Part shown: positions 1 through 64,000 of the stretch, one piece after another | Numbering within the stretch: the first letter of the stretch is position 1 | Layout: every line of letters begins with the position of its first letter | Assembly (NCBI GenBank): GCA_947455645.1 | Contig: CANGPA010000002.1 | Coordinates: forward strand, 1-64,000 | DNA: 64,000 bases | Reading direction: 5' to 3' | DNA from: Hyphomicrobiales bacterium | Lineage (GTDB): Bacteria > Pseudomonadota > Alphaproteobacteria > Rhizobiales > Beijerinckiaceae | The notes under the pieces: model-generated | The model's input: the letters and a program-made list of their open reading frames with translations, nothing else | Database searches by the model: none | What the model was told of the DNA's origin: nothing | Translations under genes and position numbers: made by a program

Positions 1-128
1 ATGATCTTTTCAAAACCATCCGCGTTACCGAAGATCCCGAATTGCCATCAGGCGGATTTCGCCTTTCGGCACGCGATCTTGAAGTGGAAGATGTTCCTGA
101 ACTTCTTGGTGCGGGAGATCAGCCATGA
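1..128 (+). CDS. C-terminal fragment of an unidentified protein upstream of fliI
   Basis: An open frame enters from the left edge (first full codon at base 3) and stops with a TGA that overlaps the fliI start codon in an ATGA arrangement. The 41 visible residues are acidic, ending LLGAGDQP, and show no motif I recognise. The position directly before fliI is where fliH or another export gene usually lies, so a FliH-like identity is a guess from context only. The four-base overlap implies translational coupling with fliI. Confidence 0.5.
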   Translation, partial: DLFKTIRVTEDPELPSGGFRLSARDLEVEDVPELLGAGDQP

Positions 129-1450
129 TTGATCTGGCGCGTTCGCTTGATCGCGAATTATCAATTCTGCGCGGTTCACGACGCGTTGATGCCGTTGGCC
201 GCGTCAAGCGCTTTGATGGCCAGATTGTTCACGCCAGTGCGTTTCCGGCAGCGGTTGGCAATGAATGCCGCATTGCTTGTGGCGACGGCCAATGGGCCGA
301 AGCGGAAGTGATTGGCTTTCTCGATGATTATACAGTTCTTGTTTTAACCGGCGGGCCTGCATCGCTTGTGGCCGGTGCGCGTGTTGAAACCGTGCGCCGC
401 GTGGATGTTGTTCCGGTTGGCCCTGCTCTTTTGGGGCGTGTAGTTGATGGCGCAGGTCGCCCGCTTGATGATTTGCCTGAACCGCTTTTGCGTGAGCATT
501 GGCCGCTGAAAGGCGAACGCGTGAATCCGTTGCGTCGTCGCCCGGTTCGCGAACCACTCGACACGGGTGTGCGGTCTATCAATGCGCTTTTGACTATGGG
601 TCGTGGCCAACGTGTTGGCATTATCGCCGGTTCGGGCGTTGGTAAATCGTCGCTGCTTTCCGCCATGGCACGCTTCACCCAAGCCGATGTCGTGATTTTG
701 GGTTTGATTGGCGAACGCGGTCGCGAAGTAGCGGGCATGGTGGAAGAACTTTCTGCCTCACCGAGCTTTGCGCATACGATTGTTGTGGCTGTACCGGCTG
801 ATCAATCACCCGTTTTGCGCATACGCGGCGTGCATCGCGCAACCGCCTATGCCGAGTATTTTCGTGCACAGGGCAAGAGCGTGTTGTTAATGATCGACTC
901 GCTCACACGCGTGGCGCATGCGCAACGTGAACTTGGTCTGGCTTTGGGTGAACAACCCACAACCAAGGGCTATCCGCCATCGGTTGTATCGCTGATCGGT
1001 CAGTTATTGGAACGCTCAGGTCTTGATGGTGACACCAATGGCAGTGTGTCAGCAATTTATACCGTGCTCGCCGATGGCGACGACACAACCAATGACCCGA
1101 TTGTTGATTCGGCGCGCGCGATTCTTGATGGCCATATTGTTCTCTCCCGTCGTCAGGCAGAACAAGGCATTTATCCGGCGATTGATCTTTCCGCATCCAT
1201 CAGCCGCACCATGGTGGATTGTGTCTCCTCGGGGCATATGGCGCGCGCGCGCCGATTCCGCCGCTATCTCAGCCTTTATGAACAGAACCGCGAATTGATG
1301 ATGCTTGGCGGCTATCAACCCGGACAGGATCCGGAGCTTGATCTCGCGTTCCAGATCAATCCGTCGCTTGTTAATTTCATCAGCCAGACCACGAGCGAGC
1401 GCTCGGGCTTTGTGGAAAGTGAAGCGCGGTTGCAGGCGCTTATTCCATGA
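125..1450 (+). CDS. fliI: Flagellar export ATPase FliI
   Basis: FliI is the cytoplasmic ATPase of the flagellar type III export apparatus; it resembles the F1-ATPase beta subunit and works with FliH and FliJ. The 441-residue length is normal. A Walker A motif GSGVGKSS lies at about residues 169-176 and a Walker B stretch VLLMIDSLTR at about 253-262. The family segment GLIGERGREV follows the P-loop. The ATG overlaps the stop of the previous gene, and the end overlaps fliJ by four bases, so this is the head of a tightly packed export operon. Confidence 0.97.
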   Translation: MIDLARSLDRELSILRGSRRVDAVGRVKRFDGQIVHASAFPAAVGNECRIACGDGQWAEAEVIGFLDDYTVLVLTGGPASLVAGARVETVRRVDVVPVGPALLGRVVDGAGRPLDDLPEPLLREHWPLKGERVNPLRRRPVREPLDTGVRSINALLTMGRGQRVGIIAGSGVGKSSLLSAMARFTQADVVILGLIGERGREVAGMVEELSASPSFAHTIVVAVPADQSPVLRIRGVHRATAYAEYFRAQGKSVLLMIDSLTRVAHAQRELGLALGEQPTTKGYPPSVVSLIGQLLERSGLDGDTNGSVSAIYTVLADGDDTTNDPIVDSARAILDGHIVLSRRQAEQGIYPAIDLSASISRTMVDCVSSGHMARARRFRRYLSLYEQNRELMMLGGYQPGQDPELDLAFQINPSLVNFISQTTSERSGFVESEARLQALIP

Positions 1451-1857
1451 CGACCGCGCATATCACACGGCTCGCCGCGCTCAAGCGGAAGGTCGAATAC
1501 CATAAGTGGCAGATCGAGACCGGAAAGCTGATTGCCGAAATCCGGCGTCTGGATGATCGTATCGCACAGGTCAACCAGCTCAAATCCGTCTATCAGGATC
1601 AATTGACCAGACCCTCGCTCACCGCACGGGAGCTCGTGGGCATCCGCATTATCAATATGCATCTGAATGAACGGCAGGATCTGGATAAAAGCCGTTTGGA
1701 CCTTCTGGCGGAAGAAAGACGGCGCCTATTAGGCATGCTCGCGGCCAAAAAACGCGAGGTTGATACGCTCGAGACCGAGGCGCAGCGCCTCAAACGGCTC
1801 GAATCCGAGGAAAAGCTCGAAAAACTACAGGCTTTGATGCCCGCTAGACGCGCTTAA
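1447..1857 (+). CDS. fliJ: FliJ-like export chaperone / ATPase stalk
   Basis: This 136-residue protein is almost entirely charged and alpha-helical, with heptad-like patterns along its length, as expected for the FliJ antiparallel coiled coil that sits in the FliI hexamer pore. Sequence is poorly conserved in this family, so the call rests on size, coiled-coil character and its position directly after fliI, with an ATGA overlap (1447-1450). No signal peptide or membrane segment is visible. Confidence 0.8.
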   Translation: MTTAHITRLAALKRKVEYHKWQIETGKLIAEIRRLDDRIAQVNQLKSVYQDQLTRPSLTARELVGIRIINMHLNERQDLDKSRLDLLAEERRRLLGMLAAKKREVDTLETEAQRLKRLESEEKLEKLQALMPARRA

Positions 1858-1863
1858 GGCGTA

Positions 1864-1879
1864 TGGCATAGATGTTGCT
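1864..1879 (+). promoter_or_regulatory. Sigma-54 promoter of fliK
   Basis: The site reads TGGCATAGATGTTGCT, with GG at 1865-1866 and GC at 1877-1878, the 12-base step required by RpoN. It matches the TGGCAC/TTGC consensus except for T in place of the last C of the -24 box. The predicted start is near 1890, about 24 bases before the fliK GTG. Confidence 0.7.
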
Positions 1880-1913
1880 ACCATTGGTTGTCATATTTTG
1901 TCTGCATTTCTAG

Positions 1914-4754
1914 GTGAGATGCAGCGTCAACGAGGACGATCCATTGGTTCAGGCCCTAACGGCAGGCTCGGTACTCCCCATTCCCCTCGGCGATCCCCTC
2001 GCCGGAGAGAGAATAGGCGCGCCTACGTCTGATTCGGCCCTTTTTGATCTCGCACTCCTCGCACCACGCCTTGTTTCAGTCGAAACGGAGGGTGACGGCA
2101 CGGCGTCACCCGCCATCGATTCCATAGCGATCACGGTCGGTGACCGCTCCGTTTCAGGCGCCGACCCTGTCGACATCCCGACAGGCGAGGCACAGACGAT
2201 CAACGCCGCGCCTCCATCACAGGACCCGCGGCCGATTGCGGCTGGGCTTCTACCGCCGAGCAATCCGGATGATGACGCCGCACTCGCCCAAGCCCTCTCC
2301 GCGCTTGCCGCGCTTGAACAGGCCGGGCGCTCGACGCTCAGCCCAAGACCAGCCCCCTCCAATCTGATCGCTAACCCGATAATGGCGCAGTTCGGACGTG
2401 TTCTGACGATGCCTAAGGCAGAGTCCGCCGCCTCTCAGGGGATGTTCGCCGCCGGCAATAAAGCGCCAGAGGACATTGACCTCGGCACGATGCCGGACCC
2501 GACCATAAAAACCACAGAGACAACAGAGCCTTACGCGACAACCAGCCCGCTTCCCGAAGGGATCGTTCCCGGAGACCCGGCTTCTCCCGCCGCTCCGGCC
2601 TCGGCGACCCCGCTTGCCCCTCTTTCCGTTCACCAAGAACCGGCCCAATTTGCGTCCGAACACGTAACACCATCCGTCGTTACGCCGTCTCAAGAAGAGC
2701 CGCGTGACGCGCGCAGCGATGCGGCACAAGACGGGTCCGCGCCCGCTCAACGCGCGCCTGCGACGGACGCGTCTGGACTTGATGTCTCCCCATTTGAATT
2801 GTCGGCTCTTGAGGTTGCCTCTCTTCAAGTGCCCGTTCTTGACGCGGATTCGCGCGCATCGACCGCGACACGAGCCCAAACCCTTTCCCTCTTGGACATC
2901 GACCAACCATCTCTTGTTGTGTCTCCTCATGCCATCGAAGATGCGCGCCGCTCTGAACAAGCGATCAAGATTGGCGACCTCGTGAATGAGCCGCGCCCGA
3001 TTATTCTACCGAACCGGCCGATGCCGGTTGCACCGCCTTTGCCGCTGACCGATCCCGTGTCTTCGATTCCTGATCATGCCGTGCTTGAAATGCTGACGGA
3101 TGATGTAGCGCCTCTTGATGCACTCTCTTTCGGCGCAAAATCGATTGCGAAGCCGCTCGATACAAGCGCTGCGACATCGATCATTGAGCGCAAGATCGTT
3201 GACGAAGATGATGCCGCAGAGATTTTATTGCGTACTGCCGCAGTCGATGCGTTATCAGACTCGTCTTCTATTCAGACCAACAGCGATGATCAGAAGGATG
3301 ATCGTTCGATCGTTGTGGCGCAAGGCTCGTCATCTGATCTGAAAGATTTGATGAATGATACTGCAATGCTTTTTGCCGTACCAGATCGTGTTGCCGCTCA
3401 GATACAGGTTTCGCATCAGGTCAAATCGTCAGACAAGAGTGATGATGATTCTGATAATCAAACAGATGCACGCCAATCAGACGCAGACTTAGTCATAAAT
3501 CAAAGCGCCCAAGAACAAGCCTTGATGATGAACGTCGTACCCGTGATGCCAAGTCTAGCAGATCATAAAATCGATCATGACGATTGGACTGACGCGCAGT
3601 ACGAATCTGGTCGCACAAAGCGTGGGACATCCCTCGCAGACGCGTTCACCATCAAGGCTGAACAGATGATCAACACGGCTGATCATCAAGACAGGCTTGA
3701 CGCAAGCCAGGCACCGCAAGCGGCAAATCTCGATCTGAAAACGCTGATGGCGCGCGCGGATAAGATGGCATTACCACCTGATCTCGACACCGATGGCGCC
3801 TTAACCGAAGCGGTGAAAACCGCTCTGGTGCCGCTGTTAAAAGAACAGGCGTCGGCTAAGACAGAGTCAACTCAATCGGAACATCTTTCATCGGGACGAG
3901 CCACCGCGCATACGCTTTTTGACGCGATCCGCGATGACCGCAGCGACGCATCGGACCATGAACCATCGCAACAGAATGGCCGGAGCTTCTCCGATTCATC
4001 ATCTGAATCTTATAGCGCGCGTCACGCGTCCGACTTAACCAAGGCGATCAAGATCGAGACCCGTGAATTCGAAATCACCGCGCGCGCAGAGCAGGACTCG
4101 GATGCGCATGAGGTATCAAGAGAAGACGCATCATCCGCCGCTGACGCCACGCTCTCAGCACTCTCCACGCAAGTGAACATTGAGTCTCTGGCCGCACGCG
4201 ATGCGACATTGCCGTCCAACACAATGATCCATGCGACACAAATAGCGGGCGAAACCATCACCGGCGGCGTAACCCCGTCGCTGGCGGTTTTCACGGCGCC
4301 CGCTGTGCCAGATCTAGGCTCCGCACAAGCGCCTCAGGCAACGCAGCAGCCCGCGCAAACATCTTATGCAAGAGTCGATAATCCTGTTTTTGAGATGCAG
4401 CGTGATCGCGCTTTTGAGACTCAGATCATCGCAGCGCTGAAAGCGGGACGCAATGATGTGCGCGTCTCCCTCTATCCACCCCAGCTCGGACAGGTTACAA
4501 TCAACCTCGCCCTTGACGGCCAAAAGGTAAAAGTCAGCCTCAAGACATCAAACCGCGAAGCCACCAGCGTTCTCTCAGCAGAACGCAACACGCTGGCATT
4601 TGCTCTTGATCATGAAGGCTTCACGCTTGAGGATTTTGACGTCGCCGACGATGCCTCGGGCCAAGACAAAAACAACCATCACCAAGAGAGCGTTGCCGGC
4701 GTTGCGCCGACATCGACCTCTTCATCCGAATTTTCCATCGATATTACAATCTGA
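1914..4754 (+). CDS. fliK: Flagellar hook-length control protein FliK
   Basis: FliK is the secreted molecular ruler that ends hook growth and switches export specificity through FlhB. The recognisable part is the C-terminal Flg_hook domain, about residues 840-925, with LYPPQLGQVTINLALDG and a helix-rich end. The remaining ~800 residues are low-complexity, rich in Ala, Pro, Ser, Asp and Gln, and look disordered. At 946 residues it is about twice the usual length, which parallels the very long hook protein. The only upstream in-frame start fitting the promoter is GTG at 1914, with no strong ribosome site, so the start is less certain than the gene. Confidence 0.85.
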   Translation: MRCSVNEDDPLVQALTAGSVLPIPLGDPLAGERIGAPTSDSALFDLALLAPRLVSVETEGDGTASPAIDSIAITVGDRSVSGADPVDIPTGEAQTINAAPPSQDPRPIAAGLLPPSNPDDDAALAQALSALAALEQAGRSTLSPRPAPSNLIANPIMAQFGRVLTMPKAESAASQGMFAAGNKAPEDIDLGTMPDPTIKTTETTEPYATTSPLPEGIVPGDPASPAAPASATPLAPLSVHQEPAQFASEHVTPSVVTPSQEEPRDARSDAAQDGSAPAQRAPATDASGLDVSPFELSALEVASLQVPVLDADSRASTATRAQTLSLLDIDQPSLVVSPHAIEDARRSEQAIKIGDLVNEPRPIILPNRPMPVAPPLPLTDPVSSIPDHAVLEMLTDDVAPLDALSFGAKSIAKPLDTSAATSIIERKIVDEDDAAEILLRTAAVDALSDSSSIQTNSDDQKDDRSIVVAQGSSSDLKDLMNDTAMLFAVPDRVAAQIQVSHQVKSSDKSDDDSDNQTDARQSDADLVINQSAQEQALMMNVVPVMPSLADHKIDHDDWTDAQYESGRTKRGTSLADAFTIKAEQMINTADHQDRLDASQAPQAANLDLKTLMARADKMALPPDLDTDGALTEAVKTALVPLLKEQASAKTESTQSEHLSSGRATAHTLFDAIRDDRSDASDHEPSQQNGRSFSDSSSESYSARHASDLTKAIKIETREFEITARAEQDSDAHEVSREDASSAADATLSALSTQVNIESLAARDATLPSNTMIHATQIAGETITGGVTPSLAVFTAPAVPDLGSAQAPQATQQPAQTSYARVDNPVFEMQRDRAFETQIIAALKAGRNDVRVSLYPPQLGQVTINLALDGQKVKVSLKTSNREATSVLSAERNTLAFALDHEGFTLEDFDVADDASGQDKNNHHQESVAGVAPTSTSSSEFSIDITI

Positions 4755-4769
4755 CGCGAGGACTCTATC

Positions 4770-5522
4770 ATGGCCGCAGCCGCAGCTCCCAAAGAAGCCG
4801 AACAAGAAGGCGAGAAGAAGAAAAAGCCGATCCTCAAGATCTTGCTTTTCGTCATTGGCGGCATCGCGCTGATCGGAACCGGATTCGGCAGCGCCGTTCT
4901 CTATATCAAGCTCACAACGCCCAAGGATGAGAATCCGCTCGCGATCGTGATCGAGAAAAAGGGCGAAGCCCCGCCCGAAGGCGAACATGCGGCGGATGCT
5001 CACGCCGAAGCTGGCGCCAAAGTCCCGCATAAAGTCACCGAAGCCGAAAAGAAGGCTGAGGAAGCCGCTGCCGCCAAGAAGGGCGGCGAAGGTGGCCATG
5101 GCGGCGGCGAAGCCAAGCCGGCCGAAGGCGGCCATGGCGGTGGCGAAGGTGGTCATGGCGGCGAAGGCGACGCGAAGGGCAAAGCCGTGCCGCAGGAAGA
5201 AAAATTCGTCACCTCCTATTACGAATTCCCCACCCCGTTCACGACCAATCTCAAGAATTCACGCAAATTTATCCAGGCCGGCCTCGGTGTCGGCACGCAA
5301 TATGACGCCACCGTGATCGAAAACCTGAAAAAACATGAGCTTGCGATCAAATCGGAAGTTCTGCTGATTTTGGCCGATACAACGGAGGCTGACCTCGTCG
5401 GTATCGAAAATCGCAAGAAGGTTCAGGACAAAATCCGCGACGGCATTAATACAATTCTTACAGAACGTGAACATTTTGGGGGAATCGAAAACGTTTTCTT
5501 TACCACTATGGTTATGCAGTAA
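4770..5522 (+). CDS. fliL: Flagellar basal body-associated protein FliL
   Basis: FliL is an inner-membrane protein around the stator units that supports torque generation. A single membrane segment lies at about residues 21-46 after a Lys-rich cytoplasmic start, and the periplasmic FliL domain occupies about 143-250. Between them is a long Ala/Glu/Lys linker that turns into repeated Gly-Gly-His units (about 105-135). At 250 residues it is longer than the common 150-180, wholly because of this linker. It sits between fliK and fliM as in many flagellar operons. Confidence 0.92.
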   Translation: MAAAAAPKEAEQEGEKKKKPILKILLFVIGGIALIGTGFGSAVLYIKLTTPKDENPLAIVIEKKGEAPPEGEHAADAHAEAGAKVPHKVTEAEKKAEEAAAAKKGGEGGHGGGEAKPAEGGHGGGEGGHGGEGDAKGKAVPQEEKFVTSYYEFPTPFTTNLKNSRKFIQAGLGVGTQYDATVIENLKKHELAIKSEVLLILADTTEADLVGIENRKKVQDKIRDGINTILTEREHFGGIENVFFTTMVMQ

Positions 5523-5553
5523 GTTCCCAGGTCCAGTGAGTTTTGGTTGAGTG

Positions 5554-6510
5554 ATGTCCAGTTCGCGTAAACTAAGCAATGAAGAGGTCGCCGCCCTTCT
5601 CGAAGGTCTTGAGGACGGCTCCCTCGCGGTTGGCGCTGGCGCTGTGCCGACCAAGGACTACCAGCCCTATGCGCTGGGTGCGGACGACGCCAATCTGCTC
5701 GGCGATCTCTACACATTGCGGCTGATCAATGAGCGATTCGGCCGCCAGTTCCGGAACATTCTGTTGCCGATGCTCCGTTTTGCTCCGCGCGTTCAGACCC
5801 TGCCACCGGAAACGCGGCGCTTTGACGAATATCTGGCAAGCCTCGATCCGTTTTTAGGCCTCACGACGCTGCGCGTGGATGAGCTCAAGGGCTCTATTCT
5901 CGCGACCGTCCCCGCGCGCTTGATCAGCATTCTGGTGAATTCCTTCTTCGGCGGGCGCGGCGACAGCCCGATCACCCGTTCGAGTGAATTTACACCGACC
6001 GAAGAACGCATGATCCAGATTGTTATGGAAGGCGCGACCAAAACGCTGACAGACGCTTGGAAAGAAGTCTATGAGGCCAATTTCGAAGTGATGGCGAGCG
6101 AGATGAATCCTGCGTTCCTGTCCTTCATCGAAGGCAATGAACAAATCGTTATCTGTTCTTTCGTGGTGCAATTGCCTTTTGCCAAATCGGCAACGATTGA
6201 ACTTGTTTATCCTCTACAAATGCTCAAACTCATCGCGCCGCTTCTGCGCTCGAAAGTGCAGCGTGTGGGCGAAAACCGTGACGAGAACTGGGCAACGCGC
6301 CTGCGCGACGCCATTATGGAAATTCCTTTGGTCATTGCACCACGCGTGGCCGAACCGACCGTGGATCTCACACAGCTGCTGAGATTGCGCGCCGGCGCTG
6401 TCATCGCCATCGAACCTTTCAACGACGTTCCCGTCTATATCGAAGGTCATTCTCTTTTCAACGGCCGCATCGGCGAGAAGGACGGCAAAATGGCCGTCTC
6501 AATCGTTTAA
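5554..6510 (+). CDS. fliM: Flagellar motor switch protein FliM
   Basis: FliM is the middle C-ring subunit that binds phosphorylated CheY. The N-terminus LSNEEVAALLEGL (about residues 6-18) matches the conserved CheY-binding helix, followed by the CheC-like middle domain and a C-terminal SpoA domain. The length of 318 residues is typical. GTG at 5551 and ATG at 5554 are adjacent in frame; I chose the ATG. The gene is downstream of fliL and 24 bases before fliN. Confidence 0.96.
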   Translation: MSSSRKLSNEEVAALLEGLEDGSLAVGAGAVPTKDYQPYALGADDANLLGDLYTLRLINERFGRQFRNILLPMLRFAPRVQTLPPETRRFDEYLASLDPFLGLTTLRVDELKGSILATVPARLISILVNSFFGGRGDSPITRSSEFTPTEERMIQIVMEGATKTLTDAWKEVYEANFEVMASEMNPAFLSFIEGNEQIVICSFVVQLPFAKSATIELVYPLQMLKLIAPLLRSKVQRVGENRDENWATRLRDAIMEIPLVIAPRVAEPTVDLTQLLRLRAGAVIAIEPFNDVPVYIEGHSLFNGRIGEKDGKMAVSIV

Positions 6511-6534
6511 TCACGCCAAATACGGACAAGAACC

Positions 6535-6843
6535 ATGTCAACACCTGAAGCCGCGATTGAACAATCCGATCTTCCTCAAGCCTCAGCCCAAAATCTGAAA
6601 CTGCTTGAAAACATCGAAGTGAAACTCACCGTTGAAGTGGGCGGAACACGCATCACAATTCGTGATCTCCTCAAGCTGAATGAAGGCTCGGTCGTCGAGC
6701 TTGATCGTCTCGCCGGTGAACATCTCGACATTCTCGTCAATGGAACGCTGCTTGCCAAAGGCGAAATCGTTCTGATTGGCGAAAGCCTTGGCATTCGCTT
6801 CACGGAAATCATCTCACCGGAGCAACGGTTGAGGAGTATTTAG
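6535..6843 (+). CDS. fliN: Flagellar motor switch protein FliN
   Basis: FliN forms the base of the C-ring. The 102-residue protein is one SpoA domain after a short variable start: IEVKLTVEVGGTRITIRDLL, then LNEGSVVELDRLAGEHLDI and VNGTLLAKGEIVLIGESLG are the classic family segments. The stop codon shares a base with the fliO GTG (TAGTG), suggesting coupled translation. Confidence 0.97.
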   Translation: MSTPEAAIEQSDLPQASAQNLKLLENIEVKLTVEVGGTRITIRDLLKLNEGSVVELDRLAGEHLDILVNGTLLAKGEIVLIGESLGIRFTEIISPEQRLRSI

Positions 6844-7112
6844 TGGCAAATTTCGCCTCTCTCATTTTGGTGGTTCTTCTTCTCGGCGGCCTCGTGGCCG
6901 CCGCGGTGCTGCTGAGACGGTATCGCGATCGACTTGGCCAATCCTTTGCCAAAGGCCCGATTGTGATCAAAGGCATCACAAATATCGGTGACGGATCACG
7001 TCTCATTCTTGTTGATATTGATGGCATACGCGCGGTGTGCGGTGTGGGGCGACACGGTGTTGGCGCTATCACGCTTCTGGACAAAACACCGGAACCGGAC
7101 AAAGGCGCATGA
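6843..7112 (+). CDS. fliO: Flagellar biosynthesis protein FliO
   Basis: FliO is a small membrane protein that assists assembly of the FliP ring. This 89-residue protein has one hydrophobic segment near the N-terminus (about residues 4-24), then RRYRDRLGQ and a small cytoplasmic domain. Such size and topology between fliN and fliP is diagnostic even though sequence identity in the family is low. It begins with GTG overlapping the fliN stop and ends in an ATGA overlap with fliP. Confidence 0.82.
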   Translation: MANFASLILVVLLLGGLVAAAVLLRRYRDRLGQSFAKGPIVIKGITNIGDGSRLILVDIDGIRAVCGVGRHGVGAITLLDKTPEPDKGA

Positions 7113-7900
7113 TCAAGAGATCCATGATCAAATCCCGTCATATTTATTCAGCGGCTTTGGCCGGATTTTTGGCAAGTTTATTGGCAATTCCGGCATGGGC
7201 CGCCGATCAGTCCCTGTTTGATTTGCCCGTCTTGAAACTCGAAAATCTTCCCGCCGGCGGACAATCACTTTCGCTCTCTCTTCAAACGCTGATCTTGATG
7301 TCAGCGCTGACCATTCTTCCCTCGATGCTTTTGGTGACGACGAGTTTCACGCGCATCATCATCACGCTTTCGATTTTGCGGCAGGCGATTGGAACACAGC
7401 AAACCCCGCCCAATCAGGTGCTCGTGGGTATCGCTTTGTTTCTGACCTTGTTTATCATGACGCCGACCTTCAAAGAGGCCAATGACGCAGCTTTTGCACC
7501 CTATTCCGCGGGCCAGATCAGCATTCAAGAAGCAGGAATTCGCACCGCAACGGTGATGAAAGGCTTTATGTTGCGTCAGACCCGGCAAAGCGACATCGCC
7601 ATGATTGCCGAATTGCGCGGCGACAAAGGCTATGAATCAGCTGCCGATGTTCCCTTCGTTGTTGCGGTGCCTGCTTTTATTATAAGTGAATTGCGTACCG
7701 CTTTCACGATCGGATTTTTGCTTTATCTGCCGTTTCTCGTCATTGATATTGTTGTGTCGAGTATTTTGATGTCGCTCGGCATGATGATGCTCTCGCCGAT
7801 GCTTGTGTCATTGCCATTCAAACTCTTGATGTTTGTGATTGTTGATGGCTGGTCGTTAACCCTCAATTCGCTCGTTGAGAGCTTCGCGCGCGGATCATAA
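7109..7900 (+). CDS. fliP: Flagellar export gate protein FliP
   Basis: FliP is the main subunit of the FliPQR export gate. A cleavable signal-like N-terminus ending AIPAWAADQ is followed by the signature LPSMLLVTTSFTRIIITLS and several membrane helices ending in SPMLVSLPFKLLMFVIVDG. The start at ATG 7109 overlaps the fliO stop and gives 263 residues, close to the family size; an open frame continues upstream but would run back into fliO. fliQ begins two bases after the stop. Confidence 0.97.
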   Translation: MIKRSMIKSRHIYSAALAGFLASLLAIPAWAADQSLFDLPVLKLENLPAGGQSLSLSLQTLILMSALTILPSMLLVTTSFTRIIITLSILRQAIGTQQTPPNQVLVGIALFLTLFIMTPTFKEANDAAFAPYSAGQISIQEAGIRTATVMKGFMLRQTRQSDIAMIAELRGDKGYESAADVPFVVAVPAFIISELRTAFTIGFLLYLPFLVIDIVVSSILMSLGMMMLSPMLVSLPFKLLMFVIVDGWSLTLNSLVESFARGS

Positions 7901-7902
7901 TT

Positions 7903-8172
7903 ATGGGTTACGAACAATTCATCGCCATTGGCCGCGAAACGCTTTTAAGCACAGCGCTTACCGTCACGCCGGTTCTTCTGGCTGGACTCATTATCGGTTT
8001 GATTGTCGGTATTTTTCAAGCGGCGACCTCCATTAATGAAGCCACTTTGGCCTTTGTGCCGAAGCTGATTGTTGTGGGTTTGGTTTTGGTGATCGCTGGT
8101 CCCTTTATGATTTCGACTCTGACCGGATTTTTTCAAACGATCTTTTCTGAAATCGGACGGATCAACCGATGA
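7903..8172 (+). CDS. fliQ: Flagellar export gate protein FliQ
   Basis: This 89-residue protein has two membrane hairpin helices and the family segment GLIVGIFQAATSINEATLAF. It is the small export gate subunit that wraps around FliP and FliR. Length is exactly typical. The stop overlaps the fliR start (8169-8172). Confidence 0.97.
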   Translation: MGYEQFIAIGRETLLSTALTVTPVLLAGLIIGLIVGIFQAATSINEATLAFVPKLIVVGLVLVIAGPFMISTLTGFFQTIFSEIGRINR

Positions 8173-8957
8173 TCGTTTTGGACAATGCAACCTTGCTCGA
8201 TACGCTTGTTGTATTTCTGCTCTTGTCGATCCGCATTTCAGCGATGATTTTGGTTGCCCCGCTCTTCTCCGCATCCAGCGTTTCTATCCCCATCCGCATC
8301 GTGATCGCGGTATCATCGGCGATCATGTTGATGCAGGCGATTAAAGCGCCGCGCCTTGACATATTGTCACCCGACGGCGTTTTCGCGATGGCCGGAGAAG
8401 CCGTTATCGGCGCAGCCATTGGTTTTATTTTTCAAATCGGTTTTGCCGCGGTTTCTCTTGCGGGCGAGCAGATTTCAACATCCACCGGACTTGGCTTTGC
8501 GGCAATGATTGATCCGCAAACCGGATCACAATCCCCTGTCGTCAATCAATTTCTCAGCATCCTGATGCTGCTGACCTTTTTGACCTTGGAAGGCCACCAT
8601 ATTCTCTTAAAATTATTGGCTGCCAGCTACGAGGTGTTGCCGATTGGTGGCGCCTTTCTTGGCCCCAAAGCGATTATCGGAATCGCAAAAGCCGGTGCGC
8701 TGATTTTCTCAGCCGGTATGCTCGCAAGCCTTCCCATTGTGGTTGGTCTTTTTCTGGTCACGCTTTTGATTGGCATTTTGACGCGTGTTGCTCCGCAATT
8801 GAATATTTTCTCGGTGGGTTTTGCCATCACCATTCTTGCAGGGCTCGTTTTATTGTTGGTTTCATTACCGAACCTGACAACAAGCATGGCCAATATCCTG
8901 AATGAAACAGCTGATGAGGCACGCTCCCTCATTCTGAATACAAAGGGAGCGCCGTAA
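8169..8957 (+). CDS. fliR: Flagellar export gate protein FliR
   Basis: FliR is the single-copy export gate subunit that closes the FliP/FliQ assembly and contacts FlhB. The 262-residue sequence is hydrophobic, with about six membrane segments and family features such as GEAVIGAAIGFIFQI and AGEQISTSTGLGFA. It overlaps fliQ by four bases and shares one base with flhB (TAATG), completing the usual fliP-Q-R-flhB order. Confidence 0.97.
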   Translation: MIVLDNATLLDTLVVFLLLSIRISAMILVAPLFSASSVSIPIRIVIAVSSAIMLMQAIKAPRLDILSPDGVFAMAGEAVIGAAIGFIFQIGFAAVSLAGEQISTSTGLGFAAMIDPQTGSQSPVVNQFLSILMLLTFLTLEGHHILLKLLAASYEVLPIGGAFLGPKAIIGIAKAGALIFSAGMLASLPIVVGLFLVTLLIGILTRVAPQLNIFSVGFAITILAGLVLLLVSLPNLTTSMANILNETADEARSLILNTKGAP

Positions 8958-10099
8958 TGGCCGAAAACGACGAAGGTCAGGAACGCACCGAAGACCCAAC
9001 CCACCGAAGGCTTGAACAGGCACTTGAAGACGGTCAGATTTTGACGTCAAAAGAACTTCTGCTGGCCGTTGTGATGCTGGGCGGTGCGCTACAAATCTCG
9101 ATCGGTGGTCACTATTATTTCAATGAATTTCTTGGCGCGTTTCGCAACGGTCTTGATTTTTCTGACGCGCTGTCACGTGACTTGCCCTTAACCCAAGCGG
9201 TCGTCGCACGTCTTAGCGACGTTGCCATGCCCCTCATGCTTTTTGCAACGCCGCTTGTCGCCCTGCTGATCGTGGCTCAAATCGCCTTTGGTGGATTTCA
9301 TTTTATTATCGGCAATGCCGGATTCAAATTTGACAAATTATCGCCCCTCAAGGGATTGGGGCGCATATTTGGATCGGGCGGGCTAATCGAACTGGTCAAA
9401 GCCATTGTTAAAATCGCTCTTGTGGGGTCGGTTGGCATTATCTATCTCATTCAGCGGCTACCCGATGTTTTGGCCTTAGGTCATTTGCCTTTTGAAGCGG
9501 CCCTTGCAAGTGCAGGCTCCATTTTTGCCTCCACACTTCTCGTTCTCGTCTTTGCAACCGTGATCATCGCTATCCTTGACGCATTCTTTCAATGGTATCG
9601 GCATCGTCAGCAATTGATGATGACGAAGCAAGAGGTGAAAGACGAAGCCAAGGATCGAGAAGGCTCGCCGGAAGTCAAAGCAAAGATTCGCCGCATGCAA
9701 CGTGAAGCGGCAGAACGCGGATCGGTGGCCAATATCAGTCAAGCGCAAGTGATCATCACCAACCCGCTACATTTTGCGGTAGGATTACGCTATGATTTTG
9801 TGAAGGGCACCGCGCCGCTTGTTGTGGTGAAGGGATCAGATGCGATTGCGAAAATGATCCGTGAACAGGCGGCCGAAAAGAAATTGCCTGTGCTGGAATA
9901 CCCGCTGCTTGCGCGTGCGATTTATTTCACGTCCGAAATTGGCGGTGAAATTCATTCGGAACTCTATCGTGCTGTGGCGACGGTTTTGAGTTTTGTGTTT
10001 CACGCCGGCGCAGAAGGCGAGAAGCCGGAAATCGAAGTTCCGACCGAGCTGCAATTTGATTCAAACGGTCGTGCTTTGGAGCGTCGCCGTGCCGCGTGA
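8957..10099 (+). CDS. flhB: Flagellar export switch protein FlhB
   Basis: FlhB has an N-terminal four-helix membrane domain (about residues 30-215) and a cytoplasmic domain that cleaves itself at Asn-Pro to switch export from hook to filament substrates. The start EDPTHRRLEQALEDGQI is typical. The cleavage site here is Asn269-Pro270, but the motif reads NPLH rather than the usual NPTH. Asn, Pro and His are kept, so cleavage is still plausible. The length of 380 residues is normal for the family. Confidence 0.95.
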   Translation: MAENDEGQERTEDPTHRRLEQALEDGQILTSKELLLAVVMLGGALQISIGGHYYFNEFLGAFRNGLDFSDALSRDLPLTQAVVARLSDVAMPLMLFATPLVALLIVAQIAFGGFHFIIGNAGFKFDKLSPLKGLGRIFGSGGLIELVKAIVKIALVGSVGIIYLIQRLPDVLALGHLPFEAALASAGSIFASTLLVLVFATVIIAILDAFFQWYRHRQQLMMTKQEVKDEAKDREGSPEVKAKIRRMQREAAERGSVANISQAQVIITNPLHFAVGLRYDFVKGTAPLVVVKGSDAIAKMIREQAAEKKLPVLEYPLLARAIYFTSEIGGEIHSELYRAVATVLSFVFHAGAEGEKPEIEVPTELQFDSNGRALERRRAA

Positions 10100-10306
10100 T
10101 ATTGAACCCATCTCGGCGATCGCCTCTTGCCATGGCTGCACCCATTTTTTTGTGACGCATCAGCCGGCTTGGCCCTATGGCTGTCGTGCATTTGGTGTCC
10201 GCTCACGCCGTCATCCGGCACGAGATGTGCAAGTGAATTCGGGAGAGGCGTGTCGTATGCGCGCCACCAATCCACCGCCTGTTTTTTCCCTTGAGGGAGT
10301 TCGATC
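10100..10306. other. Intergenic gap after flhB
   Basis: A 207-base gap between flhB and the next membrane protein. I see no terminator with a T-tract and no convincing small gene. It contains a candidate sigma-54 site at 10216-10231. Confidence 0.6.
10216..10231 (+). promoter_or_regulatory. Candidate sigma-54 promoter
   Basis: CGGCACGAGATGTGCA has GG at 10217-10218 and GC at 10229-10230, the correct 12-base step. The -24 box is good (GGCACG) but the -12 box is GTGC, not TTGC. The predicted start near 10242 precedes the ATG at 10307. This would make the following membrane gene a member of the flagellar regulon. Confidence 0.5.
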
Positions 10307-11209
10307 ATGAGCGAGAAGAAAAAGCCTGCAAAAGCCGCCGCACCCGCAAAGGACGAGGCCGTCGAACACGCTGCCGAAGCCCATGCTGCAGAGGCTGCAA
10401 CCGAAGACCATGCGGATGAGGCACAGGCTGAAAGCGCGGATTCGATCAAGGAGAAGCTGAAAGGCGGCGCAAAAGACGCGGACGCCAAAGCAAAGGCGCC
10501 TTCGATTGAAGAAGCCATCCAGCTGGCTTTGGCAACGGCCGCGACCACGGCGGAAGCCAGCAGCGAAGTGTCAAAAATTAAAAAGCAGGTGAGCGAATTG
10601 GTGGCGGGCGCAGCGCGCTCTAACAAATTGCTCATTGGCACGGGTGTTGTCTTTTTGTTTATGGCCTCGATTGCGCTTGGCATTTCGGTGGCCTTTTATT
10701 TCAAGGCGATGAACCGGTTTGATGCGATGACCAATGTGAACCGTGATGCGTTGATGGCCTTCGCCGAAGAGGTGAATGCGTTTACAACATCGGCAACGCG
10801 CGTTGAAAAGGCAGCAAGCGAAACGGAAAAGCGCCTTGCGGCTTTGATGACCCAACAAGACGAAATCAAAGCGTTGATGCAAGGCGACCTCGCCAATCAG
10901 CAATCCATTCAGGGCAAGCTTGCGGAAAATACCGATACAATTAACGGTATTCCGGCAGCGACACGTAAAATCGTGGAAGATCTCGTATCCTCAAACAAAC
11001 TCGTGGTCGCCCAAGTCGCCGATGCGATGAAGGAACAAATCAAAGCGATGGAAGCCTCCAATCCCAAGATGGATCTTGCCAAACAGATTGAAGACATTGT
11101 CAAAAAGCAACAGGCAGAAGCGGTGAGAACCGCGGCGATTGAAGCGCAGAAAAATGCGCGCTCGAAAAAATCGGTGGCGCAGCCTGATATCATGATCAAA
11201 TATCCGTGA
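10307..11209 (+). CDS. Uncharacterised single-pass membrane protein with coiled coil
   Basis: I do not recognise a family. The 300 residues comprise a Lys/Ala/Glu/His-rich disordered start (1-65), a short amphipathic helix, one membrane segment at about residues 108-131, and then a long helical, probably coiled-coil domain (about 140-290). With most of the protein after the membrane segment and no cleavable signal, a periplasmic coiled coil is possible but topology is not fixed. A possible sigma-54 promoter lies upstream. Its place between flhB and the next protein suggests a structural or stator-associated flagellar role, but nothing in the sequence proves one. Confidence 0.75.
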   Translation: MSEKKKPAKAAAPAKDEAVEHAAEAHAAEAATEDHADEAQAESADSIKEKLKGGAKDADAKAKAPSIEEAIQLALATAATTAEASSEVSKIKKQVSELVAGAARSNKLLIGTGVVFLFMASIALGISVAFYFKAMNRFDAMTNVNRDALMAFAEEVNAFTTSATRVEKAASETEKRLAALMTQQDEIKALMQGDLANQQSIQGKLAENTDTINGIPAATRKIVEDLVSSNKLVVAQVADAMKEQIKAMEASNPKMDLAKQIEDIVKKQQAEAVRTAAIEAQKNARSKKSVAQPDIMIKYP

Positions 11210-11234
11210 ATGATTAATCAGTGCGTGTTGTAAC

Positions 11235-11909
11235 GTGTCCGTAAGCACCGAAACATTCACCGGAACCGCCGTGCGCGTAACCGGGGTTGAACGTCTCTCC
11301 CCCGCGGAGAAGCTCGGCCTGTTACAGGGCGATGTTTTGTTGAGGATTGGACGGCGCGAACCGCTCGAAGCACTGGAAATGCCCAGCGTGCTTGAGGAGA
11401 TTGGCGCGGAAAAAGACTGGATCACGGTGATGCGTGACAAGGTCATTTTTCGGATATCGACCGTCGGCGGCGCGATGGGTGTGACGCTTGAACCGTTTCC
11501 GCTTCAAGAAGACGTAACGGTTTCAGTGAATGGTGCATGGACTCCTTTTTACGCTGCCATTCGTCATGACGATGCACTTCTGCTTCTGCCCGAGCGCATT
11601 GCGGCGGTTTGGCTGCCCTTCCCTGTCATTGCTTATGGTTATTACCGGCTCTGGCAAATGGTAGCCGCAACGGTATTCTTATACGGCATCGGCTTTGCGA
11701 CGAGTATGCTTGCCTTTGTTGTTATTTATTGCTCGAGCATCGTAACGCTCGCGATTGGCGGTCCCATTTTTTTGCGTGACACCGCTGTTAAAGACGGTTT
11801 TATGCCCCGCGCACGTGTGGCTTTGGCCAGCAAAGATGATGCAGCGCATTTGGAACTGGTAACGGGCGCGGTGTTGCGCCTCGACCGAGACAAAAATAAA
11901 AAGAAATAA
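11235..11909 (+). CDS. Uncharacterised protein with PDZ-like start and membrane hairpin
   Basis: The 224-residue protein begins with a segment resembling a PDZ fold, VERLSPAEKLGLLQGDVLLR (about 19-37), then a beta-rich stretch to about 100, and a hydrophobic region at about 143-180 that could be two short membrane helices. The C-terminus is basic (KNKKK). The start is GTG at 11235, 25 bases after the previous gene, so the two are probably cotranscribed. No catalytic motif is seen; the family is unknown to me. The stop is four bases from that of the convergent gene on the other strand. Confidence 0.7.
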   Translation: MSVSTETFTGTAVRVTGVERLSPAEKLGLLQGDVLLRIGRREPLEALEMPSVLEEIGAEKDWITVMRDKVIFRISTVGGAMGVTLEPFPLQEDVTVSVNGAWTPFYAAIRHDDALLLLPERIAAVWLPFPVIAYGYYRLWQMVAATVFLYGIGFATSMLAFVVIYCSSIVTLAIGGPIFLRDTAVKDGFMPRARVALASKDDAAHLELVTGAVLRLDRDKNKKK

Positions 11910-11913
11910 AAAC

Positions 11914-12336
11914 TCAGCGCCGTCCGTGGAGCGAAATGATTGACTCCACCGCGTGCACCGGCAAACCCGTTTTTGCAACGATCAGATCGCTGGTGACACC
12001 CTCACGCGCAAGGCGAATGGCGGCATCGACTGATTCAGGATTTTCACGTGGAGTTTGGCCGGCACCGCGAAACACGATTTCAAGCGATTTGATTTCAGCC
12101 TGAACCTTACGGATGGTTTCGGTGAAGGAGCTTTCAAGTGTGATGCTTGAGCGCACGGTGTTGGAATCAAGCGCTCCCATTTGGTCGGAGAGCTTTTCAA
12201 GACGCGCCTCGATAAGCGCCTGCATTCTCAGGCGTCGCCGTTCGATCATAACGACCACTGCGATCACCGGTGCGGCGCCAAACAACGCAACGAGTACAAC
12301 AAACACAAACCAATCAGACGCGGTCATCGATTCCAT
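11914..12336 (-). CDS. Membrane-anchored coiled-coil protein, DUF2802-like
   Basis: The 140-residue protein has one N-terminal membrane segment (about residues 9-30), a charged coiled coil (about 33-90) and a small C-terminal domain with EGVTSDLIVAKTGLPVHAVE, which looks helix-turn-helix like. This layout resembles small proteins found in flagellar clusters and annotated DUF2802, an assignment made from memory of the general pattern. It is the last gene of the flgP-like operon, one base after the preceding gene. Function unknown. Confidence 0.7.
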   Translation of the reverse strand: MESMTASDWFVFVVLVALFGAAPVIAVVVMIERRRLRMQALIEARLEKLSDQMGALDSNTVRSSITLESSFTETIRKVQAEIKSLEIVFRGAGQTPRENPESVDAAIRLAREGVTSDLIVAKTGLPVHAVESIISLHGRR

Positions 12337-12337
12337 T

Positions 12338-12643
12338 TCACGGACAATAGGTCACAAGACCCGGACGGTGCTTCGGCTTGCGCCGAACAGGTGCACTATC
12401 CTTGGAAGCCATGCGATCGGCAAGTACTTTCTCAAGTTTCAGCGTTGTTTCGTGAATGCGAATGATCGCCGCACGCTCCTCCGGCGAACCTGGCATTCGA
12501 CCCGCAAAGCCCGAGAGCTCGGCGTGCAAATTCAGCGTGAGCGATTCGATCGCCGGACGATCCTGATCCATGATCGAGCGTTCTAGCACCGAGAGAATCT
12601 CGGCTGTCCGCCCCACCGCGTCAAGAAATGCAAGTTCGGTCAT
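12338..12643 (-). CDS. Small helical protein of the flgA operon
   Basis: A 101-residue, mostly helical cytoplasmic protein (LNLHAELSGFAGRMPGSPEE, then LKLEKVLADRMA) with a basic tail. It lies 28 bases after flgA and one base before the next gene, so it is probably cotranscribed with them. Size and helicity would suit a flagellar chaperone such as FlgN, which is often beside flgA, but I cannot identify a FlgN motif. Treat the function as unknown. Confidence 0.65.
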   Translation of the reverse strand: MTELAFLDAVGRTAEILSVLERSIMDQDRPAIESLTLNLHAELSGFAGRMPGSPEERAAIIRIHETTLKLEKVLADRMASKDSAPVRRKPKHRPGLVTYCP

Positions 12644-12671
12644 CGAAACGAAATCCCTGTCCAGATTGTCT

Positions 12672-13412
12672 TTAACGTATGATCACGGTACCGCCCTGCG
12701 CCACGCGCCCGGACAGAACAATTCCACTTTTCACATTGCGCACAGTCACAAGATCACCCTCATAGCCGTCCTCTTCCACGCGTGCGGTGGCGGAGATGGT
12801 AAAACCCTCACCCTCGGCGAGAAGCGTGACCGTCTCGCCCTTCATGACTGTGGGTGCACGCGCCACATTGCGCGTCGTCAACACATTACCGGGCTGCAAA
12901 GCCGCAACGAGACGCAAGCCCACCGCTTCTGAAACGCCCTTCACCAAGGCGCCGCCCGGCGGTTGATTCGTCATGCGCTCTTCGAGCATATCTGCGGTTA
13001 AAATCGTGCCGGCTGCGAGCGCCGCACGCGGCACAATCACCGACCATTGTTTGGTCGGGCCACTCACATTGGCCTTTTGTGCAACCGGTGCAACAGGCAG
13101 GGCATCAATACCGTCCACGCGCAGCGTAAAACTCCATGGCGTTGGCGCCGAACAACTCACAACCAAACTCGAGCTATAAGCACTGCGCGGCTGAACCAAT
13201 GGCGACGTGGCGCAGGCCGCAATCTGCATGCGATCATCCAAGGGGCCAATGCGCGCATCGGCCGGAATCGTGCGGCCCTCATTGGATAAATAATCCCGCA
13301 CAAGCTGGCGCACATCATCCGCGCCCCACTGCGCTTCACCCGCATACGTGGACGAAGCCGCGAGCAGCGAACAGAAAGCCAACAGAGTTATGCGTGATCT
13401 ATGTTGTGTCAT
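12672..13412 (-). CDS. flgA: P-ring assembly chaperone FlgA
   Basis: FlgA is the periplasmic chaperone for FlgI polymerisation. A signal peptide ends near STYAGEA, and the C-terminal half carries a SAF-type domain (about residues 120-180: VPRAALAAGTILTADML) followed by the family ending SGIVLSGRVAQGGTVIIR. The length of 246 residues is typical. It overlaps flgT by four bases, placing a P-ring chaperone and H-ring-like proteins in one unit. Confidence 0.93.
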   Translation of the reverse strand: MTQHRSRITLLAFCSLLAASSTYAGEAQWGADDVRQLVRDYLSNEGRTIPADARIGPLDDRMQIAACATSPLVQPRSAYSSSLVVSCSAPTPWSFTLRVDGIDALPVAPVAQKANVSGPTKQWSVIVPRAALAAGTILTADMLEERMTNQPPGGALVKGVSEAVGLRLVAALQPGNVLTTRNVARAPTVMKGETVTLLAEGEGFTISATARVEEDGYEGDLVTVRNVKSGIVLSGRVAQGGTVIIR

Positions 13413-14521
13413 TGCAGAAGCACCGCAACAGAATTGGCTTGAATGGCTGGCTTTGGTTTCATCAAGCGTGCAACCGATTGATTTGCGCCTGCTGATTCAA
13501 CGCGGATAATCTGCCAAGCGTTTTTTGTTTCAGACGGAAGCTCGACCAGGAAATAGTCACCAGGCTTAACGCCATTCGCAGCACCGGCCGAAATCGTTGC
13601 GCGGTTACCCGACACGGAGGTGACAACGGCACGCACCGTATCGCATCCAACATGATCGGCAATGCGCGTAACGACCGCTGTCCAGAGATCCTCATAACTG
13701 CCCTTCACATTAGAAGGCAAAGTGATTTCGGTGCCCCAAATGCGACTCTCAAGCGGAATCATCGCGCGCTCAACAATATGCTCTTTCACAGCACCGGTCA
13801 TCGTGTCGATCAATTCCATATCGGCGGTGGCTTGCACAGCCGTCTCCGAAATATAGTCATTGCCCATCCGCGCACGTTCAAGCCGGATCGTGCCATCAAG
13901 ACGCAAAACGCCTGGTGTTGGGCGATAATTTTCAACCACGGCCAAATAAGCCATGTTTTGTTTGACGGCACTTGGGCTGCGCGTCACCGGATTAAACCGG
14001 CGATCATCGATTGCCCGCAAAGCTGGTTCTGCATTGATCACATGAAAGAGCTGTTCGATGCCTTCACGTCCTGACCGCTCGACCTGACCACCAAGACCCG
14101 GCGCAACACGCACATCAATGGCACCAATCGCGACGTCGGATTTCTTGGCCGATGTGCATTCGCCTTCCTCGGTTTCGGCAAGCGCGTCGATTGACACGAC
14201 AAAGTGGTCACCTTCACGATGCTCATCAACCACCTGATAGCCTTTGAGCTGACCGGAGACGACAATGCCGCTCTCCTCATTCATCGCACCGGCATTCGAA
14301 ACAAAAGATGTGCCGCGCACCGACATACGCACTTGGCCTGCTGCATCATAAAGCGCTTCGGCCAACGCGGATTTGCGCGCGCCCGCTACATCACCATTGG
14401 CAATCGCCGCACGGCCGACCGCATGCACAAGACGCGTGCCGGCTTGCGCAGCAACACCACCAAGCGCTGACACAACAAAGGCAAATGCCATCAAGCGAAT
14501 GAGACGCTGCATTATATTCAC
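13409..14521 (-). CDS. flgT: FlgT-like flagellar H-ring protein
   Basis: In Vibrio, FlgT is a periplasmic protein that builds the H-ring around the LP ring and helps hold the sodium stator. Here a signal peptide ends near VAAQAGT. An N-terminal domain ARKSALAEALYDAAGQVR is typical of the FlgT/LPP20-like fold. The middle domain contains MTGAVKEHIVERAMIPLESR, and the C-terminal beta domain begins VSGNRATISAGAANGVKPGD, like FlgT-C. The length of 370 residues matches. The GTG at 14521 overlaps the previous stop; ATG at 14512 is an alternative start. Homology is by pattern and not tested by search. Confidence 0.8.
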   Translation of the reverse strand: MNIMQRLIRLMAFAFVVSALGGVAAQAGTRLVHAVGRAAIANGDVAGARKSALAEALYDAAGQVRMSVRGTSFVSNAGAMNEESGIVVSGQLKGYQVVDEHREGDHFVVSIDALAETEEGECTSAKKSDVAIGAIDVRVAPGLGGQVERSGREGIEQLFHVINAEPALRAIDDRRFNPVTRSPSAVKQNMAYLAVVENYRPTPGVLRLDGTIRLERARMGNDYISETAVQATADMELIDTMTGAVKEHIVERAMIPLESRIWGTEITLPSNVKGSYEDLWTAVVTRIADHVGCDTVRAVVTSVSGNRATISAGAANGVKPGDYFLVELPSETKNAWQIIRVESAGANQSVARLMKPKPAIQANSVAVLLQ

Positions 14522-14979
14522 CGATATTTCGGCGCGCCTTGCGCCGTCATGGCTGCCGCATCAGCGGCATCAATTTCAAGAATGGTTTCGTAAATGTCGG
14601 ACTTGATCGGCCCGATCGACACGGTGCGCGCGCTGCGCACAATGCCCGCAACGGTTCCGCGCAGCGTATCCGCCTGCATCACGCCTTCAGACAAAGAGGC
14701 GTAGGAATTCACATCAAGCCCGTAGACCTTTTCTGCGAGCTCGCGCATCGCCATGAGCCGCGAGGCGCGAATTGCCATCAACTGCTTCTGAACACGCGTC
14801 CGGCCCGGCTGGATTGAGATGGCGGCATAGCCAATGCCGCGAATGGCACCGGTTTCCACCGATGCGGCAGAGCCGCTGGCGACAGAAGCCTGTGGCTTGT
14901 CGGTTGCGGTTGCACAGCCGGAAAGCAGGGAGCCGGTTAAGGCAAGAGCGGCAAACAGAGCGACATGGGTGGATTTCAC
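14518..14979 (-). CDS. flgP: LPP20-family lipoprotein, FlgP-like
   Basis: FlgP is an outer-membrane lipoprotein that forms the H-ring or basal disk with FlgT in Vibrio and Campylobacter. The start at GTG 14979 gives a lipoprotein signal with lipobox LLSGC (Cys at about residue 22), followed by a small domain with RVQKQLMAIRASRLMAMREL and AEKVYGLDVNSYASLSEG, hallmarks of LPP20/FlgP proteins. At 153 residues the size fits. An upstream in-frame extension exists but would remove the signal from the N-terminus. It is the first gene of the operon and sits behind a sigma-54 promoter. Confidence 0.8.
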   Translation of the reverse strand: MKSTHVALFAALALTGSLLSGCATATDKPQASVASGSAASVETGAIRGIGYAAISIQPGRTRVQKQLMAIRASRLMAMRELAEKVYGLDVNSYASLSEGVMQADTLRGTVAGIVRSARTVSIGPIKSDIYETILEIDAADAAAMTAQGAPKYR

Positions 14980-15060
14980 GATGGTCCGTCCTTTGCAGTG
15001 AACGGGGCAATCGCCATGATGGCTTTGCCCGCGCTGCGTTGAATTGGTCGAAACCCTTTC

Positions 15061-15077
15061 AGCAAGTTCCGTGCCGG
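15061..15077 (-). promoter_or_regulatory. Sigma-54 promoter of the flgP-flgT-flgA operon
   Basis: On the - strand the site reads CCGGCACGGAACTTGCT, with GG and GC 12 bases apart (complement of 15074-15075 and 15062-15063). Only the first base of the -24 box departs from consensus. The predicted start is near 15050, about 70 bases before the FlgP-like GTG. It is back to back with the flhA promoter 28 bases away. Confidence 0.8.
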
Positions 15078-15104
15078 GATCCGAAAGCCTCCAAAATTTC
15101 TGCA

Positions 15105-15121
15105 CTGGCATACCCCTTGCT
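15105..15121 (+). promoter_or_regulatory. Sigma-54 promoter of flhA
   Basis: CTGGCATACCCCTTGCT carries GG at 15107-15108 and GC at 15119-15120. The only mismatch to the core is T at the end of the -24 box. The predicted start near 15132 leaves a leader of about 85 bases containing several inverted repeats. Confidence 0.75.
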
Positions 15122-15189
15122 TTGCTCTCCCCGAACCGGAGCCCAAACCCCTGAAAAGGGACGGAAACCGGGGAAAGAGGCTGCATTTC

Positions 15190-15203
15190 GTCGGAATTCC
15201 GAC
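15190..15203. promoter_or_regulatory. Palindrome beside the flhA ribosome site
   Basis: GTCGGAATTCCGAC is a perfect 14-base palindrome that ends one base before the AAGGGGA ribosome site (15204-15210) of flhA. In the RNA it could form a five-base-pair hairpin with an AATT loop, so it may act as an operator or as a translational control element. Either role is inference. Confidence 0.4.
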
Positions 15204-15217
15204 AAGGGGACCATAAA

Positions 15218-17320
15218 GTGAGCGATGCGCTGTCGATAAATCAACAGTCGGGTATTGGGCGATGGACACAATCGCTGATGCTTCCGATCGCGCTCGTCGC
15301 CTTCATCGTCATGATGGTTGTGCCGATTCCGCCTTTCTTTCTCGATCTTTTCTTCACGGCCAACATCGTGATTTCGCTGTCCATTCTGATGGTCAGCGTC
15401 AACATGTACCGGCCGCTCGACTTCTCGTCCTTCCCGACCATCTTGCTGTTTGCCACCGTACTGCGGCTCGCGCTGAACGTGGCATCAGCCCGTGTGGTGC
15501 TGGTGCATGGCCATCAGGGCACCTCCGCTGCCGGCCATGTCATTGAATCCTTTGGTGAATTTGTGATCGGCGGCAATTTCGTCGTCGGCATTCTCGTGTT
15601 CTTGATCTTGATGGTCATCAACCTCGTTGTGATCGTGAAAGGTACAGGCCGCGTTTCGGAAGTCTCCGCGCGCTTCACCCTTGACGCGATGCCCGGCAAG
15701 CAGATGGCGATCGACGCCGATTTGAATGGCGGCATCATCACGCCTGACCAAGCCAGAAAGCGCCGCGAAGAAGTTGGACAAGAATCCGATTTTTACGGCT
15801 CCATGGACGGTGCGACGAAATTCGTGAAGGGCGACGCCATTGCTGGCGTGCTCATTCTCGGCGTGAACATCATTGGCGGTTTGATCATCGGCATGGTCCA
15901 GCATGGACTGTCCTTTTCGGACGCCGCATCAACCTATATCACGCTGACCATCGGCGACGGTCTGGTGGCCCAGATCCCATCGCTGCTGCTCTCGATTGCA
16001 ACCGCCGTGATCGTGACCCGTGAATCAAGCGGTTCCGATCTGACACAAACCCTTATGCGCCAAGTGGGCACACGCCGCGCCTGGTGGCCGGTTGCGGGCA
16101 TTCTCGGCTTGATCGGCATTTTGCCGGGCATGCCCAATTTGCTTTTCCTCACTGCGGCGGCTGGCGCTGCCGGCATTGCCCATATGGCCAACAAACGCGA
16201 CATCAAAGAAGCGGCTGAAGCTGAAGAAGCCGCACGGCCCGCTTCCCTTCTTGAATCAAGCGCTGATGATGAGGAAAAGCAGGATGTCTCCATCAGCGAT
16301 GTTGCCAACACAACACCTTTGCTGATTGAAGTCGGCTATGGTCTTATTCCTCTGATTGAAGATGCAGCCCGTGGCGCGCTTGTTTCCCGCATTACCGGCA
16401 TTCGCAAACAAGTCTCGCGTGATTTGGGCTTCATCATTCCGCAAGTCCGCATTCGCGATAATCTGTCTTTGATGCCATCCGCCTATCGCATTACAATTGC
16501 GGGCGTCATTGCGGCCGAAGATCAAGTGATCAATGGCAAGCTTCTCGCTATTCAAGGTGGCAACACGAATGTGGTTCTGCCGGGCCAGAAGGTTAAGGAT
16601 CCGACATTCGGCCTCGATGCGATCTGGATTGACCCTTCAGACAAGCAACGCGCTTTGGCCGCTGAGTACACAGTTGTCGATGCCGGCACGGTTGTGGCCA
16701 CACATCTCCATCAACTGCTCGTACAGCGTGCCGCTGATCTGCTCGGCCAAGACGATGTGCAAGAAATTGTTGATCACTTTGCCAAGACGGCTCCTAACCT
16801 TGTTCAGGGCGTTGTGCCGAAACTTGTGTCCTTGCCGCAACTCACCCAAGTGCTGAAAGCGCTTGTGGCAGAGCAGATTCCTGTCTCGGACATGAAGCGT
16901 ATTCTTGAAGCCGTATCCGGTTCAAAGGGACGCGAAACAGAAGATTTGATTGAAGCCGCGCGGATCACATTGGGCCCCATTTTGATCCAGCGCATTTCCT
17001 CCCCAAAAGAGGAATTGCCGATCGTGACGCTCGACACCGGTCTTGAGCAATTGATGATTCAGAATGCGAAGCAAAACGGCCAGATGGGCAATGCCATCGA
17101 GCCGGGCCTTGCGCGCAAATTGATGGAAGCCTTCGAAGAACAATCGAACCTTCTCGCTAAAACCGGCAAGACCCTTGTCGTTGTTACAACACCCATTTTG
17201 CGTCGCGAACTCGCAACACTTGTGCGACAAGCTGCGCCCGATGGCATCGTTCTCTCGTTCAAAGAACTTCCTGAAACCAAGCGGATTAATGTGGTTGCCG
17301 TAATCGGCAGCACGTCCTGA
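15218..17320 (+). CDS. flhA: Flagellar export gate protein FlhA
   Basis: FlhA is the large export gate protein, with about eight N-terminal membrane helices (about residues 18-320) and a cytoplasmic ring domain (about 355-700) that receives chaperone-substrate complexes and uses proton motive force. The family segments FPTILLFATVLRLALNVAS, GFVIGGNF-like ESFGEFVIGGNFVVG and MPGKQMAIDADLNGG are all present. The GTG at 15218 has an AAGGGGA site in front, and 700 residues is typical. It heads flhA-flhF-flhG-fliA. Confidence 0.97.
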   Translation: MSDALSINQQSGIGRWTQSLMLPIALVAFIVMMVVPIPPFFLDLFFTANIVISLSILMVSVNMYRPLDFSSFPTILLFATVLRLALNVASARVVLVHGHQGTSAAGHVIESFGEFVIGGNFVVGILVFLILMVINLVVIVKGTGRVSEVSARFTLDAMPGKQMAIDADLNGGIITPDQARKRREEVGQESDFYGSMDGATKFVKGDAIAGVLILGVNIIGGLIIGMVQHGLSFSDAASTYITLTIGDGLVAQIPSLLLSIATAVIVTRESSGSDLTQTLMRQVGTRRAWWPVAGILGLIGILPGMPNLLFLTAAAGAAGIAHMANKRDIKEAAEAEEAARPASLLESSADDEEKQDVSISDVANTTPLLIEVGYGLIPLIEDAARGALVSRITGIRKQVSRDLGFIIPQVRIRDNLSLMPSAYRITIAGVIAAEDQVINGKLLAIQGGNTNVVLPGQKVKDPTFGLDAIWIDPSDKQRALAAEYTVVDAGTVVATHLHQLLVQRAADLLGQDDVQEIVDHFAKTAPNLVQGVVPKLVSLPQLTQVLKALVAEQIPVSDMKRILEAVSGSKGRETEDLIEAARITLGPILIQRISSPKEELPIVTLDTGLEQLMIQNAKQNGQMGNAIEPGLARKLMEAFEEQSNLLAKTGKTLVVVTTPILRRELATLVRQAAPDGIVLSFKELPETKRINVVAVIGSTS

Positions 17321-17331
17321 GGAGATTGACC

Positions 17332-18612
17332 ATGATGCAACGCACAAAGATTGTAGCGGAAGATAGCCGCGAAGCGATGGCCCGGATCATGCGTGATTTT
17401 GGCGAAGACGCTGTCATCCTCTCCACGCGAAAAGTCGCAGGCGGTATTGAGATCATTGCGGGTCACTCCCCCAAAGGCGCGCCCAAATTTGATATGGACG
17501 AAGATGAGTCCACGCTGTCCCAACTCAAGAAGGCAAAAAAGAAGCAGGAAGAGCTGTTTGCGGAACGCACAGAAACCGTTTTGAAAAAGCAGCCCTCGGC
17601 GCGCAAATTTTCTGACGTTCTCGTTGAAAGTGGTCGTGCAGAAGAATTGCTGCGCCCCTCAAGTTTCCAGTTCCGGCCGGGCCCTGAATCAAAAGCTGCA
17701 GCCGAGAAGATCGAAGCCGAATTGACGGAAGAAAAAGTACAGGCGGAAAAAGTGACCGTTGCCAAAGCGGCCCGTGATGATCATCGCCTCGATTCCATCG
17801 AACAGGCGGTGAAAGAAATCCGCGCCATGCTTGGCCAGGAAGTGATGATGAGCGGTCTCAAATCCGCTGGCGCATCGCCTGCCTTGATCTCGGTTTTCTT
17901 GGCGCAATCAGGCGCGCTTGCGGCCACCGATCCGGACCGCCGTTTTGCAAAATTTCTTGCTGATCGGATGCTGCATAAATCACCCCCAAAATTGATCGGC
18001 GGACCACGCGTTGTGATGACGCTTGGACCAAGCGGATCAGGCAAGACCACTTTGCTGGCACAGCTTGCGGCCAAGGCGCGGATTGAATCACCAGACGAGC
18101 GTCTGACTTTCGTCAATGCCGATGCAAATCGCTTCGGCGCGGCCGAGCAATTGCGCGCCTATGGCAAGATTCTCGATGTTCCCGTGATTGACGTTGAACA
18201 TCCTTCAGAACTGGCCAAGCTCACGACCAATTCAGGCCAACGCTTGTCGCTCTTCATCGATATGCCAAGCCAGCCGCATGAGAATGGCGTGCTACTCGAT
18301 ATTCTCGAGCGTCATCGTGATGAATTGCCGGAAATGTACAGCATTGGTGCAATTGCCGCCAATCTTTCAACCGATGCAGTTGATCGCATGTTGTCGCGTT
18401 ATCCCAATCTTGATGCGGTCGCGCTGACCAAACTTGATGAAGCGCCCTTGTCTTTGTCGACATTCAGTCTTTTGAGCCTACGTGGCCCGGGCGTCGCCTA
18501 TCTTGCTTCGACCTCACATCTCGTGAAAGGCTTGATGGAACCCGATTCGGATATGCTTGAAAGCGTTATCCATGCAAGCCTTGCCGGCAGCGAACAGGAA
18601 CAATTGAACTGA
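17332..18612 (+). CDS. flhF: Polar flagellar GTPase FlhF
   Basis: FlhF is an SRP-type GTPase that marks the cell pole for flagellar assembly. A basic/variable N-terminal domain (1-190) is followed by the NG domain. The P-loop GPSGSGKTT lies at 232-240, the segment FGAAEQLRAYGKILDVPV is typical of FlhF, and the G4 motif TKLD lies at 366-369. The G3 motif, normally DTAG, reads DMPS at 310-313, so GTP hydrolysis may be changed. I chose ATG 17332, which has AGGAG seven bases upstream, giving 426 residues. Confidence 0.93.
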   Translation: MMQRTKIVAEDSREAMARIMRDFGEDAVILSTRKVAGGIEIIAGHSPKGAPKFDMDEDESTLSQLKKAKKKQEELFAERTETVLKKQPSARKFSDVLVESGRAEELLRPSSFQFRPGPESKAAAEKIEAELTEEKVQAEKVTVAKAARDDHRLDSIEQAVKEIRAMLGQEVMMSGLKSAGASPALISVFLAQSGALAATDPDRRFAKFLADRMLHKSPPKLIGGPRVVMTLGPSGSGKTTLLAQLAAKARIESPDERLTFVNADANRFGAAEQLRAYGKILDVPVIDVEHPSELAKLTTNSGQRLSLFIDMPSQPHENGVLLDILERHRDELPEMYSIGAIAANLSTDAVDRMLSRYPNLDAVALTKLDEAPLSLSTFSLLSLRGPGVAYLASTSHLVKGLMEPDSDMLESVIHASLAGSEQEQLN

Positions 18613-18687
18613 GTGATCGTGTTTTTATCGAAGATCTGTTAGTCTCCAGATTATGTGTTTCACAATGAGTTATGATTGTAGCGTATC

Positions 18688-19509
18688 ATGAAGCGTCCTC
18701 AGGCTACGGCCATCACAAGCGGCAAAGGCGGCGTCGGCAAGACGAATCTTTCGGTCAATCTTGCGCTTGCTCTTCACAAAGCCGGGCAAAGAATTGGTAT
18801 TTTCGATGCCGATCTTTCGCTTGCGAATGCCCATCTCGTATTGGGATGCAGACCCAACCGCACCATTGTCGATGTGCTGTCGGGAAATTGCACCATGGCC
18901 GAAACCATTGTCGAGTCACCGCTTGGTGTGAAGATGATTGCGGGTGGCAGCGGCCTAGCAGAAGTGATGGGTCTATCGGCTGATAAACGGCAGGATATTA
19001 TTCGGGGATTCTCGGAGCTCTCCGGCGAAATCGATCATTTGATCGTAGATACGGCGGCCGGTGTTGAATCCAATGTGGTCGATTTTGTTGCCGCTTGCGA
19101 TCGCGTGATCGTGGTTGTTGTGGGAGAACCGACGGCTTTTGTCGATGCCTATGCCTCGATCAAGGTTCTGCATCAGGATACCGGTCGTGATCGCTTTGAT
19201 ATCATCATCAATCGCGCAGCGAATGACGCGGCGGGCGCGCAGATTTTTTCACGTTTTCGTGCGATTACAGACCGGTTCTTGAAAGTTAATCTCAATCACA
19301 TCGGCACCGTGCCGGAAGACGAAAAATTGGCACGTGCGGTTGGCAAATGCGAACCTGTTATTGCGAGCTTCCCCGAGTCGCCTTCGGCCAAAGCGATCAT
19401 GAAAATCGCGGCGAAATTGGTGGGGACCGAACCTCCTGCTGTTGATGAAGGTGCAATCGGTTTTTTCAGACCCAGCATCGACACGCCTCAGGCGGCCGCC
19501 GGAGCTTGA
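18688..19509 (+). CDS. flhG: Flagellar number regulator FlhG (FleN, MinD-like ATPase)
   Basis: FlhG is a MinD/ParA-family ATPase that restricts flagellar number and counteracts FlhF. The deviant Walker A SGKGGVGKTNLSVNLA starts near residue 11, followed by IFDADLSLANAHLVLG and the switch region HLIVDTAAGVESNVVDF, all hallmarks of FlhG/FleN. The 273-residue length fits. It follows flhF after 75 bases and precedes fliA by three bases, matching the flhF-flhG-fliA order of polarly flagellated bacteria. Confidence 0.93.
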   Translation: MKRPQATAITSGKGGVGKTNLSVNLALALHKAGQRIGIFDADLSLANAHLVLGCRPNRTIVDVLSGNCTMAETIVESPLGVKMIAGGSGLAEVMGLSADKRQDIIRGFSELSGEIDHLIVDTAAGVESNVVDFVAACDRVIVVVVGEPTAFVDAYASIKVLHQDTGRDRFDIIINRAANDAAGAQIFSRFRAITDRFLKVNLNHIGTVPEDEKLARAVGKCEPVIASFPESPSAKAIMKIAAKLVGTEPPAVDEGAIGFFRPSIDTPQAAAGA

Positions 19510-19512
19510 TCA

Positions 19513-20226
19513 ATGGCGCTTAAAGCATATTCCAGCGGGCCGTTAAGCCTCCAAGACATCAACGCGCGTGTGAAAAGTCACATTCCGTTGGCGCGCAAAA
19601 TTGCGTGGCAAATACACGGACGCGTGCGCGATTTGCTGGATATTGATGATCTCATTCAAATCGGCATGACCGCTTTGGTTGAGGCGGCACAAAGATTTCA
19701 AGACACGGGTGAAGCAACATTCGGGGCTTATGCATCCATTCGCGTGCGCGGTGCCTTGGTGGACCATGTCCGAAATAATTTGACGCTCACAAGAACCGCC
19801 GTGCAACGGCGTGATCGCATTGTGCAGGCGCGGCGCGATCTCCAAAGCGAAGGTCTTGATCCGGACAATCAAACCCTGCTTGCGGAAAAGCTGGGCATCG
19901 GAATGGCCGAACTTCAAAACTGGCATACGCAAGTTGCGAAAGTATCGGATAAATCACTCGATGAGATTTATGATGATCACTCGATCTGGTTTGCCGATGA
20001 AAAGCCCACACCCGAAAGCGCACTGCTCACAAGTGAGTTACGTGATCGTCTCGCTGAGAATCTGAAAAAACTCAATGAACGCGATGCGATGGTGTTACAG
20101 CTTTATTACGTCGAGGAACTCAATCTAGAAGAAATTGCCGAAACGCTCTCGATCTCTATCGGACGCGTTTCGCAAATCAAGAAAGCCGCGATTGGCCAGC
20201 TGCGTCAATGGATGGACACGGACTAG
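19513..20226 (+). CDS. fliA: Flagellar sigma factor FliA (sigma-28)
   Basis: This 237-residue sigma-70 family protein has region 2 with LLDIDDLIQIGMTALVEAA (about residues 38-56), region 3 near RRDLQSEGLDPDNQTLLAEK, and a region 4 helix-turn-helix LEEIAETLSISIGRVSQIKK near the end. Position after flhG and length match FliA. No flgM is seen in the window, and I found no clear sigma-28 promoter here, so its targets are probably elsewhere or use a diverged consensus. The stop overlaps a gene on the opposite strand by four bases. Confidence 0.93.
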   Translation: MALKAYSSGPLSLQDINARVKSHIPLARKIAWQIHGRVRDLLDIDDLIQIGMTALVEAAQRFQDTGEATFGAYASIRVRGALVDHVRNNLTLTRTAVQRRDRIVQARRDLQSEGLDPDNQTLLAEKLGIGMAELQNWHTQVAKVSDKSLDEIYDDHSIWFADEKPTPESALLTSELRDRLAENLKKLNERDAMVLQLYYVEELNLEEIAETLSISIGRVSQIKKAAIGQLRQWMDTD

Positions 20227-20657
20227 GTCAGCGCCGGCATTTCGCGCATCAACCACGCATCCATTTTGCCTGTTTTCACCGAATGTTTGATCTCGGCCAA
20301 AATCTGCTCAACCATGTCATGCGTTGTGATGCCGAGCACAAGTTCCTGATCACCCTTGCGCGTCAGTGGCAAAAGACGACCCTGCCACTCAATCGATATC
20401 ACCGTAAATCCATCGCGATGCTCGACGATATGATGTGCAGTCCGCCAGCGACCCGGCACATGAACCTCATGCGTATCGCCGGTGCGCGGATCAAGCCGCG
20501 TCTCAACAAAGGAATAATCCGCAGGGTTGCAGTAATAGCGCCAATAATCATCGATCAGCGCAATCAAAGCCGCGCGGAGATCAGCCATGGGCGTCGGCAC
20601 CGGTACAACCGCGCGCGCTTTGGCCTTGAACCCTTGCAGCATTTTTGGACTGATCAT
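20223..20657 (-). CDS. Hypothetical protein convergent with fliA
   Basis: A 144-residue protein with no signal peptide or membrane segment. It contains aromatic-rich stretches (LIDDYWRYYCNPADYSF) and a beta-looking middle (HIVEHRDGFTVISIEWQGRL), then a helical end. I do not recognise the fold. The gene converges on fliA with a four-base overlap of their ends, so transcription could interfere. The initiator could be the ATG at 20657 or an internal in-frame ATG about 24 codons in. Coding potential looks good in this frame but function is unknown. Confidence 0.6.
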   Translation of the reverse strand: MISPKMLQGFKAKARAVVPVPTPMADLRAALIALIDDYWRYYCNPADYSFVETRLDPRTGDTHEVHVPGRWRTAHHIVEHRDGFTVISIEWQGRLLPLTRKGDQELVLGITTHDMVEQILAEIKHSVKTGKMDAWLMREMPALT

Positions 20658-20748
20658 GCCCTGCTTCCCTCAAAAATCGCCGCGGACTTTATCGCCCTGA
20701 TCGGCGGGCGGCAATCCACGGTTGTTGAGCGGGGTTAACACAAGTTTA

Positions 20749-20764
20749 TGGCATGAGACTTGCT
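20749..20764 (+). promoter_or_regulatory. Sigma-54 promoter of the extra hook-like gene
   Basis: TGGCATGAGACTTGCT has GG at 20750-20751 and GC at 20762-20763. The predicted start is near 20775, about 65 bases before the ATG at 20840. Confidence 0.75.
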
Positions 20765-20839
20765 GGATCTCTTCGCGCCCCGGCGCGAGCCCTGCTCTGG
20801 GGCCCGCGCGCGTAAAGCCAGAACAGTGCAGGACCGCCG

Positions 20840-21664
20840 ATGCTTAGAACACCCCTCACCGGATTAACCGCAGCTTCCAAACAATTGAGCGTGATTTCGA
20901 ACAATCTCGCCAATGCAAGCACGGCGGGCTTCAAAAAGTCGATGGCTCAATTCGGCGATGTGATGAGTGAGAGCGCGGGAAGCCGTCCGGGATCGGAAGC
21001 GGGCAAGGGCGTCATGACCATTGCGACCCGCCGTTCGGTTGAACAGGGCGGCATGAAACAGACCGCCGGCAGCCTAGATGTCGCTTTACAGGGCGCAGGC
21101 TACCTCGTCTTTGGTGACCCCGCCAACCCGACCGCTGACGGCGATCTCAGCTATTCCCGCGCCGGCAACCTGACGATGTCCCCCAATGGGACATTGATCG
21201 ATCAAAGCGGCGCGCCGGTCATGGGCAATGCTGCCCTCACCGGGACACTACAGAACCCTAATTTGCAGCCGATTAACATTTTGAATGCGGTTGGTGGTGA
21301 TGCGTCAAAGGTCGGCGCAATCACGATTGACCAGCAAGGTCTCATCACCGTCTCTAATACGGCTGATGGTTCGATCAACAAAGTCGCCTATCTCGCCATC
21401 GCCCGTGTCGAAAATGACAATGGCCTACGCGCCATCGGCAATACGAAATTTACAACGAGCCAAGATTCAGGCCCCGCGCAATATGGCCGCGGCGGCAGCG
21501 ACGGTTTTGGGCTCGTCACACAGGGCGATCTTGAACAATCCAATGTGGATATCACCGGCGAGTTGCTGAACATGATCTCCGCCCAGCAGGCCTATAATGG
21601 CAATTCGCGCGCGCTTCAGGCCGGCAGCGAGATGCTCCGCAACATCGCCGAGCAGCTCAGCTAA
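20840..21664 (+). CDS. Extra flagellar rod/hook family protein (FlgE/FlgF-like)
   Basis: The 274 residues carry the Flg_bb_rod start SVISNNLANASTAGFKKS and the matching C-terminal motif GDLEQSNVDITGELLNMISA with AQQAYNGNSRAL, both typical of axial proteins that pack in the D0 core. It is distinct from flgE, flgF and flgG, which lie downstream in the main axial gene block. The C-terminal part and GDGxG-like GGSDGFG resemble hook proteins more than rod proteins, but at about 25% of the local FlgE size it would lack surface domains. It has its own sigma-54 promoter. A minor hook, hook-adapter or rod component is possible. Confidence 0.85.
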   Translation: MLRTPLTGLTAASKQLSVISNNLANASTAGFKKSMAQFGDVMSESAGSRPGSEAGKGVMTIATRRSVEQGGMKQTAGSLDVALQGAGYLVFGDPANPTADGDLSYSRAGNLTMSPNGTLIDQSGAPVMGNAALTGTLQNPNLQPINILNAVGGDASKVGAITIDQQGLITVSNTADGSINKVAYLAIARVENDNGLRAIGNTKFTTSQDSGPAQYGRGGSDGFGLVTQGDLEQSNVDITGELLNMISAQQAYNGNSRALQAGSEMLRNIAEQLS

Positions 21665-21737
21665 GGTTCGAAATTCATTCAATTTATCAAGGAGATAACG
21701 TAAACTACCCGGCTTCCGCTCCCCCACCTCACCGCCC

Positions 21738-21753
21738 GATCTTGATCAAGATC
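21738..21753. promoter_or_regulatory. Perfect 16-base palindrome
   Basis: GATCTTGATCAAGATC is an uninterrupted 16-base palindrome in the 249-base gap 21665-21913 between the extra hook-like gene and the next small gene. It suits a dimeric regulator site. The rest of the gap shows a short inverted repeat CCGGAC/GTCCGG (21785-21803) with a T-run 20 bases later, which I do not call a terminator. Confidence 0.4.
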
Positions 21754-21913
21754 AGCCGGCTCAAGTCCATAAAAGCTACCGCGCCCGGACCATGCGAGTC
21801 CGGCGACGGACGGCTGTTAACCTTTTTTGTAGCGCCATGGCCATGTTTCAACTAAAACTTGTCGTTAGCGACCGGACTGCACCCTTTGCGTGTAGCGTGT
21901 CGCGGGGAACGAC

Positions 21914-22360
21914 ATGGCCGTTTCAAACGCAATTCCGGTGCGACAAGCACCAACCGCAGTCCTGCCACCGCTCGCCGGTGCGCAGCGTGCGATGGTTGTT
22001 GACGACACGATCGACACCAACCGCCCGATCATCGCGGCAACAGCCCCTTCGCCGGATGATCTCCCGCCGGGCGACCTCGCTGCGGCTGTTTTACCCTTTA
22101 ATCCGGAAGCCCGTCGGCGCCCCTCGGGCCGCGGCGGCGACCCAATCCGGCCAAGCGTGGGTCCTGGCGACCCGCTTCGACTCGTTTACAATCCTCGCGG
22201 CGCGCCCTCAGACGCCGTGCCGGCCCTCTCCAAGCTTGAAGCCCGCATCGCGCTCGAGCCGGTTTTCATGCAGCATTATGCTTCAACCCTTTATGCCATG
22301 GTCTCGCGGATGCCGACGACCGGAGCCGAACAACGTCAGGCCTATGATCTCTTCGCCTGA
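21914..22360 (+). CDS. Hypothetical proline-rich protein
   Basis: A 148-residue protein. The first ~95 residues are Pro/Ala/Arg-rich and probably disordered; the last ~50 form a likely helical domain, SKLEARIALEPVFMQHYAST, ending with YDLFA. No signal or membrane segment. It lies 15 bases before another small gene and between flagellar units, so a flagellar assembly role is a contextual guess. ATG 21914 is the first in-frame start after the gap. Confidence 0.6.
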   Translation: MAVSNAIPVRQAPTAVLPPLAGAQRAMVVDDTIDTNRPIIAATAPSPDDLPPGDLAAAVLPFNPEARRRPSGRGGDPIRPSVGPGDPLRLVYNPRGAPSDAVPALSKLEARIALEPVFMQHYASTLYAMVSRMPTTGAEQRQAYDLFA

Positions 22361-22375
22361 GCGGGGGAGACACTG

Positions 22376-22591
22376 ATGACCCAACAAGAATTCCTCGATG
22401 CAATCCGCGCTTTGGTCAGCCAATATGGTGGCTATACGCTCGAAGGCCCCGATTGGGCCGGCGATGTCATTTTACGGCGCGAGATGAACGGCGAAGAAAA
22501 ACGCCGCCGTGGTGCGGGCCATTTCGCCATGGCGCTCCGCCAAATTATGGGCCAGGACACCAAGAAAAATCCGCCTCCGGGTTTTCTTTAA
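22376..22591 (+). CDS. Small hypothetical protein
   Basis: A 71-residue protein, MTQQEFLDAIRALVSQYGGY at the start, with a basic middle (EEKRRRGAGHF) and a Pro-rich end. A GGGGGAGA-type ribosome site (about 22363-22370) precedes the ATG. Compact, soluble, no recognised domain. It is probably cotranscribed with the preceding gene; the flgB promoter begins 40 bases after its stop. Confidence 0.6.
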   Translation: MTQQEFLDAIRALVSQYGGYTLEGPDWAGDVILRREMNGEEKRRRGAGHFAMALRQIMGQDTKKNPPPGFL

Positions 22592-22633
22592 TCTCCCCCG
22601 GCGCGCCTTTTTTTGATGAGCGCGTCCGGAAGC

Positions 22634-22649
22634 TGGCACGGAAGTTGCT
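22634..22649 (+). promoter_or_regulatory. Sigma-54 promoter of flgB
   Basis: TGGCACGGAAGTTGCT is a full match to the RpoN core (TGGCACG at 22634-22640, TTGC at 22645-22648). The predicted start is near 22660. It probably drives flgB-flgC-flgD-flgE, which ends in the terminator at 27746. Confidence 0.9.
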
Positions 22650-22696
22650 GATACTGTCTCGAACCCGGTTCCTCATGGACCAGCGAGACAGGACCA

Positions 22697-23083
22697 ATGA
22701 AGGCTCTCGATACATTTTTCAAAGCTGACGGGACCGCACTGTCCTTGCGACAGAAGCGGCTCGAGATTCTCGGCTCAAACATCGCCAATGCCGCGACGCC
22801 GCATTTCAAGGCGCGCGATATTGATTTTGAAGCGGCTTACAAAAGCGCACTCAATGATGGCGACCTGACGAAAACATCCGCCAATCATATCGACATGGGC
22901 GGCTCGGCCGGCAACGCCGAAGTGCGTTACCGCGTACCGCTCTCCCCTTCACTCGATGGCAACACCGTCGAACTCCATGTCGAGCAAGTCCAGTTCGCCG
23001 AGAACGCGACGCATTATGAAGCGACGCTGCAATTCCTCAATGGCCGCATCCAGATGATGCAAAAAGCGCTCAAGGGTGAATAA
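22697..23083 (+). CDS. flgB: Proximal rod protein FlgB
   Basis: FlgB is a proximal rod subunit exported by the flagellar apparatus. The 128-residue protein has RLEILGSNIANAATPHFKAR (about residues 18-37), the D0 motif with the family's AxTPxFKAR signature, and a C-terminal helix ATLQFLNGRIQMMQKALKG. Size and order before flgC are typical. The stop shares its last base region with the flgC start (TAATG). Confidence 0.96.
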   Translation: MKALDTFFKADGTALSLRQKRLEILGSNIANAATPHFKARDIDFEAAYKSALNDGDLTKTSANHIDMGGSAGNAEVRYRVPLSPSLDGNTVELHVEQVQFAENATHYEATLQFLNGRIQMMQKALKGE

Positions 23084-23499
23084 TGGCAAATAAGCTCACC
23101 ATATTCGATGTTGCAGGCCGCTCCATGGCCGCACAGCAAGTGCGCCTGAACACGGTTGCATCCAATCTTGCCAATGCTGCTTCTGTTTCAGGAAGCGCTG
23201 ATACCGTCTATCGCCCCATCAAGCCGGTATTTGAAACACAATATCACGATGTGATGGAGAAGACCGGTATTGCCACGGTTGATGTGGTTGATATCGCCCA
23301 ATCAACCGCAACACCTGAAAAGCGCTATCAGCCCAATCATCCGCTCGCGGACAAAGAAGGCTATGTCTATGCGCCGCCGATCGATCAGAACGCAGAAATG
23401 GTCGATATGCTCGAAACATCACGTCAATACCAAAACAATATCGAAGTGCTTTCCACCGCGAAGACGCTTCTGATCAAAACCATCAATGTCGGCAAGTAA
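23083..23499 (+). CDS. flgC: Proximal rod protein FlgC
   Basis: FlgC is a rod subunit. It has RLNTVASNLANAASVSGSAD near the start, the central P-N-H-P-x-A segment YQPNHPLADKEGYVYAPPI, and the C-terminal core MVDMLETSRQYQNNIEVLST, all diagnostic. The 138-residue length is typical. Unlike many bacteria, fliE does not follow; flgD starts 17 bases after the stop. Confidence 0.97.
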   Translation: MANKLTIFDVAGRSMAAQQVRLNTVASNLANAASVSGSADTVYRPIKPVFETQYHDVMEKTGIATVDVVDIAQSTATPEKRYQPNHPLADKEGYVYAPPIDQNAEMVDMLETSRQYQNNIEVLSTAKTLLIKTINVGK

Positions 23500-23516
23500 G
23501 CGCAGGAACATAAGTT

Positions 23517-24227
23517 ATGGCAACGTCGAATATCTCAAATCAGGCACAGCAATCTCTTGATGCCCTGCTTTCAAAAATTGGTGCGAAAAAACTCTCCGAT
23601 GCGCAAGCATCGAGCGCACCAAAGACCACGCTCGGACAGGATGACTTTCTGAAACTGATGACGGCACAAATGTCGAACCAGGATCCGTTCCAGCCGCAAT
23701 CAAACACCGAAATGATTGCGCAGATGGCCCAGTTCTCGACCGTGACGGGTATTCAGCAGCTCAACCAAACCATGTCATCTGTTCAAAGTGAAATTTCACA
23801 GAACCGGATTGCAACGGCCGCAAGTTTTGTTGGCAAAACTGTTCTCGTTCCGGGCTCCACGGCACTCACCGATTCAACCGGCGGTATCAGCGGGGCCGTT
23901 GATCTTCCTGGTGCCGCGAGCGGTTTGACCGTTCAGATTTCGCGTTCAACCGGCGAACTCGTGAAAAGCATCGAGCTCGGCGCAAATCCAACTGGACTTG
24001 TTGGCTTCAGTTGGGATGGCAAAGACGCCAAGGGCAATCTTATTGGCGACGACAGCTACAGCGTGAGAGCCATCATGACGGCAGGCTCAACGCAAACCGC
24101 CGCTGCAACCGATGTTTATGGACCCATTACCGAAGCGTCAGTGCCGAATGGCGTCGATCCGCAAACCTTCACCATTCAAGGCGTTGGAAAAGTTGGTCTG
24201 AACGACATCAAAAGCATCAAATTCTAA
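23517..24227 (+). CDS. flgD: Hook capping protein FlgD
   Basis: FlgD caps the growing hook and is removed on completion. The conserved N-terminal segment DFLKLMTAQMSNQDPFQPQ lies at about residues 41-59, followed by TEMIAQMAQFSTVTGIQQ. The C-terminal half contains the FlgD tudor-like and FnIII-like domains with GFSWDGKDAKGNLIGDDSYS. The 236-residue length is normal. It immediately precedes flgE. Confidence 0.96.
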   Translation: MATSNISNQAQQSLDALLSKIGAKKLSDAQASSAPKTTLGQDDFLKLMTAQMSNQDPFQPQSNTEMIAQMAQFSTVTGIQQLNQTMSSVQSEISQNRIATAASFVGKTVLVPGSTALTDSTGGISGAVDLPGAASGLTVQISRSTGELVKSIELGANPTGLVGFSWDGKDAKGNLIGDDSYSVRAIMTAGSTQTAAATDVYGPITEASVPNGVDPQTFTIQGVGKVGLNDIKSIKF

Positions 24228-24268
24228 TCCGCTAACCGAACCGAATTAAACCGAGAAAGGCACGTCCT

Positions 24269-27200
24269 ATGTCATTCTATACCTCGCTCACCGGCCTTAA
24301 CGGCGCCCAGGCGGATATCTCCACCATTTCGAACAACATCGCCAACGTCGGCACGACGGGCTTCAAACGCGCCCGTGCTGAATTCGGCGATATTTTCGCA
24401 ACCTCACCTTTGCAGAACGCCTCGAGCGCCATCGGTTCGGGTACGATTTTGAAATCGATCAAGCAGCAGTTCACACAGGGTAACATTCAGTCATCCTTGA
24501 ACGCACTCGATTTGGCGATTTCCGGTCAGGGCTTCTTTGCTCTGAAGCCAAGCCTCACCTCGAGCCAGACCGTTTATACGCGTAACGGCTCTTTCAGCGT
24601 GAACAATGACCGATATGTTGTTGACTCTAAGGGTCAGTATTTACAGGTCTTCCCGGTCAACGCCGACGGTTCGGTGACTTCGACCTCGATCTCGAGCGCA
24701 CAGAATTTGCAGCTCCCTGTGAATTCCGGCTTGCCAGCAGCAACAACTAAGATTCAGCTCGGTCTGAATTTGCCGGCTGACGCGACCATCATTCCGAATG
24801 ATCCGAAATACACGGCCACGAATCCTTATTCGTTCAACCGGAATGATTCCTCGACCTTCAACCAGTCAACTTCGATCACGATTTATGACTCGCTCGGCAA
24901 CCCGACGATCGCGACCATTTATTACGTGAAGACATCGAACGCGACCGACATCTCGCCTTACAACAAGTGGCAGACACACGTGTTCGTGGGTGACAAAGAA
25001 CTTGATCCGGCCCTCATCACCGCCAAGGATGAGCAGGGCAAGACGATGTATATGAATAAATTCGGTGAAATCACATCCGATCCGCAGTCAAAAGATTCGA
25101 CCTTTGTGACGGGCGCTCCGCATCCTTTGTGGAAATTTGACGATCAGACCAATCGCGCCGCATCAACCGCAGCGAGCGTCACAGGCGTCAACATCCGCAC
25201 CAATGGTTTCGACTTCGGCGATACGGACAGCCAGAAGGTTACGATCGTAACCGACTCTGACTCCTATACCGATACGCATGAAAACAATCCGACCAGCACC
25301 GATCCGAGCATCCCTTTCTGGGGCAAGGATATGTTCACGATTTCGGACGGCAATTCGCAGCCTGTTTCCGTGAGCATCAAAGCGGGATCCTATACGGGTA
25401 CCGAGCTTGCCGCGGAGATGACGCGTGCTGCAAATGAAGCCTTTGGTGACGATAAATATATCAACATCAAGGACACTTATCTTGCCGGATCTACAACCGT
25501 TCCGGGCAATGACATCATCCAGCTTAACCTGAACAAGATCGATCCGATCACCGGAAATCCAGTACCACTTGATGAGCCGATCACGCTTGATCTGTTGGGC
25601 AATGCAGGTCCCGACGGCACTGAGGGCGGCCTTGAAGGGAAGACGCCTGATCTTAAGCTTACACGGCAAGAACTGATCACGCTGGTTCAGAAGCGTCTCA
25701 ACGAGCAAATGAATGTCAATTATAGCGAGCTTGGCAAAGACACCAGCTCTTGGGTTGACGAAACCAATCCACCGATTGTTGTTGGCTATGACGTATCAAA
25801 GCGCGCTTTGACCTTCACACCAAACCGCAATTTGATTGGACCGAACTCACCAGACCCGCGCTCGCAATTTGACAGCATCCAGGTCTATTCGCCTGTTACA
25901 AATGGCTCGGATCTCGGCATCCCCGATCAGCAAAGCGCCACCAAGACATTGATCCGCGCTGGTAGTGTTGTGACCAATAATGAATTGGTTCCCAATGGCG
26001 ATTCCGTTCTTGATCCAGCCGATCAGCGCTTCGGTATCCAGATCAAATACAACAAGGATACGCGTCAATTTACCTTCACCTCGAGTGCATCGGGTGAGAC
26101 GAGCAACATCAAAGTGGGTCGCGCGGAATTGCATACATCTGCCGTTCAAGAGCAGCATGGCTATCAATTCACGAACGATCTTGCCGATGGTACGTCAATC
26201 TCGATCCAAATCGATGGCAAGGATTATGTCTTTACCAATAATACGGGTGCGGACATTGCGGCAGAAGACATTCCGGACGCCATTGTAGCCGATTGGGGTT
26301 CGGACAGCCAAGACATTGATGGAACGACATTTACGACAAGCACCTACACATCAGATGCGGGCATCAATTACTTGATCCTGAGCGGCGATGCGGACGGTAC
26401 TAAATTTGTCCCGACCGTTCGCGTTGATGGCGTTGTAAAAACCGAAGATGCAAGCCAGCTTCAAAAAGGCGCAACCATCGGCAGTGTTGATCTGACAAGT
26501 CTGAATTCGGACCTCAACGGCCCTTATACAGGCACGGATAACAAGCTGTTGGGAATTGGGGCAACCGTATTCCAACAGCAAACCACGACATCGGGAACCG
26601 GCCTCACCGCCGCCTCCGCAACCGCCGTTGGCAGCCGCGCGATTTACTCGCTCAAGCAGACTTTCTATCCGAATGAAGGTTTGGGTGAAAATAGAATGAC
26701 ATTCACCGTCGACGGTGTTGTCGGCAATGTCGTCCTTCCAGCGGGTCGCGCCTATACGGGTGATACGTTTGCGGCCGCGATTGAAGAACGCGTCAATCTC
26801 ATTCAAGATCCGAAGACAGGCAAAACCGTGTCAGGCGTGAAAGTGCGCTTTGATCCAGACAACAACGCCTTTGTGTTTACCTCTGGTACAACGGGCTCAA
26901 GCTCGCAGATCAATGTGGTGGGCAGCCCGAACCTCGGTTTGAGCAATGTGACCACGACGCAGGGCAGCGTTCCGGTCATCACCGTGCCAAAGCAGGCACA
27001 AGATGAAAACGGCAACAAGCTTTACATCGATGCCAATGGCAACATCACCACACAGAGCCAGGGCGACGCGCCAAATTGGGTTCCGCTCTACCTCAATCAG
27101 GGTCAGCTGACCTTCGATACGGTGGGTAAACTCTCCTCGCCAAAGGAAGGTGTGGTGTACTCGCCCTTCGATCCGGGTAACGGCTCGAACCTGATCAATC

Positions 27201-27640
27201 TGAACGTCGACTACGGTAAGTTCTCGACTCAGTACTCGCAGCCCTTCTCGGTGTTGTCGCTCCAGCAGGACGGTTACACCTCGGGTAAGCTCGATGGTCT
27301 GAACATTGACGCCACGGGCACGGTGCGCGCCAACTATACCAACGGCCAGACGCAAGCACTGGGCAAGATCATGCTCGCCAACTTCGCCAACCCGAACGGT
27401 TTGAAACAGGTTGGTAACTCGAACTATGTCGCGACCTCGGTATCGGGCGACGCCGCACTCGGCCAGGCCGGTGGCGACGGCTTCGGGTCGATCCAGTCCG
27501 GCTCGCTTGAACGCTCGAACGTCGACATTACGGAAGAACTCGTGAACCTGATTACGGCGCAACGAAACTTCCAAGCGAACTCGAAGGCGATCGAAACAGA
27601 AACAACCCTCACCCAGACGATCATTCAGATCCGCGGGTAA
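24269..27640 (+). CDS. flgE: Giant flagellar hook protein FlgE
   Basis: FlgE polymerises into the hook. The ends are canonical: ISTISNNIANVGTTGFKRAR near residue 17 and SGSLERSNVDITEELVNLIT with AQRNFQANSKAIETE at the C-terminus. The D1 segment GGDGFGSIQ also matches. At 1123 residues it is more than twice the usual 400-450; the extra ~650 residues (about 180-950) are Thr/Asp/Asn-rich beta-type sequence between the core halves, expected on the hook surface. The gene ends 106 bases before a strong terminator. Confidence 0.95.
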   Translation: MSFYTSLTGLNGAQADISTISNNIANVGTTGFKRARAEFGDIFATSPLQNASSAIGSGTILKSIKQQFTQGNIQSSLNALDLAISGQGFFALKPSLTSSQTVYTRNGSFSVNNDRYVVDSKGQYLQVFPVNADGSVTSTSISSAQNLQLPVNSGLPAATTKIQLGLNLPADATIIPNDPKYTATNPYSFNRNDSSTFNQSTSITIYDSLGNPTIATIYYVKTSNATDISPYNKWQTHVFVGDKELDPALITAKDEQGKTMYMNKFGEITSDPQSKDSTFVTGAPHPLWKFDDQTNRAASTAASVTGVNIRTNGFDFGDTDSQKVTIVTDSDSYTDTHENNPTSTDPSIPFWGKDMFTISDGNSQPVSVSIKAGSYTGTELAAEMTRAANEAFGDDKYINIKDTYLAGSTTVPGNDIIQLNLNKIDPITGNPVPLDEPITLDLLGNAGPDGTEGGLEGKTPDLKLTRQELITLVQKRLNEQMNVNYSELGKDTSSWVDETNPPIVVGYDVSKRALTFTPNRNLIGPNSPDPRSQFDSIQVYSPVTNGSDLGIPDQQSATKTLIRAGSVVTNNELVPNGDSVLDPADQRFGIQIKYNKDTRQFTFTSSASGETSNIKVGRAELHTSAVQEQHGYQFTNDLADGTSISIQIDGKDYVFTNNTGADIAAEDIPDAIVADWGSDSQDIDGTTFTTSTYTSDAGINYLILSGDADGTKFVPTVRVDGVVKTEDASQLQKGATIGSVDLTSLNSDLNGPYTGTDNKLLGIGATVFQQQTTTSGTGLTAASATAVGSRAIYSLKQTFYPNEGLGENRMTFTVDGVVGNVVLPAGRAYTGDTFAAAIEERVNLIQDPKTGKTVSGVKVRFDPDNNAFVFTSGTTGSSSQINVVGSPNLGLSNVTTTQGSVPVITVPKQAQDENGNKLYIDANGNITTQSQGDAPNWVPLYLNQGQLTFDTVGKLSSPKEGVVYSPFDPGNGSNLINLNVDYGKFSTQYSQPFSVLSLQQDGYTSGKLDGLNIDATGTVRANYTNGQTQALGKIMLANFANPNGLKQVGNSNYVATSVSGDAALGQAGGDGFGSIQSGSLERSNVDITEELVNLITAQRNFQANSKAIETETTLTQTIIQIRG

Positions 27641-27745
27641 TGAGGTAAGACATCGCCCGGCCGCCTGATCCCAGGCAGGCCCGGCCCAGAGCCCCACGGC
27701 CGGCACTCCGTTTGCCCCCTCAAAAGGGTTAACGGCGTCCGGATC

Positions 27746-27777
27746 GGGCCGCCGCTCGCGCGGCGGCCCACCTTTTT
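27746..27777 (+). terminator. Rho-independent terminator after flgE
   Basis: GGGCCGCCGC (27746-27755), a TCGC loop and GCGGCGGCCC (27760-27769) form a ten-base-pair GC-rich stem, followed by ACCTTTTT. It closes the flgB-flgE unit just before the next sigma-54 promoter. Confidence 0.88.
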
Positions 27778-27793
27778 CCCAAAAATCCATCCA

Positions 27794-27809
27794 TGGCACG
27801 CCTCTTGCT
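27794..27809 (+). promoter_or_regulatory. Sigma-54 promoter of flgF
   Basis: TGGCACGCCTCTTGCT is a full RpoN core match, with GG at 27795-27796 and GC at 27807-27808. The predicted start is near 27820, and it probably drives flgF through flgL. Confidence 0.9.
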
Positions 27810-27877
27810 ACAGGGTAGCGGGGTGTCAGCCTTTTGGCATTCCGTCACTCATGTCTTGAGGATGCGGTAGGTCAGTT

Positions 27878-28630
27878 ATGGATAGGATCGCGCAAGTATC
27901 GCTGAATACAATGCGACTTCTGAACGATAGTCAGAAGATCACATCGCAGAATCTCGCGAATTTGAACACGATCGGGTTTCGTCGTGACGTCACGGCGAAC
28001 ATCAAATCTGTCTATCTTCAAGATCAGCAAACTTATGAAGACCGCATCTTCGCTGACCGCGGCACAGGTGGCGTTGATACGACACCATCAAACCTCATCA
28101 ATACCGACCGCCCGATGGATATCGCCATCAACGGCGAAGGTTTCTTTGTCGTCAAAAACGCAGCCGGCGACAAAGTATTGACGCGTCGTGGCGATATATC
28201 GCCGCGCGCCGATGGCAAATTGCAGACCGGCGACGGCTCTTTGCTGCAAGGCGGCGGCGCCGATATTACGGTTCCCCCCTTCGAGAAAATCGAAATCGGT
28301 CAAGACGGATCCATCTCCTATAAGCCGCTGGGTGCGGAAGGAAATACGCTGGTTTCGGCCGGTCGTATTGATTTGATCAAAATTCCACCGAGCAATATCG
28401 CGCGTGGCCTTGATGGCTATTTGCGCCCGAAAGACGGCACGTTTCCTCAAAATGATGCAGCGGTGAAAATCTCCAACAACGCGCTCGAGACCAGCAATGT
28501 GAATGCGGTCGAATCGATGGTGGAACTGATCCAGACGCAACGCGCCTATGAAATGCAGATCAAATTGATCGGCACTGCCAAAGATCTCGATGATCAAACA
28601 TCAAAACTCATGCGCTCTTCGGGCGCGTAA
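27878..28630 (+). CDS. flgF: Proximal rod protein FlgF
   Basis: FlgF joins the proximal rod to FlgG. The N-terminal KITSQNLANLNTIGFRRDVT and the C-terminal ALETSNVNAVESMVELIQT with QRAYEMQIKLI are typical of rod proteins, and the central PMDIAINGEGFFVVKN is shared with FlgG/FlgE. The length of 250 residues is typical for FlgF, and it directly precedes flgG. The gene starts with ATG behind a sigma-54 promoter. Confidence 0.94.
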   Translation: MDRIAQVSLNTMRLLNDSQKITSQNLANLNTIGFRRDVTANIKSVYLQDQQTYEDRIFADRGTGGVDTTPSNLINTDRPMDIAINGEGFFVVKNAAGDKVLTRRGDISPRADGKLQTGDGSLLQGGGADITVPPFEKIEIGQDGSISYKPLGAEGNTLVSAGRIDLIKIPPSNIARGLDGYLRPKDGTFPQNDAAVKISNNALETSNVNAVESMVELIQTQRAYEMQIKLIGTAKDLDDQTSKLMRSSGA

Positions 28631-28660
28631 AACTGAATCGATTTAAGAGCGGAGTGAGCC

Positions 28661-29446
28661 ATGCCTGATGCATTAAATGTCGCCAAGACCGGTCTCAACG
28701 CCCAACAAGAGCGTATGAGCGTCATCTCGAACAACCTAGCCAACGTGAACACCGTCGGCTTCAAACGCGATCGCGCGAATTTTGAAACCTTGTTGTATCA
28801 AGATCTGCGCGCGGTTGGTGCACAAACATCACAGAATACGCAATTACCAACGGGCCTTGCGATTGGTACCGGCGTGCGCATCGTGTCATCCGAAAAGCTC
28901 TATAATCAGGGCAATATCATCAACACCGACAATTCGCTCGATATGACGATTGACGGACAGGGCTTCTTTCAAGTGCTGATGCCCGATGGCCAGCTCGCTT
29001 ATACCCGCGCCGGCAATTTTACAAAAAGCTCAACGGGCCAGATCGTTTCCTCAAATGGCTATCCGCTTGAACCAGCGATCAGCATTCCGGAAAACGCATC
29101 ATCGGTTTCGATTTCACGCGATGGCATTGTGTCTGTCGGTATTCCCGGTCAGGCCGCTCCGCAGGTTGTCGGTACGATTGAATTGGCATCGTTCCCGAAT
29201 AATGGCGGCTTGAAGCCGATGGGTGAAAACATGATGGCGGCAACGGGTGCCTCGGGCGCGCCGATCGTCGGCGTTCCGGGCGCGAATGGTCAAGGCAAGC
29301 TGCTGCAAGGCGCACTTGAATCATCCAACGTGAATGTCGTCGAAGAACTCGTAAACATGATCGAGACGCAACGCGCCTATGAAGTCAATTCCAAAGCCAT
29401 CAACGCCGTTGATGGCATGCAAAAATTCCTGACACAAAACATCTGA
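28661..29446 (+). CDS. flgG: Distal rod protein FlgG
   Basis: FlgG forms the distal rod that crosses the P- and L-rings. Its 261 residues match the highly conserved family: ALNVAKTGLNAQQERMSVIS, NNLANVNTVGFKRDRANFE and the C-terminal QGALESSNVNVVEELVNMI with ETQRAYEVNSKAI. It follows flgF by 30 bases and precedes flgH by 12. Confidence 0.98.
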   Translation: MPDALNVAKTGLNAQQERMSVISNNLANVNTVGFKRDRANFETLLYQDLRAVGAQTSQNTQLPTGLAIGTGVRIVSSEKLYNQGNIINTDNSLDMTIDGQGFFQVLMPDGQLAYTRAGNFTKSSTGQIVSSNGYPLEPAISIPENASSVSISRDGIVSVGIPGQAAPQVVGTIELASFPNNGGLKPMGENMMAATGASGAPIVGVPGANGQGKLLQGALESSNVNVVEELVNMIETQRAYEVNSKAINAVDGMQKFLTQNI

Positions 29447-29458
29447 CGAGAGGTTATC

Positions 29459-30154
29459 ATGAAAGCGTTTTATCTTTTCCTTTTCGCCTCTCTCGTTCTG
29501 CTGACGGGATGCTCGGCGCAACGCGAAGAAAAAATCTCTGCAAGCCTGCAAGAAGATTACGACAAGGTTGTTTCCGTGCACGAAAAGCCAAATGACGGCG
29601 CCATTTATTCCGCCGCACAACCTGGCTTTTTTGTGGGCGATCGTCGCGCGCACACCGTTGGTGATGTGTTGACGGTAACCTTGGCTGAAACAACGCAGGC
29701 CTCAAAATCGACCGACGGCACGATTGCACGGAAGGGCACGACAGCAACGACTTTGCCGGGCTCCCTCTTCGGTGCGACCGGCATGCTCGGCCTGACCAAC
29801 CCATCTATTGCGTCATCGGGAAATTGGACCTCGAGCGCCGACCAGTCCTTTTCGGGCAAAGGTACGGCTGACCAATCCAACAGCCTTTCCGGCACGCTCA
29901 CTGTTATGATTACGCGCGTTTATGAGAACGGCAATATGTGGGTTGAGGGCCAGAAAATGCTCACCCTCAATCAGGGCGAAGAGTATATCCGCGTCAGCGG
30001 TCTCGTGCGCCCAGAAGACATCAAAGCCGGCAATCTCGTTGAATCGGGTCGCATCGCACAAGCGAAGATCAGCTACACCGGTTCGGGTGATCTTGCCGAT
30101 GCTTCAAAGCAAAATTGGTTTGGCCGCTTCTTCGGCTGGGCTGCTCCCATCTGA
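29459..30154 (+). CDS. flgH: L-ring lipoprotein FlgH
   Basis: FlgH is the outer-membrane lipoprotein of the L-ring. A lipoprotein signal with lipobox LLTGC places the acylated Cys at about residue 18. The family segments DRRAHTVGDVLTVTLAETTQ and GNMWVEGQKMLTLNQGEEYI with RVSGLVRPEDI are present, and the C-terminus WFGRFFGWAAPI is typical. The length of 231 residues is normal. Confidence 0.97.
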   Translation: MKAFYLFLFASLVLLTGCSAQREEKISASLQEDYDKVVSVHEKPNDGAIYSAAQPGFFVGDRRAHTVGDVLTVTLAETTQASKSTDGTIARKGTTATTLPGSLFGATGMLGLTNPSIASSGNWTSSADQSFSGKGTADQSNSLSGTLTVMITRVYENGNMWVEGQKMLTLNQGEEYIRVSGLVRPEDIKAGNLVESGRIAQAKISYTGSGDLADASKQNWFGRFFGWAAPI

Positions 30155-30187
30155 TCGGACGCTACGCCCGATTTTACTCTCGCAAGG

Positions 30188-31423
30188 ATGAGTACCATGT
30201 TGAAACCGATCGCACCTCTCGCCGCTCTCCTCCTCGCTCTCGCAGCGACGGGCGCGATCGCGCAACAGCAAGCCGCTCCCGCTGCGGCAGAACCCACCGA
30301 AACAAAACAAGCCGCATTAACACCAGCGGAGCCCACGGCCCAGAATGTTCCATCCGTTCCGGCGGAGCGTGTCAAAGACATTGCCAGCGTTGCGGGCGTT
30401 CGTTCGAACCAGCTCGTCGGCTATGGTATTGTTGTGGGCCTTAACGGTACGGGTGACGGTAACGTCGCGGCCACTCTGCAAAGTATGCAGAGTATGGTGT
30501 CGCGCTTTGGCATGAACATCGATGCGGGTTCGCTCAGTGCGAAAAATGCCGCCGCTGTGATGGTCACCGCAGAACTTCCGGCCTTCTCAAAGCCCGGTCA
30601 GAAAATTGATATTACCGTTTCAGCAATCGGCAAAGCATCAAGCCTTGTCGGTGGCAATCTGTTGATGACACCACTGGTCGGCGCCGACAATGAAACCTAT
30701 GCGATGGCACAAGGCAATCTTGCCGTTGGTGGCCTCGGTGTTTCCGGCGCGAATGGATCATCTGTCACCGTAAACGTGCCAACAGTTGGCCGTATTCCGG
30801 GTGGCGCATCGGTTGAACGCACGGTGGCAACACCGTTTGAATCAATGCCAGCGATGATGCTCAATCTCAACACACCCGATTTTGTTACTGCACAACGTCT
30901 TGTTGCCGCGATTGACAAAGCCATGGGCCCAGGCACCGCATCCGCCATTGATGCGGCAACCGTCAAAGTCATGGCTCCGCGTGACGTCAATCAACGCGTG
31001 TCCTTCATGGCAGCCGTACAAGATGTTCGTGTCGATCAAGCCGCACCGCCTGCCCGCGTGATTGTGAATTCGCGCACAGGCACCATTGTGATTGGCGATG
31101 GCGTGTTCCTCACCCCCGCTGCGGTCTCGCATGGCAGCCTCACTGTCCGTATTACAGAAAGCCAGAATGTTACAACCGGACAAGGCGGCATCGCCACCGG
31201 ACAAGGCGCTGTCGCGCAAGGTGGTCAGAATACCACGACGCAACAAAGCCAGATCGACGTGAACCAGGCGAAAGTAAAAATGTTCATGTTCGCACCGGGC
31301 GTGCAGCTGTCGAAAATTGTTGACGCCGTGAATTCCGTCGGCGCATCGCCAAGCGATCTTGTTGCCATCCTCGAAGCCCTCAAACAGGCCGGCGCGCTTC
31401 ACGCCGAACTGATTGTGATCTGA
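30188..31423 (+). CDS. flgI: P-ring protein FlgI
   Basis: FlgI is secreted to the periplasm and forms the P-ring around the rod. A signal peptide (LAALLLALAATGAIA) is followed by an Ala/Glu/Pro-rich stretch of about 35 residues before the usual start RVKDIASVAGVRSNQLVGYG. A Gly/Gln-rich insertion (about residues 325-350, VTTGQGGIATGQGAVAQGGQ) breaks the usual domain. At 411 residues it is 30-40 longer than common, due to these two additions. ATG 30188 or 30197 could start translation. Confidence 0.95.
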   Translation: MSTMLKPIAPLAALLLALAATGAIAQQQAAPAAAEPTETKQAALTPAEPTAQNVPSVPAERVKDIASVAGVRSNQLVGYGIVVGLNGTGDGNVAATLQSMQSMVSRFGMNIDAGSLSAKNAAAVMVTAELPAFSKPGQKIDITVSAIGKASSLVGGNLLMTPLVGADNETYAMAQGNLAVGGLGVSGANGSSVTVNVPTVGRIPGGASVERTVATPFESMPAMMLNLNTPDFVTAQRLVAAIDKAMGPGTASAIDAATVKVMAPRDVNQRVSFMAAVQDVRVDQAAPPARVIVNSRTGTIVIGDGVFLTPAAVSHGSLTVRITESQNVTTGQGGIATGQGAVAQGGQNTTTQQSQIDVNQAKVKMFMFAPGVQLSKIVDAVNSVGASPSDLVAILEALKQAGALHAELIVI

Positions 31424-31438
31424 GGGAGCGCACGTAAC

Positions 31439-31807
31439 ATGAGCAATTTCAAACTCGACTCGACTTCGTTTCTGACCACCAATGCGCAGTCGAAATCAAC
31501 CGCTTCTTTGTCAAAAGCCGCACTCTCGCTGGATGACGCCAAAAAAGTGGGCGCCAAGCATACGCTTGAGCAAGCCGCCAAAAGCTTTGAAGCGATGTTT
31601 GTGCAGACGATGATGAAGGAAATGCACGAAGCCAAGCTCGATGATGGCTTGTTTGAGAGCGAAGGTGAAAAGCCGTTCCAGTCGATGCTCGATCAGGCCT
31701 ATGCTGATCTTGCCACCAAGCAAAACCGCTTTGGCATCGCCGAAGCCATTACCCGCACATTCTCGAAAAATGTTGATGCGTCCGCAAATGGAAAGTCATC
31801 CCTATGA
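31439..31807 (+). CDS. flgJ: Rod-binding protein FlgJ (N-terminal domain only)
   Basis: The 122 residues contain the rod-binding domain of FlgJ: EQAAKSFEAMFVQTMMKEM, then FQSMLDQAYADLATKQNRFG. In enterobacteria FlgJ also has a C-terminal peptidoglycan hydrolase, which is missing here. A separate transglycosylase at 37180-38250 probably supplies that activity, as in other alphaproteobacteria. The gene lies between flgI and flgK, 15 bases after flgI. Confidence 0.9.
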   Translation: MSNFKLDSTSFLTTNAQSKSTASLSKAALSLDDAKKVGAKHTLEQAAKSFEAMFVQTMMKEMHEAKLDDGLFESEGEKPFQSMLDQAYADLATKQNRFGIAEAITRTFSKNVDASANGKSSL

Positions 31808-31843
31808 TTGCTTTTCATGAGCCCTTGGATCGAGGTGTAAGCC

Positions 31844-34800
31844 ATGGCTGATATTCTCACCATTGGCTCGTCTGGCCTGTCCGCCTATCGGCGCTCGCTC
31901 GAAGTCACGGGCAATAATATCGTCAATGCGAATACGGAGGGTTATGCCCGCCGTGATGTTCAATTGCAGGGCGCAGGCGAAGCAGCCACAACACCAACAA
32001 GTCTTTTGAGCGGATCCGGATCCGGCGTCGCGGTTGATCTCGTGCGCCGCGCCACCGATGTCTTCGTGCAATCTGAAAAGCGGCTGACGCAATCGGCTTC
32101 GTCCGCAGCATCGGCATTATCCGATCGCCTTGATCGTCTGGAGAAGGCGATGTTCTCGGGCGATGGTGATCTGGGGCAATTGTCGCAGACATTCTTCTCG
32201 CGCCTTCAGGATTTTGCGACCACACCATCGGCCATCGCCGTCCGTACTACGGTGATCCAAGCCGCCAATGATCTGTCCGATGGATTTAACGTTCAAGCCA
32301 ATCGGCTGTTGCAAGAATCCAATGCGATTGTGTCGGATGCACAATCGCAATTTGATAATTTGAACACGCTCGCGCAGCAATTAGCGGATCTCAACAAGCA
32401 GATTGAATCGCTCGGCAGCGATAAGGGCAAAGCGAATGATCTGCTCGACCAACGTGATAAATTGGTCGATGGCATTGTTAAAATCGCGGGTGTCACCGTT
32501 GAAACGCGCCAGAGCGGCGCTGTAAATCTCTATATGGGTGACAGCACATCAGGCCCGCAACTTGTCGGGCCAAATGGTGCAAAGGCGCTTGCCGCAAGTC
32601 GCGTCAATGGCCATCTGCAAGTGTCGCTTGACCCCTATGGCGCCAATATTCCGATCTCACAGATTCGGGGCGGCGCGGTTGGCGGCATCCAGTCCTTTGA
32701 TGATCAAATCACATCCATGGCCAATCAGCTTGATCGCCTCGCGGTCGGCTTTGCCAAACGAGTCAATGACCAGCACGCCAAAGGCATTGATCTCGAAGGT
32801 CAAAAAGGTCTGCAGGTTTTTTCAACTGACACATTCACGATCACAGCCGGCAAGACCAATAAGGGATCCTCCGCAGCCACGCTTGATATGGGACAAGTGG
32901 GTGCGGTTGAGCCAGGCGATTACCGCGCTACCTTCAATCAGAATGATGGTAAATGGACCATCGTCAATCTCACATCGGGCCAGAAGCAAAGCGGTACCGA
33001 TAAGGTCACGATTGATGGCATGACGGTTCAATTTGCAGGTCGGCCCGCCAATGGCGATACCTATACATTTTCTCCGCTAACCAATGCAGCATCCGCCATG
33101 CGGGTCATGCTTGATGATCCCAAACAACTTGCCGCATCGCTTCCTCAATTGGCGGAAGCGGTCGCCGGCAACACAAGCACAGCCACGATTGATCTCACAG
33201 ACTCAGCCGCTACTGTTGGCGCGCCAGCGTTGCCATCCTTGTCTGCGATCTTCAATCGCTCCCTTGCCGCAGCCGACGCTGTTGGCTTTAAGCAAGACGC
33301 GATTGTGTCGTCCATTCCGTCAGGAAGCGGACCTGTAACACTCTACTCCTATGGCGATCTCTCCTCGGCGTCCTTCAAGGTTGATGGGGCGGCAGGCGCC
33401 ACATCGCTCGCAACCGATTCATCGATCATCCAATCGCTCGGCGCGGGAACATTGTCACTGATCGCGAATGGTATTTCCTTCTCTGGCATAAATTCGATTT
33501 CACTCTTCCCGAGCGGCGTTCCTTCCGATCTTGCAAGCAGTTCAAATCCTGCGCAGACACTTGCCGATGAAATCAATCGCGCTTTTGGCGAGACCGCGCT
33601 TTCCACATCAACGCCGCCGGGTGCGACGACCTTGGCCGATGCGTTCTATGCCAGCGTCAATAATGGCTATGTCACCATCAATGCGCTTGGTGAAAATGAA
33701 ATTTCTTCTGCCGCCTTTACAGCAACCGCGACGGGCACAAGCGCTTTTGCGTCAACGACTAAGCGCGCAACGGCAGCCGATATTGCGCTGGTGACGCGCG
33801 ATGGCGCACAGATCGCCGGTCAAACGGCCGTTGCGAATACATTTCTTCGTAATGATGCCGGCAAGCCCACCAACGGCTTTTTGCCAGATGCCATGACACC
33901 GAGCGTGCCAATAGGCGATGATAATGGGTCGGACAAAACGCTCACTTATAATTACCGCACGCTCATGATAACGGACGAACGAGGTCCAGTATCAAAAATT
34001 GACACGACAAGCCAAACCGGCGCACGCACGAGCGTGATTTCGTTTGATGTTACACCAGAGGCGGATAGTCCCTGGATTTCCGGAAGCGCGCCGGCAAGCA
34101 CAAATCCCGGTGCGGTCTATTCGCTTTCGGTTGACGGCGTATCAAAGCCGATCCGGCTTGCGGGCTCTGCAATTGCCGGTAAAAGCTCCGCTGATATTGC
34201 GAGCCTGATGGCCGACAAGCTCAATGCACTTGGGCCGCAACGTCTCTTGGTGGGCGGGTCAATCGATTTCAGCGATGCCGATCACGAAAGCCTCGCAAAA
34301 GCATCGTTCATCGTGTCGCTTGGTGGCGAAGATGCAACGGTGACCTTCACGCGCAATGTCGATGCCGATGGCAATTATTTGCCCAGCGGCACGTTTTCGG
34401 TGAGCGGCAATACGGGCTTAACCGCGTCGATGGTTCCTGTTGATTCAACTGACCCCACAGGATTGCAGAACATTATTCTGACACTGCCCAAAACGCTTGC
34501 TACCAGCGTACCCTCTCTATCCATGTCGGGTGATCAGGCAAGCGCGTTGGGATTCAGCGCGGGCCAGATTCAAGAACGCATTATCGCGAGCGCAACAAAC
34601 AGCACTGATTTGGCAACAGCGCGCACGAGCTTGGCGAATTTCAGCATTGCAAGCGGTGCGGTGAGCGTGACGTCTGATGGCCGCGTCATGATTTCGAAAA
34701 CCTTGGGCGGCACCCTATCTCGACTGACCATGACCGGGTTAGCCTCAACAACGACAGCGCTCAAATCACAAATGACCAGCATTGGCTTTGTTGGATCGGA

Positions 34801-35611
34801 TTTGACGGTTCGGCGCGACGGCGCAAATCTATCATTGACATCTTCTGTGGTGCCCGTTGCGAACGAGGAGCTCAACACGCTGGCTGATACGAGCCAAACG
34901 GTTTCGCGCATCGGACATAAGGTCCGCATCACATCGACCGTTGAAGGCGCACCGATCCCTGAAGATATTCTCATCGCCGTGCAAGGCAATGACACAACGG
35001 GCGTTCGTAAAATGGCCGCAAATTTTGAGCCCGATACGGTGCGTCAAAATCCGACCATGCCTGACATTGAAGTCGAGGTCACGGATTCAAATGAAATTTC
35101 GATCTATGCGATCAAGCTCGATTCGTTGGGTCAACCCGTCTTGGATTCATCAGGCGCACCCCAGCGTGGCGATCTGTTGGCGAAACGCACCTATCAACCC
35201 GGCGTTCCCGTAACCTATCTGGATTCGAGCTTTGTCATTGATGGCAATGCAGCGAACGGCGATCGGTTCCGGATTACAACTGACCCGACGCGCACGGGCG
35301 ACAACCGCAATGCGCTGGCAATGATCGACATTGGCGCAACGGATCTTTTGAACAAAGGATCAGGTGCTTTCCGTGATATTTATGCGGCGGCTGTCAGCAA
35401 GATCGGATCATCCGCACAGGCGGCGAAAACGGCAGCGTCATCCGCGAAAACTGTGGCGGATAATGTCGCAGCAGCTTACGATTCCGCAACCGGCGTTAAT
35501 CTCGATACCGAAGCGGCAGAACTCATCAAATTACAACAAGCCTATTCAGCATGCGCACAAATCGTAACAACAGCTCGCGAAATGTTTGACATGATCCTGA
35601 GAGCATTCTGA
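31844..35611 (+). CDS. flgK: Giant hook-filament junction protein FlgK (HAP1)
   Basis: FlgK is the first junction protein between hook and filament. The start is canonical (SSGLSAYRRSLEVTGNNIVN, ANTEGYARRDVQLQG), and the C-terminal helix ends EAAELIKLQQAYSACAQIVT with AREMFDMILRAF. It is 1255 residues, more than twice the usual ~550. The excess lies in a Ser/Thr/Ala/Asp-rich beta region from about residue 380 to 1130, presumably surface-exposed. The enlargement parallels FlgE. flgL follows nine bases after the stop. Confidence 0.94.
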   Translation: MADILTIGSSGLSAYRRSLEVTGNNIVNANTEGYARRDVQLQGAGEAATTPTSLLSGSGSGVAVDLVRRATDVFVQSEKRLTQSASSAASALSDRLDRLEKAMFSGDGDLGQLSQTFFSRLQDFATTPSAIAVRTTVIQAANDLSDGFNVQANRLLQESNAIVSDAQSQFDNLNTLAQQLADLNKQIESLGSDKGKANDLLDQRDKLVDGIVKIAGVTVETRQSGAVNLYMGDSTSGPQLVGPNGAKALAASRVNGHLQVSLDPYGANIPISQIRGGAVGGIQSFDDQITSMANQLDRLAVGFAKRVNDQHAKGIDLEGQKGLQVFSTDTFTITAGKTNKGSSAATLDMGQVGAVEPGDYRATFNQNDGKWTIVNLTSGQKQSGTDKVTIDGMTVQFAGRPANGDTYTFSPLTNAASAMRVMLDDPKQLAASLPQLAEAVAGNTSTATIDLTDSAATVGAPALPSLSAIFNRSLAAADAVGFKQDAIVSSIPSGSGPVTLYSYGDLSSASFKVDGAAGATSLATDSSIIQSLGAGTLSLIANGISFSGINSISLFPSGVPSDLASSSNPAQTLADEINRAFGETALSTSTPPGATTLADAFYASVNNGYVTINALGENEISSAAFTATATGTSAFASTTKRATAADIALVTRDGAQIAGQTAVANTFLRNDAGKPTNGFLPDAMTPSVPIGDDNGSDKTLTYNYRTLMITDERGPVSKIDTTSQTGARTSVISFDVTPEADSPWISGSAPASTNPGAVYSLSVDGVSKPIRLAGSAIAGKSSADIASLMADKLNALGPQRLLVGGSIDFSDADHESLAKASFIVSLGGEDATVTFTRNVDADGNYLPSGTFSVSGNTGLTASMVPVDSTDPTGLQNIILTLPKTLATSVPSLSMSGDQASALGFSAGQIQERIIASATNSTDLATARTSLANFSIASGAVSVTSDGRVMISKTLGGTLSRLTMTGLASTTTALKSQMTSIGFVGSDLTVRRDGANLSLTSSVVPVANEELNTLADTSQTVSRIGHKVRITSTVEGAPIPEDILIAVQGNDTTGVRKMAANFEPDTVRQNPTMPDIEVEVTDSNEISIYAIKLDSLGQPVLDSSGAPQRGDLLAKRTYQPGVPVTYLDSSFVIDGNAANGDRFRITTDPTRTGDNRNALAMIDIGATDLLNKGSGAFRDIYAAAVSKIGSSAQAAKTAASSAKTVADNVAAAYDSATGVNLDTEAAELIKLQQAYSACAQIVTTAREMFDMILRAF

Positions 35612-35620
35612 GGTTAGACC

Positions 35621-36529
35621 ATGCAAGTTGGAACAAAAGTTTTCTATCAGTCGCAGATCACGAGTATGACGGATCTACAGACGAAGCTCGGTCGTATTCA
35701 GGAGGAAATTTCTTCCGGCAAAAAATTGCTTGCGCCATCGGATGATCCGGGTGCCTACACGGTTGCGACCCGCTTAAATCAATCGGTCTCAGCGCTTGAG
35801 CAATATGGGCGCAATATCGGCATGGCGAAATCACGCCTCTCCCAAGAAGATTCCGTTCTTCAATCCACGTCAACCATTGTCACACGGTTAAATGAATTGG
35901 CCATTCAAGGGGCCAATGGCACCAATAGCAATGTATCTCGCGATGCCATTGCCAAAGAAATGGACCAATTGTCGGAACAATTGATGGCGCTTGGCAATTC
36001 GGTTGATGCCAATGGCGATTACCTCTTTGCTGGCTACAAAAGCAATAAGCCGCCCTTTGAAAAAACACCCGATGGCATCATTTATAAAGGCGATACCGGT
36101 CGAAAAGAAGTCGAGCTGGCCCAAGGTGTTTCAACGCCGACATCCAGCAATGGGCAAGAGCTGTTCATGAATGTCTCGCGTAATGCGACGACAAACCAAT
36201 CCGTTTCAATTTTTGAAACAATTAAAAATACGGTAGCAGCACTAAAGAATGGCCCTTTGGACAATGATCATCTCAAGGGCGTTCATGATGCCATCGATCA
36301 TTTCTCGACCTATCAGGCGATTTGCGGCTCCCGCATGCAAAAAGTTGAAACGGCCGATTCAAATCGCGTTGGTCAATTAACCAACACAAAGACAACACTC
36401 TCCACAATCCAAGACGCGGATCTTGCGTCATTGGCGAGCGAGCTTCAGCAAAAATCTTTGACCTTGCAGGCCGCTCAAAGCGTCTTTGCAAAAATCAGCC
36501 AGATCTCGCTCTTCAACTATCTGAAATAA
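35621..36529 (+). CDS. flgL: Hook-filament junction protein FlgL (HAP3)
   Basis: FlgL joins FlgK to the flagellin filament. The N-terminal flagellin-like helix has KLGRIQEEISSGKKLLAPSD and the C-terminal helix has LASLASELQQKSLTLQAAQS with FAKISQISLFNYLK. The length of 302 residues is normal, so the size expansion of FlgE and FlgK did not affect it. It is the last gene of this unit; the convergent gene on the other strand ends one base away. Confidence 0.95.
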   Translation: MQVGTKVFYQSQITSMTDLQTKLGRIQEEISSGKKLLAPSDDPGAYTVATRLNQSVSALEQYGRNIGMAKSRLSQEDSVLQSTSTIVTRLNELAIQGANGTNSNVSRDAIAKEMDQLSEQLMALGNSVDANGDYLFAGYKSNKPPFEKTPDGIIYKGDTGRKEVELAQGVSTPTSSNGQELFMNVSRNATTNQSVSIFETIKNTVAALKNGPLDNDHLKGVHDAIDHFSTYQAICGSRMQKVETADSNRVGQLTNTKTTLSTIQDADLASLASELQQKSLTLQAAQSVFAKISQISLFNYLK

Positions 36530-36530
36530 A

Positions 36531-37001
36531 TCAAGCGGGCGGTGTCGGTGCTGCACCACCCGGCGCTGCGAGCTCGGCGCTGGGCGGCGCAAAATTGGCA
36601 GCCAGAAAAGCGTTGCGAATGAGCGGCAACCGCTCAAGCACTTCATGCCATTCAAGATCAAAGGGCGGGCCAAGCCATTGCTTGTTGGACATCAACTCTT
36701 CGGTAATGGCCTTGACCCGTGCCCGGGCCGATTCAACTTGGACCAATTCATCGTCCGACAACACGCCTTTACCGCGCGACTGGACTGTGGCTTCAAGAAT
36801 ATTAATGGGATCAAGAACGGCCAAGCGTTCAGCCCGCAGCGCATTGGCACGCTGTTCACGCAATTCGGCATCGCGAATTTCGCGAAGTCGGGCCTGAATC
36901 TCCGCATATTGTCGGTTCTGCTGAAACTGCTGCATCAGAATAACCAGCACAATCAGGCCGATGAGCAGAATAAAAGCTGCAATCGAAAACATACCATCCA
37001 T
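36531..37001 (-). CDS. Membrane-anchored coiled-coil protein
   Basis: With the start set at ATG 37001 (MDGMF), the protein has 156 residues: a membrane helix at about 5-25, a Gln/Arg/Glu-rich coiled coil (about 28-65), a second helical region, and an Ala/Pro-rich tail. The longer open frame upstream starts with a Pro/Gly-rich stretch unlike protein and was not used. The layout recalls the protein at 11914-12336. No family recognised; the neighbours suggest a flagellar link only. Confidence 0.65.
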   Translation of the reverse strand: MDGMFSIAAFILLIGLIVLVILMQQFQQNRQYAEIQARLREIRDAELREQRANALRAERLAVLDPINILEATVQSRGKGVLSDDELVQVESARARVKAITEELMSNKQWLGPPFDLEWHEVLERLPLIRNAFLAANFAPPSAELAAPGGAAPTPPA

Positions 37002-37124
37002 AACGCCACCAACTTCCCCCCGGGGATAGACGCGCCCCGGAACCATAAACCCTGCACGAGACGATGGACCCCTCTCGGCGAGGGGGCCTACCGCCACCGC
37101 ATTATAAGACGGTCAAAGCCGGTC

Positions 37125-37140
37125 TGGTATAAAATTTGCC
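37125..37140 (+). promoter_or_regulatory. Candidate sigma-54 promoter of the transglycosylase gene
   Basis: TGGTATAAAATTTGCC has GG at 37126-37127 and GC at 37138-37139 with a good -12 box (TTTGC), but the -24 box departs from consensus (GGTAT). The predicted start near 37151 is 29 bases before the ATG at 37180. Confidence 0.5.
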
Positions 37141-37179
37141 TAAGAAAAATATGTTTTATTGTCACAAGGGCCATGCACG

Positions 37180-38250
37180 ATGATTGTTAATGAGACGGGC
37201 CAGACAGGCGCTCCCGCCAATCCGTTCGCAGACATGATTCGGTCGGCGGCAGACGCGACCGGTGTCAATTTCAACTATCTCTTCCAGCAGGCGAAGGTGG
37301 AGAGCGGGTTCAACCCAACGGCTCAGGCGCCAACCAGCTCGGCGCGCGGCCTCTTCCAATTCACCAAGGATACTTGGCTCAAAGTGGTCGAACAGCATGG
37401 CGAGGAAGCCGGGCTCACGCGGGAAGCCTCATCGCTGCGCAGCGGCATGACTACGCCCGACGATCGCCAACGCATTCTCGACCTGCGCAATAACCCCGAA
37501 ATTTCCACCCGCATGGCGGCCCATTTTGCGGTCGATAATGCCCGCGCGCTCGAAGCCCAAGGCGTCCAAGTTAAAGGCGCCACCGATTTATATCTGGCGC
37601 ATTTTCTGGGTTCGGGCGGAGCGGCTAAGTTTTTGAATGGGCTACGTGAGAACCCCAATGCTCCGGCTGCTTCGATTTTACCCGCAGCGGCCAATGCCAA
37701 TAAATCAATCTTCTACTCAAACGGTGCGCCGGTTTCCCTCGCCGCCATCTATGAGCGCTTCGACCAGAAATTCAGCAATACAGCACCGGTCAGCCCCGCC
37801 GCGCGACAGATTGCACAAACTACACTTGCCGCATCAAAGCCTTTGAAAAAGGCAACCATGGTCGATGCGCTGCTTGAATCCAACGGCACAACGCTGACCG
37901 GCGCAATAAAGACGAATGGCAAACCGGATGTGCAAAAGACCTTGCAGAATTTGTATGCTGATCAGCCTAAAACCGGAACGCCCGTGGCAGATAGCCAAAC
38001 CGCTGTCTTTATGCCGCGGCGCGAACAAAGAATGCAGGCAAATCTAATCAACAATGCACAAGCGCAACCGGCCGAACCAGTGGCACCTTCAACATTTTCG
38101 GTGGATGAGCAAAACCCGATTACCGTTGATTCTCTCGCTAAATTCCTCGATAGCGCGAGCAAATGGAGCATGGATTCCGGTGCGATTCAAAATCAATCCA
38201 CGAAGGGTGCTGTGACTCGTGAAGCAACGGATGGGCTTCGCCAAAGCTGA
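37180..38250 (+). CDS. Flagellar lytic transglycosylase (SLT family)
   Basis: The protein has an SLT-type transglycosylase domain at about residues 15-190. The catalytic Glu is E41 in AKVESGFNP, followed by SARGLFQFTKDTWL and DLYLAHFLGSGGAAKFLNG. It would cut peptidoglycan to let the rod pass, complementing the hydrolase-less FlgJ upstream, like SltF of Rhodobacter. No signal peptide is obvious, so export through the flagellar gate or Sec without cleavage is open. The C-terminal half is low-complexity. I chose ATG 37180 (AAGGG upstream) over TTG 37159. Confidence 0.87.
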   Translation: MIVNETGQTGAPANPFADMIRSAADATGVNFNYLFQQAKVESGFNPTAQAPTSSARGLFQFTKDTWLKVVEQHGEEAGLTREASSLRSGMTTPDDRQRILDLRNNPEISTRMAAHFAVDNARALEAQGVQVKGATDLYLAHFLGSGGAAKFLNGLRENPNAPAASILPAAANANKSIFYSNGAPVSLAAIYERFDQKFSNTAPVSPAARQIAQTTLAASKPLKKATMVDALLESNGTTLTGAIKTNGKPDVQKTLQNLYADQPKTGTPVADSQTAVFMPRREQRMQANLINNAQAQPAEPVAPSTFSVDEQNPITVDSLAKFLDSASKWSMDSGAIQNQSTKGAVTREATDGLRQS

Positions 38251-38252
38251 GA

Positions 38253-38963
38253 TTAATCGTCGTCGGAGTCTTCTTGGATAAGAAGGATTTCAGCCGTGCC
38301 TTGATTGACAAGGTCTTCGGCATCGGCCGGAAACACAGAAACAATCGTGCCTTCGGGCAGAAGCATATCATGCACGAGACCGGGTTTGATCAGCCGCAAT
38401 CGAATACGCAAAATATCAATTTTTGTATCATGTGACGGAGGCGCCTCAGCAATCACAACATCAACGCGCTCATTACGGGCCGTCGAGTCATCAGCGATAA
38501 CCAATTCCTCGCTGTGAGAGCTCAACACAAGATCGGGGATCACAACATCCGGTTCACGATGAGACACAAGGGGGTGAACCTCTTCGATGCTCAAATCCGC
38601 ACGGATGACCGGAGAAGGACTTTCCTCAATCGGCTCGTGATGCACATCCGTTTGAACCGGAGCGTCTGATGTCACCGCGACGGTTTCATGCACGGGATCC
38701 GCGTGAGCAGGATCAGATGATTCGGCTTCGACCGCATCTTGGGTCGGCACGGATGGTTCCGCTTCACGCATCGCTACCAAATCGCGCCAAACCTGCAAAA
38801 GTTTCACGCGACGGAGGCTGGCCTCCGAGCGATCAGGGAGAGTCGCAAGGCCTTCATAGGCCAAACGGACTTTCGTAATGGCCGCAAGCCGCTCGGGTTC
38901 CGCCATCTGCTCAACGGTGCCCCCATCTTCGGGCGACCGTGATTTTGTTGCGGATTTTGCCAT
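38253..38963 (-). CDS. Hypothetical acidic protein
   Basis: A 236-residue protein with a helical N-terminal domain (AAITKVRLAYEGLATLPDRS, then LRRVKLLQVWRDLV), a long Asp/Glu/Pro/Val-rich disordered middle (about 70-175) and a small C-terminal beta domain RLRLIKPGLVHDMLLPEGTI that ends in EDSDDD. No signal or membrane segment, no recognised family. It converges with the transglycosylase gene (two-base gap). Its place among flagellar genes is the only clue to role. Confidence 0.6.
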   Translation of the reverse strand: MAKSATKSRSPEDGGTVEQMAEPERLAAITKVRLAYEGLATLPDRSEASLRRVKLLQVWRDLVAMREAEPSVPTQDAVEAESSDPAHADPVHETVAVTSDAPVQTDVHHEPIEESPSPVIRADLSIEEVHPLVSHREPDVVIPDLVLSSHSEELVIADDSTARNERVDVVIAEAPPSHDTKIDILRIRLRLIKPGLVHDMLLPEGTIVSVFPADAEDLVNQGTAEILLIQEDSDDD

Positions 38964-39051
38964 AGGCTACTGCTCCTCAGCTGATGCGGTGCCAGTTTAA
39001 TGTTTGGGCGGGAGAACCGCAAACGCGAACCGCCGCTGCCCTCCAAAGGCA

Positions 39052-39067
39052 TGGCACAGACTTTGCT
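39052..39067 (+). promoter_or_regulatory. Sigma-54 promoter of the LicD/CDP-polyol operon
   Basis: TGGCACAGACTTTGCT is a near-perfect RpoN core (GG at 39053-39054, GC at 39065-39066). The predicted start near 39078 rules out the TTG at 39082 as start codon and supports ATG 39112. It puts this sugar-phosphate operon under the same control as the flagellar genes. Confidence 0.87.
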
Positions 39068-39111
39068 AGATTTCACCGAATTTGAACCTGGTCGAACAAA
39101 GGATCGCCACG

Positions 39112-40743
39112 ATGCGCGTGAAACGTCAAACCGCCGACAATATCAGGGCGATCAATGCCGCCATCGCGGCTCGTAATGATGAGCACCTGCAAGACGTGCT
39201 GATGTCGATTGGCATTGAAGATTTGCTTAATCCCGACATGATGCATCTTGCGCGCGGGTCACATTTCAATCCTGTTGTCATACTTTTGGCAACGATTGGC
39301 GCTGAAAACAGCCCCGAACCCGAACAATTTGTAAAAATTCTCAATGTCTATCAGGCGATCGCAACGCATCAGTCGAGCGATGCCTTGAGCGATTACCATC
39401 CCGATCATCTGCTTCGCCAGGTCGTGCGTTGTATTCTCGCCAAATCAACCGACATCAATTTAGACGCCACTGAAATCGGCACCAATATTTATGATTGGTT
39501 AGATGCCATCGAACTCGCGATTGACTTCGAAGTGCCTGCGCTCGCCGAAAAAATCCTAGCGTGTTTGCGTGATAAGACCCCGGGCGATGCCGTATTCATG
39601 AGCATCAAATATCGCCTTACAGAACGCTACCCGCTTCAGCGTGATATTATTGATTTTGCGTCTTTCTCGCGCTGTCTGGCAATTGTTCACGACGCGCTGG
39701 TGTCATCCGAATGGGATGAAGAAAAGCAAGATATCTTGCTCTTCATCATGGAGTGCTCACGCAAAGCGCAGAATTGGGACAATGTCATTGCGCTGGAACC
39801 CCTGCTCAAGCGTGAGAAATTGATCGAATTCAGCGCCTTCCGCATAGCGGAATCATATTGCCAGAAAGGTGATTACACGGCTGCTGTCTCTTATCTCGAT
39901 AAGCACCTCTCACGTTATCTTGACAACCGCGACCGCGCGACGCCCGTTGAAGAACTCAACCATCCAAGACCCGTCATTGAAGGTTCAAAGGACGAAGTGG
40001 TCAGCGAAGATTTTAGCGCGCTTCGCGCGGGTCAAGCCCTCGCCGAACTTTCTGACGTTCTTGAAAAAGTGGGGAACCAGATGTTCCTCGTTTCGGGCAC
40101 CTTGCTTGGCTATGCCCGCAATGGTTCTGTTTTACCGCATGACAAGGATATTGATGTCGGCATTTTCGGATGGGAAAGCCAATTCGACATCATCGACGCC
40201 ATCGTCAAAACCGGCCGATTCAGAATCTTTCCACGCTATTTGAACGGCCAGCGTACGCATCAATTGCCCGTCTATCACGTCGAGACGAGGATGACGATGG
40301 ACATGTTCATCTTCCACAAAGAGGGCAATAAATTCATCACCGGCGTTAATCCACCATGGGGCTATCTCCAGCGCTTCGCCTTCTCCCCTTTCATCTTGAA
40401 AGAAGTTGAATTTTTAGGCGTTAAAACACATGTGCCCGCGAATTTTGATCGTCATTTGACCGAGAATTTCGGCAATTGGCGCTTACCAACACCCGCTTAT
40501 GTCTCGCATGTTGAATCACCTTCAACCATGGGCCAAGGCGAACCGCTTCATCAACTCGTATGCCGGCTCAATCTCATCGAAGCTATTTATAAAAAGAAGC
40601 CTGCTCGTATTCCAAGAATCTTGGCGGTGCTGAAGACCTTTGGTGATCGCGAAGGCGCGATGGATGCGGCTCTTGCCGAGCGGCTTCTGAATTTCGGTCA
40701 GTTCCTGGAACATAGCCAACCGCTTATCCAAGTGGCGAGCTGA
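39112..40743 (+). CDS. LicD-family phosphotransferase with helical N-terminal domain
   Basis: The C-terminal third is a LicD/fukutin-type domain, with VSGTLLGYARNGSVLPHDKD at about residues 326-345 and DIDVGIF just after. LicD proteins transfer phosphocholine or other phosphoalcohols from a CDP precursor to sugars. The first Asp pair of the usual DDDxD is DKD here. The N-terminal ~290 residues are helical with tetratricopeptide-like periodicity (ECSRKAQNWDNVIALEPL, then FRIAESYCQKGDYTAAVSYL), perhaps for binding protein partners. The start is ATG 39112 with AAGGA upstream. It is first in a four-gene unit. Confidence 0.8.
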   Translation: MRVKRQTADNIRAINAAIAARNDEHLQDVLMSIGIEDLLNPDMMHLARGSHFNPVVILLATIGAENSPEPEQFVKILNVYQAIATHQSSDALSDYHPDHLLRQVVRCILAKSTDINLDATEIGTNIYDWLDAIELAIDFEVPALAEKILACLRDKTPGDAVFMSIKYRLTERYPLQRDIIDFASFSRCLAIVHDALVSSEWDEEKQDILLFIMECSRKAQNWDNVIALEPLLKREKLIEFSAFRIAESYCQKGDYTAAVSYLDKHLSRYLDNRDRATPVEELNHPRPVIEGSKDEVVSEDFSALRAGQALAELSDVLEKVGNQMFLVSGTLLGYARNGSVLPHDKDIDVGIFGWESQFDIIDAIVKTGRFRIFPRYLNGQRTHQLPVYHVETRMTMDMFIFHKEGNKFITGVNPPWGYLQRFAFSPFILKEVEFLGVKTHVPANFDRHLTENFGNWRLPTPAYVSHVESPSTMGQGEPLHQLVCRLNLIEAIYKKKPARIPRILAVLKTFGDREGAMDAALAERLLNFGQFLEHSQPLIQVAS

Positions 40744-40771
40744 GACCATAACAAAGATTAAGGGCGCGACC

Positions 40772-42115
40772 ATGACCAATTTTGCCTTCATCATGCTGGC
40801 TGGCGGAAGTGGCACCCGCGTGGGTTGGGATATACCCAAGCAATTCATCCGCATTGCTGGCAAGACTTTGCTGGAACACAGTATGGATTGTCTGGTCTCG
40901 GCCTATCCCGATAAGAAAATTATTGTTGTCGCGCCCGCTGATCTTATCGATATGACTCGCGCTTTGATTGAGCCTTATCCTTTGGCTGAGGCGGTTATTG
41001 GCGGGTCCACGCGCCAAGGTTCCACTCTGGCTGCACTCAAACATCTTGAACATGATCCACCGCATAACATTGTGATCCATGAGGCGGCCCGTCCATTTTT
41101 AAGTCGAACCGTGCTGCATGATGTGGTTCACGCGCTTGAGCATTACGAAGCAGTAGATGTTGCCATTCCGGCAAGCGATACAATCATCGTAGAAAATGAG
41201 GGGATCATTCAATCGATCCCGCGGCGCGATAAAATCTGGCGTGGGCAGACGCCGCAGGCGTTCCGCTTCCGCACCCTCATGGATGCCTATAACGCCTTTA
41301 CAAGCGACCGCCTTGAGAAAGATTTCACGGATGATTGTGGTGTTGTGCTGGCCGCAAACCCCTTTGTTAAAATCAAAATTGTGCGTGGCACGTCGGACAA
41401 TATCAAGATCACCGAAGAAACCGATCTCGTGATTGCCGATGAATTTTTTCGACTAAAGGCCAATGCGATTGACCCCAATATCAAAGGTGTCAATCTCAAG
41501 GGAAAATCAGCCGTTATTTTTGGTGGGTCTGCCGGCATTGGACGTGCGATTGAGCAAGTTCTCAATGATGCCGGATGCACAACCACCATTGGTTCGCGAT
41601 CCTTAGGCTATGACATCACCCGTTATGACCATGTCGAGCGCCTGCTCGGCTCAGCCATCGAACAGGCTGGCAAAATTGATTTTGTGATCAACACCGCAGG
41701 CCATCTCTCGCGCAAAAATCTTGAAGATTTTGATCCCGCTGAAATGGAAGCGGAAATTTCTGTCAATTTTACCGGTGCCCTGAATATTGCCAAAGCCGCC
41801 AAGCCCCATCTGAAGAAATCAAAGGGCATGCTGCTCAATTTCTCATCCTCCTCTTATACACGTGGGCGCGGCGGCTATGTGCCCTACTCCGCAAGCAAAG
41901 CGGCCATTGTAAATATGACACAAGGCCTCGCCGAGGAATGGATGGATGATCATATCCGCGTCAATTGCATCGTACCTGGCCGCACCGATACCGAAATGCG
42001 CCGGAGCAATTTCTATAATGAAGATCAAAGCAAGCTTTTGAGCCCGTTTGAAGTCGCTCTGACCGCGGCAAAGATTCTCGATGGGCCAAATTCGGGCATG
42101 ATTGTAAGAATTTAG
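40772..42115 (+). CDS. CDP-ribitol synthase-like fusion (cytidylyltransferase plus SDR)
   Basis: Two domains are joined. Residues 1-225 are an IspD/TarI-like cytidylyltransferase with LAGGSGTR at 9-16 and PKQF at 22-25. Residues 240-447 are a short-chain dehydrogenase/reductase with glycine motif GGSAGIG at 251-257 and YSASK at 372-376. The same order occurs in Haemophilus Bcs1, which reduces ribulose-5-phosphate and makes CDP-ribitol. By that analogy it supplies CDP-ribitol for the flanking LicD-like proteins. The exact polyol cannot be fixed from sequence. The gene follows the first licD-like gene by 28 bases. Confidence 0.82.
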   Translation: MTNFAFIMLAGGSGTRVGWDIPKQFIRIAGKTLLEHSMDCLVSAYPDKKIIVVAPADLIDMTRALIEPYPLAEAVIGGSTRQGSTLAALKHLEHDPPHNIVIHEAARPFLSRTVLHDVVHALEHYEAVDVAIPASDTIIVENEGIIQSIPRRDKIWRGQTPQAFRFRTLMDAYNAFTSDRLEKDFTDDCGVVLAANPFVKIKIVRGTSDNIKITEETDLVIADEFFRLKANAIDPNIKGVNLKGKSAVIFGGSAGIGRAIEQVLNDAGCTTTIGSRSLGYDITRYDHVERLLGSAIEQAGKIDFVINTAGHLSRKNLEDFDPAEMEAEISVNFTGALNIAKAAKPHLKKSKGMLLNFSSSSYTRGRGGYVPYSASKAAIVNMTQGLAEEWMDDHIRVNCIVPGRTDTEMRRSNFYNEDQSKLLSPFEVALTAAKILDGPNSGMIVRI

Positions 42116-42124
42116 GATAGATCC

Positions 42125-43381
42125 ATGCTGGAAATCGTAAAGCGTCTGAGTCTAGAACCCGGTCAATACGCGTCTCATATCGCTGATTTGAAATCCTATT
42201 GGGATGATGAATTTGACGATATTCCTTGGAAATCAAAACCCATTCGCGTCACGATTGATCAGTCACTCAAGACGCTCGAATTTTATTTCATCTTTGAAAA
42301 TATTCTAGAACTACCCGATATTGATGTGTCGCTCGTGGACACGCATGACGTCGATGCGACGGCCATTCAGTTTGACTGGAAGAGATCGGAGGAAGAGCCA
42401 GGTCTTTTTCTCACCATAAGCGGATTGATGCCAAATCAACTCGATCAACTCATATTTTCTCAAAACCCAAAAGCCGTCAGGCCAGCCAAATTGGTATGCT
42501 TGCAAAAAGATGGCACGGAGTGGGTCGTCATCTACAATAGTTTCGACCGATTTAAGCGGATGATTATGAATTGGACCGAGAACCATTCCGGCCAAACCGT
42601 CGAATTTGATAAATACTTTTTTCGGTTTGTTGAATTTCTATTGTCTGCGAAATATTCCGAGGCCAGTCAGTTTTTCGAACAAACACCGGAGCTCGCCAAC
42701 AAGAAAAAAGAACTCTCTTGGATACCAGAAAAATTCGATGTTGCCTTTAATGCTCACGGCATCAAACGGATATTCAAATATTGGAGCCTTGAGGAGCGCC
42801 ATGCATACCTCAATTCCGCTTTAAATATTATTGAGGTCTTGAAACCGAAATTTGAAAACATCTGTATCAGCGGGGGATCTATTCTCGGTCTGAAGAGAAC
42901 GGGTAAATTATTGGATCATGACGATGATCTTGATATTGTCGTCGGTGTAAAAGCTTCAGATTTTGGCGGACTTGGACCGACTCTTGACGCGTTAGCCCAA
43001 TGCCTGACCGCGGCCGGCTTCAAGGTCAAAGGCTATTTTTTCGCCCATCTTTGGGTCGAGACCGATGCCCAGTCCGGTCAAACACTCGATGTGTTTGTAG
43101 CCATTATGGAAGATGATTTCGCATCATTTTACCCGTCACATCGCAAGTCCATGAAGAGTACCGATCTGTTTCCGTCACAACTTGCCTTGATAGAAAACAT
43201 CGAAGTTCCTGTCCCGGGAGATGTCGATGGTTATCTCGAAGGTGTCTATGGCAAGAACTGGAGGACGCCGGACCATGGATTTCGCCACCCGTGGAATCGA
43301 AAGGAATATTCCGATCTCTCCGGCACAAGAAAACATAAGATAATCTGGACGCGCGGCGAGGTCGCTGCGCTGTCGCGTTAA
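42125..43381 (+). CDS. Second LicD-family phosphotransferase
   Basis: This 418-residue protein has a C-terminal LicD-type domain with CISGGSILGLKRTGKLLDHD at about residues 247-266 and the intact metal-binding DDDLDIVV right after. The N-terminal ~230 residues are not recognised. With two LicD-like proteins and two CDP-polyol enzymes in a row, one transferase per donor (ribitol and glycerol phosphate) is a reasonable idea. The gene begins nine bases after the CDP-ribitol synthase-like gene. Confidence 0.8.
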   Translation: MLEIVKRLSLEPGQYASHIADLKSYWDDEFDDIPWKSKPIRVTIDQSLKTLEFYFIFENILELPDIDVSLVDTHDVDATAIQFDWKRSEEEPGLFLTISGLMPNQLDQLIFSQNPKAVRPAKLVCLQKDGTEWVVIYNSFDRFKRMIMNWTENHSGQTVEFDKYFFRFVEFLLSAKYSEASQFFEQTPELANKKKELSWIPEKFDVAFNAHGIKRIFKYWSLEERHAYLNSALNIIEVLKPKFENICISGGSILGLKRTGKLLDHDDDLDIVVGVKASDFGGLGPTLDALAQCLTAAGFKVKGYFFAHLWVETDAQSGQTLDVFVAIMEDDFASFYPSHRKSMKSTDLFPSQLALIENIEVPVPGDVDGYLEGVYGKNWRTPDHGFRHPWNRKEYSDLSGTRKHKIIWTRGEVAALSR

Positions 43382-43438
43382 CATAGTCCGGGCGAATACT
43401 CGAAGGTTTCCAGTCTCAAAGCAAAGGTCGAACGTGTC

Positions 43439-43840
43439 ATGAAAATCATTCTCACCTATGGTACCTTTGATTTATTTCATGTCGGCCATGTTCGCTTGCT
43501 TCAGCGTCTTCGTGACCTTGGCGACCATCTCATTGTCGGCGTATCAACGGACGCATTTAACGCCAAAAAAGGTAAACGCGCGACCATGGCCTATTCCGAT
43601 CGCGCGGAGATTGTCGGCGCACTGCGCTATGTCGATCAAGTCATTCCTGAGCACGACTGGCCGCAGAAAATCACCGATATTCAAAAATACAACGTCTCGA
43701 TCTTTGGAATGGGCGATGATTGGGCTGGAAAATTTGATGAATTGAAGGCGTATTGTGACGTTGTCTATCTTCCCAGAACGGAGGGAATTTCGACAACCAG
43801 CCTAAAATCGACCATTTACGAGCGAAATGTCGCCGCTTAG
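43439..43840 (+). CDS. tagD: Glycerol-3-phosphate cytidylyltransferase (TagD-like)
   Basis: The 133-residue enzyme has the cytidylyltransferase motifs TYGTFDLFHVGHVRLLQR (HxGH near residues 15-18) and RTEGISTTSLKS (the ISTT signature, about 116-127). It would make CDP-glycerol from CTP and sn-glycerol-3-phosphate, the donor of glycerol-phosphate units. Length and motifs match TagD/Gct of Gram-positive teichoic acid synthesis and capsule loci of some Gram-negatives. It lies 57 bases after the second licD-like gene. Confidence 0.9.
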   Translation: MKIILTYGTFDLFHVGHVRLLQRLRDLGDHLIVGVSTDAFNAKKGKRATMAYSDRAEIVGALRYVDQVIPEHDWPQKITDIQKYNVSIFGMGDDWAGKFDELKAYCDVVYLPRTEGISTTSLKSTIYERNVAA

Positions 43841-43892
43841 TACATCGAACGGTTAATACCGATTTCATCAAGAAAAACAGTTTCGGGCCAAC

Positions 43893-43912
43893 AATCGAAA
43901 ACGACTTCGATT
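43893..43912. terminator. Weak bidirectional hairpin between convergent genes
   Basis: AATCGAA (43893-43899) and TTCGATT (43906-43912) form a seven-base-pair stem between tagD and the convergent glycosyltransferase gene. No T-tract follows on either strand, so termination is uncertain. Confidence 0.35.
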
Positions 43913-43935
43913 GCTTATTCGGACTCGTCCCGCCC

Positions 43936-44910
43936 TCAATCGGCCTGAACAGTGTTTGCCAAAATATTCAGCTGCTTAATATAAATCTCTGTCGAATTAC
44001 CACGCGTGATAATTGTATTAAAGCCAACGATGGCAGGCTCCCGATAAGGGTTTAGCCCTCTTTCCTTAATAAAATGATCATAAGGAATGGCCGATTCAAT
44101 TGTCAGAAGCTTGAGATAGTCCGAGACATCAATACCCACGTCAGATGGGTGTGACTTTAGAACAAAATTGATATTGTCCTTTTCAGATTTAATATTCTTA
44201 ATATCAGTTCTATATTTAATATATTCCGAAGGCCGGCTTAGTGTTTTAATCGGCGGCAATAAAATTGCGATGTGCTTGTCAGTATCGTTCTCATTCAGAA
44301 ATTCGATACCGCACATCGGAAGGGCAATCTTTTCATAACCCGGAAAAGCTTCCGGGAAAAACGATATCAAAGATCGTAATTTTCTATGATGGAAATCATA
44401 AAAACGTACACCGCGTGAATAGTGTTCGTTGAGCCGATCATAATCAATCTGCAAAACAGAGAAACAGTCCAACAAGGGTGCAGCTTTTTTAATGCTCTTT
44501 TTGAGCCAAAGATGCGTTTTCAACAGATTGAAACGAGCGCCATAGGCCGAGCTTCCTTCATCATAGATGATGAGATCAGTACAAAGATTGGATTCGATTA
44601 AGGCCCGAACATAGAAATTTCCCATTTGGGGAGCGCAAAGCGTAAATTTTCCGCCGCGATTTAGAAGTTCAGTTCCCAGACGCGCCAAAGTTTCACAGGT
44701 GTGCTGCAATTCCTCATCAGTTTGGAGGAAAAAATCATGCCGGTCACCCAAATGATAATGTGACTCGGGCGGATGAAATGTGCGCGACGTAACCAGAATA
44801 ATTTTTTCCGGCCCATAAATATCCCGCATCGCCAGATAGGTTTCATACCCGATGGGCGACCAGGCAATAAGGACAAATAGATTATCAGGCGTTTCGTTTT
44901 GATCGCTCAT
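43936..44910 (-). CDS. Putative glycosyltransferase, sialyltransferase-like
   Basis: A 324-residue soluble protein with alternating strand/helix regions: FVLIAWSPIGYETYLAM at the start, DLIIYDEGSSAYGARFNL in the middle and NFVLKSHPSDVG toward the end. The KSHP segment and a DEG-type motif recall bacterial sialyl- and polysialyltransferases (GT-B type), which use CMP-nonulosonates. As the last gene of the pse unit it is a candidate for transferring the pseudaminic acid residue. The assignment is by pattern and context; another GT-B fold enzyme is possible. Confidence 0.5.
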   Translation of the reverse strand: MSDQNETPDNLFVLIAWSPIGYETYLAMRDIYGPEKIILVTSRTFHPPESHYHLGDRHDFFLQTDEELQHTCETLARLGTELLNRGGKFTLCAPQMGNFYVRALIESNLCTDLIIYDEGSSAYGARFNLLKTHLWLKKSIKKAAPLLDCFSVLQIDYDRLNEHYSRGVRFYDFHHRKLRSLISFFPEAFPGYEKIALPMCGIEFLNENDTDKHIAILLPPIKTLSRPSEYIKYRTDIKNIKSEKDNINFVLKSHPSDVGIDVSDYLKLLTIESAIPYDHFIKERGLNPYREPAIVGFNTIITRGNSTEIYIKQLNILANTVQAD

Positions 44911-44966
44911 GACTTACTTTGATCCAGTCCATATCTCACTAGAAAATGTGATTTGAAACATTCTGA

Positions 44967-46010
44967 TTAAGCAATAACAGACCAAGTCATTGGTGTTCCG
45001 CGCTTGATCGGTTGCTTAGCTTGCCGGCCAATAAGGGCGTCGAAATGCTTCGGCATAAGGCCGTGACCGGGTCTAATGCACCGGAGATTGTCTTTGGTAA
45101 ATGATTCACCGGGCGCGATATCTTTGACGGCGTAAATTGAACGACGGCGTGTAACGGCACGCGTTTCGGCGGCGGTTGGCCCATAAGAGACCTTGCCAAG
45201 GGCTTGCCACGCTCTTTCCGTTTCCGTCACAAGCGCTTTAAACTCATCTGGCTCGAGCGAAAATGTGCTATCGACACCACCATCCGCGCGATCAAGTGTA
45301 AAATGCTTTTCAATCACAGTAGCACCCAGCGCCACAGCGGCGACCGCGGCACCCAAACCCATCGTGTGATCCGATATCCCAATTTCACACTGAAATAGAT
45401 CTCGCATATGCGGAATGGTCAGAAGATTCGAATTAAGGGGTGTCGCCGGATACGTACTCGTACATTTGAGTAAAGTTAGCGATGTGCAACCCGCATCCCG
45501 CGCTGCGGACACCGCTTCGTGGAGCTCGGCCACCGTCGCCATGCCGGTCGAGATGATCATCGGCTTTCCAGTTGCCGCCACTTTTCTGATGAGCGGCAAA
45601 TCGACATTTTCGAAGGATGCAATTTTATAGCAAGGGACGTCGAGTGTTTCGAGAAAATCGACAGCCGTTTCATCAAAGGGCGAGGAGAAGGCCATCATTC
45701 CGAGCTCACGCGCCCGGTCAAAAATCGGCTTGTGCCAATCCCATGGCGTATGCGCCTGCTGATATAATTTATAAATCGATTGGCCGGCCCAGAGGCTTTT
45801 CGGATCCGAGATGAAGAATTCACCTTCCTCCGAATCAATTGTCATCGTATCGGGCGTATAGGTTTGAAGTTTGAGCGCATGCGCGCCCGCTTTTGCGGCC
45901 TCTTCAACAATCAAGAGCGCGCGTTCCAAAGATTGATTATGATTACCCGACATTTCGGCAATGACAAAGGGCGCATGGTCTTGGCCAATGGAACGGTCTG
46001 CAATGATCAT
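44967..46010 (-). CDS. pseI: Pseudaminic acid synthase PseI
   Basis: PseI condenses the diacetamido-trideoxy-altrose sugar with phosphoenolpyruvate to make pseudaminic acid. The NeuB-type TIM barrel (about residues 1-275) has FVIAEMSGNHNQSLERAL, KLQTYTPDTMTID and EIGISDHTMGLGAAVAAVAL. A C-terminal SAF/antifreeze-like domain starts near RRSIYAVKDIAPGESF. The 347-residue length fits PseI better than NeuB/LegI paralogues, and pseB, pseC, pseF and pseG in the same unit support the pathway. Confidence 0.93.
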   Translation of the reverse strand: MIIADRSIGQDHAPFVIAEMSGNHNQSLERALLIVEEAAKAGAHALKLQTYTPDTMTIDSEEGEFFISDPKSLWAGQSIYKLYQQAHTPWDWHKPIFDRARELGMMAFSSPFDETAVDFLETLDVPCYKIASFENVDLPLIRKVAATGKPMIISTGMATVAELHEAVSAARDAGCTSLTLLKCTSTYPATPLNSNLLTIPHMRDLFQCEIGISDHTMGLGAAVAAVALGATVIEKHFTLDRADGGVDSTFSLEPDEFKALVTETERAWQALGKVSYGPTAAETRAVTRRRSIYAVKDIAPGESFTKDNLRCIRPGHGLMPKHFDALIGRQAKQPIKRGTPMTWSVIA

Positions 46011-46056
46011 CGAATTACTTCTTTTCGCTTCGGCGGGACATTATGACCGGAGTTTC

Positions 46057-46281
46057 TTATTTGAAAAAATCGGCCAGCGCATGGATGGTCTGTAGTTTCG
46101 GTAAGACTTCATCAGGCACTTTACGGCCGGCATGTGCCTCAAGTTCGACAAGCAAAGTATAAAAATCAAGACTATCGATGCCCAGTGACTCAAGCGGTTG
46201 ATCGAGCGGTGTTGTTGCCAAATCAAGGGACTTATCGAGAGTTTTATTGATGATCTCAAGGATTGCGACTTCGTTAATCAT
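46057..46281 (-). CDS. Dedicated acyl carrier protein
   Basis: A 74-residue acyl carrier protein with ESLGIDSLDFYTLL, where Ser37 is the phosphopantetheine site. AAGGAG precedes ATG 46281, which overlaps the stop of the ketoacyl synthase gene (ATGA), so the two are translationally coupled. It presumably holds the acyl group made by that enzyme for the LpxD-like acyltransferase. It is separate from any general fatty-acid ACP, which would be encoded elsewhere. Confidence 0.92.
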   Translation of the reverse strand: MINEVAILEIINKTLDKSLDLATTPLDQPLESLGIDSLDFYTLLVELEAHAGRKVPDEVLPKLQTIHALADFFK

Positions 46282-47222
46282 AATTGGATCTCCTTTTTTT
46301 GGATTGAGATAAGAGCACTTGCCCAAGACAGACCAACACCGAAGCCGCTCACAAGTATTCGGCCGTCAAGTTCATCCATAGCGTGACGTTCTAACAAGAG
46401 CGGGATTGATGATGACACCGTATTACCAGTTTCGGTGATGTCCTTGATAAACCGGCTTGAAAGGGGAGCAAAGGATCGCGCAATAGAATCGACGATCGCC
46501 GCACTGCCCTGATGCAAAAAATAAAGATCAATATCGTCCGGCTCAAGCTTTTCCCGCGCAAGCAGCGAACGAATATGGGCCGGAACTTGTGTTGCAGCGA
46601 AAGAGAAAATTTGCCGCCCATTCATTCGTAAATGGCTCTGTTCATTCTTGAGAAATTCCGCTCCCGATCCATCCGTGCCATAAGATACAGCATCAAGCGA
46701 TAGCACCGGCGAATGACCAACCCAACTCGCCGTAGCCGCGTCTCCGAATAACAGGCTCGTTACACGATCACTGGGGTCGACAATTTTTGAATAGGGGTCG
46801 GCTGTAATCAGCAAGCCATTTGATAAACCCGAAGCTTCAAGAAAACCCTTCAGGATGAATAGTCCATATACATAGCCGGAGCATCCGAGCGAGACATCGA
46901 AGGCGGCCACATGGGTTGGCAATCCAAGTTTTGCTTGTACGATCGCCGCCGTATGCGGCAAGCCAACGCCATCCGGATTTTGTGTCACGACGACAAGCGC
47001 ATCAATGGCAGCAGGATTGAGCGCCGGTTGCTTTGCGAAAAGGGCTCTAACGGCTTCAACCGCAAGATCAGATGTTTCCTGTGCCACATCCTTGAGGGGT
47101 AGCCGAACAGCGCCGATTTTAGAACGAATAAAGTCTTCCGTTTCTCCAAAACCTGCGCCGCGGGCGATGTTATCCGTCGTTTTTGGGGGCATGTAGCTTG
47201 CAATTGCTTTGATCCCAATCAT
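46278..47222 (-). CDS. 3-Oxoacyl-ACP synthase III (FabH-like)
   Basis: This 314-residue thiolase-fold enzyme has the KAS III catalytic triad: Cys114 in SLGCSGYVYGL, His237 in FLHQG and Asn267 in ETGNTVSSSIP. KAS III enzymes join an acyl-CoA to malonyl-ACP, giving a short 3-oxoacyl-ACP. The start overlaps the previous gene and the end overlaps the ACP gene by four bases each, placing it firmly in the pse operon. Its likely job is to make a short acyl chain for the sugar. Confidence 0.9.
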   Translation of the reverse strand: MIGIKAIASYMPPKTTDNIARGAGFGETEDFIRSKIGAVRLPLKDVAQETSDLAVEAVRALFAKQPALNPAAIDALVVVTQNPDGVGLPHTAAIVQAKLGLPTHVAAFDVSLGCSGYVYGLFILKGFLEASGLSNGLLITADPYSKIVDPSDRVTSLLFGDAATASWVGHSPVLSLDAVSYGTDGSGAEFLKNEQSHLRMNGRQIFSFAATQVPAHIRSLLAREKLEPDDIDLYFLHQGSAAIVDSIARSFAPLSSRFIKDITETGNTVSSSIPLLLERHAMDELDGRILVSGFGVGLSWASALISIQKKEIQL

Positions 47223-47818
47223 GGCGACCCCACTATAAAACGGATTGTTCCGACAGGCTTTTCGTTAAGTTGAATTTCATTGAGGCTGAAGCGGTTGCCA
47301 ACAATATTTTTGCGTTCAATGCGCGTAATCTGATGATCCGTATCGAGTCGACAAGAAAGATCAATCTGACCAAAGACCCATCGACCGGAAACCTCCGGTG
47401 AGAGGGCATAATTCAACTTCTTCGTAAGCGCGATGATTTCCTCGATTGGCGAATAATGCGAACGCTTAGAAAGAGTGATCGCATTTTCATCTACAACTGC
47501 AGTTGCAACGAGATCATCTTCATCAAATGGACGGCGCGTTGTAACTTCATCACCTGTTTCAATAATCCAGAGATTAGTACCTGTTCCAAGTTTAGCGAAG
47601 GCCAATCTCGCTTTCCCAATGGTTTGTACATTGGTAGCCGGCTCGTCGGTAGTTACAGCGAGCGCGTTTCGTGCGAATCGCTTGAATATTAGTTGACTTA
47701 CAAATGCTGATTGATCGCCTGACACGAATTCAGCAATCTCGGCCAAGGCATTAAACAAGTCACTGCCGTGAAGATATGTCCGTGAGCCTTTCCATGCGAG
47801 CGTAAGCGGTTCAATCAT
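47219..47818 (-). CDS. Unknown protein of the pse operon
   Basis: A 199-residue protein between the LpxD-like and KAS III genes. It starts with IEPLTLAWKGSRTYLHGSDL and contains DEDDLVATAVVDENAITLSK and a beta-rich end (NRFSLNEIQLNEKPVGTIRF). No signal, membrane segment or known motif. Its place suggests a role in making or loading the acyl chain, for example as a hotdog-type dehydratase or reductase partner, but no catalytic motif supports that. I chose ATG 47818 over TTG 47824. Ends in an ATGA overlap. Confidence 0.65.
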   Translation of the reverse strand: MIEPLTLAWKGSRTYLHGSDLFNALAEIAEFVSGDQSAFVSQLIFKRFARNALAVTTDEPATNVQTIGKARLAFAKLGTGTNLWIIETGDEVTTRRPFDEDDLVATAVVDENAITLSKRSHYSPIEEIIALTKKLNYALSPEVSGRWVFGQIDLSCRLDTDHQITRIERKNIVGNRFSLNEIQLNEKPVGTIRFIVGSP

Positions 47819-47820
47819 GA

Positions 47821-48735
47821 TCAATCTCCCCGCTCAAATCGGCCCTGTCGGCTGACGGCTTCTGAGCGCGAAAATGCTAACATCCGTGCGCTGTGATCGG
47901 TCGCGAAATTTCCTGACACCGCTTTCCCGTCAGCAACCGGCGTTACAACAACGGAACCGGCCATGATGCGGGCATGATGGCCAATACGGAGATTTTCCTT
48001 AATCGTAACATTTGTTCCGAGGAAAGCGTCTTCACCGATCACGCTGCGACGAGCAACGACACAATTGTTCGAGACTACGGCACGAGTACCAATCTTCGCT
48101 TCATGTCCTATGATCGAAGAAAGTCCAATCAGACTTGAGGCACCGATCACTGTATCCTCAGTGTCATGCACAGCTCGAACGACAACGGCGTTTGTCATCA
48201 AAATAGCGCCGTCATCGACAATAACAAAGCCGCCATGCGGGATGAGACGTGGACCGGAAATAGTCTTGCGGTAAAGAATACCTTCCATACCAATTTTTAC
48301 ACCCGGCTCGATGGTTACACCCGAACCAATCGAAACATGACTGCGGATAATCGCGTGTTCGCCGATCGTTGTGTGATTACCAATTCTTGCACCAGCCTCG
48401 ATTATGGCCGTCGGATGGATCCGGCAATGGAGACCAATGCCCTCTTCAAAAGACTTCGTATACAGATTTTCACGCACAAATTTCTCATGAATATCATAAA
48501 ATAGGTCGCGCGGCGTGTTGGAAACAGCAAGCCCAATTGGCCTGTCCAGCGTGGCGGCGAGAGAAGGAGTCGTAACGAGTCCAGCCAATGCTGCATTTGA
48601 CAAGGCACGCGCCAAAAAGGTGGCGGTATCGGCATAAGCGAGAACGCCTGATCGCTTCGAATCAACATATCCAAGCGTCACAAACGCCGCATCGCGAACC
48701 AGAGCATCACGAGACACAACATCCGACAAATTCAT
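47821..48735 (-). CDS. LpxD-like left-handed beta-helix N-acyltransferase
   Basis: The first ~100 residues resemble the uridine-binding domain of LpxD. The rest is a hexapeptide-repeat beta-helix (IHPTAIIEAGARIGNHTTIG, EHAIIRSHVSIGSGVTIE and so on). LpxD moves a 3-hydroxyacyl chain from ACP to the amino group of a UDP-sugar. In this operon it likely acylates the 4-amino group of the UDP-sugar made by PseB and PseC, the step done elsewhere by the GNAT enzyme PseH, which is missing from the window. The start at ATG 48735 overlaps pseG by four bases. 304 residues. Confidence 0.8.
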   Translation of the reverse strand: MNLSDVVSRDALVRDAAFVTLGYVDSKRSGVLAYADTATFLARALSNAALAGLVTTPSLAATLDRPIGLAVSNTPRDLFYDIHEKFVRENLYTKSFEEGIGLHCRIHPTAIIEAGARIGNHTTIGEHAIIRSHVSIGSGVTIEPGVKIGMEGILYRKTISGPRLIPHGGFVIVDDGAILMTNAVVVRAVHDTEDTVIGASSLIGLSSIIGHEAKIGTRAVVSNNCVVARRSVIGEDAFLGTNVTIKENLRIGHHARIMAGSVVVTPVADGKAVSGNFATDHSARMLAFSRSEAVSRQGRFERGD

Positions 48736-49832
48736 CTTAAGCCTCGTTCGATGAGATCGGCGGCGGAAACCGCGGAGGACGGCATAAGCCTTGCGATTTG
48801 CATGCCAAGTGCGGCGCATTGGTCGGGGTGGTCGATGAGGGTTATAAGTGCCTGTGCGATCCGGCTGCGGATCGCATCACGCGCGTCATCCGTGTAAATG
48901 CCGAGATCAATGCCACCGCCCTGCGCGGCGAGCGCGCGGATCGAGCCGGTCTGATTGTCGGCAATGCTCAATAACAAAGCGGGCAGACCCATCCGGCATT
49001 GTTCAACCAGCATTGTGCCGCCAGCACCAATGGCGAGATCAGCCTGTGCCATCAGCGTTGCAATATCGTTCGGCGCCACATGAAGCGCGATGTTAGATTT
49101 GCCTGCAACACGATGTTCAAGCGCCGCGCGATGCGGATTGCCCGCGCCAATCACGAGATCGGCCGCGATGTCGGGCTGGTCAAGCGAGAGAAACGCTTCA
49201 AGCGCAAGGCCCGTGGCGTTGGGTTCATCGACTCCACCAAAGCCGATAAACACGCGCCGGATTGTACCATCGCGCACTTCGGTGCGGCGAACCTCCCGAA
49301 ACTCGCGCCGCAACGGTGCATATTGCGGACCTGTGCGCACATCGCAGCGCGGCTCAACCAAGTCGGTCCAACGGTTAGCGCCACCAATCGAAAAACTCGG
49401 ATCAATCAAGAGATCGCACGCATGGGCGCGATTGGCCAATCCATCTATCGCCATCAACTGCGCACCGGTCGCCTTGGCAACCGCACGCTCCCAGCGCCGG
49501 TCAATCGCGTAATGATCGGCAATCACAAAACCGGGCTTGAGATTAATAAAAGCCGCAATCATATCCTGTATGTCGGTCTCGATATCGGCACCAAGCCATG
49601 CGGCATAGGGTTCGCTCGGATCCGCACGCACGGGGCGAAGCGGTAAAAGAATAAGGTCATGACCTGCCGCCGTAATGGCCGCGCCAAAATGACCCGGATG
49701 GGCACGGCACACGAAGCGGCACGAAATACCGCGCGTCACAAGATCGGATGCGAGCGCGAGGCACCGCATCACATGACCAGTGCCTATTACCGTTGAAGCG
49801 TCCGTCCGGATGGCGACGAGCCGTTGCCTCAT
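48732..49832 (-). CDS. pseG: UDP-sugar hydrolase PseG
   Basis: PseG removes UDP from UDP-2,4-diacylamido-2,4,6-trideoxy-altrose in the pseudaminic acid pathway. The N-terminal GT-B-like motif STVIGTGHVMRCLALASDL contains the catalytic His (about residue 20), and the C-terminal domain has ADLAIGAGGTMLVEQCRMGL. ATG 49832 overlaps the pseF stop. The 366-residue length is near the family size. Confidence 0.9.
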   Translation of the reverse strand: MRQRLVAIRTDASTVIGTGHVMRCLALASDLVTRGISCRFVCRAHPGHFGAAITAAGHDLILLPLRPVRADPSEPYAAWLGADIETDIQDMIAAFINLKPGFVIADHYAIDRRWERAVAKATGAQLMAIDGLANRAHACDLLIDPSFSIGGANRWTDLVEPRCDVRTGPQYAPLRREFREVRRTEVRDGTIRRVFIGFGGVDEPNATGLALEAFLSLDQPDIAADLVIGAGNPHRAALEHRVAGKSNIALHVAPNDIATLMAQADLAIGAGGTMLVEQCRMGLPALLLSIADNQTGSIRALAAQGGGIDLGIYTDDARDAIRSRIAQALITLIDHPDQCAALGMQIARLMPSSAVSAADLIERGLR

Positions 49833-50536
49833 GATAGGCGCTCCACCCGTTGCGCTGCGAATAATTGTTCGGCGACACGCCAATCTTCGGGCGTGTCGAT
49901 ATCCTGCACGCGATCACGCGGTAGAATAACGGGCACCGCAGCCTCCGAAAACATTTTGCGATTAGCAAGAAACGCATCCGTTCGGCCCCAATAAAATTGC
50001 CCGGCATCATGCCAGGCCTCTTCGAGATCCTGCGAACGCGTCATCGCATGTTCAGGCGCGAACATATCAACACGACCATTGGGCATAAGGCGCAGCGCGC
50101 GCTGGATCGGAAACGCAAAGCTCGTAACGCTAAACGCGAACTCCGCACCGCTTGACTGCAAGAGATCAAAGCCAGTCAGCAAATCTCCAGCCCGCATAAA
50201 GGGTGCGGTGGCATAAAGGCAGCAGACAAAATCAGGCTTGCCATAAAGCGTTGCCGCCGCATCGATGGCATGATTAATCACGGGACGTGTTGGCGTATGA
50301 TCATCAGACAGATCAGCAGGCCGCATGAAAGGCGTTTCAGCCCCTTCAGCACGCGCGATTGCCGCGATTTCGATATCATCAGTCGAGACGATGATATGAT
50401 CAAATAGGCCTGACTCGCGTGCGGCTGCAATCGTCCAGCCGATCATGGGCCGACCGTGAAAGGTACGGATATTCTTGCGCGGAATGCGCTTGCTTCCCCC
50501 GCGCGCTGGAATGATGGCAAAAGCGTTCTTGCTCAA
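49829..50536 (-). CDS. pseF: CMP-pseudaminic acid synthetase PseF
   Basis: This 235-residue cytidylyltransferase activates pseudaminic acid with CTP. The family start AIIPARGGSKRIPRKNIRTF, then IIVSTDDIEIAAIARAEGAE and FPIQRAL are typical of PseF/NeuA. Its stop overlaps pseG and its start overlaps the methyltransferase end, so translation is coupled. PseF rather than NeuA is chosen because of neighbouring pseB, pseC, pseG and pseI. Confidence 0.92.
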   Translation of the reverse strand: MSKNAFAIIPARGGSKRIPRKNIRTFHGRPMIGWTIAAARESGLFDHIIVSTDDIEIAAIARAEGAETPFMRPADLSDDHTPTRPVINHAIDAAATLYGKPDFVCCLYATAPFMRAGDLLTGFDLLQSSGAEFAFSVTSFAFPIQRALRLMPNGRVDMFAPEHAMTRSQDLEEAWHDAGQFYWGRTDAFLANRKMFSEAAVPVILPRDRVQDIDTPEDWRVAEQLFAAQRVERLS

Positions 50537-51588
50537 TCGTTCCTCTTCAACAGCAAGAGTTCTGAGTGAAAGCCGTCGACTGTTTTATATCCGAATGGAA
50601 AGACATTTTTTTCCACCAATTCGTACTTCGGTAACATTGCCAAATAGTCGTCAGATTTAATTGGTGTTTTCACACCAACAGAATGAGTCTTTTTGACTTG
50701 CTTGCCCTCACGCATATTTCTGAGCAAAATCCAACGCGAACCAAGGCGATCGACGTGGTTCAGGTAGTTTTCGACGATATGCGGTTCCATTTCCTGAAAG
50801 GAAATGAAATTTACAAATAAATCGATGTCACCTTGTAGCTTCTCGATTTGCCATGAGCAAAGCACAGACGCCTGCGGCAAAGACTCGATTCTAATTTCTG
50901 TTTTGTCTTTTGTATCGGAATAGCCGATTACATTTTTAGCCCCAAGAACTTGCGTGAGATAATATTGAGCCACAAAACTCGTCGGCGGAATATCAATGTC
51001 AATATAGCGCTGATCTTTAATTCCGGAATGGGCCAGAATTTCTCCCAATGTTCCAAATCCGCCCCCAATTTCAAGGACATTGCGTAGGGGATCTTGCGGT
51101 TGCAGATGCTTTTTCAACATCGCCAATCCGAGGAGATAATTGAGTGAAGACCGGCTAAAATTTCGCCCGTCAAAGGCGAATTGTTCTATTGGATTGCCAA
51201 CGCCGCTCTCTGTAAACTGATGCAAATATGGATATTTGTTTACATCATCAGAGGCCAGCAAAACGCGGTAGTCGGATAAAGCTTGACTACTACCCGACAG
51301 AAATTGCTCAAGCGCTAAATTCGGCTTTTTACCTTCTCCGTATTCGTGCTGCAGCCAGCTTTTCAAACCGTCCGCTTGCTTTTGGGAAAAGCTATTTCCG
51401 GGCGACCCATAGGTCGGAACAAAAAAGCCCAGCGCCTTGGGAAGCGATCTGAATTGATCGATCCCGCTCGCCTCAAGCTCTTGGACAATTTGTTCCGAAG
51501 ATTCAGCCCAAAATGCTGATGGCCGATAGACTTCCTCTTGAAGAGCAAGATCAGTTCGGGCTTGGGTCAATTCAGAATAAGAATGCAT
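50533..51588 (-). CDS. Putative sugar O-methyltransferase
   Basis: A 351-residue protein with a SAM-binding Rossmann motif VLEIGGGFGTLGEIL in its middle and downstream segments SWQIEKLQGDIDLFVNF and NHVDRLGSRWILLRNM typical of a family described as putative sugar O-methyltransferase. It probably methylates a pathway sugar or the final nonulosonate. It overlaps pseF and follows pseC by 70 bases. The start is ATG 51588, directly after an in-frame GTG. Confidence 0.75.
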   Translation of the reverse strand: MHSYSELTQARTDLALQEEVYRPSAFWAESSEQIVQELEASGIDQFRSLPKALGFFVPTYGSPGNSFSQKQADGLKSWLQHEYGEGKKPNLALEQFLSGSSQALSDYRVLLASDDVNKYPYLHQFTESGVGNPIEQFAFDGRNFSRSSLNYLLGLAMLKKHLQPQDPLRNVLEIGGGFGTLGEILAHSGIKDQRYIDIDIPPTSFVAQYYLTQVLGAKNVIGYSDTKDKTEIRIESLPQASVLCSWQIEKLQGDIDLFVNFISFQEMEPHIVENYLNHVDRLGSRWILLRNMREGKQVKKTHSVGVKTPIKSDDYLAMLPKYELVEKNVFPFGYKTVDGFHSELLLLKRND

Positions 51589-51658
51589 CACTCAATTACT
51601 CACTTTGATAAGTCATTTATCACAAGAAATTTGATCATTGTGTTGATCGGCTATCCCA

Positions 51659-52834
51659 TCATTGCAAAACCGCTCTTAACGCAGCAACAATCGTGTTCTG
51701 CTCTTCGTCGGTCATCGCACTAAAGAGAGGAATCGTAATCGCGCGCGCATAATAGGCTTCGGCTGCGGGGCAATATCCGTCACTAAAACCGCGCGCGCGA
51801 TAAACCGGCTGCAAGTGAACCGGAATATAATGCACGTTGACACCGATATCTGATGATCTCAGCGTATCAAATATTTGCCGACGCGTTTTTCCAACCGTAT
51901 CCGTATCGATCACGATCGGATAGAGATGATAAGAAGACTGACCGGCGTGATGTTGCCATGGCGTCGTCAACGGAAGATCCGCGAGGATTTCATCATAGCG
52001 CGCCGCAAGCACCCGACGCCGCGCAACGAATTGGTCAAGCTTTGCGATCTGGCTAAGTCCCAGCGCCGCCTGAAGATCGGTCAACCGATAATTAAGGCCG
52101 ACGTCTTGTAATTCATAATACCATGGACCCATCACGTCAGAGGTCTGTGCGGCGGAACTCATTCTCTTCACATCGCGGGTAATACCGTGGCTCCGCAGAT
52201 CCGCCATACGTTGAGCAAGCGCGGAGTCTCGCGTTGTAATCGCACCACCCTCACCCGTCGTGATGATTTTCACAGGATGAAAACTGAAGACGCACGCGGC
52301 CGAATAGCGACAATCGCCAACGGGACCACCATCGGCATCCGCACCAATGGCATGAGACGCATCTTCGATAATGGAAAAGCCATAGCGATTGGCCAAAGCC
52401 GCCAAACGCGGCATGTCGCAGGATTGACCGGCGAAATGGACGGGCACAACGAGATCTGGCAAACGGCCGCCGGCTCTCTGCGTGCTTTCTAATTTTTCTT
52501 CAAGCCTGTCTGCCGACAGACAATAGGATTTCGGATCGATATCGACAAAATCAATATCTGCGCCACAGAGCAGCGCGGTGTTTGCGGTTGCTACAAATGT
52601 ATTCGGCGTCGTCCATACGAGACTTTTTGCGCCAACACCCAAGGCAAGCATGGCAATATGCAAGCCGGCCGTGGCATTTGAAACGCACACGGCATGAGGC
52701 GCGTTTACGCGTGCGGCAATCGCGCGCTCGAACGCCGGCACCATCGGGCCTTGTGTCAGAAAATCCGACTTTAAGACCTTTACAACCGCTTCAATGTCGC
52801 TCGGATCAATATCTTGGCGACCATAAGGGATCAC
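51659..52834 (-). CDS. pseC: UDP-sugar aminotransferase PseC
   Basis: PseC is a PLP-dependent DegT-family enzyme that adds the 4-amino group to the PseB product. The start IPYGRQDIDPSDIEAVVKVL, the Schiff-base lysine K189 in FSFHPVKIITTGEGG, and ENASHAIGA-like IIEDASHAIGA are diagnostic. At 391 residues it matches the family. It begins two bases after pseB. Confidence 0.93.
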   Translation of the reverse strand: MIPYGRQDIDPSDIEAVVKVLKSDFLTQGPMVPAFERAIAARVNAPHAVCVSNATAGLHIAMLALGVGAKSLVWTTPNTFVATANTALLCGADIDFVDIDPKSYCLSADRLEEKLESTQRAGGRLPDLVVPVHFAGQSCDMPRLAALANRYGFSIIEDASHAIGADADGGPVGDCRYSAACVFSFHPVKIITTGEGGAITTRDSALAQRMADLRSHGITRDVKRMSSAAQTSDVMGPWYYELQDVGLNYRLTDLQAALGLSQIAKLDQFVARRRVLAARYDEILADLPLTTPWQHHAGQSSYHLYPIVIDTDTVGKTRRQIFDTLRSSDIGVNVHYIPVHLQPVYRARGFSDGYCPAAEAYYARAITIPLFSAMTDEEQNTIVAALRAVLQ

Positions 52835-52836
52835 GA

Positions 52837-53856
52837 CTACAGTCTCCCGATCGCATTATAATTTTGCTTGATCCAGGAATTGAGACAAGACTGCGTCATC
52901 CAAGCGGAATTATTTTCGCTGGTATAACGGAATCCGTCGCAGACTTTCTTGCCGTTCTTGATTCTTTTTTGATCCATATTCCAGCTATGGATTGTTGGCA
53001 GAATTTTGAAATGTCCCTCATATTCAAATGTGGAAGGAGAATCCTCTTCGCCAATCATCTGCTCATGAAGCTTTTCACCCGGCCGAATGCCGACAAATTC
53101 AAGACGCGCTTTTGGCGCGATGGTTTTGGCCAATTCGGTCACCTTCATAGAAGGGATTTTTTTGACATAGATTTCGCCGCCCACCATGTCGGAAAAGGCG
53201 GTCCATACCAGCTCTACAGCTTCCTCTAAAGAAATCATAAAGCGTGTCATACGCTCATCGGTGATGGGCAAGACACCATCATTGGCCAATGACATGAAGA
53301 ACGGAATAACCGATCCCCGTGATCCCATTACATTGCCATAACGCACAACGGAGAAGCGTGTCTTATTGGCACCAGAATATGAATTGCCGGCAACAAAGAG
53401 CTTGTCGGACGCCAGTTTCGTAGCGCCGTAAAGATTGACCGGGCTGCTGGCTTTATCCGTGGACAAAGCAACAACGCGCTTAACACCTTTATCAATACAA
53501 GCATCAATCAAATTCATTGCGCCATTGATATTGGTCTTTACGCATTCAAATGGATTATATTCGGCTGTCGGAACAATTTTTGTCGCTGCCGCATGCACAA
53601 CATGGTCAACGCCGTCTAGGGCACGATAGAGCCGGTCACGGTCGCGAACATCCCCAATAAAGAAACGCACTCTCTCATCATTTTGAAAGAGCTTTGCCAT
53701 TTCCCATTGCTTCATCTCATCCCGCGAATAGATGATGAGTTTCTTGGGGTTAAAGCGCTTTAATGTCATTGGCACGAATTTATGTCCAAATGAACCCGTG
53801 CCGCCGGTCACTAAAATCGTTTTACCTTCAAGAAGATGGATATCATGATCGTTCAT
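52837..53856 (-). CDS. pseB: UDP-N-acetylglucosamine 4,6-dehydratase (inverting) PseB
   Basis: PseB converts UDP-GlcNAc to the first pathway intermediate. The Rossmann motif TGGTGSFGHKF lies at about residues 17-27, followed by IIYSRDEMKQWEMAK and the YxxxK segment NLYGATKLASDKLF. The length of 339 residues is typical. It is first of the pse genes and lies 45 bases downstream of a flagellin gene on the same strand without an obvious terminator between them. Confidence 0.95.
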   Translation of the reverse strand: MNDHDIHLLEGKTILVTGGTGSFGHKFVPMTLKRFNPKKLIIYSRDEMKQWEMAKLFQNDERVRFFIGDVRDRDRLYRALDGVDHVVHAAATKIVPTAEYNPFECVKTNINGAMNLIDACIDKGVKRVVALSTDKASSPVNLYGATKLASDKLFVAGNSYSGANKTRFSVVRYGNVMGSRGSVIPFFMSLANDGVLPITDERMTRFMISLEEAVELVWTAFSDMVGGEIYVKKIPSMKVTELAKTIAPKARLEFVGIRPGEKLHEQMIGEEDSPSTFEYEGHFKILPTIHSWNMDQKRIKNGKKVCDGFRYTSENNSAWMTQSCLNSWIKQNYNAIGRL

Positions 53857-53901
53857 GGGGACTACTCTACAAACTAGAAGGTCGAATTTTTATAAAGCCC
53901 A

Positions 53902-54768
53902 TTAACCCTGCAGGAGCTTCAACACGGTCTGTGGCATCTGGTTTGCCTGTGCCAACATGGCGGTTGCGGCCTGCTGAATGATCTGATGACGTGCCAATTC
54001 CGAAGTGGCTTCAGAGTAATCGACGTCTTCAACGCGGCTGCGGGATTCCGCAATATGGGTCGACACATTGGTCAAATTGTCGACGGTGAACTGAAGGCGG
54101 TTGATGCTTGCACCAAGGCGCGAGCGGAATGAATTCAACGCACCCATCGCCGAGTCAATGCCGCTAATTGCGGTCTGGGCGTTGAGTGCTGATGAAATGC
54201 TGGTGCCATCGAGATCCGAATAGCCGCCCGAAATCACATGCGAGCCTGAGGCGCCGGAGGGATCGAGATTACCGAATGTTACGGTAATGATTTCTTTAGA
54301 GTCAGTGCCCGCACCCACTTTGAATTGAACGCCCCCACTCGGGAAGGTCGTTCCATTGAGGATGGGGAAGCCGTTCCACTGGGTCGTTGCCGCAACGCGC
54401 TGAATTTCCTGATAGAGCTGGCTATATTCCAGCTGCATCGATGTGCGGTTATCGGATGAATAAGTGCCATTCATCGATTGAATGGACAATTCACGCATGC
54501 GCTGCAGCATGCTTGTAATGGTGTCGGCTGCTGATTCCGCCGTTTGCAGCATACCGATGCCGTCATTGGCGTTTCGAATAGCCTGATGAAGACCGGTGAC
54601 TTGCGCCGTCATATTATTGGCAATCGCAAGACCTGCCGCATCATCGGCTGCCGAATTGATACGCTTACCAGTCGACAACTGTTCCATCGTCGCCTGAAGG
54701 CCACGTGTATTCTTCGCAAGCGCCGCCTGTGTAATCAGGGAGGCGGAATTCGTATTAATGACCGTCAT
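53902..54768 (-). CDS. fliC: Flagellin (copy 1, upstream of the pse genes)
   Basis: The N-terminal helix MTVINTNSASLITQAALAKN, LSTGKRINSAADDAAGLAI and the C-terminal ATSELARHQIIQQAATAMLA identify flagellin. The protein is 288 residues, a short flagellin lacking large D2/D3 domains. ATG 54768 has AGGAG upstream; a longer frame would add a non-flagellin leader. The surface region between residues 150 and 210 differs from the other two flagellins. A strong sigma-54 promoter precedes it, and the pse genes follow directly. Confidence 0.95.
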   Translation of the reverse strand: MTVINTNSASLITQAALAKNTRGLQATMEQLSTGKRINSAADDAAGLAIANNMTAQVTGLHQAIRNANDGIGMLQTAESAADTITSMLQRMRELSIQSMNGTYSSDNRTSMQLEYSQLYQEIQRVAATTQWNGFPILNGTTFPSGGVQFKVGAGTDSKEIITVTFGNLDPSGASGSHVISGGYSDLDGTSISSALNAQTAISGIDSAMGALNSFRSRLGASINRLQFTVDNLTNVSTHIAESRSRVEDVDYSEATSELARHQIIQQAATAMLAQANQMPQTVLKLLQG

Positions 54769-54812
54769 GATCTTACTCCTGTGACGTCGGAACGTGCGTT
54801 CGGCGGAACAGC

Positions 54813-54828
54813 TGCAAGCTGTGTGCCA
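54813..54828 (-). promoter_or_regulatory. Sigma-54 promoter of the flagellin-pse unit
   Basis: On the - strand the site reads TGGCACACAGCTTGCA, a full RpoN core match (-24 GG complements 54826-54827, -12 GC complements 54814-54815). The predicted start is near 54803, 35 bases before the flagellin ATG. Confidence 0.9.
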
Positions 54829-55157
54829 GCCAAGAGACGCGAAACGGAGCCAACGCGGCAGAGGGATGAATTTGCTCTCAAAAGCACGCATCTCGGTGCG
54901 ATATTTCGTCGTTGAAAAGTAAGAAAATATAATAAAAACAATAAACTAGCGTGAAATTAACCATAGCCAGACATCCCCTCTTTGGCAGTCCCGGATTCAG
55001 TTTTTCATCGGAAAACAAAGGAATTTTACAAAATCGCTAAAAGAATTCTGACGGCCGCCGTCTTCCCCAGCATCGGGAGCAGTCCTGCTTTCGGAAGAGT
55101 TCAACGACCCCCACGGCCTCGTTGATCGTAGCGTGTATCTTAATAAGGAGTAGAGAC
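54829..55157. other. Divergent flagellin control region
   Basis: About 330 bases between the divergent flagellin genes. The part 54908-55060 is AT-rich and holds no convincing gene. I see one weak -24/-12-like site at 55074-55089 for the + strand flagellin and no clear sigma-28 site. Confidence 0.5.
55074..55089 (+). promoter_or_regulatory. Weak sigma-54-like site before flagellin 2
   Basis: The site CGGGAGCAGTCCTGCT keeps GG (55075-55076) and GC (55087-55088) at the right step but matches the boxes poorly. The predicted start near 55100 would leave a 58-base leader. The flagellin may instead use sigma-28. Confidence 0.25.
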
Positions 55158-55979
55158 ATGACCGTTATCAACACCAATGTGGCCTCGTTGAACGCCCGGG
55201 CCGCTATCGCAGGAAACGCTGCCGGCCTTCAAAAGGCGATGCAGCAATTGTCCACTGGCCTTCGCATCAATTCAGCTGCTGATGACGCAGCCGGTATGTC
55301 GATCGTCAACAATTTCACTGCGCAGATTAAGGGCCTCAACCAGGCTGTGCGCAACGCCAATGACGGCATTTCGATGCTGCAGACGGCGGAAGGCGCAACC
55401 AGCGAAGTGACATCGATCCTTCAGCGTATGCGTGAATTGGCGGTACAGGCTGCCAACGGCACCTATTCGTCAAACGATCTCTCGAGCCTCGAGAAGGAAA
55501 ACACCGCGCTGAAGACCGAACTGGACCGTGTGGCAAGCGTCACGCAGTGGAACGGCATCAGCCTCATGAGCGGAAGCTTGAGCGCATCCTTCCATGTTGG
55601 CTATGGCTTTGCTTCAGCTGACGATGTTTCGGTGACGATCTCGCAGTCCATGACAGCGGCGTCCTTGGGCGTCAGCGGTTCAATCAGCGCCGGCGGCTCA
55701 ACGGCAACGGCCTTCATCTCGGCCATTGATACGGCGCTTAACACAGTGAACGGTGTTCGCGGCACGCTCGGTGCAACGATCAACCGCTTCCAGTTCACAG
55801 CCGATGCATTGACCAATGTGTCAACGCATCTCTCGGAATCAAAGAGCCGCATCCAAGATACCGATTACGGCGAAGCAACTTCGGAACTTGCAAAGCATCA
55901 GGTGATCCAGCAGGCAGCAACTGCAATGCTCGCCCAGGCAAACCAGGCGCCGCAGATGGTGTTGCAGCTTCTGAAGTAA
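55158..55979 (+). CDS. fliC: Flagellin (copy 2)
   Basis: A 273-residue short flagellin with MTVINTNVASLNARAAIAGN, GLRINSAADDAAGMSIVN and the C-terminal DTDYGEATSELAKHQVIQQA. Translation starts at ATG 55158 behind AAGGAG. It is closely similar to copy 3 along the whole length, including the middle (SLSASFHVGYGFASADDVSV), so the pair arose by tandem duplication. A strong hairpin follows the gene. Confidence 0.96.
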   Translation: MTVINTNVASLNARAAIAGNAAGLQKAMQQLSTGLRINSAADDAAGMSIVNNFTAQIKGLNQAVRNANDGISMLQTAEGATSEVTSILQRMRELAVQAANGTYSSNDLSSLEKENTALKTELDRVASVTQWNGISLMSGSLSASFHVGYGFASADDVSVTISQSMTAASLGVSGSISAGGSTATAFISAIDTALNTVNGVRGTLGATINRFQFTADALTNVSTHLSESKSRIQDTDYGEATSELAKHQVIQQAATAMLAQANQAPQMVLQLLK

Positions 55980-55991
55980 GATTTCTAATCA

Positions 55992-56027
55992 ATATCGAGG
56001 CGGGGACCCCACGCCCCGCCTCGATAT
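55992..56027 (+). terminator. Strong hairpin after flagellin 2
   Basis: ATATCGAGGCGGGG (55992-56005) pairs perfectly with CCCCGCCTCGATAT (56014-56027) around an eight-base loop. The 14-base-pair stem begins 13 bases after the stop. No T-tract follows, so it may mainly protect the flagellin mRNA end. Confidence 0.7.
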
Positions 56028-56130
56028 CAATGTTCCACTAGGCCCGTGACAAATGGGCGTTGAGGACATCAAACCGGCCATTCCATGTGCTTAACGGCAC
56101 TTGGGTGGTCACTATTATGGAGTGGGGAAA

Positions 56131-56952
56131 ATGACTGTTATCAATACGAATGTGAATGCGCTTTACGCGCAAGGCGCATTGGCTTCCAACAGCCGCGGCC
56201 TTCAAAAAGCAATGACCCAGCTGTCAACGGGTCTCCGGATCAACTCGGCAGGTGATGATGCCGCCGGCATGTCGATCGTCAACAACTTCAATGCGAAGAT
56301 CAAGGGCCTCAATCAGGCGGTTCGTAACGCCAATGATGGCATTTCAATGCTGCAGACGGCGGAAGGCGCGACCAATGAAGTCACGTCCATCCTTCAGCGG
56401 ATGCGTGAATTGGCGGTACAGGCAGCCAATGGCACCTATTCAAGCGATGACCTCACAAGCCTTCAAGCTGAAAATTCCGCATTACAAACAGAACTCAATC
56501 GCGTTGCCAGCGTCACTCAGTGGAACGGTATTTCGCTTCTGAGCGGCAGCTTGAGCGCATCATTCCATATTGGCTATTCAAACATGTCGGCCGAAGATGT
56601 TTCGGTTTCGATTTCACAATCGGTTACAGCATCGAATCTGGGCGTGAGCGCCTCAATCAGCGCCGGCGGATCGACCGCAACGGCCTATATTTCGGCAATC
56701 GATACGGCTCTGACCACGGTGAACACCATCCGTGGAACCTTGGGCGCGACCATCAATCGCTTCCAATTCACGGCCGACGCTTTGACCAACATGTCCACCC
56801 ATCTCTCTGAATCGAAGAGCCGGATCGAAGATACGGATTATGGTGAGGCGACTTCGGAACTTGCGAAGCATCAGGTTTTGCAACAGGCGGCAACCGCCAT
56901 GCTTGCGCAAGCCAACCAGCAGCCGCAATTGGTCCTTTCCTTGCTTAAGTAA
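56131..56952 (+). CDS. fliC: Flagellin (copy 3)
   Basis: A 273-residue flagellin, start MTVINTNVNALYAQGALASN at ATG 56131, with SAGDDAAGMSIVNNFNAKIK and the C-terminal ATSELAKHQVLQQAATAMLA. It is the near twin of copy 2; the two differ at scattered positions, mostly in the middle. The start is supported by GGAG upstream and by alignment with the other flagellins. No good promoter is visible in the 150 bases before it. Confidence 0.96.
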   Translation: MTVINTNVNALYAQGALASNSRGLQKAMTQLSTGLRINSAGDDAAGMSIVNNFNAKIKGLNQAVRNANDGISMLQTAEGATNEVTSILQRMRELAVQAANGTYSSDDLTSLQAENSALQTELNRVASVTQWNGISLLSGSLSASFHIGYSNMSAEDVSVSISQSVTASNLGVSASISAGGSTATAYISAIDTALTTVNTIRGTLGATINRFQFTADALTNMSTHLSESKSRIEDTDYGEATSELAKHQVLQQAATAMLAQANQQPQLVLSLLK

Positions 56953-57014
56953 GCGAAAGACCAAGCTGAATCCTGAAGATCAGCGACCCTGATCGTCAGT
57001 TGGCGCTATAATAT

Positions 57015-57048
57015 AAGGAGTGGCTGCGGGATTTCGCCGCCACTCCTT
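57015..57048 (+). terminator. Hairpin after flagellin 3
   Basis: AAGGAGTGGC (57015-57024) pairs with GCCACTCCTT (57039-57048), with an inner GCG/CGC stem. No clear T-tract follows. It separates flagellin 3 from the fliD promoter at 57062. Confidence 0.65.
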
Positions 57049-57061
57049 GAGACCCTCAAAC

Positions 57062-57077
57062 TGGCCTGAACCTTGCA
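57062..57077 (+). promoter_or_regulatory. Sigma-54 promoter of fliD
   Basis: TGGCCTGAACCTTGCA has GG at 57063-57064 and GC at 57075-57076 and a perfect -12 box TTGCA. The predicted start near 57088 is 17 bases before the ATG, leaving room for the GAGGAGG ribosome site. Confidence 0.75.
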
Positions 57078-57104
57078 AGTATTCCCGATCGAGGAGGCTG
57101 GGCC

Positions 57105-58901
57105 ATGGTGACAAGCGTTTCAAACCAGACAACGACGACGGCGTCGTCTATGGGCAATATCGGCAGCAGCATTGTAAACACCATTACAGGCGGCACGATT
57201 GATATTCAGTCCCTCGCCTCGAAGCTAACAGACGCCACCAAGCAACCCCAGCAAATGCTGCTCGACAACCGCAAAGCCGCGGCTGAAGCAAAAATTTCGG
57301 CCATTGGCCAAATCACGTCAGCAGCCAGTGATTTTCAGACCTCTCTCGATGCGTTGGGCAATTCCAAAGCCATTGCCTATCAATCGCAATCATCCGATCC
57401 GTCGGTTGCCGATTTCGCCTTTAAATCCTTTATCGAACCCACACCGATCAATTTTTCGTTTTCCGTAAAACAGACAGCTTCAAACAATGTCGTGACGCTG
57501 CCTCCTCTCGCAAAAGGCGCGACCAGTCTTTTGGGTTCCAGCAGCGGACGCACTTTGACGCTTTATAGCGGGCAATCGAACACATCGACTTCAATTTCGA
57601 CAACCACACACAAAGCATCTCTGCCCATTCCCACCGGAAGACTAACGGCCGGCGACACCTATGATCTCACAATCCCGACCGATGACGGCACAGGGCTTAC
57701 CGTTTCAGTCACCGTTCCAGCGAGCGGAACAACAAGCGATTTTACCGATGAACTCAATACAGCGATCGCTTGGGCCGCCGATGCGGCTTCGCTAAGTTCG
57801 GGCTATCCTACCGCGACCGCATCCAGCGATGGAAAATCCATCAGCTTTGATTATGGGAGCGGTAGTTCGGCAACGGGCTCCATTACAATGAAGCCCACCA
57901 CGGTAACGAAAACATTCGATCTCTCTGAATATGACACGCTCGCCAACTTTGCCGCGGCGATTAACAAAGTATCGGGATATAGCGCAACGGTCATGAACTC
58001 GACCTCGGGTTCAACGGCCGTGCAATATCTCCAAATCTCCCACGGCAGCGGAACGGATAACAATTTCGTCGCAGAAATTACCGATGATTCAACCGGCTCA
58101 AGCAGCGGCCTGTCGGACGGGTTAAACACAACAGCCAATGGCGGCGCAAAATCTGTCGCGGGTCAGGACGCTGTTCTTGTCTCCTCCGGGGTAACTTACA
58201 CGTCATCGACGAATAAATTCTCCAACCTCATTTCGGGCATCAACATCAACATTCATGCAACGACGCCGGGGGACAGTGAAGTCACGATCTCGACACAAGA
58301 CAATACAACTGCGCAGTTATCAGCCCTACAAACAATCGTAACGGGGTTTAATACACTGATGACCACCGTTCGAAGTGCCATGAAATATGATGCAGACGTA
58401 ACCAAGCGTGGGGGATTATCAGGCGATTCAATAGCAAAAGCCTTTCTTTCCCAGTTATCAGCATTAACAACAACACCGATCAAAGGCTCGGGAGCCAAGT
58501 CGACCTCGCTCTCGGCAATCGGGATACAGACCAATCTCGACGGAACACTCAAAATTGACGTACCGACGCTCGATCAGATCAGTCAAAGCAATCCGCAATT
58601 GATCACCGATGTGGTTGCATCAACCTATACGTCGACCGGCGCTATTGATTTGATGACCAAGCTCAATAAAGTCATTACAGGAACGGATTCAACCTTCAAA
58701 AGCCAGTTGAAGACAACACAAACAACCGTCGAACAAGCTATCGCAGACGACCAAACCAAGCTCGACAACCAAATGACCGCGCTGCAAAATCGCTATTTGA
58801 CGCAATTTACGACCATGCAAGCGCTGCTTGATTCCACCAAATCTCAACAATCGAGCCTCACCAGTATGATGAGCTCTTGGACTGCAGGCATGAAGGGCTA
58901 A
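57105..58901 (+). CDS. fliD: Filament cap protein FliD (HAP2)
   Basis: FliD caps the filament and directs flagellin folding. The N-terminal core has IDIQSLASKLTDATKQPQQM (about residues 36-55) and the C-terminal core ends LQNRYLTQFTTMQALLDSTK, with QQSSLTSMMSSW, both typical. The middle is Ser/Thr/Gly-rich beta sequence. At 598 residues it is longer than the common ~450, as with FlgE and FlgK. The gene has its own promoter and ends before a strong hairpin. Confidence 0.92.
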   Translation: MVTSVSNQTTTTASSMGNIGSSIVNTITGGTIDIQSLASKLTDATKQPQQMLLDNRKAAAEAKISAIGQITSAASDFQTSLDALGNSKAIAYQSQSSDPSVADFAFKSFIEPTPINFSFSVKQTASNNVVTLPPLAKGATSLLGSSSGRTLTLYSGQSNTSTSISTTTHKASLPIPTGRLTAGDTYDLTIPTDDGTGLTVSVTVPASGTTSDFTDELNTAIAWAADAASLSSGYPTATASSDGKSISFDYGSGSSATGSITMKPTTVTKTFDLSEYDTLANFAAAINKVSGYSATVMNSTSGSTAVQYLQISHGSGTDNNFVAEITDDSTGSSSGLSDGLNTTANGGAKSVAGQDAVLVSSGVTYTSSTNKFSNLISGININIHATTPGDSEVTISTQDNTTAQLSALQTIVTGFNTLMTTVRSAMKYDADVTKRGGLSGDSIAKAFLSQLSALTTTPIKGSGAKSTSLSAIGIQTNLDGTLKIDVPTLDQISQSNPQLITDVVASTYTSTGAIDLMTKLNKVITGTDSTFKSQLKTTQTTVEQAIADDQTKLDNQMTALQNRYLTQFTTMQALLDSTKSQQSSLTSMMSSWTAGMKG

Positions 58902-59269
58902 AAACAGCCTTTGCATGGTTTGCAAAAGAATTTGGTTTAAAAAAAATTGAGCGGACGTGATGTTGCCATCACGTCCGCTCCCCCACGGCTCAGGGCACAG
59001 CCCCGTCTGCGTGGCATATCAAGATATGTCCGCAATTCAGGACTGTGAAAATCTGAGGGGATCTCAGCCAAGTCCGAACTGAAGCCGTGAGACGGGTCTT
59101 AACAAGTGATCCCCGTCAGGGATTAATACGGTTGGAACTTGGATTTTTTTACAGGCAACAAATAAAAAATCGGATCTGAATTCGGGATCCCTGCGATAAA
59201 TCTGCAGATTTTTTCTCGTTCTTTCGCATATCAAGGCGAAGCCGCCGTCTCTCAATAAAAATACAGAGC
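58902..59269. other. 368-base gap between fliD and the TPR glycosyltransferase
   Basis: The gap contains the terminator at 58949-58980 and a 14-base palindrome AAATCTGCAGATTT at 59198-59211. No credible gene is seen; a 63-codon open frame on the - strand (59064-59255) has no family features or clear ribosome site. Confidence 0.5.
58949..58980 (-). terminator. Terminator between convergent fliD and glycosyltransferase
   Basis: GAGCGGACGTGATG (58949-58962) and CATCACGTCCGCTC (58967-58980) form a perfect 14-base-pair stem with a four-base loop. The A-run at 58939-58946 becomes a T-tract on the - strand, making this a good terminator for the - strand gene; it can also stop fliD transcripts. Confidence 0.85.
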
Positions 59270-61144
59270 TTAGACGCCAGATTTTGGTTGGCTATGGGCA
59301 ACCGAAAACAAAAGATCTTCAAAAGCGCGGCAGAATTTTTCGGTATCAAAAAGCGGATGGGTCATTTTATTGGCGCTGAGTTTTGCCTTCAAGGTGGCAA
59401 GGCGCACCGGATCCGCAACAAGGGCCAAGGCCAGAGCCTCATAATCCGCCCAGGATTGCGTAATCATCTCCGGCAATCCAATGGCATGGAGCAGGCTCGA
59501 CGCCACACGCGCCGGAAATGCGCCGCCCTGATACGTCAAAACAGGAAGACCAACACCCAAAGCATCCGCCGCCGTCGTATGCGCATTATAGGGCCAGGTA
59601 TCGAGAAACAGATCCGCGAGGCGGTAGCGCGCCAAATGATCTTCCACACGCGGCACACGCGCGGCAAACACGAGCCGTTTTCCTGAAATACCCGACATTT
59701 CTGCTGCATTCCGGAAATTGGCCTTTGTTTCCTCATTACGAGCCACGAGCCACAAAACCGCTCCCGGAACTTTCGCCAATAACGACATCCAGACACGCCA
59801 AAGCGGCGGCGAAATTTTATAGTCATGCGAGAAAGAACAGAAAACGACGCCCTCGTCAGGAAGACCGCAGTCCGCACGCGTCGGGGTCGCCTCAGCGCTT
59901 TTGAGCGACCGATCGGTCGGCAGATAGGTATCCGGCATATAAAGAATTTTTTCGGTAAAAAACGTCTGATGTTCTGGCGGGATTACATGCCGATCAGCGA
60001 TCAGATAATCCATATAATCGACGCCCAGCGTACCGGGATATCCGAGAAAATTGATTTGAACCGGTGCCGGTCGATAGGCGAAAATTTCAGTACGGGAATC
60101 GGCGGTGTAGCCGGCAAGATCAATCGCGCAATCGACTTCCATCTCACGCATTTTTTCAGCAATTTTATTCGAGGCTACACCACGCGCTTCAATAAAATTA
60201 TCGAAATTTGATCGAATGCGATCACGCAGCGCGCTGCGATCATCAATACCCAAAGAAATGGCGATCGTCTCAACGCGGCTGCGATCATGATGAGCAAACA
60301 GACCCGCCATCAAATGGCCGACCGGATGCTCCCGCAAATCCGGTGAGACATAGGCAATTCTCAATTTGTCATGGCGATAAGAGTCACCAGACCACAGGGG
60401 ATCCCGCGCTTTCGGCGCATAGTGATCTGCAAAAATCCGCCCGCAGGTAAACTGATCTTGCGCGGAATCAGAAAGCGCCATGAAAGGAAGGCTTTTACAG
60501 ACTTTGCGACCCTCCCGAACCCCTTCGATAATCTCGTCCCGCAAGCTCGCAAAATTGGTCCAATCGGCGATATGCATACGCTCATAAAGCAGCAAACCGG
60601 CAATATAATCATGGTTCGGATAAAGGCGATGGAGCCGATCAAACAGCGCAATCGACTGATCGACTTGTTTGAATTCAGATAAAAGAATGGCATAATTGCC
60701 TAGTGCTGTTTGATGATCAGGATTAATTTCAAGCGCGCGTTCAAAACATTTCAGCGAGTCATGATGGCGCAACATATTGCGCAACAAAACACCTTTATCG
60801 ACAATCGCCTCGACATAATGGGGATCGGCCTTAATCGCCTCATCATAGGATAAAAGCGCCTGGTCCCAACGCCCCAATTTCTGGCAGGTCACCGCATAAC
60901 CAAACCAATTGGGTGCGAAATCGGGCGTCGTGATGCAGCCATGACGAAAGATCTGGTTCGCTTCCTCTACCGCTTCGCGGCCAATCAAAATAACGCCGAG
61001 AGAATAAATCGCGACTTTGTTGTTAGGATCATCAAGCAGAAGGGCTCGAAAAGCGCGCTCCGCCTCATCCACAGCGCCGGAATTCTGAAGCGCAAGCGCG
61101 GCTTCGATTGAAACCCTTGGTGCGGGACGACTTTGAGTACTCAC
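59270..61144 (-). CDS. TPR / O-GlcNAc transferase-like glycosyltransferase
   Basis: The 624-residue protein begins with about six tetratricopeptide repeats (about residues 12-190, for example QALLSYDEAIKADPHYVEAI). A GT41-type catalytic region follows, with YVSPDLREHPVGHLMAGLF, INFLGYPGTLGVDYMDYLIA and RLADLFLDTWPYNAHTTAAD. Such enzymes glycosylate Ser/Thr on proteins, and flagellin transferases in alphaproteobacteria share the TPR plus glycosyltransferase plan (FlmG of Caulobacter). It lies beside the flagellins and fliD, so flagellin modification is a strong guess. Confidence 0.85.
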   Translation of the reverse strand: MSTQSRPAPRVSIEAALALQNSGAVDEAERAFRALLLDDPNNKVAIYSLGVILIGREAVEEANQIFRHGCITTPDFAPNWFGYAVTCQKLGRWDQALLSYDEAIKADPHYVEAIVDKGVLLRNMLRHHDSLKCFERALEINPDHQTALGNYAILLSEFKQVDQSIALFDRLHRLYPNHDYIAGLLLYERMHIADWTNFASLRDEIIEGVREGRKVCKSLPFMALSDSAQDQFTCGRIFADHYAPKARDPLWSGDSYRHDKLRIAYVSPDLREHPVGHLMAGLFAHHDRSRVETIAISLGIDDRSALRDRIRSNFDNFIEARGVASNKIAEKMREMEVDCAIDLAGYTADSRTEIFAYRPAPVQINFLGYPGTLGVDYMDYLIADRHVIPPEHQTFFTEKILYMPDTYLPTDRSLKSAEATPTRADCGLPDEGVVFCSFSHDYKISPPLWRVWMSLLAKVPGAVLWLVARNEETKANFRNAAEMSGISGKRLVFAARVPRVEDHLARYRLADLFLDTWPYNAHTTAADALGVGLPVLTYQGGAFPARVASSLLHAIGLPEMITQSWADYEALALALVADPVRLATLKAKLSANKMTHPLFDTEKFCRAFEDLLFSVAHSQPKSGV

Positions 61145-61305
61145 AACACTGTTCCGATCACAATTTTCATCAAAGAACGCAATGAAACCATACCGTTAAG
61201 ATTTAAGACTAAGGGAGAGAAGTTTACGAATTCCTATTGGTTTGCCACCATAATCTCGCTCAATATCCGTGTTTTGTGTCGTGTTGCGTAGGGTTGGAGT
61301 GACCA

Positions 61306-62109
61306 GTGACCAGCGAAAATCCTGTTTTGGATCTTGTCGAAATTCCGGCCCATGTGCCGCCGCGCCTGCGCAGCACCCGCCAAGATCACATTCCCCGCAC
61401 CATCTACCAAACATTCAAAACGCGTTTTCTGCCCGTCACGATGCATGAGGCGGTGATGAGCTGGATGAATCACAATCCTGACTATGAGTATTGGCTTTTC
61501 GATGATGAGGCGATGTTCGGCTTTATCGAAACCGTTGATTGTGCGCCTTTTTCTTTTACCCGCGACGACCTCATCCGCGCCATGCACAGCATCAAGCCGG
61601 GCGCTGGTAAGGCTGATCTTTTTCGCTATCTGCTCATCTATGATCGCGGTGGCGTTTATATGGATATCGACACCGTCTGCTTAGCGCCCTTACGGACCTT
61701 CATCCATCCCGAGGATGACATCGTCAGCGGCATCGGCATGCGCGGCGATCTCCATCAATGGGGCCTCGCCTATGCGCCCCATCACCCCTTCATGAAGCGA
61801 ACGCTTGAGCAGTCCGTTTCTAATGTTCTCAATCGCACCTTTATCTCTTCATTCGAAAACACATTAGAAGGATTGACAGGCCCACCCTGTCTTGATTGTT
61901 CGATCAAATCCCTTCTCCATTTGCCGATTGAAGCACAATTTCAAGCCGGTCTTTATGAGATTGATGTTGAAGATCGAAAGACACGCATTCGTCTTTATGA
62001 AAAAGATTTATTTAACGGCAATGTTGGCTTCAAATATAAGGATTACCGATCAGATCTTTCAAAACTGGGTATGAGCCATTGGATTGACGAAAGTCTTTTT
62101 AATGAATGA
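61306..62109 (+). CDS. GT32-type glycosyltransferase
   Basis: The 267-residue protein has the DXD sugar-transferase signature: KADLFRYLLIYDRGGVYMD followed by IDTVCL, with D120 and D122 as likely metal ligands. The start IPRTIYQTFKTRFLP is typical of the OCH1-like group. It begins with GTG at 61306 behind GGAG, divergent from the TPR transferase. Its substrate is unknown, but its neighbours suggest work on the flagellar or surface glycan. Confidence 0.82.
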   Translation: MTSENPVLDLVEIPAHVPPRLRSTRQDHIPRTIYQTFKTRFLPVTMHEAVMSWMNHNPDYEYWLFDDEAMFGFIETVDCAPFSFTRDDLIRAMHSIKPGAGKADLFRYLLIYDRGGVYMDIDTVCLAPLRTFIHPEDDIVSGIGMRGDLHQWGLAYAPHHPFMKRTLEQSVSNVLNRTFISSFENTLEGLTGPPCLDCSIKSLLHLPIEAQFQAGLYEIDVEDRKTRIRLYEKDLFNGNVGFKYKDYRSDLSKLGMSHWIDESLFNE

Positions 62110-62133
62110 CCAAAAGCGGAAAGATTTGTCCTC

Positions 62134-63270
62134 ATGAAATCGCTTTGTGTTGAAGGCTGGCGCTTCCTCAGTCATTCCTATTCAATTGTGAATCAATGGC
62201 AATTATTATCCCTTATGAAAAGGCCTGATATTGCCTTGTTTCATAGGGATATTGAATTTTTCCTACCTCAATGGACTGTAACAAATGGATTATTTTCCGA
62301 AGCGGATGAGACGAAGCTAAAAAATATTGCGAGTGGCTCAATAGATCTTTCTTATGATGCTCTCTTGCGCATTGCCGCACCGTTTAATCTCGATGTCAAA
62401 AAAGGCCAACGCACTGTTGTTTTTGGTACAACGGAAACAAAAACACTGTCTCCTAATTTGTTCTCAAATAACTATAATATAGATGATCTTTCACGCGTCG
62501 AAGATTTACACTTAATTACGCCGTCACATTGGTCGCGCGAAGGATTTTTGAGGCACGGATTTCGTGAAAATCAAGTTCATGTGTTGCCTCACGGCTTCGC
62601 ACCGGAATTGTTTTTTCCTTCGTCTATTGAACGTGAAAAAACGCGGCGCACGCTCAATCTTAATGGCTTTGTTTTCGCAAATTTCTCAGCCATGACCTAC
62701 AATAAGGGGCTTGATCTTCTTCTCAAAGCCTTTGCGATTGTTTGCGACAAACATAGCGATTGTCACCTCTTGCTCAAAGGGTCAGACAATCTCTATCCGT
62801 CAAAACAAATGCTTGAAGATAGTTTAGCCAGCCTTCCCGACACAACGCGCAATCATGTTGCCTCGAAAATTTCTTATTTGGGCTCCGTCCTCTCCATGGC
62901 CGATATGGCCAATATGTATCGCGCCGCGGATGCCTATGTTTCACCCTATCGCGCCGAAGGCTTCAACATGCCGCCCCTTGAGGCGGCTGCCTGCGGAACG
63001 CCGGTCATTTGCACGGCCGGGGGCTCGACCGACGATTTCATGGACGAGTCCTTCACCCTGCGCATCGATGCCTCACCCCGGATTCTGTTCAGCGAGGAGC
63101 GCCAGCAGGAGTTCCTCGAACCGGACCTCGACCACCTCGTGGCGCTGATGCTGCGCGCCGTCGAAGATCAGACATGGCGAACACAGGCCGCGACCCGCGG
63201 GGTGGCTCATATGAGAGCCCATTTCACTTGGGATCAGATCACAGAACGGCTTTGCGGTCTGCTTTTTTGA
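62134..63270 (+). CDS. GT4-family glycosyltransferase
   Basis: A 378-residue GT-B enzyme. The C-terminal domain has FANFSAMTYNKGLDLLLKAF and the donor-binding EX7E motif EGFNMPPLE at about residues 275-283, followed by ACGTPVICTAGGSTDDF. It is 24 bases downstream of the GT32 gene and probably cotranscribed with it. The G+C-rich codon use of its last ~350 bases differs from the AT-richer first half, hinting at mosaic origin. Acceptor unknown. Confidence 0.85.
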   Translation: MKSLCVEGWRFLSHSYSIVNQWQLLSLMKRPDIALFHRDIEFFLPQWTVTNGLFSEADETKLKNIASGSIDLSYDALLRIAAPFNLDVKKGQRTVVFGTTETKTLSPNLFSNNYNIDDLSRVEDLHLITPSHWSREGFLRHGFRENQVHVLPHGFAPELFFPSSIEREKTRRTLNLNGFVFANFSAMTYNKGLDLLLKAFAIVCDKHSDCHLLLKGSDNLYPSKQMLEDSLASLPDTTRNHVASKISYLGSVLSMADMANMYRAADAYVSPYRAEGFNMPPLEAAACGTPVICTAGGSTDDFMDESFTLRIDASPRILFSEERQQEFLEPDLDHLVALMLRAVEDQTWRTQAATRGVAHMRAHFTWDQITERLCGLLF

Positions 63271-63458
63271 TGTTTTTGGTCATTTTTTACGACGATCAAC
63301 CCGTTTTTGGCCTGATTTATCCGAATTCGACCATATTTTGACACATTCTGGCCCAGACGCTTTGTGCGGTAGCCGGGCCCGGCAGTCACTTCAAAAAAAG
63401 ATATATAAAACAGTAGTTTACAAGTTTTTTTGAGAATTCGACGTGCCGCCTCTCAGTT

Positions 63459-63474
63459 TGGTCAGGTTTTTGCA
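63459..63474 (+). promoter_or_regulatory. Sigma-54-like site at the repeat-protein gene
   Basis: TGGTCAGGTTTTTGCA keeps GG (63460-63461), GC (63472-63473) and a good -12 box, but the -24 box is weak. Its predicted start (~63485) abuts the ATG at 63486, so either the message is almost leaderless, the true start codon is further in, or the site is a chance match. Confidence 0.3.
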
Positions 63475-63485
63475 AGGCCGCGCGC

Positions 63486-64000
63486 ATGACGACCGTCACC
63501 TTCTCGACCAGTCTCACAAACTTGGCCCGACTGACCACAACTCAGATCGCGGCCCTGACGACGGAGCAGATCGCTGCTCTCACAACGACGCAGGTGGCAA
63601 GCCTGTCGGCGGCGGAATTTGCTGTGCTCTCGACAGATCAGATCGCAGCACTCACCACCACCAGCATTGCCGCGATTTTGCCGCGCCATGCCGCGGCCAT
63701 GACAACGAAACAGGCCGCCGTCCTCTCGACAGACCAAATGGCGGCGCTGCAAACCGCAGATCTGATCTATCTCAAAACCAGCGCGGTCGCCGCCCTCTCG
63801 ACCGATCAGATTGCGGCGCTCTCGACATCTCAGATCGCTGCATTGAGCACAACGCAGATCGCTGCACTCACCACGACCGATCTCGCAAGCCTTTCAACCG
63901 ACCAATTCGACAATCTGAAGACCAATCAGATTGTTGCGTTGAAAACCGCGCAGATTGCCGCATTAACAACCGGCCAGATTGCATCGCTCATCAGCAGCCA
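63486..64000 (+). CDS. Octapeptide-repeat protein (partial, runs off the window)
   Basis: An open frame from ATG 63486 to the window end, 171 codons seen. After about 13 residues it is built of roughly 19 tandem eight-residue units of the type LTTxQIAA or LSTDQIAA (for example LTTTQIAALTTEQIAALTTT), with degenerate copies such as ILPRHAAA. The regular Leu, Thr and Ile/Ala positions suggest a solenoid-like fold. No signal peptide is seen. Such repeats occur in large surface or secreted proteins of alphaproteobacteria, to my knowledge without a settled function. The C-terminus, which could reveal a secretion signal, lies outside the window. Confidence 0.75.
   Translation, partial: MTTVTFSTSLTNLARLTTTQIAALTTEQIAALTTTQVASLSAAEFAVLSTDQIAALTTTSIAAILPRHAAAMTTKQAAVLSTDQMAALQTADLIYLKTSAVAALSTDQIAALSTSQIAALSTTQIAALTTTDLASLSTDQFDNLKTNQIVALKTAQIAALTTGQIASLISS

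Follow-up and report, generated by a model that had tools for sequence, protein, structure and literature searches.

A candidate acyl carrier protein-dependent acylation cassette in a pseudaminic acid operon of a Hyphomicrobiales bacterium

Gene content and organization of the operon

The window, that is, the whole stretch of 64,000 nucleotides that was analysed, contains a set of pseudaminic acid biosynthesis genes interrupted by genes predicted to serve acyl chain assembly and transfer, in the following order:

52837..53856, minus strand: pseB, UDP-GlcNAc 4,6-dehydratase (inverting); TIGR03589 527.0 bits, cut-off 407.75
51659..52834, minus strand: pseC, UDP-4-keto sugar aminotransferase; TIGR03588 534.5 bits, cut-off 423.5
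50533..51591, minus strand: NanM-type putative sugar O-methyltransferase; TIGR04371 288.7 bits, cut-off 44
49829..50536, minus strand: pseF, CMP-pseudaminate cytidylyltransferase; TIGR03584 322.4 bits, cut-off 205.7
48732..49832, minus strand: pseG, UDP-sugar hydrolase; TIGR03590 254.4 bits, cut-off 153.55
47821..48735, minus strand: LpxD-like left-handed beta-helix N-acyltransferase (putative); Hexapep 74.2 bits
47219..47818, minus strand: hotdog protein (predicted fold), 199 aa; no Pfam or NCBIfam family
46278..47222, minus strand: ketoacyl-ACP synthase III (KAS III); ACP_syn_III 67.2 bits, ACP_syn_III_C 65.7 bits
46057..46281, minus strand: acyl carrier protein (ACP); PP-binding 39.4 bits, cut-off 20.8
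44967..46010, minus strand: pseI, pseudaminic acid synthase; TIGR03586 503.1 bits, cut-off 340.25

PseB, PseC, PseF, PseG and PseI all score above the curated NCBIfam cut-offs (5/5), the family scores of pseG and the PP-binding score of the ACP having been taken on slightly longer readings of their frames (48732-49841 and 46057-46293, respectively). A Pfam search of pseG for a fused acetyltransferase domain gave no GNAT match. Four-base overlaps occur at five of the nine junctions between pseB and pseI (nanM-like/pseF, pseF/pseG, pseG/lpxD-like, hotdog/KAS III and KAS III/ACP), and pseB/pseC and lpxD-like/hotdog are separated by gaps of 2 bases. The original prediction, which placed the pse genes on one strand together with a KAS III, an ACP, an LpxD-like protein and one unknown protein linked by four-base or near-zero overlaps, is thus borne out in its gene content and in most of its junctions, with larger gaps of 67 bases (pseC/nanM-like) and 46 bases (ACP/pseI). 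The arrangement supports a single operon-like run, for which a scan for promoters and terminators, at about the level of shuffled sequence (15 vs 12.5; 16 vs 13.5), was uninformative. The O-methyltransferase gene between pseC and pseF is an addition to the gene list of that prediction.

Two further features of the window bear on the purpose of the operon:

53902..54891, minus strand: flagellin adjoining the operon (longest possible ORF), flagellin-like by reading of the translation alone
59270..61144, minus strand: TPR and GT41 protein; Glyco_transf_41 283.3 bits plus TPR matches

The adjoining flagellin is the likely acceptor of the pseudaminate sugar, and the TPR and GT41 protein is a candidate flagellin glycosyltransferase, likened by domain layout alone to FlmG, which, in the available text of its description, combines TPRs with a GT41 glycosyltransferase (PMC7591256). 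The operon would probably serve flagellin glycosylation.

KAS III, ACP and recurrence of the cassette

The KAS III carries both ACP_syn_III domains and the predicted Cys-His-Asn triad, with C114, H237 and N267 invariant in all seven aligned proteins (the window's own included), and the predicted phosphopantetheine serine of the ACP (S37) sits in a DSL motif. The KAS III scores below the cut-off of the FabH model (TIGR00747, 168.2 bits vs 292.1). Since the same genome encodes a separate housekeeping FabH (411.8 bits) and a separate housekeeping LpxD (362.7 bits), both the KAS III and the LpxD-like protein of the operon are extra to the housekeeping set.

The closest KAS III relatives, in two putative Pseudomonas genomes (64% identity), showed no match to the hotdog, ACP or LpxD-like proteins within 19 kb, and one of them adjoins a pse operon in which PseG carries a C-terminal GNAT domain. 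The same clade includes a KAS III encoded on a P. veronii plasmid (52.1% identity), whose gene adjoins those for acetoacetyl-CoA reductase and PHB polymerase, a setting that speaks for the route proposed below. The hotdog profile matched nothing in five genomes that encode KAS III relatives; it did match in the class and phylum searches. Contrary to expectation, the window KAS III did not group in the tree with the KAS IIIs of other cassettes.

The survey of genomes for co-occurrence recovered the trio of hotdog, KAS III and ACP genes in four other loci, all of which have an aminotransferase or NeuB-family gene alongside, so that the set is more than a chance assembly; in three of the four an LpxD-like gene is also present, directly beside them. 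The hotdog protein was found in 1 of 149 genomes of the family (single-sequence search), 4 of 385 of the class (profile, E 1e-3) and 1 of 398 of the phylum (profile, E 1e-4), counting the own genome in each of these possibly overlapping draws. Two of the class matches (G329 and G426) are distant hotdogs beside an ORF with an ACP DSL motif; neither KAS III nor LpxD-like matches were found near them, so that KAS III accompanies five of the seven hotdogs overall.

The LpxD-like acyltransferase and its donor

The putative acyltransferase shares with LpxD the hexapeptide beta-helix and a conserved histidine column. A profile alignment with LpxD reaches into its residues 33-109, where LpxD would have its N-terminal nucleotide-binding domain and where Pfam has no match. 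Its H211 aligns with the IAHN histidine of the genome's own LpxD, a column that we take to be the catalytic His239 of E. coli LpxD and that is kept in 7/7 aligned LpxD-like proteins, four of them cassette members. A second column, presumably E. coli LpxD His276, holds histidine in one of the seven (L029) and asparagine in the window protein. Unlike LpxD itself, the protein scores far under the cut-offs of the LpxD models, with 88.9 and 86.8 bits, the latter against the 242.5 of TIGR01853.

In three loci (one by reading), a relative of this gene lies between Gfo/Idh and DegT aminotransferase genes with no neighbouring ACP, a position that would fit N-acyltransferases of UDP-amino sugars; these relatives may use other donors. 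Among the LpxD-like matches of the class, G211 belongs to an aminotransferase/Gfo-Idh locus, and G413 and G253 lie outside such cassettes. By reading, putative ligase-like and ACP-like ORFs occur within about 4 kb of G413.

PseH acylates the 4-amine of the PseC product using acetyl-CoA, and the LpxD-like enzyme could be an acetyl-CoA-dependent substitute for it, leaving the KAS III, the ACP and the hotdog protein to supply the acyl chain of another position or another glycan residue. Consistent with this alternative, the NeuD/PglB/VioB acetyltransferase model scores 85.4 bits on the LpxD-like protein, near the 88.9 bits of LpxD; no ACP or KAS III adjoins its relatives in operons with nucleotide-sugar dehydrogenase, Gfo-Idh and aminotransferase genes, in the stretches read; and the Pseudomonas-type KAS III beside pseI coexists with a PseH-like domain. 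However, the best matches of the LpxD-like protein among solved structures are LpxA and LpxD, which are ACP-dependent enzymes, and its adjacency to the hotdog, KAS III and ACP genes in most of the other cassettes suggests a common pathway. We regard an acetyl-CoA-dependent enzyme at this place as unlikely.

A predicted double-hotdog protein

The fourth protein of the cassette, previously listed as unknown, is predicted from structure models to be a compact double hotdog resembling the dehydratase (DH) domains of polyketide synthases, an assignment that is new here. A ketoreductase identity was abandoned for it because the predicted fold came out as hotdog, and the IgD3_Trs65 match that Pfam gave for P0001 (E 0.05) was judged a chance hit. 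For the window protein itself the model is weak over residues 1-95 and FabZ matches the C-terminal half, whereas the model of the homologue L030 (pLDDT 87.2, pTM 0.86) shows over its whole length two hotdog halves in one chain, the fold of PKS dehydratase domains and FabZ. That model aligns with the DH of MlnB (Z 12.6, rmsd 3.2, 175 aligned residues) and equally well with the TesB thioesterase 4r9z (Z 12.3, rmsd 3.5, 176 aligned). Most DH chains among the structural matches have 265-290 aa, as compared with about 200 aa here, and, unlike PKS DH domains, the hotdog is a stand-alone gene near an ACP gene.

The protein might be an active dehydratase, a case that would differ from the preferred reading in the acyl group only, the sugar then carrying an unsaturated (e.g. 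crotonyl) or otherwise modified group. The whole-length match to MlnB, the FabZ match and H17, a residue just before the first helix that is kept in 6/7 family members, point in this direction; the equally good TesB match and the conserved residues argue against it. The canonical DH histidine motif, HxxxGxxxxP, appears in none of the seven members, all of which have GxRxY(L/V)xGxD instead, and five of them retain E126 of the second long helix. A dehydratase product on the sugar is judged quite unlikely.

PseH in the window and in the genome

The absence of a GNAT-type PseH from the window, as originally described, holds: Pfam gave no GNAT, and five PseH and GNAT queries gave no match at E 0.01 among ORFs of at least 80 aa. 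For the rest of the genome (95.04% complete, 156 contigs), the search for pseH advised in the original prediction returned nothing convincing, the best of four sub-threshold GNAT matches (19.7-24.3 bits) reaching 24.3 bits vs the cut-off of 93.1, and a divergent PseH could escape the model. Because matches of this kind occur in 12/12 genomes of the genus, they look generic; PseI exceeds its cut-off only in the own genome. When two annotated PseH and three further GNATs served as BLAST queries, the own-genome GNATs L001, L002 and L004 matched at 21-30% identity, roughly as GNATs in members of the genus do, so that these matches settle the question neither way. Moreover, the absence of PseH is hard to prove since the model misses PseG-fused domains at its cut-off, as with the C-terminal GNAT domain of the putative Pseudomonas pse operon (48 bits as PseH vs 93.1). 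PseI loci that have no annotated PseH neighbour are common: in incomplete gene tables, and counting separate genes, four of nine annotated plasmid PseI loci show a pseH or a GNAT. The proposal that the cassette stands in place of PseH therefore keeps its first half, an embedded cassette in a pse operon where PseH is not detected; strict replacement is not established, as a KAS III relative coexists with a PseH-like domain.

An overlooked PseH making ordinary Pse5Ac7Ac, with the cassette serving a different surface sugar, is compatible with the incomplete assembly, with the domains that the model misses, with the BLAST matches and with Caulobacter, where, in the available text, removal of flmH together with two paralogues did not reproduce the phenotype caused by losing the pathway (PMC7591256), but the generic look of the sub-threshold matches and the position of the cassette inside the pse operon make it improbable.

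A proposed pathway

We consider it somewhat probable, from the sequences and by analogy with known systems, that the pseudaminate operon carries a private cassette for acyl supply and transfer, in which the LpxD-like enzyme would acylate the PseC product from ACP. From the gene content, order, domains and recurrence described above, the following route for donor, acyl group and position may be inferred. The KAS III would condense malonyl carried by the private ACP with a short acyl-CoA, in the simplest case acetyl-CoA, giving acetoacetyl-ACP, which a reductase from elsewhere (housekeeping FabG) would convert into 3-hydroxybutyryl-ACP. The double hotdog would handle an ACP-bound intermediate, through dehydration/rehydration, gatekeeping or proofreading. 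The PseC product, UDP-4-amino-4,6-dideoxy-AltNAc, would offer its 4-amine to the LpxD-like enzyme, and the acylated amine would become the C7 position (N7) of pseudaminic acid. Finally, PseG, PseI and PseF would yield a CMP-pseudaminate with an N7 acyl group for transfer to flagellin, and the NanM-like enzyme would perhaps O-methylate the N7-acylated pseudaminate. The acyl group after reduction would probably be 3-hydroxybutyryl.

Against this route stand the KAS III tree, the nearest KAS III relatives with no cassette partners found around them and, for one, a PseH-like domain alongside, the poorly kept second LpxD histidine column, the LpxD-like relatives that may use other donors, and the lack of a ketoreductase in the cassette, where no SDR match was found; none was found either in the four relative loci, in stretches of 7.1 to 24.6 kb. 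The only classical SDR match of the window is an IspD-type fusion (40772-42115) on the opposite strand, about 4 kb away.

A wider reading regards hotdog-KAS III-ACP as the core of an undescribed portable acyl-ACP module for nucleotide amino sugars generally (pseudaminate, 3-amino-3,6-dideoxyhexoses and other nonulosonates), with an exchangeable acyltransferase, and the hotdog protein as a new enzyme family giving an acyl group unseen on nonulosonic acids, e.g. enoyl. This extension is, in our estimate, unlikely.

Relation to known systems

To our knowledge, it is poorly understood how nonulosonic acids acquire 3-hydroxybutyryl and other groups that are not acetyl, and the donor (CoA or ACP) has mostly been guessed. 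A compact cassette with most of the candidate parts, including a hotdog without Pfam or NCBIfam match, makes the donor question testable in vitro and would allow unusual flagellin and surface sugars to be predicted from genomes. A search of the open-licence PMC literature found nothing on ACP-fed 3-hydroxybutyrylation of pseudaminic acid, which is not proof of absence since hyphenated wording can hide papers, nor was the "double hotdog" wording found in the related part of that literature.

The closest precedent is the viosamine island of P. syringae pv. tabaci 6605 (vioA, vioM, vioT, vioS, vioB, vioR and acp), which, as the available text describes it, likewise clusters KAS III, ACP, sugar aminotransferase, acyltransferase and methyltransferase genes and makes a flagellin sugar with 3-hydroxybutyryl and O-methyl groups (PMC3927599). 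The mutants tested there were vioR, vioB and vioM, the first two losing the 3-hydroxybutyryl sugar and the third its methyl group; vioS and acp were assigned by homology (PMC3927599). In that account, the sugar is dTDP-viosamine (Qui4N) rather than a nonulosonate, the ketoreductase VioR stands where the window cassette has the double hotdog, and VioB, compared by description, is a 213-aa acetyltransferase (PMC3927599) as against the 304 aa of the LpxD-like enzyme.

As for pseudaminic acid itself, the available portions of the sources name A. baumannii and S. boydii 7 as having the 7-N-3-hydroxybutanoyl form. The pathways psaABCGHF (Acinetobacter baumannii) and psb (Shigella boydii type 7) thus share with the present proposal a non-acetyl 7-N-acyl group, (R)-3-hydroxybutanoyl. 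Compared by description, psb has Psb5 as its predicted acylator, and in psa the presence of psaG/psaH is the mark of the acylated form; unlike the window cassette, neither module has a KAS III or ACP gene named in those portions. The pseI locus of Azospirillum brasilense Sp7 plasmid p3, which differs from the window in its CoA ligase, SDR and alpha/beta hydrolase genes and in having no hotdog or LpxD-like match, resembles it in joining pseI, ACP, KAS III and flagellin genes in one stretch.

The pse operon and its flagellar setting

The genes under study form a single row, with the predicted hotdog protein P0001 lying within it:

53856 to 44967, minus strand: pseB, pseC, NanM-type sugar O-methyltransferase, pseF, pseG, LpxD-like acyltransferase, P0001, KAS III, ACP and pseI, in this order
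47219-47818, minus strand: P0001, 199 aa

All five Pse enzymes (PseB, PseC, PseF, PseG and PseI) exceed their NCBIfam cut-offs. The close linkage of pse genes, KAS III, ACP and LpxD-like gene on one strand, as held by the original prediction, is borne out by four-base overlaps at five of the nine junctions and a widest gap of 67 bases. The residues then named also stand: the C114-H237-N267 triad of the KAS III is invariant in seven of seven aligned proteins (window protein counted), and the DSL serine of the ACP is residue 37. The observation is real, and its reading right in part. Housekeeping LpxD (362.7 bits) and FabH (411.8 bits) are encoded elsewhere in the genome, both over their model cut-offs, and on the same models the window LpxD-like protein (86.8 bits) and KAS III (168.2 bits) fall below; these two proteins are extra copies. 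Flagellin-like ORFs, identified by reading the translation, adjoin the operon. Some 2.3 kb past the third ORF, a TPR-GT41 protein is encoded whose layout is that of FlmG, the flagellin glycosyltransferase of Caulobacter, as described in the available part of PMC7591256.

PseH and control loci

The cassette had been proposed to stand in place of PseH, and Pfam and PseH/GNAT query searches of the window ORFs indeed found no PseH. In the whole genome, four matches to the PseH model were obtained; they score 19.7-24.3 bits, the model's cut-off being 93.1. As a sign of absence this is weak, because the GNAT domain of a PseG-GNAT fusion in a Pseudomonas-type pse operon (L021, 6340-7842) gets only 48 bits and is missed by this cut-off, the genome is 95% complete, and Caulobacter is redundant at the PseH step (available part of PMC7591256). 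The Pseudomonas-type label, here and for related genomes, is drawn from gene content. Sub-threshold PseH matches occur in all 12 genomes of the genus, none of them over the cut-off. PseI passes its cut-off (340.25) in the own genome only, another of the 12 reaching 241 bits, and therefore the pse locus was either gained here or lost in the rest of the genus.

Among 49 plasmid records that carry a PseI relative, 12 were examined as controls. A pseH or GNAT gene is present in four of the nine loci with a gene table (the other three carry none), and those of Agrobacterium and Tritonibacter additionally list an AAC(3)-type acetyltransferase. The Agrobacterium plasmid shares the pseB-C-F-G-I order of the window but has pseH. 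The KAS III profile matched one of the 12, Azospirillum brasilense p3. In this plasmid (strain Sp7, L058, 1231-14710), GNAT, pseI, alpha/beta hydrolase, ACP, CoA ligase, SDR, KAS III and flagellin genes are found in one stretch, a further set of acyl-supply genes alongside those for pseudaminate and flagellin.

A predicted double-hotdog family in a putative portable module

This family and its module are the point added beyond the original prediction. No Pfam or NCBIfam family matches P0001 over cut-off. In its AlphaFold2 model (mean pLDDT 66.2, residues 1-95 weak), the predicted fold of residues 95-198 resembles FabZ (7qv0, Z 10.8, rmsd 2.9, 96 aligned). The Aliiroseovarius homologue (L030) is modelled confidently (pLDDT 87.2, pTM 0.86) and resembles double hotdogs in full: a TesB thioesterase (Z 12.3, rmsd 3.5, 176 aligned) ties with the dehydratase domain of MlnB (Z 12.6, rmsd 3.2, 175 aligned), so that the fold does not decide function. 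All seven hotdog members share GxRxY(L/V)xGxD at the first helix, H17 is conserved in six and E126 in five, and none has the HxxxGxxxxP motif.

Among plasmids one relative was found, in Pontivivens nitratireducens, and a scan with the hotdog alignment over genome contigs described as covering 84,980 species confirmed four of ten candidate stretches, two of them new. The window included, there are five distinct cassettes.

Cassettes found outside the window, with their genes
Pontivivens nitratireducens (plasmid L010, contig L028): ACP, LpxD-like, hotdog, KAS III, FdtA/QdtA-type cupin, aminotransferase
Aliiroseovarius sp. Z3: FdtA cupin, aminotransferase, ACP, LpxD-like, hotdog, KAS III
Rhodospirillaceae MAG (L029, identical to L024): NeuB-family synthase, LpxD-like, hotdog, KAS III, ACP
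Burkholderiales MAG: DegT aminotransferase, hotdog, KAS III, ACP, followed by a hexapeptide protein other than the LpxD-like one

KAS III and ACP occur in all five cassettes, as does an aminotransferase or nonulosonate synthase gene, and the LpxD-like gene occurs in four; neither the hotdog nor the LpxD-like profile matched any of the 12 control plasmid loci. Two more distant hotdogs (G329 and G426) have an adjacent ACP-like ORF and no KAS III match, so that a KAS III lies near five of seven hotdogs. The family is rare: of 385 genomes of the class four carry it, and of 398 genomes of the phylum one does, with the own genome counted each time.

In two stretches with distant hotdog relatives (L040, 8437-9380; L041, 9343-10225), an ACP-like ORF and then a protein of 340-350 aa lacking a Pfam match follow, the latter alike by eye. 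In the Rhodospirillaceae stretch, the NeuB-family synthase (3-917) precedes the cassette and a deacetylase-like protein (4340-5047; BshB1, 50.9 bits, below cut-off) follows it, which suggests a further modified nonulosonate.

Relatives of the acyltransferase and KAS III

ACYLTRANSFERASE
The LpxD catalytic histidine column (H211) is present in all seven aligned LpxD-like proteins, that of the window among them, and the second histidine column holds Asn in the window protein and His in one of the seven. Profile alignment to the genome's own LpxD extends to the N-terminal region. On two plasmids and in one class genome (L013, by reading), genes for relatives with roughly 30% identity are flanked by those for a Gfo/Idh oxidoreductase and a DegT aminotransferase, close to a nucleotide-sugar dehydrogenase gene, a setting that fits N-acylation of UDP-amino sugars. 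Within the stretches examined, no ACP gene lies beside these three, so the use of acyl-ACP is not fixed across the family. Class genomes G413 and G253 hold relatives in other surroundings.

The window KAS III clusters with Pseudomonas-type enzymes (97/99 support), apart from the other cassette enzymes, and is 64% identical to two of them. One directly follows pseI (by reading) in the operon of the PseG-GNAT fusion, which speaks against simply taking this KAS III as a sign that PseH is missing; another adjoins a flagellin-like ORF. Five genomes that encode KAS III relatives, both Pseudomonas-type ones included, gave no match to the hotdog profile, and from this and the KAS III grouping the window cassette may be a mosaic. 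A third KAS III (52.1% identical), on a P. veronii plasmid (L062, 3136-6930), lies beside acetoacetyl-CoA reductase (phbB) and PHB polymerase (phbC) genes, a setting in favour of an acetoacetyl product. A malonyl-based route to PHB is possible there.

Proposed acylation pathway

The KAS III would produce acetoacetyl-ACP, which a reductase encoded elsewhere would convert to 3-hydroxybutyryl-ACP, and the LpxD-like enzyme would then acylate the PseC product. No SDR was matched in the examined stretches of the four relative cassettes. The viosamine island of P. syringae is a precedent: in the available part of PMC3927599, loss of vioR or vioB leaves flagellin without the 3-hydroxybutyryl sugar, and loss of vioM removes the methyl group of this sugar; for vioS (a KAS III) and acp, that part describes no mutants and assigns roles by homology. 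We consider ACP-dependent acylation of the Pse precursor somewhat probable. An active hotdog dehydratase, giving an unsaturated group such as crotonyl, would still be compatible with it and overlaps with that estimate. The 3-hydroxybutyryl group itself is a tentative assignment, with chances a little short of even. The available parts of PMC9676051 and PMC3628348 list Pse with 7-N-(R)-3-hydroxybutanoyl in A. baumannii and S. boydii 7.

Two neighbouring regions were also noted. The 324-aa protein immediately downstream of pseI (43936-44910), lacking a Pfam match, could be a transferase. At 39082-43840, adjoining the flagellar genes, two LicD-type proteins are encoded in a row with an IspD-SDR fusion and a cytidylyltransferase of CTP_transf_like type; one LicD-type protein, at 32.3 bits, exceeds the cut-off of 22.6 and the other, at 20.2 bits, does not. 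The row looks like a polyol-phosphate decoration module.
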